Shown here one piece after another: positions 1 through 21,792 of a stretch of 21,792 nt of DNA; within the stretch, counting starts at the first letter, position 1, and each line of letters opens with the position of its first letter. Position numbers and translations under genes: made by a program. This DNA comes from a virus. The notes below the pieces were generated by a model that saw nothing but the letters and a program-made list of their open reading frames with translations, was not told the origin of the DNA and searched no databases. The DNA lies in IMG/VR virus record IMGVR_UViG_3300032083_003309, positions 1 to 21,792 of that record; one strand, written 5' to 3'.

Positions 1-67
1 TAAATTGTGCTGATGCTGCAAAACTTGTTAAGATTGCTACAGCAAGTGTCATAATTAAATTTCTCAT
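1..67 (-). CDS. N-terminal signal peptide of a secreted protein (partial, runs off left edge)
   Basis: A reading frame opens with ATG at 67-65 and continues off the left edge. Its 22 visible residues have signal peptidase I form: a basic start (MRNL), a hydrophobic core (IMTLAVAILTSF) and an AxA-type end (AASA) before Gln. The product is therefore probably exported from the cytoplasm, but nothing can be said about the mature protein. The gene lies just beyond the terminator that closes the head-gene operon, so it probably has its own promoter between about 70 and 215. A signal peptide is unusual next to phage head genes; it might be a host-derived or lysis/envelope-acting protein. The start is chosen because ATG sits directly before the basic-hydrophobic run; a second ATG five codons later is possible. 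Confidence 0.6.
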   Translation of the reverse strand, partial: MRNLIMTLAVAILTSFAASAQF

Positions 68-218
68 AATTTTTGTTTTAGTTAATACTTGTTTTAATTG
101 AAAACAGGAGCAGCTGACTACTACTCTTGTGCTGTGAAGTACTTTTAGTACCGTATGTTATTTTAGTCTCTCATGAGATTTTATATATTATTGTAACCTT
201 TATTGTCCGCGATACATA
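68..218. promoter_or_regulatory. Intergenic region with inverted repeats upstream of the secreted protein gene
   Basis: About 150 bases without a gene, lying between the operon terminator and the start of the signal-peptide protein. It contains a perfect 10-base palindrome, TCTCATGAGA (169-178), and an inverted repeat GTACT-TTT-AGTAC (139-151). On the minus strand an AT-rich stretch around 180-195 reads TATATAAAAT and could be a -10-like element, but no convincing -35 or T4-late promoter is present. These are the only candidate control elements seen, and assigning a promoter here is inference from the need to start transcription after a terminator. Confidence 0.3.
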
Positions 219-246
219 TAAAAAGAGTTTGGAATAACCAAACTCT
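219..246 (-). terminator. Intrinsic terminator of the head-gene operon
   Basis: A perfect 9-base-pair stem (AGAGTTTGG at 224-232, CCAAACTCT at 238-246) with a five-base loop. Read on the minus strand it is followed directly by TTTTTATAT. It lies about 23 bases after the stop codon of the last gene of the operon, as expected of a rho-independent terminator. Confidence 0.85.
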
Positions 247-269
247 CTTTACATTTCTTTAAAAAATTA

Positions 270-1445
270 TTATTTTTCTTCAGGTTTATCTATTGGTTTA
301 TCTGTAGGAATACCTGCTAGTTTTTGCATTCTATCTACTGCGGGATTTGCTTTTTTATTAGCTAATCCTTTAAGTTTATCTGCGCTTTTTCGTAATACAT
401 CTTTAGCTTTTGGATCCATTTTAATGTTTTTAATAGATGACTTATCAACACGTTGTTCTTCTAGTGATGATCCCAAACATCCTACCATTCCTAATAATTC
501 ATAAATCACTACTATTTTTTGCATTAATAGATTTGCTTGTAATACACCAACGGAAAGAGCAGATACTGGAGGGGTTATATTACCATTTATATCAAACCCA
601 ACATTACCTGTGGTAACTCCTGCAAATAATGTATTAAGGAAATTATTCATTTGGGTATTTAAGAAATTACATGGGTTTGGATGATTTAAAATCATATTAA
701 CAAAATTGTTTGTCCAATTTCCTGCGTCCCAACCTTGTGGGTAATTAAATCCTGCACCACCTGTTTGAATCCCAAATGTACCTTGTCCAGGACAACCTTG
801 AACGCCTGTTTGTGGTAAATCTACTGTACCAAAAGGTGCACTAGTTGATGGACTGACTGAATTAATTAAGTAAGCCTTATTATTAGCTTCTACTGCGGTA
901 CCTACATAGCTTTGATCTGGTACTTGTCCATCTATTGTTACACATGGTTGTGTCATACCCATAGCTGGATTAGTACAATCTTCTGCTTCTATTTCTGCAC
1001 AAGCAGGAGCTGCAGATCCGGTTGTTCCTAATGAATTATTTAAAGCAGTACAAGCTGGTGATGAATCTGATTCAAAATCAACTAGGATCGTATCTTGATT
1101 ACCATCACTCCACTGACCACCACATGGTTCTACTGTTGTAATTCTTACTGCATCGCCAACACTATAACTAGCATTAGGACCCCCAGTACCAGCTATAGCC
1201 TTTACTATATCTCCTACTTGAGGGGTTTGCCCATCAACAGTAACACATGCAAAAGAAGGATAAGATTGAGTAAAAGGTCCAAAATTTGGGTTACAGGGCT
1301 GTACAAATGTTCTTCTACCTGTACCTGCGGGCACGTAAGTTATATTTTGAGAAGCTGCATCCCAATCAAATGGTCCTGTTCCTTGTTCATTGATCAATTC
1401 TTTGATTGACTCTTTAATTATATTTCTTAATTCTGATTTTTTCAT
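270..1445 (-). CDS. Leader-bearing Cys-containing phage protein, last gene of head operon
   Basis: No known function. Residues 1-21 form an amphipathic leader (KNII-type, ending IKELINEQ) like those of several neighbours. Residues about 48-80 (VQPCNP ... CVTVDGQTPQVGD) resemble a segment near the C-terminus of the giant repeat protein at the right edge, and a second CVTIDGQ copy lies near 168-174. Residues about 233-323 (FNYPxxWxAxxWTNNFV ... HPNPCNFLN ... LLGxxGC) are clearly homologous to the middle of the protein at 12556-14169, and the following basic stretch (DPxAKxxLxK) is shared too. Residues 371-379 (DRMQKLAGI) recur at the end of the adjacent upstream protein. The ATG overlaps the upstream stop. 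Probably a virion-associated or head-delivered protein whose leader is cut after Glu20 by the gp21-like protease; this is inference. Confidence 0.85.
   Translation of the reverse strand: MKKSELRNIIKESIKELINEQGTGPFDWDAASQNITYVPAGTGRRTFVQPCNPNFGPFTQSYPSFACVTVDGQTPQVGDIVKAIAGTGGPNASYSVGDAVRITTVEPCGGQWSDGNQDTILVDFESDSSPACTALNNSLGTTGSAAPACAEIEAEDCTNPAMGMTQPCVTIDGQVPDQSYVGTAVEANNKAYLINSVSPSTSAPFGTVDLPQTGVQGCPGQGTFGIQTGGAGFNYPQGWDAGNWTNNFVNMILNHPNPCNFLNTQMNNFLNTLFAGVTTGNVGFDINGNITPPVSALSVGVLQANLLMQKIVVIYELLGMVGCLGSSLEEQRVDKSSIKNIKMDPKAKDVLRKSADKLKGLANKKANPAVDRMQKLAGIPTDKPIDKPEEK
477..749 (-). repeat. FNYP/WTNNFV module, copy 1 (homologous to 13153-13362)
   Basis: This stretch encodes the FNYPxxWxAxxWTNNFV ... 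HPNPCNFLN ... LLGxxGC module in the last head-operon gene. DNA similarity to the copy at 13153-13362 is visible by eye: 661-720 aligns without gaps to 13273-13332 and shares strings such as TTTGTCCAA and AAATTACA. The two copies are 12.6 kb apart and in the same orientation, with different flanking domains. Confidence 0.75.
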
Positions 1446-2080
1446 TTTCTATTCGGTTTAATGTTTGCTAGTTTTTGCATTCTACTATTTGCAACTCCTC
1501 TTGCAGATGTATCTGGTAAAGTAGATGGATCAAGTTGTGGGTCAGCGACTTTATTTGGGGCAAATGCAGCAGGTGGTGTTGAGACTTTATTTAATAGGTT
1601 AGGTGTTCCTGCACCGGATACATTTATTCCACCCGATCCTACATACTGACATTGTGGTACACTAGAAATGTTGGGACTAACCGGATTAGAAAAGTCTGAG
1701 TTAAGATCATTAAGTACACCATTAGAAGAAATAGCACCTACTTCCACATATACCCCATGAATCGAATTATCAAATACTGAATTAAATGCATTAGCCTGTT
1801 GTTGAGTATCTACTTGGAATACAGTTCCTAAACCACAACCATCACTTGTTACCGCAAATGGGATACCATATTGAACATTAAGTGGTTGTAGGGTGTACAT
1901 TATCCCAAATGGGGTAGATAAACCAGATACTCCAACATAGTTTGGTGAAGGCACATCTTGGGGGTTTGAAATATTAGCAGTAGCTACTGCTACTGCTACT
2001 GTTTGTCCAGGGCTTACATTTTCGTTCATCAATTCTTTAATTGATTCTCTTATTATATTTTTTAATTGGGTTGCTTTCAT
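1442..2080 (-). CDS. Leader-bearing hypothetical protein downstream of prohead protease
   Basis: The 212-residue protein has no recognised family. It opens with MKATQLKNIIRESIKELMNEN, nearly identical in pattern to the next gene's leader, and ends with SRMQKLANIKPNRK, matching DRMQKLAGI near the end of that same neighbour, so the two adjacent genes are partial paralogues at both termini while their middles differ. The body is rich in Gly, Ser, Asn, Pro and Val with few charges and two Cys, as in beta-rich structural proteins. A GTG at 2113 would add 11 residues (IIPEFVNVKI) that overlap the protease gene; I reject it because the leader begins at the ATG at 2080, four bases past the protease stop. 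Likely role: head-associated protein cleaved after the MNE site. Confidence 0.82.
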   Translation of the reverse strand: MKATQLKNIIRESIKELMNENVSPGQTVAVAVATANISNPQDVPSPNYVGVSGLSTPFGIMYTLQPLNVQYGIPFAVTSDGCGLGTVFQVDTQQQANAFNSVFDNSIHGVYVEVGAISSNGVLNDLNSDFSNPVSPNISSVPQCQYVGSGGINVSGAGTPNLLNKVSTPPAAFAPNKVADPQLDPSTLPDTSARGVANSRMQKLANIKPNRK

Positions 2081-2084
2081 GATT

Positions 2085-2696
2085 TTAACATTTACAAACT
2101 CCGGTATTATCACAGATTATATCGCGGATTATATTGTTTACATTAGTATATTTGTATTCAGGTATACGTATTTTACCTTCATTAAGACCTGTTGGAGTCA
2201 TAAAGGCACCGTGTGTTGAAGGAGTAGAAACAAAATCAAAACAAAGTAATTCAAAATCATCTTGTACTTCAACTGTCCCTTCAGACATATTTTCTTTTAC
2301 AGAACCCATTCCACGAGAAGAAATACCAACAGTAATTCCATTTCTGAATAGTTCTTTAAGAATATTTCCTGCTGGAGTAGATAGAATTTCAACTTTTCCA
2401 TATACATCATTTCCTTTCATTTTTACTTCTACAATATTATGAGATACATTTTGTAGATTAATTACTGAAGATTCTGGGTGATCTAATTCGCCCATTGCTC
2501 TTCTTTCTTTTACTGGTCCTTCAGAATATTTTTTAATTTCTCTTTCTAAAATATCTTTAGGATAAATTCTACCGTTTTGGTTTTTAGCCTCTGCTCTCTG
2601 AATGATACCAGATACCATTAGTGGTTTATTCTCTTTAATAGAACGTTCTACTAATAATTTATCTACTTTAAATTGTCTGTATTCTTGTAATAACAT
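2085..2696 (-). CDS. 21: Prohead (maturation) protease, T4 gp21-like
   Basis: Assigned to the T4 gp21/U35 prohead protease family, which assembles in the prohead core and cleaves scaffold, capsid and internal proteins, mostly after Glu in (I/L)-x-E contexts. Visible signatures: NQNGRIYP (about 39-46), GELDHPESSVI with the putative catalytic His at about 73, and GISSRGMGS with the putative nucleophile Ser at about 127, followed by an acidic strand and FDFVSTPSTHGAFM. Length (203 residues) is close to T4 gp21 (about 212). It lies downstream of terminase and portal as in T4. The C-terminal LNEG (171-174) is a possible self-cleavage site. It probably processes the leader-bearing proteins around it. 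Main uncertainty is substrate range, not family. Confidence 0.9.
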   Translation of the reverse strand: MLLQEYRQFKVDKLLVERSIKENKPLMVSGIIQRAEAKNQNGRIYPKDILEREIKKYSEGPVKERRAMGELDHPESSVINLQNVSHNIVEVKMKGNDVYGKVEILSTPAGNILKELFRNGITVGISSRGMGSVKENMSEGTVEVQDDFELLCFDFVSTPSTHGAFMTPTGLNEGKIRIPEYKYTNVNNIIRDIICDNTGVCKC

Positions 2697-2699
2697 ATT

Positions 2700-3032
2700 T
2701 TAAATTGTTTCGTCTTCTATATCTAATTCAGGTTCGGTATCAGATGAATCTGGTGTACTCTTAATATTTTTACTTAATATAGCTTGTATTCTATTTAAAG
2801 TAGTTGAAAAATTACCTTCCGAAGAACCCTGTAGCATAAAATTTACTAAATCATCTATCGTATTAATTTCTTGAGCCTGTAGTCCTTTATACTCTCCTTT
2901 TCTTATGCTTATAGATAAATCACGAAATTTATCTGCTAATGCAGTTACTGTTTTGGTTTCTTCGGGAGCTTCTTGTTCAGCTATTAATTTAGCTATATAG
3001 TGTTTAGCTTCTTGTAGTTTATTATTTTTCAT
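2700..3032 (-). CDS. Small acidic head-locus protein with cleavable-type leader
   Basis: A 110-residue protein placed between the large OmpA-like-segment protein and the prohead protease, three bases before the latter. Its start, MKNNKLQEAKHYIAKLIAEQEA, is an amphipathic helix ending in IAE, the same tripeptide found at the T4 internal-protein cleavage site FIAE. The centre is helical (about 25-90) and the tail is strongly acidic (EPELDIEDETI). In T4 this map position holds the small prohead core proteins gp67 and gp68, so a core or scaffold role is plausible by position and composition, but I see no sequence match that proves it. Confidence 0.78.
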   Translation of the reverse strand: MKNNKLQEAKHYIAKLIAEQEAPEETKTVTALADKFRDLSISIRKGEYKGLQAQEINTIDDLVNFMLQGSSEGNFSTTLNRIQAILSKNIKSTPDSSDTEPELDIEDETI

Positions 3033-3033
3033 C

Positions 3034-5292
3034 TTATTCTAGAGTATTTTTTACTTTCTTATAATCTGTTTTTTCTATTTTATTCATATCAATAGAAAAT
3101 GTTTTAACTTTAGTTCCTTTAGGTAAAAAATCTTTATCTTTTCTATTAACAAACATCCACCCATCTTTATTAGCATCTTTATAGAATTTAGTATTATAAA
3201 ATTCCTTGGGAAACTCAGGAGTATCTTTAGGAGATATAAATATTTTACTATCTTTTTCTATAGATAAAGGTATTGGTTGACTTACATCATCAGGTACCCC
3301 TGCTGGTTGTGGATCAGGTGTAGGTGTTGATGTTCTATCGTCCATAAATACATATATTCCTTTATCTCTTCCGACCGATGTAGCTTTAAATCCTGATTTA
3401 GTTAATTGGGATTTTATATTAGAAGGTAATTTTTCTGCGTCTACTATTCCTATTTGTTTATTATCCTTAGAGGCATACATACTACCTAAATATGCTAAAA
3501 TTTGTCCCGCATTTTTATTTATATTGGAACTATCTAAAAATTGATCAATTGCTGATTGCTCATTAAGCATTTCATAAAAAAGATGTAATGACTCTTTTAT
3601 AGGTTTAAAATCTATAGCTTGTTGTCCTACACCAGCACTACCTGGAGCTAATTGTTGAGCTTTTGCTCTTTGAGATAATTCTACTCCTAATATATTTGCT
3701 ATTTTTGAAGTAAATGAATCTGGTTTTTTTCTAGCATTTACAACAGCTTGAGCTAAATCTCTAATTTCTTTAGGTAAAGATTCATTATCTTTTATTTTTG
3801 TAAAAGATGATTGTGTATAACCACCTAAAGGTGTATTTTCTTTATTATCGTTTAGATAGGGGAATAATGAAAGATCTGGTTTAATTAAGGCCATAATTAC
3901 AGCTAATTGGGCTTCTCTAATTAAAGTACCAAATTCGGAAACTGATGGTGCTACAAATGGTGCACCACTTGTAGTACCTGGATCTGCTACAGGATCAAAA
4001 TCAACTAGAACTACGTTTGTTGGTGGTTCTGTGGTTTCTACTTCTCCTACTCTAATAGCTGATTGAGTAGCAGTAGTGTCTGTTTTTTCTATTTGAGTTA
4101 ATGATTCGGGATTTTGACCTGCTTCTACATTTTGAGTATACGTTGTACCATCTGCTAATGTAATGGTTTTTCCTGAAACAGTATATTCAGCATTTGCATC
4201 ATCTAATCCTTTTTGAATATCATCAAATACATAATCAGCTAAACTATTTGCTCTATTTATATCTAATTTATCACTTTCATTTGTACTATTATCAAAATTT
4301 GAATTAGGGCCAGTATTACTTGACTGCCCAACTATTGTTTCGGAATAATCTTGACCATTTAGTAAATAATCTATAATTTTATCATCTTCAGTATCTGCTT
4401 CATTTTCTCCTTCTGATGTTAATTTACTAGATCCATAATCAAATAAACTAAAATTAGCTGTTTGGTCTCCTTGAATATTAACTCTTAGTCCTTGATCAGC
4501 TGCTTGGTTTATATTATCAGTTTCTGAAGATAATTCACCTGGATCTTCTATATCATCAGGAACTTCTACTTCTACATTTCCATCTGCATCTACAAATATT
4601 TTAACATCTCCACCAAAATTATATATATCTCCTAGTTTTATATCTCCTATACCTGCTATTATATCTTTTATTTGTGCATCATCAAATCCTGCTGCTGCTA
4701 GTTTATTAGATACTCCTGCTAAATTTATATCACTTACTCCAGCTTGAGTTTGAACTGTTTGGAGTGAATCAGGTGATAATGCTTTTACTGTATCTACTAT
4801 TGAAGCAGCGTTCATTTGGAATAACATGAAAAACACAAAAACTGTTTTTATAGCTTTTCCTGCAAAAGTATCAAACCAAAAGTTTTTTAATTCTTCAGTA
4901 TCTTTATCTCCTTGTGGTAATTCAGAATCTAATTTATTGCTATATGCTTCATTTTGTTCATTAACTTTTGTTTTTTTACCTTCAAGTTTATCTTTTAATA
5001 CTTGTAATTCAGCTTCATTTTTAGGTAAAATACCTAATGCATTTAGTCGAAGTGCAAAAGTTATTGCTTTAGAAGAATTTTTAAAATCAGAAGCTAATCC
5101 TACAAGAGAAGCAAAAGCTTTAGTATTTTTTATTTTATCTTTAAGACCTTTTAAAAATTTAGACTCATTTAATAAAGTATTTTGGGGAACAAGACCTTCA
5201 AATAGTTGATCTAATATTTGGTTAGATAATCTATTATTATAACTTTCAAGAAGTTGTTTTTGTCTCCATTTATATATATCAAACTGTCCCAT
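3034..5292 (-). CDS. Large head-locus protein with a hydrophobic segment and OmpA-like domain
   Basis: A 752-residue protein, unrecognised as a whole. The first 20 residues (MGQFDIYKWRQKQLLESYNN) resemble the FDYKKW-type leader of the protein at 12556-14169. A hydrophobic segment (KTVFVFFMLFQMNAASIV, about 149-166) could be one membrane span. Residues about 278-365 resemble an OmpA-like peptidoglycan-binding domain: FSLFDYGSSKLTSEGE, a GQSSNTG turn in place of GHTDxxG, then N...LDINRANSLADYVF in place of LSxxRAxxV. The middle is acidic and low complexity, and residues 609-617 contain YEMLNEQSA, another possible protease site. Context is the head operon between portal and protease, so it may be a core, internal or envelope-interacting virion protein. 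The OmpA call rests on pattern only. The stop is followed at once by the next gene. Confidence 0.8.
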   Translation of the reverse strand: MGQFDIYKWRQKQLLESYNNRLSNQILDQLFEGLVPQNTLLNESKFLKGLKDKIKNTKAFASLVGLASDFKNSSKAITFALRLNALGILPKNEAELQVLKDKLEGKKTKVNEQNEAYSNKLDSELPQGDKDTEELKNFWFDTFAGKAIKTVFVFFMLFQMNAASIVDTVKALSPDSLQTVQTQAGVSDINLAGVSNKLAAAGFDDAQIKDIIAGIGDIKLGDIYNFGGDVKIFVDADGNVEVEVPDDIEDPGELSSETDNINQAADQGLRVNIQGDQTANFSLFDYGSSKLTSEGENEADTEDDKIIDYLLNGQDYSETIVGQSSNTGPNSNFDNSTNESDKLDINRANSLADYVFDDIQKGLDDANAEYTVSGKTITLADGTTYTQNVEAGQNPESLTQIEKTDTTATQSAIRVGEVETTEPPTNVVLVDFDPVADPGTTSGAPFVAPSVSEFGTLIREAQLAVIMALIKPDLSLFPYLNDNKENTPLGGYTQSSFTKIKDNESLPKEIRDLAQAVVNARKKPDSFTSKIANILGVELSQRAKAQQLAPGSAGVGQQAIDFKPIKESLHLFYEMLNEQSAIDQFLDSSNINKNAGQILAYLGSMYASKDNKQIGIVDAEKLPSNIKSQLTKSGFKATSVGRDKGIYVFMDDRTSTPTPDPQPAGVPDDVSQPIPLSIEKDSKIFISPKDTPEFPKEFYNTKFYKDANKDGWMFVNRKDKDFLPKGTKVKTFSIDMNKIEKTDYKKVKNTLE

Positions 5293-5775
5293 TTATACTT
5301 CTTTATAACCCATATAGCCTTTTTTCTTTTTTCTTTTATTATCTCCAAAAGCGTAAGGAGTAGCATATGCCATACTAACACCAGGAGTAAATGAAGCTCC
5401 TGTACCTGTTGTACTTGCTTCTTGAACTTTTTTATATTCTTCGGGATAATTTTTTCTTACGTGAGTTCTAAACTTATTATATATTTCTTTTAATTCTTCA
5501 GAAATATTATATAATACTACATCTTCAGGTTTATCTTCTACTAATTTTTCAAAATCTTGAATTTCTGCTTCTATATCTTTAATCATATTAGATATAGAAG
5601 GTTTACGGACTACTTTAGATGTAACTCTACCTGTTTCAGGATCAGGTTCTCCACTAACTAATTCAAAATCTTGTTCACGATTTTTTCCTTTATTTCCTCT
5701 AGAGGGATCTCTATCTGATTTAATTTCACTAAAAACAGATTCATTTAAATTATATATGTCAGTAAGACTAACCAT
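5293..5775 (-). CDS. Conserved marine-phage head-locus protein, hypothetical
   Basis: A 160-residue protein that overlaps the end of the upstream gene by eight bases and abuts the next start. The N-terminus (MVSLTDIYNLNESVFSEI) holds a possible LNE site. Residues about 64-118 are a charged helical stretch (SNMIKDIEAEIQDFEKLVED ... SEELKEIYNKFRTHVRKNYP). The tail, TGTGASFTPGVSMAYATPYAF followed by a Lys/Arg cluster, is a motif I recall from many marine T4-like phage structural proteins, but I cannot name a function. Its position between portal and prohead protease favours a role in head assembly or in the virion. Confidence 0.78.
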   Translation of the reverse strand: MVSLTDIYNLNESVFSEIKSDRDPSRGNKGKNREQDFELVSGEPDPETGRVTSKVVRKPSISNMIKDIEAEIQDFEKLVEDKPEDVVLYNISEELKEIYNKFRTHVRKNYPEEYKKVQEASTTGTGASFTPGVSMAYATPYAFGDNKRKKKKGYMGYKEV

Positions 5776-6616
5776 GGATCGTTTTTAACTCGTTTACTAG
5801 TTCATAATAGTTAAGCAAGTTAATAACGTTATCATCATTAACAGATGATTTTTTACATAATGGTTTAATCATGTCTCTTGTTTCAGTTAATTTTACAACT
5901 ACTGCTTTATCCTCCACTTTTTTAGAGTATCCAGTAATTGTTTTTTTAACCGTCTTGATTTCCTTGTTGATAAAAGACTTAAGAGCAGGGCTATTAGTAA
6001 CGCTGTTAACATATTCTTTTAATAAGTTTTTTTGGTTTTCTCCTAAACCACTGTACTTGTCATTAAATTTTTCAAGTAAAACTTTATATGTAAGTAATCT
6101 AGTATCTTTATCATACTTAGCATAATCTTCCATTACAACATCTTTTTTAGGTTTGTTTTCTAATGTTTTACCTGTGATATGTTCAAGTAATGTTACTTTT
6201 GAATTAACTATTGATAACGGAGAAGCATTTTTATTTTCAAGTAAATTAAAAATAGATGCCATTATCTTATAGTTTGAAATTTTAGCTTTAAAGAAATCAT
6301 TTACATCATATGTATCTTTAATTTCTTTAATTAAATTATATTTTTCTCTTCTTAACTGACCTTTATTTAACTTTCCATGTGCTTCTATTAATGTATCTAT
6401 TAACATTGTAGCGTTTGATTCTTCTTTAAACTTTTTACCTACAAATGTATGATAAATTTTATACTCTTTTAATAGAGTTGAATCACCACTAAAATATTTT
6501 TTAATAATTGATAAGGCCTTTGGATTACTTCCAGCAATAGTATCTGCTGTTAGCTGCCTTGTGAGGAGTTCGAATAAAATTCCAGTATTCTTGTACTTAG
6601 AATGTTTTACTTTCAT
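5768..6616 (-). CDS. Conserved head-locus protein after portal, hypothetical
   Basis: A 282-residue, basic, helix-rich protein beginning MKVKHSKYKNTGILFELLTR. The track-style longer form starts at a TTG (6628) four codons upstream; I choose the ATG at 6616 because ATG is the rule here and the KxKNTGILFELL start looks like the conserved N-terminus. No catalytic or binding motif is visible; there are many Lys-Glu helices and a central VTLLEHITGKTLE. It follows the portal gene in the head operon, where T4 has prohead core genes, so a structural or chaperone role is possible, but I do not recognise a family with a defined function. A 16-base perfect palindrome ends one base before its ATG. Confidence 0.8.
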   Translation of the reverse strand: MKVKHSKYKNTGILFELLTRQLTADTIAGSNPKALSIIKKYFSGDSTLLKEYKIYHTFVGKKFKEESNATMLIDTLIEAHGKLNKGQLRREKYNLIKEIKDTYDVNDFFKAKISNYKIMASIFNLLENKNASPLSIVNSKVTLLEHITGKTLENKPKKDVVMEDYAKYDKDTRLLTYKVLLEKFNDKYSGLGENQKNLLKEYVNSVTNSPALKSFINKEIKTVKKTITGYSKKVEDKAVVVKLTETRDMIKPLCKKSSVNDDNVINLLNYYELVNELKTIHG

Positions 6617-6617
6617 T

Positions 6618-6633
6618 ATAAATTGCAATTTAT
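6618..6633. promoter_or_regulatory. 16-base perfect palindrome before a head-locus gene
   Basis: ATAAATTGCAATTTAT is its own reverse complement and ends one base upstream of the ATG at 6616-6614. It could be an operator or, in the mRNA, a hairpin touching the start codon. In DNA this AT-rich, such palindromes also arise by chance; the position is what makes it worth listing. Confidence 0.35.
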
Positions 6634-6651
6634 CTATATATAAATATAAAC

Positions 6652-8499
6652 TTATTTTTGAGACTTAATGTTTTTTTCACTTAAAAGCCCGTTTTCTTCT
6701 TCTTCTTTTAAAATTTGTTTTTTATTACGAAATTTTTGAAGAGATTTTTTGATATTAGCAGCTTCAAATGTAGAAACCCTATTAGAATCTGTTGACCTTT
6801 CGGGTCTATCTGGTGATAATCCTTTTTTACCTAGTGGATCTCTACTAAAGTTTCCTTTATCAGAACCATAATTTTGTGGACGTTCTACTGGTCTGCCTGG
6901 ATCTTTTTCATCATACCCTGTTGGTACTTGAGCTGGACCTACTGCTTTATCTCTTTTATTACCATATAATGAAGCCAAATCGTGGGGAGTACCATATGAT
7001 ATACCTGATTCTACAGGATCATTACCTTCGTTTTCAATTTGAGATAATCTGAACTTTTGCATTGCTTCATCAAGCATAGCTTCTTTTTGGTCAGCATACT
7101 CATCAGGTGATAAACCGTATATGTTTTCATAAACCCAATCTTTACTAAAGATTTTATTATCAATCATTGATTGGGCTACTGTAGTTTTAGAAGTAAATAA
7201 TTCTACTTTTTCTTGTTCATATATAATAGATGGTGTAGTTAATTCTAGAGAAAAATCAACTAATTGTTCATCTGTAAATCCTTGAGAATATAAATGTACT
7301 AATGCTATTTTAGTTAATTCTGATTCTATAATTCTTTGAACACGTTCTATAGTACGGGCAAATCTAACATCCATACCTGCTAATGTTGATTTACCTTCTA
7401 CTCCTTCTTCATAACCTAAAAATGGTTTAGGTATTTTAAGGGCAGCCATCATTTTAGCTTTTAAATATTCAATATCAGTTGTACCGTCATAATCTAGACC
7501 TTTAGTAGTATCAATACGAGTTGTAGCATCATTACTTCTAACAGGAATAAAGAAATCTTCAGTCATATTCTGAACATTAAATTTAAGATTATAATCACCT
7601 GTATTTTGGTCTATATAGGGTGTTTTTTTCATTTTATTAGCTGTATCAGCCATAAATTGTTCTATCTTATCAGCATCTGTTTGACCTACATTAATATAAA
7701 ATACTCTTTTTTCTGGGGCTCTCATTATACGATGGATTAACATCGCATCTTCCATCAACATCAATTGTTTAAATACTTTACGAGCTGGTTCTAAATAAGC
7801 TCTACCATAAGGAAGATAATTAGAATCTGTGAGTAATCTAAAGTGGGCAACTTCATAATTTTCTAATGTAAATTGATCTCGTCTAATTGTATTAGTTGCT
7901 CCTGAGGCTAAACCATTTGGATCCATAGTAAATCTAACATAAGAAGGATTTTCAGGATCAGTTCCTTCTTCTCTTACTACCTCATAAACAGATAAAGGTA
8001 AAACATTAAATACACCAAATTTTTCAGATACTTCTAATTTAAGATAAAAATCACCATACTTACACATGTTTCTAACCCATGTAGGAAGATTAAATTATAC
8101 ATTTAAAACATCATAAAATAAATTATGTAATACTTTTCTAATATTTTCATCTGATGAATTAATATTTAGTACTTGTCCATATTCATTTCTTGCTGTAGTT
8201 TCATCAGAAATAATATCAAGTGCAGCTGCGATAATTGGATCATGATCCATAGCTTCATAATCACTATAAAGCTGTAGTCGCATTGACTGATAATTTAGTG
8301 TTGGGTTGTACTGTAGTGATGATCCTACAGGTTTGTGTAAACGTGTAAATCTATCATAAAGTGAATTAGTAGCTAGGTTTCCATATTTTTGGATTCTAGC
8401 AGTATCCATTACTTTGAGTCTTTTTCCTCCTACATTTCGTATGATTACATCACTTGAAAATAAACGTTGTAATCTTGAAAATAAACTAGTATCTGCCAT
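6652..8499 (-). pseudogene. 20: Portal vertex protein, T4 gp20-like, interrupted by an in-frame TAA
   Basis: The portal forms the dodecameric ring at the unique head vertex through which the terminase pumps DNA. The frame is continuous from ATG 8499 to the stop at 6652 except for one TAA at 8097-8095. Upstream are 134 residues (ADTSLFSRLQRLF ... DHDPIIAAALDIISDETTA, a typical portal start); after the TAA the same frame continues FNLPTWVRNMCKYGDFYLKL and on through ENYEVAHFRL, RAYLEPARKVFKQLMLMEDA and GYEEGVEGKSTLAGMDVRFA, all portal-like. Total about 615 codons, longer than T4 gp20 (524) because of a charged C-terminal tail. A GAA-to-TAA change would explain the stop. A phage cannot assemble without a portal, so this is an assembly or sequencing error, a defective genome, readthrough, or split translation with restart at Met 8067. 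Its position after terminase fits T4 order. Confidence 0.88.
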
Positions 8500-8524
8500 T
8501 CTTTAGTTGTTTGTTATAAATATA

Positions 8525-10114
8525 TTAAAGGAGCCAAGTCAAATCTTGTTGTCCGTGTTCTCCTAAATCTTGAGACCAACCTGTTTGTCCCTTATTAGGT
8601 TTATTGCTATATATAGCTTGAGGGCCTTTTTGCCAATTATTTAGTGTTGCATTTGTTAAATCTATTCCTTGTTGTGCAAATTTAAGTGCTGTGTCTCTTA
8701 CATAACACCCTGTAGCTAAAGACATAATTAAATCATCATTATATCCTGTTTGGGCTTCTGCTCTTCCATTTTTCCAAATAAAAGTTCTTAATTCTTCTAA
8801 TGTTCGTTTTCCCTGAATTATTACTGATTTTTCTCTCATATAGGCATCTAATTTACCTATTACAAGAGGTCTAGATTTCATACTCATTGTAAAACCAGGA
8901 ACCATTTTAGTTGTGTCTACTATATCATGCCATTTAGCTAAAAATGCGTCTGCATTAGTTGCGGCGTCTCCTTTAGGTGAATAATATAAATTTTTATATC
9001 CTTTATCTATTACTACTTGAATTGTATTCCAACCTATGTTTGCATTTTCAATAACTAATAAGGCATTATTATATTCAGTTGCTATTGCAACTAACATATG
9101 GCCATATTCTTTAGTACCTATTTGGCTTTTAAATTCACCAATTTGTTTGGCTTCTTCAATATCAATAATATGAAATGCAGAATAATCTTTAGAATCACCT
9201 CTAGCTACATCAGCTACAATTATATAATTCCTATTATAGTCTGGATACTCCCAAATATGCAAATCACCATTTATACCTCTTTTTTCTACAGGATCACATA
9301 AATAGGTTCTTTCATAGTACGATAAAACATCAACATCAAATACAGTATTACCAGAGGTTGTAAAATCACAGTCACATTCTTGTGCTGCCATTCTTCCTCC
9401 TAATTCAGCATCTTGTTGGTTTCTCCAAGCTTGATTTCTTTCTGGGTGTACTGTCCAAGGTAATCTAATTGGTACAAATCCATTTTGATTTTCTTGAGCT
9501 TTAACCCACATTCTATGGAAAAAGTTACCTGTACCATTTGGTGTAGATAATACAATTGCCCTACCACCCGTTGAAAGTGTTTGCTGTGATGATGCCCAAA
9601 TGTCTTCGATCCTATTTTCTTCAATAAAGGCAGCCTCATCAATAATCAACAAAGAAATTGCTTCTGATCTACCAGCATCACTTGCTGCTGATACTGCTTT
9701 AATTTGAGAACCATTTTTTAACCGCAGTGCTAATTTATTTTTTTCAACAAAACCAATTTGTAACCAAGAAGGTAAATTATCATACATAAATTTTACCTTA
9801 GTTACCAAGTTTTTTGCTGTGTCTTGTTTGGTTGCAACTACTAATATATTTTTATCTTTTTGAAACACCATCATCCATAAAGAAATACCTGCGGATAGTG
9901 TTGAAATACCCAACTGTCTAGATTTTAAAATAATATTTCTATCATTTTTATTTAGTAAAGTAAGTACTTTTTCTTGAAAAGGATAAAGATTAAACTGTAT
10001 TCTACCTCTAGTTGGGTGTTGAATATAACAGTATTTTTTCATAAAGTAGACTGGGTCTTTAGCACATTTGATGTACTCTTGCTTTATGATTTGTTTTATA
10101 TTAGTATTTGCCAT
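8525..10114 (-). CDS. 17: Terminase large subunit, T4 gp17-like
   Basis: The DNA-packaging motor: an N-terminal ATPase drives DNA into the prohead and a C-terminal RNase-H-fold nuclease cuts the concatemer. ATPase motifs: a variant Walker A, LKSRQLGIST (63-72), with Lys at the front of the loop rather than before the Ser/Thr, a known terminase deviation; Walker B LLIIDEAAF (155-163) with the catalytic Glu; and the coupling motif LSTPNGTGN (189-197). Nuclease acidic residues appear in VADVARGD (Asp about 302), VIENAN (Glu about 356) and YNDDLIMSLA (Asp about 460-461). Length, 529 residues, is normal (T4 gp17 about 610). It is followed by the portal gene 25 bases on, as is usual. A palindrome overlapping the probable ribosome-binding site precedes the start. 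Confidence 0.95.
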   Translation of the reverse strand: MANTNIKQIIKQEYIKCAKDPVYFMKKYCYIQHPTRGRIQFNLYPFQEKVLTLLNKNDRNIILKSRQLGISTLSAGISLWMMVFQKDKNILVVATKQDTAKNLVTKVKFMYDNLPSWLQIGFVEKNKLALRLKNGSQIKAVSAASDAGRSEAISLLIIDEAAFIEENRIEDIWASSQQTLSTGGRAIVLSTPNGTGNFFHRMWVKAQENQNGFVPIRLPWTVHPERNQAWRNQQDAELGGRMAAQECDCDFTTSGNTVFDVDVLSYYERTYLCDPVEKRGINGDLHIWEYPDYNRNYIIVADVARGDSKDYSAFHIIDIEEAKQIGEFKSQIGTKEYGHMLVAIATEYNNALLVIENANIGWNTIQVVIDKGYKNLYYSPKGDAATNADAFLAKWHDIVDTTKMVPGFTMSMKSRPLVIGKLDAYMREKSVIIQGKRTLEELRTFIWKNGRAEAQTGYNDDLIMSLATGCYVRDTALKFAQQGIDLTNATLNNWQKGPQAIYSNKPNKGQTGWSQDLGEHGQQDLTWLL

Positions 10115-10116
10115 AT

Positions 10117-10132
10117 GGTTATACGTATAACC
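10117..10132. promoter_or_regulatory. 16-base perfect palindrome overlapping the terminase ribosome-binding site
   Basis: GGTTATACGTATAACC is its own reverse complement and ends two bases before the terminase ATG, in the 22-base gap after the upstream gene. On the minus strand the only Shine-Dalgarno-like string, AAAGG, overlaps its 5' arm, so an RNA hairpin (six-base-pair stem, ACGU loop) would hide the ribosome-binding site and crowd the start codon. A protein operator is the alternative. Confidence 0.45.
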
Positions 10133-10136
10133 TTTA

Positions 10137-10676
10137 TTATCTCATATATGATTTTGCTTCAATACTATATAGTACTTGGGCTATACGATCTTCAGTTGTG
10201 CCACTAATAGTAATAGCTTTTTTTCTACAATGCATTCCTATAATTGATCTTATTTCTCTATCAATAGCCATTCTATATTCAGCATCTGTTTCTCTGACAC
10301 CATTATCTTCTATTTTTACACCTTTAGGTGAAACATAAAATAAATGATCATATTCTTGTATTAAGTGAAATAAAGCTGAACTCAAGTGGTGTTTTTCATA
10401 GTCTTTCATTGATGTAGATAATTTAGAAAATGCCATAACATCAATAATTGTTCTATCTGTTATAATATTTTTTTGCATTAACTCAGCTGCTCTTTCAGCT
10501 GCAAATACTAATTGGCCTTTATAAGTGCTATCTGTATTTAATGGGATACCCATTTCCATAAGATACTTTGAACGTTCTGTTCTACAAGTATAATTTTTAA
10601 ATTCAGGTAACTCCTTTAATGCTTTTACTAGTGTAGTTTTTCCTACACTCATTGTTCCACAAAAACCTATTTTCAT
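10137..10676 (-). CDS. P-loop NTPase, AAA_28/NadR-kinase-like
   Basis: A 179-residue single-domain P-loop protein. MKIGFCGTMSVGKTTLVKAL carries a full Walker A (G7xxxxGKTT15). The following RTERSKYLMEMGIPL, the TYKGQLVFAAERA helix, and the Asp-containing strand IITDRTIIDVMAFS (a possible Walker B-like DR motif, as in nucleoside and nucleotide kinases), with HLFYVSPKG later, fit the AAA_28/NadR-kinase-like group. Such phage proteins are usually guessed to phosphorylate a small nucleotide-like substrate; substrate cannot be read here. It lies between a small MORN-like protein and the terminase, with two-base spacing to the upstream gene, in an operon begun by an FAD oxidoreductase. A nucleotide-metabolism role is plausible; a packaging role is less likely. 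Confidence 0.82.
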   Translation of the reverse strand: MKIGFCGTMSVGKTTLVKALKELPEFKNYTCRTERSKYLMEMGIPLNTDSTYKGQLVFAAERAAELMQKNIITDRTIIDVMAFSKLSTSMKDYEKHHLSSALFHLIQEYDHLFYVSPKGVKIEDNGVRETDAEYRMAIDREIRSIIGMHCRKKAITISGTTEDRIAQVLYSIEAKSYMR

Positions 10677-10677
10677 A

Positions 10678-11007
10678 TTAAAATCTTACTGTTCCTTTAA
10701 ATGCTGGATTTTTATACCAAGGTAATCCTTCTTTACCTTTTTGTATTTCATTCCATGTATCAAAATCATATTGAATACCATTTAAATAATATTCTTTTCT
10801 TTTTTGTTCTTTATTAATTAAAGCAGGACCTTCATCACTATGAAATACTGCTCTGTCACCAAAATCTAAAACATGTGCTGTTGTTTTAGAGCCATCTTCT
10901 TCTATTCTAGATACTCTTCTTACTTTAGTTTTTGGATTAACTGATCTTTGAACTTTATCTAATTGTTCTTTTCTTGCTTGTTCAGCATTTATTTGATGTT
11001 TATTCAT
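10678..11007 (-). CDS. Small MORN-like hypothetical protein
   Basis: A 109-residue protein whose ATG overlaps the end of the oxidoreductase gene by eight bases. The N-terminal third is a charged helix (AEQARKEQLDKVQRSV). Residues about 59-87 (HSDEGPALINKEQKRKEYYL followed by NGIQYDFDT) resemble the degenerate MORN-like units seen in T4-like phages, which have the form DGPAxxxxxGxKxYWLNGxxH. Such repeats are thought to mediate protein contacts, but no function is established for the phage versions. There is one such unit here rather than a tandem series. The overlap and tight spacing to the kinase-like gene suggest co-expression with it. Confidence 0.72.
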   Translation of the reverse strand: MNKHQINAEQARKEQLDKVQRSVNPKTKVRRVSRIEEDGSKTTAHVLDFGDRAVFHSDEGPALINKEQKRKEYYLNGIQYDFDTWNEIQKGKEGLPWYKNPAFKGTVRF

Positions 11008-12349
11008 AACTTACTATACTATGTTCGTGAAAATCAGGAAATTCTTGTTTTGTCTTTAATAATGATTCAGCAACATATGTACCTTGAGCTCCTGACACTG
11101 TAATACCTCTTGCTGACAATGCATCACCTACAAAATGTACATTAGGAAACCTAGTAAGACTTAAATCATTGTAGTTAACTAATGGTTCTGGTGATAAATA
11201 TTTTACTTCAGGCATATAAATACCCCAATCTTTACCTAGTGTTGGAAATACTTTTTCCATATCTTCAATAAAGTCGTGAATATATGAAGCATAATCCCCA
11301 ATAGCATCCCATAATGGGTCCATACTATTTACAACGTGTGTTTTTACATAATCACCTTCTGATGTTTTTGAAGGTACTCTGTGTGATGGTGAATAAAATA
11401 AACCTACACCTTCATGTTGTAGTTTTTCTACTGCTGCTCTTGACCAGTCAAATGGTTTATTTATACCTCTAATTTCCATTAAAATACCAAAATTAGTCAT
11501 ATCATTTCTATATGATTCATCTTTTTTAGCATGACCATTATAACTTATATCTCCATAAGTGTGTTCAGCAGCTACATAAGCAGCATTATTATTAGTACAA
11601 AATGATCTTAATGATACACCTTTATCATCATATTTTCTATATAATTTAAAATCATAAGACACATCAATTAATTTTTGAAAGTGCTTTTGTGGTGCTTCAA
11701 AACGTACTCCAATTTGTACTGATTTAGGTTCTGTAGGTAATTCATACCTTTCTGCTAATTGTTTTCCAAAATCAATTCCTGATTTACCTACACCAAAAAT
11801 AAGTTGATCATATTTAAAACTAAGTTCATGTTTAGAACCTAAACCACAATATACTTCTTGATTATCAAAATCAATATCACCAACTTTAGTTTCCCAATGA
11901 AATTCAACACCATTATCAACTAAATAGTTATACCAATTTTTACCAATTTCATGTAAATAATCCGTACCAACATGCCACACAGGGAATAATCTTAAACCAA
12001 AATAAGGTTTAATAAAATCTGGTTCTGCTACTGGATTAGAGCATTGTACTTCTTCTGGTTTAGGGTGAAATCTTTTGAAATTATTAATAACTTGATCCAT
12101 TAATTCCATTGCCTTTTCGTCTCCACAGTATTTAGATAATTGACCACCTATTGAAGTGTGGTAAGTTAATTTACCATCAGACCAACCACCAGCACCTAAC
12201 ATACCTGTCATTACTTCTTCAGGTAATCTGCTGTATGGATCTTTACCCATATCAATAATAGTGATTTTTCCTTCAAAATTGTTGTCTACTAATTTAGTTG
12301 CTGCGTTTATACCAGCAACTCCTGCTCCTACAATTACTACTTTAGTCAT
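11000..12349 (-). CDS. FAD-dependent oxidoreductase (candidate auxiliary metabolic gene)
   Basis: A 449-residue flavoprotein. KVVIVGAGVAGINAATKLV (3-21) is a textbook Rossmann dinucleotide-binding start (GxGxxG), followed by an acidic-ended strand (ITIIDMG) where the FAD ribose binds. The C-terminal FVGDALSARGITVSGAQGTY (about 406-425) is the second FAD motif, and YDQLIFGVGKSG (about 180-191) is the mid-chain GG/ATG-like motif. The layout (including GGWSDGKLTY near 53-62) is closest to the FAD-dependent dehydrogenases of the COG2509 type, whose substrates are mostly unknown; I infer this from memory of the family. It is the first gene after a strong terminator and begins the operon that carries kinase, terminase and portal. 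No signal peptide, so it acts in the host cytoplasm. Confidence 0.88.
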   Translation of the reverse strand: MTKVVIVGAGVAGINAATKLVDNNFEGKITIIDMGKDPYSRLPEEVMTGMLGAGGWSDGKLTYHTSIGGQLSKYCGDEKAMELMDQVINNFKRFHPKPEEVQCSNPVAEPDFIKPYFGLRLFPVWHVGTDYLHEIGKNWYNYLVDNGVEFHWETKVGDIDFDNQEVYCGLGSKHELSFKYDQLIFGVGKSGIDFGKQLAERYELPTEPKSVQIGVRFEAPQKHFQKLIDVSYDFKLYRKYDDKGVSLRSFCTNNNAAYVAAEHTYGDISYNGHAKKDESYRNDMTNFGILMEIRGINKPFDWSRAAVEKLQHEGVGLFYSPSHRVPSKTSEGDYVKTHVVNSMDPLWDAIGDYASYIHDFIEDMEKVFPTLGKDWGIYMPEVKYLSPEPLVNYNDLSLTRFPNVHFVGDALSARGITVSGAQGTYVAESLLKTKQEFPDFHEHSIVSYE

Positions 12350-12382
12350 ACTTGATTATTTTTAGTTAATATACAAAAAAAA

Positions 12383-12409
12383 GTGACCCAATCCAAGGGA
12401 TTGGGCCAC
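12383..12409 (-). terminator. Intrinsic terminator separating the two operons
   Basis: A 12-position stem with one A-C mismatch (GTGACCCAATCC at 12383-12394, GGATTGGGCCAC at 12398-12409) and a three-base loop. Read on the minus strand it is followed at once by eight T residues (12382-12375). It ends the right-hand operon about 26 bases before the oxidoreductase start codon, so that gene needs read-through or a promoter lying within or near the hairpin. Confidence 0.88.
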
Positions 12410-12481
12410 AGCTCCATAATTATTTTTTAAGTCGTCCGGCTATGAATCGGACTAAATGTTTTTAGCAGCATTTAGGGCTGC
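12410..12481 (-). other. Structured 3' untranslated region with alternative hairpins
   Basis: Between the small Cys-rich peptide and the terminator lie further inverted repeats: GTCCG/CGGAC (12434-12438 with 12448-12452), CTAAATG/CATTTAG (12452-12458 with 12469-12475) and GCAGC/GCTGC (12465-12469 with 12477-12481). The last two overlap and cannot form together, so they are alternative folds that include the end of the peptide reading frame. No tRNA or known riboswitch pattern is recognisable. It may be a structured mRNA end or a small RNA. Confidence 0.3.
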
Positions 12482-12545
12482 ACCATCCGAAACATACTTT
12501 GTTAAAAGTTAGTTTACAAACGGTTCTACAAATTAAATCTTTCAT
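12462..12545 (-). CDS. 27-residue Cys-rich peptide
   Basis: A short frame from ATG 12545-12543 to TAA 12464-12462, starting 10 bases after the stop of the upstream Cys-rich protein. Its 27 residues (MKDLICRTVCK ... FGWCSPKCC) include six Cys at positions 6, 10, 18, 22, 26 and 27, in the pattern C-x3-C-x7-C-x3-C-x3-C-C, with Lys/Arg between. The density of Cys in an AT-rich region is unlikely for noncoding DNA. The pattern could bind metal (two C-x3-C pairs) or form disulphides. It lies before the operon terminator and is probably co-transcribed. Function unknown; the expression of so short a frame is unproven. Confidence 0.5.
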   Translation of the reverse strand: MKDLICRTVCKLTFNKVCFGWCSPKCC

Positions 12546-12555
12546 GTTATTAGTT

Positions 12556-14169
12556 TTATTTATTACAACTAGTGCAACCTTTTGTTTCTCTCATTATTCT
12601 TTTTTCTCTATAGTATACCATTTTTCCTTTTATACGTTTTAGTTTACCCATAGATCTATCTTTAGCCATAACCATACCTTTAGGATAACCTGTATCTTTA
12701 TTTATACAAACACATCCTGCTTTGCATGGACATCCACCAGAACAATCAGGTAAAGGGCCTTCAATTCCATCACCATCTACTACACAATAATCTTTTCCAA
12801 CATTATATAGTTCATCTTTTCTATCACGGCCTCTTTCAGATCCTTTACAAGCTCCCCCACATTCGTGAGAAGGACATAAATCACCTCCGGCAGTTTTACA
12901 AACACCATTTCTACAACTACATGCTTTTTGTTTTTCTTGAAGTTCTGAAAGGGTTTCTTTAATAATTCTTTTTAAAGTATTTATTTTATTTTCGTTTCTT
13001 CTTCTTCTTTTTCCTGTTTCTTTTTTACGACTTAGTCCTCTGATTTCTTTTTCCCTTTTTTGTAATATTTGTTTTGCTGCAGGGTCTAATTTTATTTCAT
13101 TAATTTGTTCTTGTAATAATGAAGTAAATGGATTTGGATTAGGTAAACCACATCCTGTTAACCCAAGTAATGCGTGTACTACTGCAAACTTTTGATAAGT
13201 TAAATTAGTTTGTAGTGGTCCCATACCACCTTGTTGTAGTTGATTTCCAAATTGGTTATATCTTTGATTTAGGAAATTACAAGGATTAGGATGAGCTAAC
13301 ATCATGTCAACAAAATTATTTGTCCAACCTGTAGCACTCCAATTATTAGGATAATTAAATTGGGTACCTCCTCCTATACCATAATCATCAAAACTACCTG
13401 TTCCCGCTTGTGTAGGACCGCCTGTTGAGGTTATTAAAGATGCTGATGCGGCACATCCAATATTCATATTTGTCCAATTTACATAAGTAGAACTAGGCCC
13501 ATCCATACTAGGATGAACAAGTTGAACCTGATTTGGAAATGTAAAACCAGGATTTGAATTATCAAAAGGATTTGGTAAACTTGAAATAGGTACATTGTTA
13601 GGGGTACATAAGATACCATTAGAATGTGGTTGTGAACCCGGATAAGGAGTTAATTGTTGAGTTTGTGCATATACAAAAGGATCACAATAAAAACATTCTG
13701 AACCTGTAGCTGAACCTGTTGTTGTAGTTGTTGTACCTGAACCTGTTGCTGAACCCGTTACAGCACCTGAACCTGTTGCTGAGCCTGTTGGTGTAGTTGT
13801 TGTAGTTGTTGTACCTGAACCTACTGAAGGACAAAATCCTGTAACAAAAGCTTGATCATAAAAATATCCTATTGCAGGTCCTCCTCCACATCCTGAACTT
13901 ATTCCTGTAAAATTAGGGTCTCCTATATAACTACCATTCATAACTGCTCCACCCATAGCTGTGTAACCTGATTGTTGTTGTAATGTTGATAATGGTGTTG
14001 ATATTATAGTACCTCCATTTATTGATGCAGCACTAATTGGATTTGGAGACTTACCGTATATTCCAGTTCCATCAGGTGTTTGGCAAGCATAACACATAGT
14101 TCCTGCTTGTTCATTTATTTTACCATATTTATTTTCGGTAACCCATTTTTTATAATCAAATTTTGCCAT
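12556..14169 (-). CDS. Cys-rich, leader-bearing phage protein, apparent fusion of two units
   Basis: About 537 residues, no named family. The start MAKFDYKKWVTENKYGKINE ends in an INE site before QAG. Residues about 119-157 are a Thr/Gly/Ser low-complexity linker. Residues about 270-340 (FNYPNNWSATGWTNNFV ... HPNPCNFLN ... LLGLTGC) are homologous to the last gene of the head operon, followed by the same DPxAKxxLxK basic segment. Then, at about 394-411 after KRRRR, an internal copy of the amphipathic leader appears (INTLKRIIKETLSELQE), leading into a distinct Cys-rich C-terminal domain (CSCRNGVC ... CPSHECGGAC ... CSGGCPCKAGCVC ... CTSC). The layout looks like two formerly separate leader-bearing genes joined in frame. 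It starts with a TAATG overlap with the holin-like gene. Probably virion-associated. Confidence 0.85.
   Translation of the reverse strand: MAKFDYKKWVTENKYGKINEQAGTMCYACQTPDGTGIYGKSPNPISAASINGGTIISTPLSTLQQQSGYTAMGGAVMNGSYIGDPNFTGISSGCGGGPAIGYFYDQAFVTGFCPSVGSGTTTTTTTPTGSATGSGAVTGSATGSGTTTTTTGSATGSECFYCDPFVYAQTQQLTPYPGSQPHSNGILCTPNNVPISSLPNPFDNSNPGFTFPNQVQLVHPSMDGPSSTYVNWTNMNIGCAASASLITSTGGPTQAGTGSFDDYGIGGGTQFNYPNNWSATGWTNNFVDMMLAHPNPCNFLNQRYNQFGNQLQQGGMGPLQTNLTYQKFAVVHALLGLTGCGLPNPNPFTSLLQEQINEIKLDPAAKQILQKREKEIRGLSRKKETGKRRRRNENKINTLKRIIKETLSELQEKQKACSCRNGVCKTAGGDLCPSHECGGACKGSERGRDRKDELYNVGKDYCVVDGDGIEGPLPDCSGGCPCKAGCVCINKDTGYPKGMVMAKDRSMGKLKRIKGKMVYYREKRIMRETKGCTSCNK
13153..13362 (-). repeat. 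FNYP/WTNNFV module, copy 2 (homologous to 477-749)
   Basis: Second copy of the module, within the Cys-rich fusion protein. It is shorter than copy 1, lacking about 20 residues between the CNFLN and LQxNL segments. Its presence in two otherwise different proteins shows duplication and domain shuffling within the genome. Confidence 0.75.
13701..13818 (-). repeat. Thr/Gly/Ser-coding low-complexity repeat
   Basis: Short direct repeats on the plus strand (CCTGAACCTGTTG-like and TGTAGTTGTTG-like units) encode a GSATGSG / TTTTTT pattern, a mucin-like flexible linker joining the N-terminal part of the Cys-rich protein to its middle domain. Such tracts change length easily by slippage and may vary among related genomes. 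Confidence 0.7.
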
Positions 14170-14561
14170 TATTTTTTTCTTTTTTCAAATGATCGACCAC
14201 CAAAATAAGCACCAATCACGGTAATTAATACTAGCTGTAATAAATCTGTCCATTTTTCTTCTACAACGAACTGAATTGTTCCAGCGTCAATAAATATCAT
14301 TAAAACCGTAGAAACAACTAAGAATATTAAAATCAGTGGTCTAACGTTTTTACTTAACCAAGAATCAGAATTCATATCTGCTTTCCAACGGTCTGTAATG
14401 TTTTTTTCCATTTCGATCTCGTAGTTAGCAATTAGTTCTTTAATCTTTCTTTCTGCTTCTAGTTTTTCTTCTTTTGATGTAGTTAAATCATCTAAGACTC
14501 CTCCTACACCTTTTACTAAATCGGCTGCTCCGCCACTAAATATTTTTGTTAATATACTCAT
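14169..14561 (-). CDS. Holin-like membrane protein
   Basis: A 130-residue protein resembling the 3TM-holin family (PF11351): a Gly-rich start (FSGGAADLVKGVGGVLDDLT), a charged helix (EEKLEAERKIKELIANYEIE), then WLSKNVRPLILIFLVVSTVL, a hydrophobic hairpin with spans at about 76-95 and 103-122, and a basic tail (SFEKRKK). Holins collect in the host inner membrane and open it at the time of lysis. The N-terminal span of the family is weak here, so two clear spans are visible. It is preceded by the metallopeptidase gene (five-base gap) and linked to the next by TAATG. No endolysin is present in the window. Family assignment is by pattern; a structural membrane role is possible. Confidence 0.72.
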   Translation of the reverse strand: MSILTKIFSGGAADLVKGVGGVLDDLTTSKEEKLEAERKIKELIANYEIEMEKNITDRWKADMNSDSWLSKNVRPLILIFLVVSTVLMIFIDAGTIQFVVEEKWTDLLQLVLITVIGAYFGGRSFEKRKK

Positions 14562-14566
14562 AACTG

Positions 14567-14941
14567 TTAGTATTTAAAATTGTCTTCAAAATCTCTTAAA
14601 AGTAAATTACCTTTAAGATATGCTTCCATTTCCATTTTTCTCATATGATCATCCTCTTGTGCATACTTTGGAGATGACATATCACCTTTATTTAAATCAC
14701 CTCTTTCATTTTGTACATGATGAATTAATTCATGACAATAAGAGCGTAAAATATCTTTTGGGTGTCTGTTTGTAATAAATACAACTATTTCACTAGTTCC
14801 TGAATTATAGTAAGCTGTTCGTCCAAACAGTTTTTGAGCATTTTCCTCATCTTTACGTAAGATAAGTTTAGGCGCTTGCTGAATATCATATTTTTGTTTA
14901 GCGTCCTGATATAATTCTTTAAATGCCTGTTTAAACTTCAT
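14567..14941 (-). CDS. Zinc metallopeptidase-like protein (HExxH)
   Basis: A 124-residue protein with the zinc-binding active-site motif HELIHHVQNERGDL (His70, Glu71, His74) and a later acidic candidate third ligand in MEMEAYLKGN (Glu104 or Glu106), a gluzincin-like arrangement. A short upstream strand (SEIVVFITNRH) fits the edge strand of a minimal zincin fold. It might cleave a virion or host protein, or be a peptidoglycan- or head-processing factor; the substrate cannot be told from sequence. The start overlaps the upstream stop as TAATG, indicating coupled translation, and the holin-like gene follows five bases on. Together they could form part of a lysis set, though no known endolysin motif is seen. 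Confidence 0.8.
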   Translation of the reverse strand: MKFKQAFKELYQDAKQKYDIQQAPKLILRKDEENAQKLFGRTAYYNSGTSEIVVFITNRHPKDILRSYCHELIHHVQNERGDLNKGDMSSPKYAQEDDHMRKMEMEAYLKGNLLLRDFEDNFKY

Positions 14942-15387
14942 TATGCTTCTGGTTCTTCAGGTTCAGGTGTTGGAGTTGGCGGTGGGGGAGGAGTTGGGGT
15001 TGGGGAAGGTGTATCTGTTGCTGCATCTTCTGCCTCTTCATCTCCTGTTTTTATAATAGGATCTACTAATAATCTATTTATGTGTTTTTTAGCATAATTT
15101 CTTTCATCTAAGTCTGCTAAATAATATTCTGTTTTATTTATTTTAACCATTAAAGAATAATCTTCATATATTATATCAAAATGATTTCCATTTAAAAGAA
15201 AAACTCTATATGAAGGTGGAATAGAATTAACTGCTTTTAAATTACTAACAAAACGTATTAAAGGATACATTTCAAGTTGATTTTCTAAAGCATCTTTAAT
15301 TTCTTCTGGCATATCGTATCGTTTTACGATTTTATTTTCAATTAAAGATTTAATTTCTTTTTTTATGTACTTTTTAAGATTCTTCAT
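14941..15387 (-). CDS. Small leader-bearing protein with Pro/Thr tail, hypothetical
   Basis: A 148-residue protein. The start MKNLKKYIKKEIKSLIEN is an amphipathic leader with a LIE site. Residues about 50-110 (SIPPSYRVFLLNGNHFDIIY ... YYLADLDERNYAKKHINRLL) are a compact folded region, probably alpha/beta, that I cannot assign. The tail from about 118 is Pro/Thr/Glu-rich (PTPTPPPPPTPTPEPEEPEA), a flexible acidic extension. The genomic DNA of this tail is G-rich on the plus strand, a local exception in this AT-rich window. Both ends are coupled to neighbours by TAATG overlaps. Function unknown; its leader suggests head localisation. Confidence 0.8.
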   Translation of the reverse strand: MKNLKKYIKKEIKSLIENKIVKRYDMPEEIKDALENQLEMYPLIRFVSNLKAVNSIPPSYRVFLLNGNHFDIIYEDYSLMVKINKTEYYLADLDERNYAKKHINRLLVDPIIKTGDEEAEDAATDTPSPTPTPPPPPTPTPEPEEPEA

Positions 15388-17393
15388 TATTTCTTTTTCT
15401 TTTGCTTTTTAATAGCTTTAGAAACAGCTTTACGTCTCTTTAATAAATATTGATCTGTTTTATCTTCATCGCCATCATTATCAATATCCCCATCTTCTTG
15501 TCCTACTGGATCTAATTTTTCTTTATATAAGCGTGAAGATAATTTTTTACTTTCTTCAGCTGGTTCTTGAAGTCTTGGGGTTGATTTAAAGTCTTTAGCT
15601 TCTTGTTCAGAAAATTCAATCTCTAACTTTTGTTTTTTTAAATTTTCGTATTGTTTTCTAGCTTTAGATAAAAATGTTTCAGGTATTGCTACTCCCCTAC
15701 CAGCATAATGTCTAAGTACTTCTTCGTTTGTTTTTCCTTTTTCAAATAATTTAAAGAATTTTTTCATAGTACCTTCCATCAATGCTTCTCTTTTATAAGA
15801 ATCCATATTTTCCATTAGATTATCATGATGAGACATAACTTCATAATCTAAATAATGGAAAGCAGCCCCTATACTATGAGCAGCTTTTGTAAATTTTGCT
15901 TGTACCCAAGCTGGAAGTTGGGCATCATCTGGTAACATATGCAATAATCTTTCTGCATATTGATGGATTTTATATAATTGGGATTTAGCCATTTTACCTT
16001 CGTGATCGCGTTTGTGGGAGCTTGCATCGTGTCCCATTTTACCACATTTTGTACATGCATTCATTTCATTTATATTTTCCATTACTTTATCTCCTAATAC
16101 ACCTTTTTCTTTAAGATCTTCTAAGTCTTTTATATAAGCATCAGTATCAACAATATATTCACCTAAATTTTTTTCGTTTTCAGTGTCCTTGTTTTTTATA
16201 ATACTTAATAGAGAAAATTTAGGGTTTCTAAAATCATCATAATTACCATTAAAATGTTGTGTTTGGTAAATAAAATACTCATCTTCTAAGCCTTTTGTTT
16301 CATGGTATTGCATGTGAACGAAAGTAGTATTAAAAGCACGTTCTTCAGTCCAGTCAGCGTGTTGTTTTACTCTAGCTTGAAATGCTTTATCACTTCTAGA
16401 AGCCATACCATTAGGAAACATATCTTCTACTTCTTTTTGTTGGAACATATCACCGGGGTTTTCTTTTTTAGGGTATCTTCCTTCCTGACCATAATCAGTA
16501 AATTCGTTTAGTTTTTCTTTTTCCATTATTCCTGGGGGTTTTCCTGTTTTAGTAAATCTACTTTTATATTGTCCTTGAGTAGTTAAAGTAGCACTACCAT
16601 AATCATCGGCTTTGATTTCTTGTACTTTTCCTACTTGAGCTATTGCCTTTTTTTGTTGGGCTCTTTGTTGATTAAATTGTGCTCGTTGTTGTCCAGCAGA
16701 TTTATTTATTTGATTTCTTTGATCTAATACTTGTTGTTTAGCTTGTTTTCCAGCTTCTATTTTTTGTTCTACAGCTTCTTGTTGTTGCTTAATTTGAGCT
16801 AATCTTTCTTCTATTTCTTTTTTTCTTTTTTCTTTTTCTTGAGATGATATTTCTACCCCAACTTCTAATTTATTTAGATCATCTAATTCATTATTTATTT
16901 GATTTTCTTGATTTCTTAAAGAACTTTTTTCTTCAACTGCATCTGATACTTGTTTATCTGCGTTAGCTAAAGGTTCTACAGTAGCTGCTAGTTGTTGGGT
17001 TATAGCAGCTAGTGATGCTTTTGCTGTTTCATCTGTAATATCTAAATCTACTCTTAATAGATCTTTTTGTAATTGGATTTTTTTATCTTGGAATCCTTGC
17101 ATTTTTGCAGGATCTAGTTGTTCTTTTAGATATTTTTTAATGTAGTTTTTTAATTCAAACATACCCATTTTAGTTCTATTATAATTAAATGGATCAGAAT
17201 CTTTTCTATAATGACCTCCTTCACCTCCATATACATTTTTAAATAAATAGTTTTCTAATTCTTCTTCGTCGTCTGCAAAAGGTCTAGGAGAAGGAATATC
17301 GTTACCATCAGTAGCGTTACCCCCACTAGCACCTGTACCAGTATATTCTTGTACAAGTTGTTTAATTAGTTCCTTCAGTTCCTTCGTTGTCAT
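15387..17393 (-). CDS. 668-residue structural-type protein with coiled coil, zinc-knuckle-like and dockerin-like motifs
   Basis: A large protein of unknown function. It begins with a leader (MTTKELKELIKQLVQEY) and has a second leader-like helix at about 78-92 (MFELKNYIKKYLKEQ) after a linker containing PRPFADDEEE and an NPFNYNRTK-like segment. Residues about 105-250 are a Gln/Glu/Lys-rich coiled coil. Residues 447-460 (CTKCGKMGHDASSH) match a zinc knuckle with His as fourth ligand (Cx2Cx4Hx4H). Residues about 469-520 (AKSQLYKIHQYAERLL ... LPAWVQAKFTKAAHSIGAAF) form a helical domain I recall from many marine T4-like phages. Residues 632-655 (GQEDGDIDNDGDEDKTDQYL ending LKRR) resemble a single dockerin/EF-hand calcium loop, then a Lys-rich end. 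Probably a virion protein. The ATG overlaps the upstream gene by 32 bases. Confidence 0.85.
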   Translation of the reverse strand: MTTKELKELIKQLVQEYTGTGASGGNATDGNDIPSPRPFADDEEELENYLFKNVYGGEGGHYRKDSDPFNYNRTKMGMFELKNYIKKYLKEQLDPAKMQGFQDKKIQLQKDLLRVDLDITDETAKASLAAITQQLAATVEPLANADKQVSDAVEEKSSLRNQENQINNELDDLNKLEVGVEISSQEKEKRKKEIEERLAQIKQQQEAVEQKIEAGKQAKQQVLDQRNQINKSAGQQRAQFNQQRAQQKKAIAQVGKVQEIKADDYGSATLTTQGQYKSRFTKTGKPPGIMEKEKLNEFTDYGQEGRYPKKENPGDMFQQKEVEDMFPNGMASRSDKAFQARVKQHADWTEERAFNTTFVHMQYHETKGLEDEYFIYQTQHFNGNYDDFRNPKFSLLSIIKNKDTENEKNLGEYIVDTDAYIKDLEDLKEKGVLGDKVMENINEMNACTKCGKMGHDASSHKRDHEGKMAKSQLYKIHQYAERLLHMLPDDAQLPAWVQAKFTKAAHSIGAAFHYLDYEVMSHHDNLMENMDSYKREALMEGTMKKFFKLFEKGKTNEEVLRHYAGRGVAIPETFLSKARKQYENLKKQKLEIEFSEQEAKDFKSTPRLQEPAEESKKLSSRLYKEKLDPVGQEDGDIDNDGDEDKTDQYLLKRRKAVSKAIKKQKKKK

Positions 17394-17964
17394 TTAGTTT
17401 AAGTTTTTCTCTTTCTATTTTAAACTCTGATTTAACTTTATTAATTAGTTGTTTTTTATCTACTCCACCTACCCATTTTTCAATTACACCATCTTCAGAA
17501 ACATAACTTTTATTAGAAATATTATTGACTAATCCTAAAAGTAGTTCTTCTGTTTCTTTTAAAATATCTATAGAGTTTTTATATTCTAAATTTTTAAGAT
17601 ACTCTTGGTATTTTTCTTCACTTTGAATTCGTAATTTATGTTCAAATTCTATAACACAATCATGACATTTTTTATGAATTTTATAATTTGGTTTATCCAA
17701 ACGTTTTTTCATTATTTTATTACATTTTGGGCAACATAAGGGCATAAATACTTCTTTTTTAATTGTATCTAATTTAGATACGGTTTGTTTAATACCATTT
17801 TTAATTGTCCATGTTTTTCTACCTTCAGTCCAAACATCACCTTCTTTGTAATCTTTAATTTCTTTTTTATAACCTATTTGTGTACCAGTTGAAGCACCAG
17901 AATTGCCCATAATTAAATTACGGGCTCTTTGTACATCTTTTCTTTTAAATTCTTTTTTTAACAT
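17362..17964 (-). CDS. CxxC zinc-binding-type phage protein, hypothetical
   Basis: A 200-residue basic protein. Residues about 42-63 (KEGDVWTEGRKTWTIKNG) precede a likely zinc site, CCPKCNKIMKK (about 78-88), completed by HKKCHDC (about 97-103); four to six Cys/His ligands are present. The C-terminal half is helical (EEKYQEYLKNLEYKNSIDIL ... EKWVGGVDKKQLINKVKSEF). The DVWTEGRKTWTIKNG-plus-zinc arrangement is one I recall in uncharacterised conserved proteins of marine T4-like phages. It could bind nucleic acid or simply use zinc for folding. It ends inside the next gene, so the two are probably translationally linked, and it starts seven bases after the previous stop. Confidence 0.8.
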   Translation of the reverse strand: MLKKEFKRKDVQRARNLIMGNSGASTGTQIGYKKEIKDYKEGDVWTEGRKTWTIKNGIKQTVSKLDTIKKEVFMPLCCPKCNKIMKKRLDKPNYKIHKKCHDCVIEFEHKLRIQSEEKYQEYLKNLEYKNSIDILKETEELLLGLVNNISNKSYVSEDGVIEKWVGGVDKKQLINKVKSEFKIEREKLKLNDNEGTEGTN

Positions 17965-17970
17965 AACTTA

Positions 17971-18852
17971 TTATATAATTCCTGCTCTTCTTTTAAATAT
18001 TTCTTGTAATGATTCTGCTTTGAAACCTGCTTCAAAATCATCTTGTTCTTCAGTTGAAAAATAAATCATTGGAACAGATTCTGCTGGTTCTTCTCTATCA
18101 TAGTTAGGTTCATAATAATTACTTGTCATTTTTTCATCTATTTCAAATCCTTTATCTGTAATAAATTCTAGCATTTCATCCCAAACCTTATCATCAAATT
18201 CTCTTCTTACAAATGAAAATTTAACTCTATACATTCCTGGTTTTTCTTCACGAATTGAACTATATTCATCAAATTTTTCTTCAATTTCTTTTTCAAGATC
18301 ATCTGTAAATTTATTATCTACCATTTTTTTAGCTCTTGCTGAGGGCATTAAATCTTTAGGATCTACAAAAGTTCTTTTATCTTTACCAGAAATACTACGA
18401 CCATAGTCATCTGTATCTGATGTATCTTGTTCTTCTATACTATCTACTTTACTATCATCTACATCTATTTCTAAAGTATCCCAATATACATCTTGTATAT
18501 TACCTGATAATTCGTAATTAGCTTCTACTGAAACAGTTACTATAAATCTCCATTTATCATCTTGTGAATATGCTACAAAATCTATGTCTTTACCTTCATT
18601 ATCATGATCTTGTACTTCATCACCTTCTTCAAAATCAATATTAGGATGAGATTCATCTCCCCAACTAATAGTAACATCTTCTAAAGGACCAGTAGCTTGA
18701 CCATATTTAATTTTAACTTTTTCCTTTTCATTTTGAACAAGAACGTCTACTTCAAATTCACCCGCTGTAGTATTTTTAGCTGGTTCACTAGGAACTTGTT
18801 GTTCATTTAGTAATCCAAATTCTTTAGCTATATCTTTAAATTTTCCTTTCAT
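17971..18852 (-). CDS. Acidic leader-bearing protein, hypothetical
   Basis: A 293-residue very acidic protein. Residues 1-18 (MKGKFKDIAKEFGLLNEQ) form a short basic amphipathic helix ending in a LNE site. Residues about 31-130 are beta-rich (EFEVDVLVQNEKEKVKIKYG ... DKWRFIVTVSVEANYELSG), probably a beta-sandwich, and about 175-260 form a mixed domain (KEIEEKFDEYSSIREEKPGM ... RVKFSFVRREFDDKVWDEML). The tail ends EIFKRRAGII. No catalytic motif is visible and I do not recognise a family. It starts two bases after the giant repeat protein's stop, so it is co-expressed with it. A virion or head-internal role is inferred only from the leader and the neighbours. Confidence 0.8.
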   Translation of the reverse strand: MKGKFKDIAKEFGLLNEQQVPSEPAKNTTAGEFEVDVLVQNEKEKVKIKYGQATGPLEDVTISWGDESHPNIDFEEGDEVQDHDNEGKDIDFVAYSQDDKWRFIVTVSVEANYELSGNIQDVYWDTLEIDVDDSKVDSIEEQDTSDTDDYGRSISGKDKRTFVDPKDLMPSARAKKMVDNKFTDDLEKEIEEKFDEYSSIREEKPGMYRVKFSFVRREFDDKVWDEMLEFITDKGFEIDEKMTSNYYEPNYDREEPAESVPMIYFSTEEQDDFEAGFKAESLQEIFKRRAGII

Positions 18853-18853
18853 G

Positions 18854-21792
18854 TTATTTTTTATTTTTAAACATTTCTGTTAATGATTTTCTTAGTTTTT
18901 TACTAATTTCTATCTCATTAATTTTTAGTTTTGGTCCTTCGTAAGGTTTTACGTCTATTGGCTTCCCAAAGTCTATACCCAAACCACTACTAGGTGGTCT
19001 TTTACTACATTGCCAAGGTTGAAAATTAATATTATTATTACTTGTTGGGTTCTCTATTGATTCTACTCTAAATACTGCTGTTATGTTTGTTTTTCCTGGT
19101 TTTCCTGAATCATATACTGTAGGGACTATACCAGTAGTTCCTTCATCACAAGCACCAGAACTACATCCAATAGAGGCACACCCTCCGGGAAGAGCTGCAT
19201 TTGCAGTAAAACTTGGAGATCCTGGCAAACCACCTGGACAGCAACAAGTTTCAAATTCTAGATCATCTATAGCAGTATTAGGGTCTATTTCTACATCTTC
19301 AACTTCATTTATTGGTAAGACTTGATTTACTCCACTAACTATTCCTGTGCCCGCTGATGTATATTGTATACCTTGAGCTAAAAACTCATCACCTACTTGA
19401 GGTGTTTCACCACCAATTGTAGCACATACTCTTGTTATTGTATGTTTAAAATTACTTTTTGAAGGTTTTGGTGGTTGAGGTTCTTTAAATTTATTTAAAC
19501 TATCAATATCAATTTGTTCTTCAAGTGAGCCAAACATATCTATATAATTTTGGGCATATCCATTTTCATCTGGATCTGGATTACATTGTACTGCTACTAT
19601 GTCTTTACAATATTTACAGCTACTATCGGGTTGGGTATCAAGTTGATTTGATGAATCACCATTAAAAGCATCCGGATCATAACATCCTATATTATATTCA
19701 CAAGTACCATCATCAATTTGAGCATCGGAGTTATAATTAATAGCACCAATTGTAGCATTTGGATTATAGGCACCTGGAGTACTAAATGGATATGCTTGTA
19801 TTCCTGTTTGAGTAGCATAAGAATCGGTTACTCCTGAGGATGGATCTGGTGTAGCTTGCCACTCTTGTTGACCAAATAATATTCCAGTTCCGTTATTTGT
19901 TGTACCCCCATTATCTGTACATCCAAATATTCCTGCGTTTGGACAACAACTATAATCAGTAAGGGATAAATTGTTTGTAGGTTCAAGACTATTTGGATCT
20001 ATAGCCGCTTGTGGATCCATTTCACAACCACTATTATTATCATGGTAGTAATATATCTCTAAACCACCTGTATTTGTATATATTGTAGATGGGTTTGTTG
20101 ATTCATAAATTCCACCTGCTAGAGTTGAATCTGCACATCCTACAAATTCACATAAACCATCATCACCTATATCATCATTATTCCAAGGTTGACCATCTGG
20201 TCTAACACCAGAATAATTATAAGCAGTATCTTCATCACAATAACGATACTTACACATAGCTGTATTTGCCGTGTTAACTGTTACTTGTTCCGAAAGAGTA
20301 GTAGGATTTGTATAATTAAATGCTAATTCATCGGGACAATATTCTGTTACTACTTCACATAAATTTATATCCGTGTTTATTGTTCCTAAAGTTGGATTAA
20401 ATTCTCCATTTGGACATGCTGAAGCACATTGAAGACCTCCCTGAGTAGGATCAGTACATAATGAAGGTTCTACAACACAAACATAGTTTCCGTAATCAGA
20501 ATCTGAACAATAATCAAAAGTACAACTACCATCATCTTGAAAGCTAGTTGGATTATCAGTTGGAGTTATACCATTATATCCTACTATATCTGAAACAATT
20601 GATCCTATGTAATTATTAGCTAAGTCATTTAAACAACCTGCAAATATACATGATCCATTATCTGTTGTAAAGGCAACGTCGTCATCACCTACATAATTGG
20701 TTGCGTTTGGATCGGTACATCCTGGGGGTAAAAGACAAGGATCATTAGCAGTACCTGCCTGTGTGTTTTGTATAGTTGTATTATCAGCAGTTTGTGGTAG
20801 TGTTAAAGTGGCTGGATCTAAATAATTATCACTATTTGTGTCTGTACAACCTTCAATTGTATAAATACAACCACCATCAAAATAATCTTGAGCTGTAAAG
20901 TTTCCTACTTCTCCCGGGTTTGTAGCAAATTCATTATAATTGTCTGCAGTTGGATCTTGACATCCTACTATTTCATCTGCATCTAAAACTCCATCATCAT
21001 CTACATCATAATCACATGAACCATCATCTATTGTAGCTTGTTCATCATAATTATTAGCTGCTTCATCAGTACAACCTGTATAACTACAAAGAGCTGTGTT
21101 TTGTTCCTCTACATCAGCATAAGTATTACTATCAAGAATAGCGTCTGGATCATAATTAAGTGCTAAGTATAAACCATTACCATTAACATCTGTATTAGTT
21201 CCTGCTGTATCATCCATACAACCACTATATTGGCAAAAAATAGCATTTTGTTCTGCAGCATTATTGTATATAGTATTATCATTGTCTGGATTATTATCTA
21301 AAATAGCCTGATCATCATAATTAATTGCATTTTGATCTAAACATCCAGGGAATTGACAAAGAGTATTATTTTGTTCAGTTTCATCAGCATAAAGACTAGT
21401 ATCAAGAACAGCATCTATACTAAAGTTAGCTGCGGTGCTGTCCATACATCCTGAATAATCACAAAGAGCAGCGTTTTGAACTGTTTGATCTGTATAAGTA
21501 TTATCATCTAAGATAAATGCAGGATTATAATTTAGTGCATTAGTATCACCACAAGCTATATACTCACAAAATGTTCCATCATCTGTGTTTGCATTAGGGT
21601 CGTAATTAGCTGCATTTGCATCTGTACAACCTTCAATAACATACTCACACAATCCATTATCTTGATTTGCATCTTCTTGATAATTAAGTGCTACCCCGCC
21701 GTTTGTGTTTGGATCATTATCTGTACAGCCTAAAAATATACATGAACCATCATCATTAAAAGTTCCTAAACTAGTATCAATTATAGAAGTAG
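18854..21792 (-). CDS. Giant Cys-rich GCTD-repeat protein (5' end outside window)
   Basis: The frame stays open to the right edge: about 978 residues are visible and the start is missing. A TTG at 21652 lies inside a repeat (DNGLCEYVIEGC) and is not the start. About 17 units of a 25-70-residue repeat run from the edge to about 19600, of the form GC(T/M/L)DxxAxNYDxxAxxDDGSCxY, with one EF-hand or thrombospondin-3-like loop (DVDDDGVLDADE). Such repeats are frequent in surface or secreted proteins of marine Bacteroidota. The C-terminal region has CNPDPDENGYAQ ... VCATIGGETPQVGD, homologous to the N-terminal part of the last gene of the head operon, a CCCPGG ... GGCASIGCSSGACD cluster, and an amphipathic end (LKINEIEISKKLRKSLTEMF). 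Four units near the right edge are unusually alike. Possible adhesin, fibre or decoration protein. Confidence 0.88.
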   Translation of the reverse strand, partial: TSIIDTSLGTFNDDGSCIFLGCTDNDPNTNGGVALNYQEDANQDNGLCEYVIEGCTDANAANYDPNANTDDGTFCEYIACGDTNALNYNPAFILDDNTYTDQTVQNAALCDYSGCMDSTAANFSIDAVLDTSLYADETEQNNTLCQFPGCLDQNAINYDDQAILDNNPDNDNTIYNNAAEQNAIFCQYSGCMDDTAGTNTDVNGNGLYLALNYDPDAILDSNTYADVEEQNTALCSYTGCTDEAANNYDEQATIDDGSCDYDVDDDGVLDADEIVGCQDPTADNYNEFATNPGEVGNFTAQDYFDGGCIYTIEGCTDTNSDNYLDPATLTLPQTADNTTIQNTQAGTANDPCLLPPGCTDPNATNYVGDDDVAFTTDNGSCIFAGCLNDLANNYIGSIVSDIVGYNGITPTDNPTSFQDDGSCTFDYCSDSDYGNYVCVVEPSLCTDPTQGGLQCASACPNGEFNPTLGTINTDINLCEVVTEYCPDELAFNYTNPTTLSEQVTVNTANTAMCKYRYCDEDTAYNYSGVRPDGQPWNNDDIGDDGLCEFVGCADSTLAGGIYESTNPSTIYTNTGGLEIYYYHDNNSGCEMDPQAAIDPNSLEPTNNLSLTDYSCCPNAGIFGCTDNGGTTNNGTGILFGQQEWQATPDPSSGVTDSYATQTGIQAYPFSTPGAYNPNATIGAINYNSDAQIDDGTCEYNIGCYDPDAFNGDSSNQLDTQPDSSCKYCKDIVAVQCNPDPDENGYAQNYIDMFGSLEEQIDIDSLNKFKEPQPPKPSKSNFKHTITRVCATIGGETPQVGDEFLAQGIQYTSAGTGIVSGVNQVLPINEVEDVEIDPNTAIDDLEFETCCCPGGLPGSPSFTANAALPGGCASIGCSSGACDEGTTGIVPTVYDSGKPGKTNITAVFRVESIENPTSNNNINFQPWQCSKRPPSSGLGIDFGKPIDVKPYEGPKLKINEIEISKKLRKSLTEMFKNKK
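21070..21535 (-). repeat. Four closely related tandem repeat units in the giant protein gene
   Basis: Within the GCTD array, four consecutive units share an extra signature, A(I/V)LDxxxYxDxxEQNxxxCxY(S/T)GC, seen as QNAALCDYSGC, EQNNTLCQFPGC, EQNAIFCQYSGC and EQNTALCSYTGC. The DNA is similar too (for example ATCAGCATAAG/ATCAGCATAAA following a TTTTGTTC-type string). The units are about 110-140 bases long. The resemblance is greater than among the other units, which suggests recent duplication. Confidence 0.65.

Follow-up and report, generated by a model that had tools for sequence, protein, structure and literature searches.

An in-frame TAA in the T4-type portal gene of a metagenomic phage contig very probably reflects a consensus error or a defective variant

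Introduction

Phage portal proteins are essential, and a portal gene interrupted midway by a stop codon raises the question of whether it is decoded in an unusual way, has been split in two, is dead, or is simply misrepresented by the contig. We addressed this question for the window analysed here, a 21,792-base assembled virus record (IMGVR_UViG_3300032083_003309) of a marine phage that is probably a genome fragment and carries its main genes all on the minus strand. The features needed for the argument are as follows.

8525..10114, minus strand: terminase large subunit, the gene immediately 5' of the portal (phrog_2, E = 8.3e-51; Terminase_6N)
6652..8499, minus strand: T4-type (gp20-like) portal frame with one interruption (PF07230 and phrog_213 matches in both halves)
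8098..8499, minus strand: N-terminal 134 codons, 5' of the stop (translation; profile matches)
8095..8097, minus strand: in-frame TAA, portal codon 135 (translation; Glu in the near-identical contig L156)
6652..8067, minus strand: 471-aa frame starting at Met145, the ORF proposed for a restart, judged to be no independent gene
8416..8693, minus strand: tract divergent from L156, with 2 synonymous portal and 19 terminase changes and frames open
2085..2696, minus strand: S77 prohead protease (profile matches)

Results and discussion

A portal gene with one internal stop

Translation of 6652-8499 on the minus strand gave 615 codons plus a terminal stop, with a single internal stop and no frameshift. 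This bears out the first-pass annotation, which had described a frame from 8499 to 6652 that is open save for the TAA at 8097-8095 and resumes portal sequence after it without a shift. The part from Met145 onwards matched the core of T4-type portal profiles (PF07230, E = 9.6e-60, 203 bits against a cut-off of 22.9; phrog_213, E = 3.3e-52), and the N-terminal 134 aa gave a match to phrog_213 (E = 3e-6) and one to PF07230 that falls under the cut-off of 22.9 (E = 2.1e-4, 20.6 bits). The two halves align to successive stretches of these same profiles. The continuous frame of a T4-type portal is broken in the window, whereas it is intact in L156, the portal copy of which also matches T4 gp20 (3ja7, E = 7.4e-21). 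The interrupted gene is a portal by descent, and as written no portal protein is possible from it.

Nonsense changes are readily produced in this gene: of all single substitutions in the window portal, 317 of 5,535 (5.7%) give a stop. One nonsense site in one contig therefore needs no special cause, and scanning many contigs will turn up such cases.

The stop aside, the phage would be an unremarkable myovirus of the T4 superfamily with relatives among phages of Flavobacteriia. Several other large proteins, some of them without profile matches, are encoded on the minus strand besides the terminase, portal and protease. Megablast with the complete window as query returned no match among named phages. 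The closest isolate in the phage collection was Flavobacterium phage vB_FspM_immuto_2-6A (Immutovirus; hereafter immuto_2-6A), which encodes a gp20-like 'capsid assembly protein' (YP_010114609.1), and one of the two matches in the genome collection was a Flavobacteriales metagenome bin; together, these two relatives make a flavobacterial host likely.

Other parts of the window also drew attention. Upstream of the packaging genes, at 11000-12349, lies a possible auxiliary metabolic gene that resembles FAD/NAD-dependent oxidoreductases (Pyr_redox_2, phrog_12409). The long ORF at 18854-21790, which is open-ended, contains many repeats of a cysteine-containing module (type GC.D..A.NYD..A..DDG.C). 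Several window proteins also have in common a short N-terminal stretch that is rich in Lys, Ile and Leu and ends in [LIM]xE (e.g., LRNIIKESIKELINEQ and LKNIIRESIKELMNEN), located as follows.

270-1445, 1442-2083, 2700-3032, 12556-14169 and 17971-18852: Lys/Ile/Leu-rich stretch at the N-terminus, with one further internal copy in 12556-14169

In T4, capsid-targeting peptides are cleaved by the prohead protease. By analogy, the Lys/Ile/Leu-rich N-termini could be capsid-targeting peptides cut by the S77 protease of the window.

A near-identical contig carries glutamate at the stop

All 10,391 bp of the contig L156 (IMGVR_UViG_3300034407_003021) aligned to window positions 1103-11493, at 99.77% identity, and codon 135 in L156 is GAA (Glu). 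L156 entered the comparison through a pattern that required Glu, although it was also recovered by an exact search in which the first base of the codon was left free; an exact search elsewhere in the portal likewise returned L156, and L156 alone. The single substitution that the first-pass annotation deemed sufficient is what separates the two contigs at this codon (GAA in L156, TAA in the window), a change from G to T on the coding strand. The position earmarked there for inspecting reads, 8095, was however wrong: on the minus strand the codon starts at 8097, and 8097 is the base that differs.

Window positions 1103-8096 and 8694-11421 are identical to L156 (over 9 kb), such that the differences all fall within 8097-8693, apart from three within the final 72 bases of L156. 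Those at 8416 and 8443 are synonymous portal changes, while the terminase C-terminus (8555-8693, about 140 bases) bears 19 substitutions with the frame kept; two gaps in the first alignment of the contigs disappeared on closer comparison of the tract. Over 151 terminase positions, L156 and the more distant L171 were alike at 149, compared with 132 and 131 for the window against L156 and L171, respectively. The window version of this tract was not found in viral_contigs by exact 35-mer or degenerate search, and it represents either a recombination tract or an assembly mosaic. The TAA lies 319 bases from the nearest edge of the divergent tract, and is the sole difference outside that tract and the contig end. 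L156 is accordingly the same strain as the window or a close sibling, differing by Glu at codon 135 and by the terminase C-terminal tract, and it is a fair inference that 8097-8693 marks either population mixing or a locally weak assembly.

Codon 135 is glutamate across relatives

The first-pass annotation had proposed a comparison with the portals of close relatives. Among 80 viral contigs chosen without regard to codon 135 (fetched by patterns beginning at Met145 or later), all 80 encode Glu at this codon and none has TAA. A larger set of 188 loci was reduced to 127 non-redundant portal stretches after removing 61 contained ones; Glu was present in 126 of the 126 with the codon aligned (122 GAA, 4 GAG; one of the 127 lacked an aligned codon), a count that is partly selected because it includes loci fetched with a pattern requiring Glu there. 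Across 73,991 codons in these 127 stretches there were 10 in-frame stops, all at residue 614, the natural C-terminus. Since stops occurred only at the natural end, internal stops are rare in the portal gene.

The conserved context of codon 135 was also scanned in viral_contigs with TRR (stop codons or TGG) at the codon itself. This gave no stretches, compared with at least 120 matches when GAR replaced TRR, although such scans may omit records very near the window, among which further TAA-bearing copies could be hidden. One relative, L194, which was recovered by the exact search with a free first base and stands outside the 127-stretch count, fits the TRR pattern at every other place yet was absent from its matches, implying that its codon 135 is not TAA. 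In another (L039), an apparent in-frame stop 46 codons upstream of Met145 was rejected, as the first bases of that contig do not continue the portal; they are contig-end junk or a junction, and L039 is no parallel to the window stop. Among the copies seen, the TAA is private to the window contig.

Weighing readthrough, a split portal and gene death

The stop could be decoded, with a suppressor tRNA of phage or host, or programmed readthrough, yielding full-length portal from the TAA. Past the stop, the frame stays open and matches L156 exactly, as this would require, but the TAA sits in an unfavourable setting for it. The base that follows is U, and one study describes UAAU as the bacterial termination signal of highest efficiency (PMC5289835); folding of the 100 bases downstream is no more stable than that of shuffled sequences (z = 0.13; 111 of 200 at least as stable); and no relative examined has a stop at codon 135 (0 of the 80 independent ones), so that none of the features looked for in programmed readthrough was found. 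Nor does general recoding fit. A recoded phage would be expected to hold the codon inside many genes and to avoid it as a terminator, whereas TAA ends 19 of the 21 listed window frames (one of the 19 being the portal stop in question), in agreement with the first-pass view that it is a real stop in the other genes. The tRNA search of the 21,792-base window found none. The window covers a minor part of the phage genome, and tRNA genes may sit elsewhere in it. Only one of nine longer related records, from an 81 kb relative, had tRNAs (Leu, Val and Lys), and ARAGORN called tRNAs for Ser, Glu and Gln in immuto_2-6A, where a Cys tRNA is annotated in the record but was not called. The search for a suppressor tRNA suggested by the first-pass annotation, made for a window that is only a fragment, thus came back empty, with no stop-reading tRNA in the window, the tested relatives or immuto_2-6A. 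No premature portal stop with readthrough in a phage was found in the open-licence literature. We therefore give decoding of the TAA very little chance. It is just as doubtful that this strain, unlike L156, reads a real portal TAA through, with a suppressor tRNA encoded elsewhere in its genome or by its host, and so ties head assembly to suppression. Were the stop real and translated through, it would count as an uncommon example of TAA suppression acting on an essential gene of a phage.

Alternatively, the portal could be split, with a 134-aa N-terminal chain assembling together with a 471-aa chain restarted at Met145 (8067). An ATG 27 bases past the stop does open a 471-codon frame, but a restart there would lose ten residues (135-144), among which E135, F136, L138, W141 and R143 are each shared by all 126 aligned relatives and N137 by 125 of the 126, in a set that includes loci selected with a pattern covering residues 130-139; residues 139, 140, 142 and 144 are variable. 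Position 145 is Met in 123 of 125 relatives and Ala or Leu in the others, and so reads as an internal residue rather than a start. This conservation over 135-145 fits one continuous protein, and no split relative was seen. No ribosome-binding site is evident by eye before the Met145 ATG, but the same holds for most other starts in the window and provides no argument for or against a restart. A split portal is consequently most improbable in our view. The chance that the gene is a long-dead pseudogene, with portal function lost here and taken over elsewhere in the genome, seems slimmer still: the frame is broken, but beyond codon 135 just two of the 1,848 portal bases differ from L156, both synonymously, and the terminase and protease genes nearby are intact.

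Consensus error or defective variant

The stop is very probably a consensus or assembly error, or else the mark of a defective variant genome in a mixed population of phages. Thus, of the four options that the first-pass annotation raised without choosing among them, consensus error and a defective variant are supported, while neither decoding of the TAA (readthrough, suppressor tRNA) nor a split portal finds support in the evidence from relatives, codon context and tRNAs. Under the favoured explanation, an isolated single-base change would have turned Glu codon 135 into TAA in the window contig, and translation of the sequence as written would end there and give no working portal. Intact copies of the same strain exist. 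We infer that the change is non-functional. Both the privacy of the stop among the copies seen and the Glu of near-identical L156 support this explanation. The identity outside 8097-8693 indicates a portal without further decay, and the nearness of the stop to the divergent tract makes strain mixing or poor local assembly plausible.

Between its two forms, an error seems somewhat the more probable, with a real null allele a serious contender. G to T changes often accompany oxidative DNA damage in libraries, although this is a weak argument here. Against an error, the more than 9 kb of identity to L156 outside the tract argues that the consensus is generally accurate. Moreover, the terminase tract keeps its frame despite 19 substitutions and so resembles true divergence between alleles, not noise from sequencing; the stop could by extension be a real allele too. 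Repeat-driven misassembly was considered separately and rejected, as the sole near-match in the window to the 17-mer spanning the stop (20395-20411, two mismatches) is too short to account for it.

As a biological mechanism, the portal stop is probably unimportant. Its value is as a caution that a single nonsense codon in one metagenomic contig calls for comparison with near-identical contigs before recoding or readthrough is invoked.

Comparison with known systems

The gene order of immuto_2-6A is similar to that of the window (terminase, portal, three ORFs, S77 protease), and its portal shares 56.5% identity with the 471-aa window query over 99% of its length. Unlike that of the window, however, it is annotated as a single uninterrupted CDS of 1,854 bases. 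In recoded phages, the reassigned stop codon is found in many genes. The stop-codon-recoded crAss-like phages resemble the window in having an essential structural gene broken by a stop codon; the reassigned codon described for them is TAG, read as Gln (code 15) (PMC9523058). In contrast to these phages, the window has one TAA in one gene and otherwise uses TAA as its prevailing terminator.
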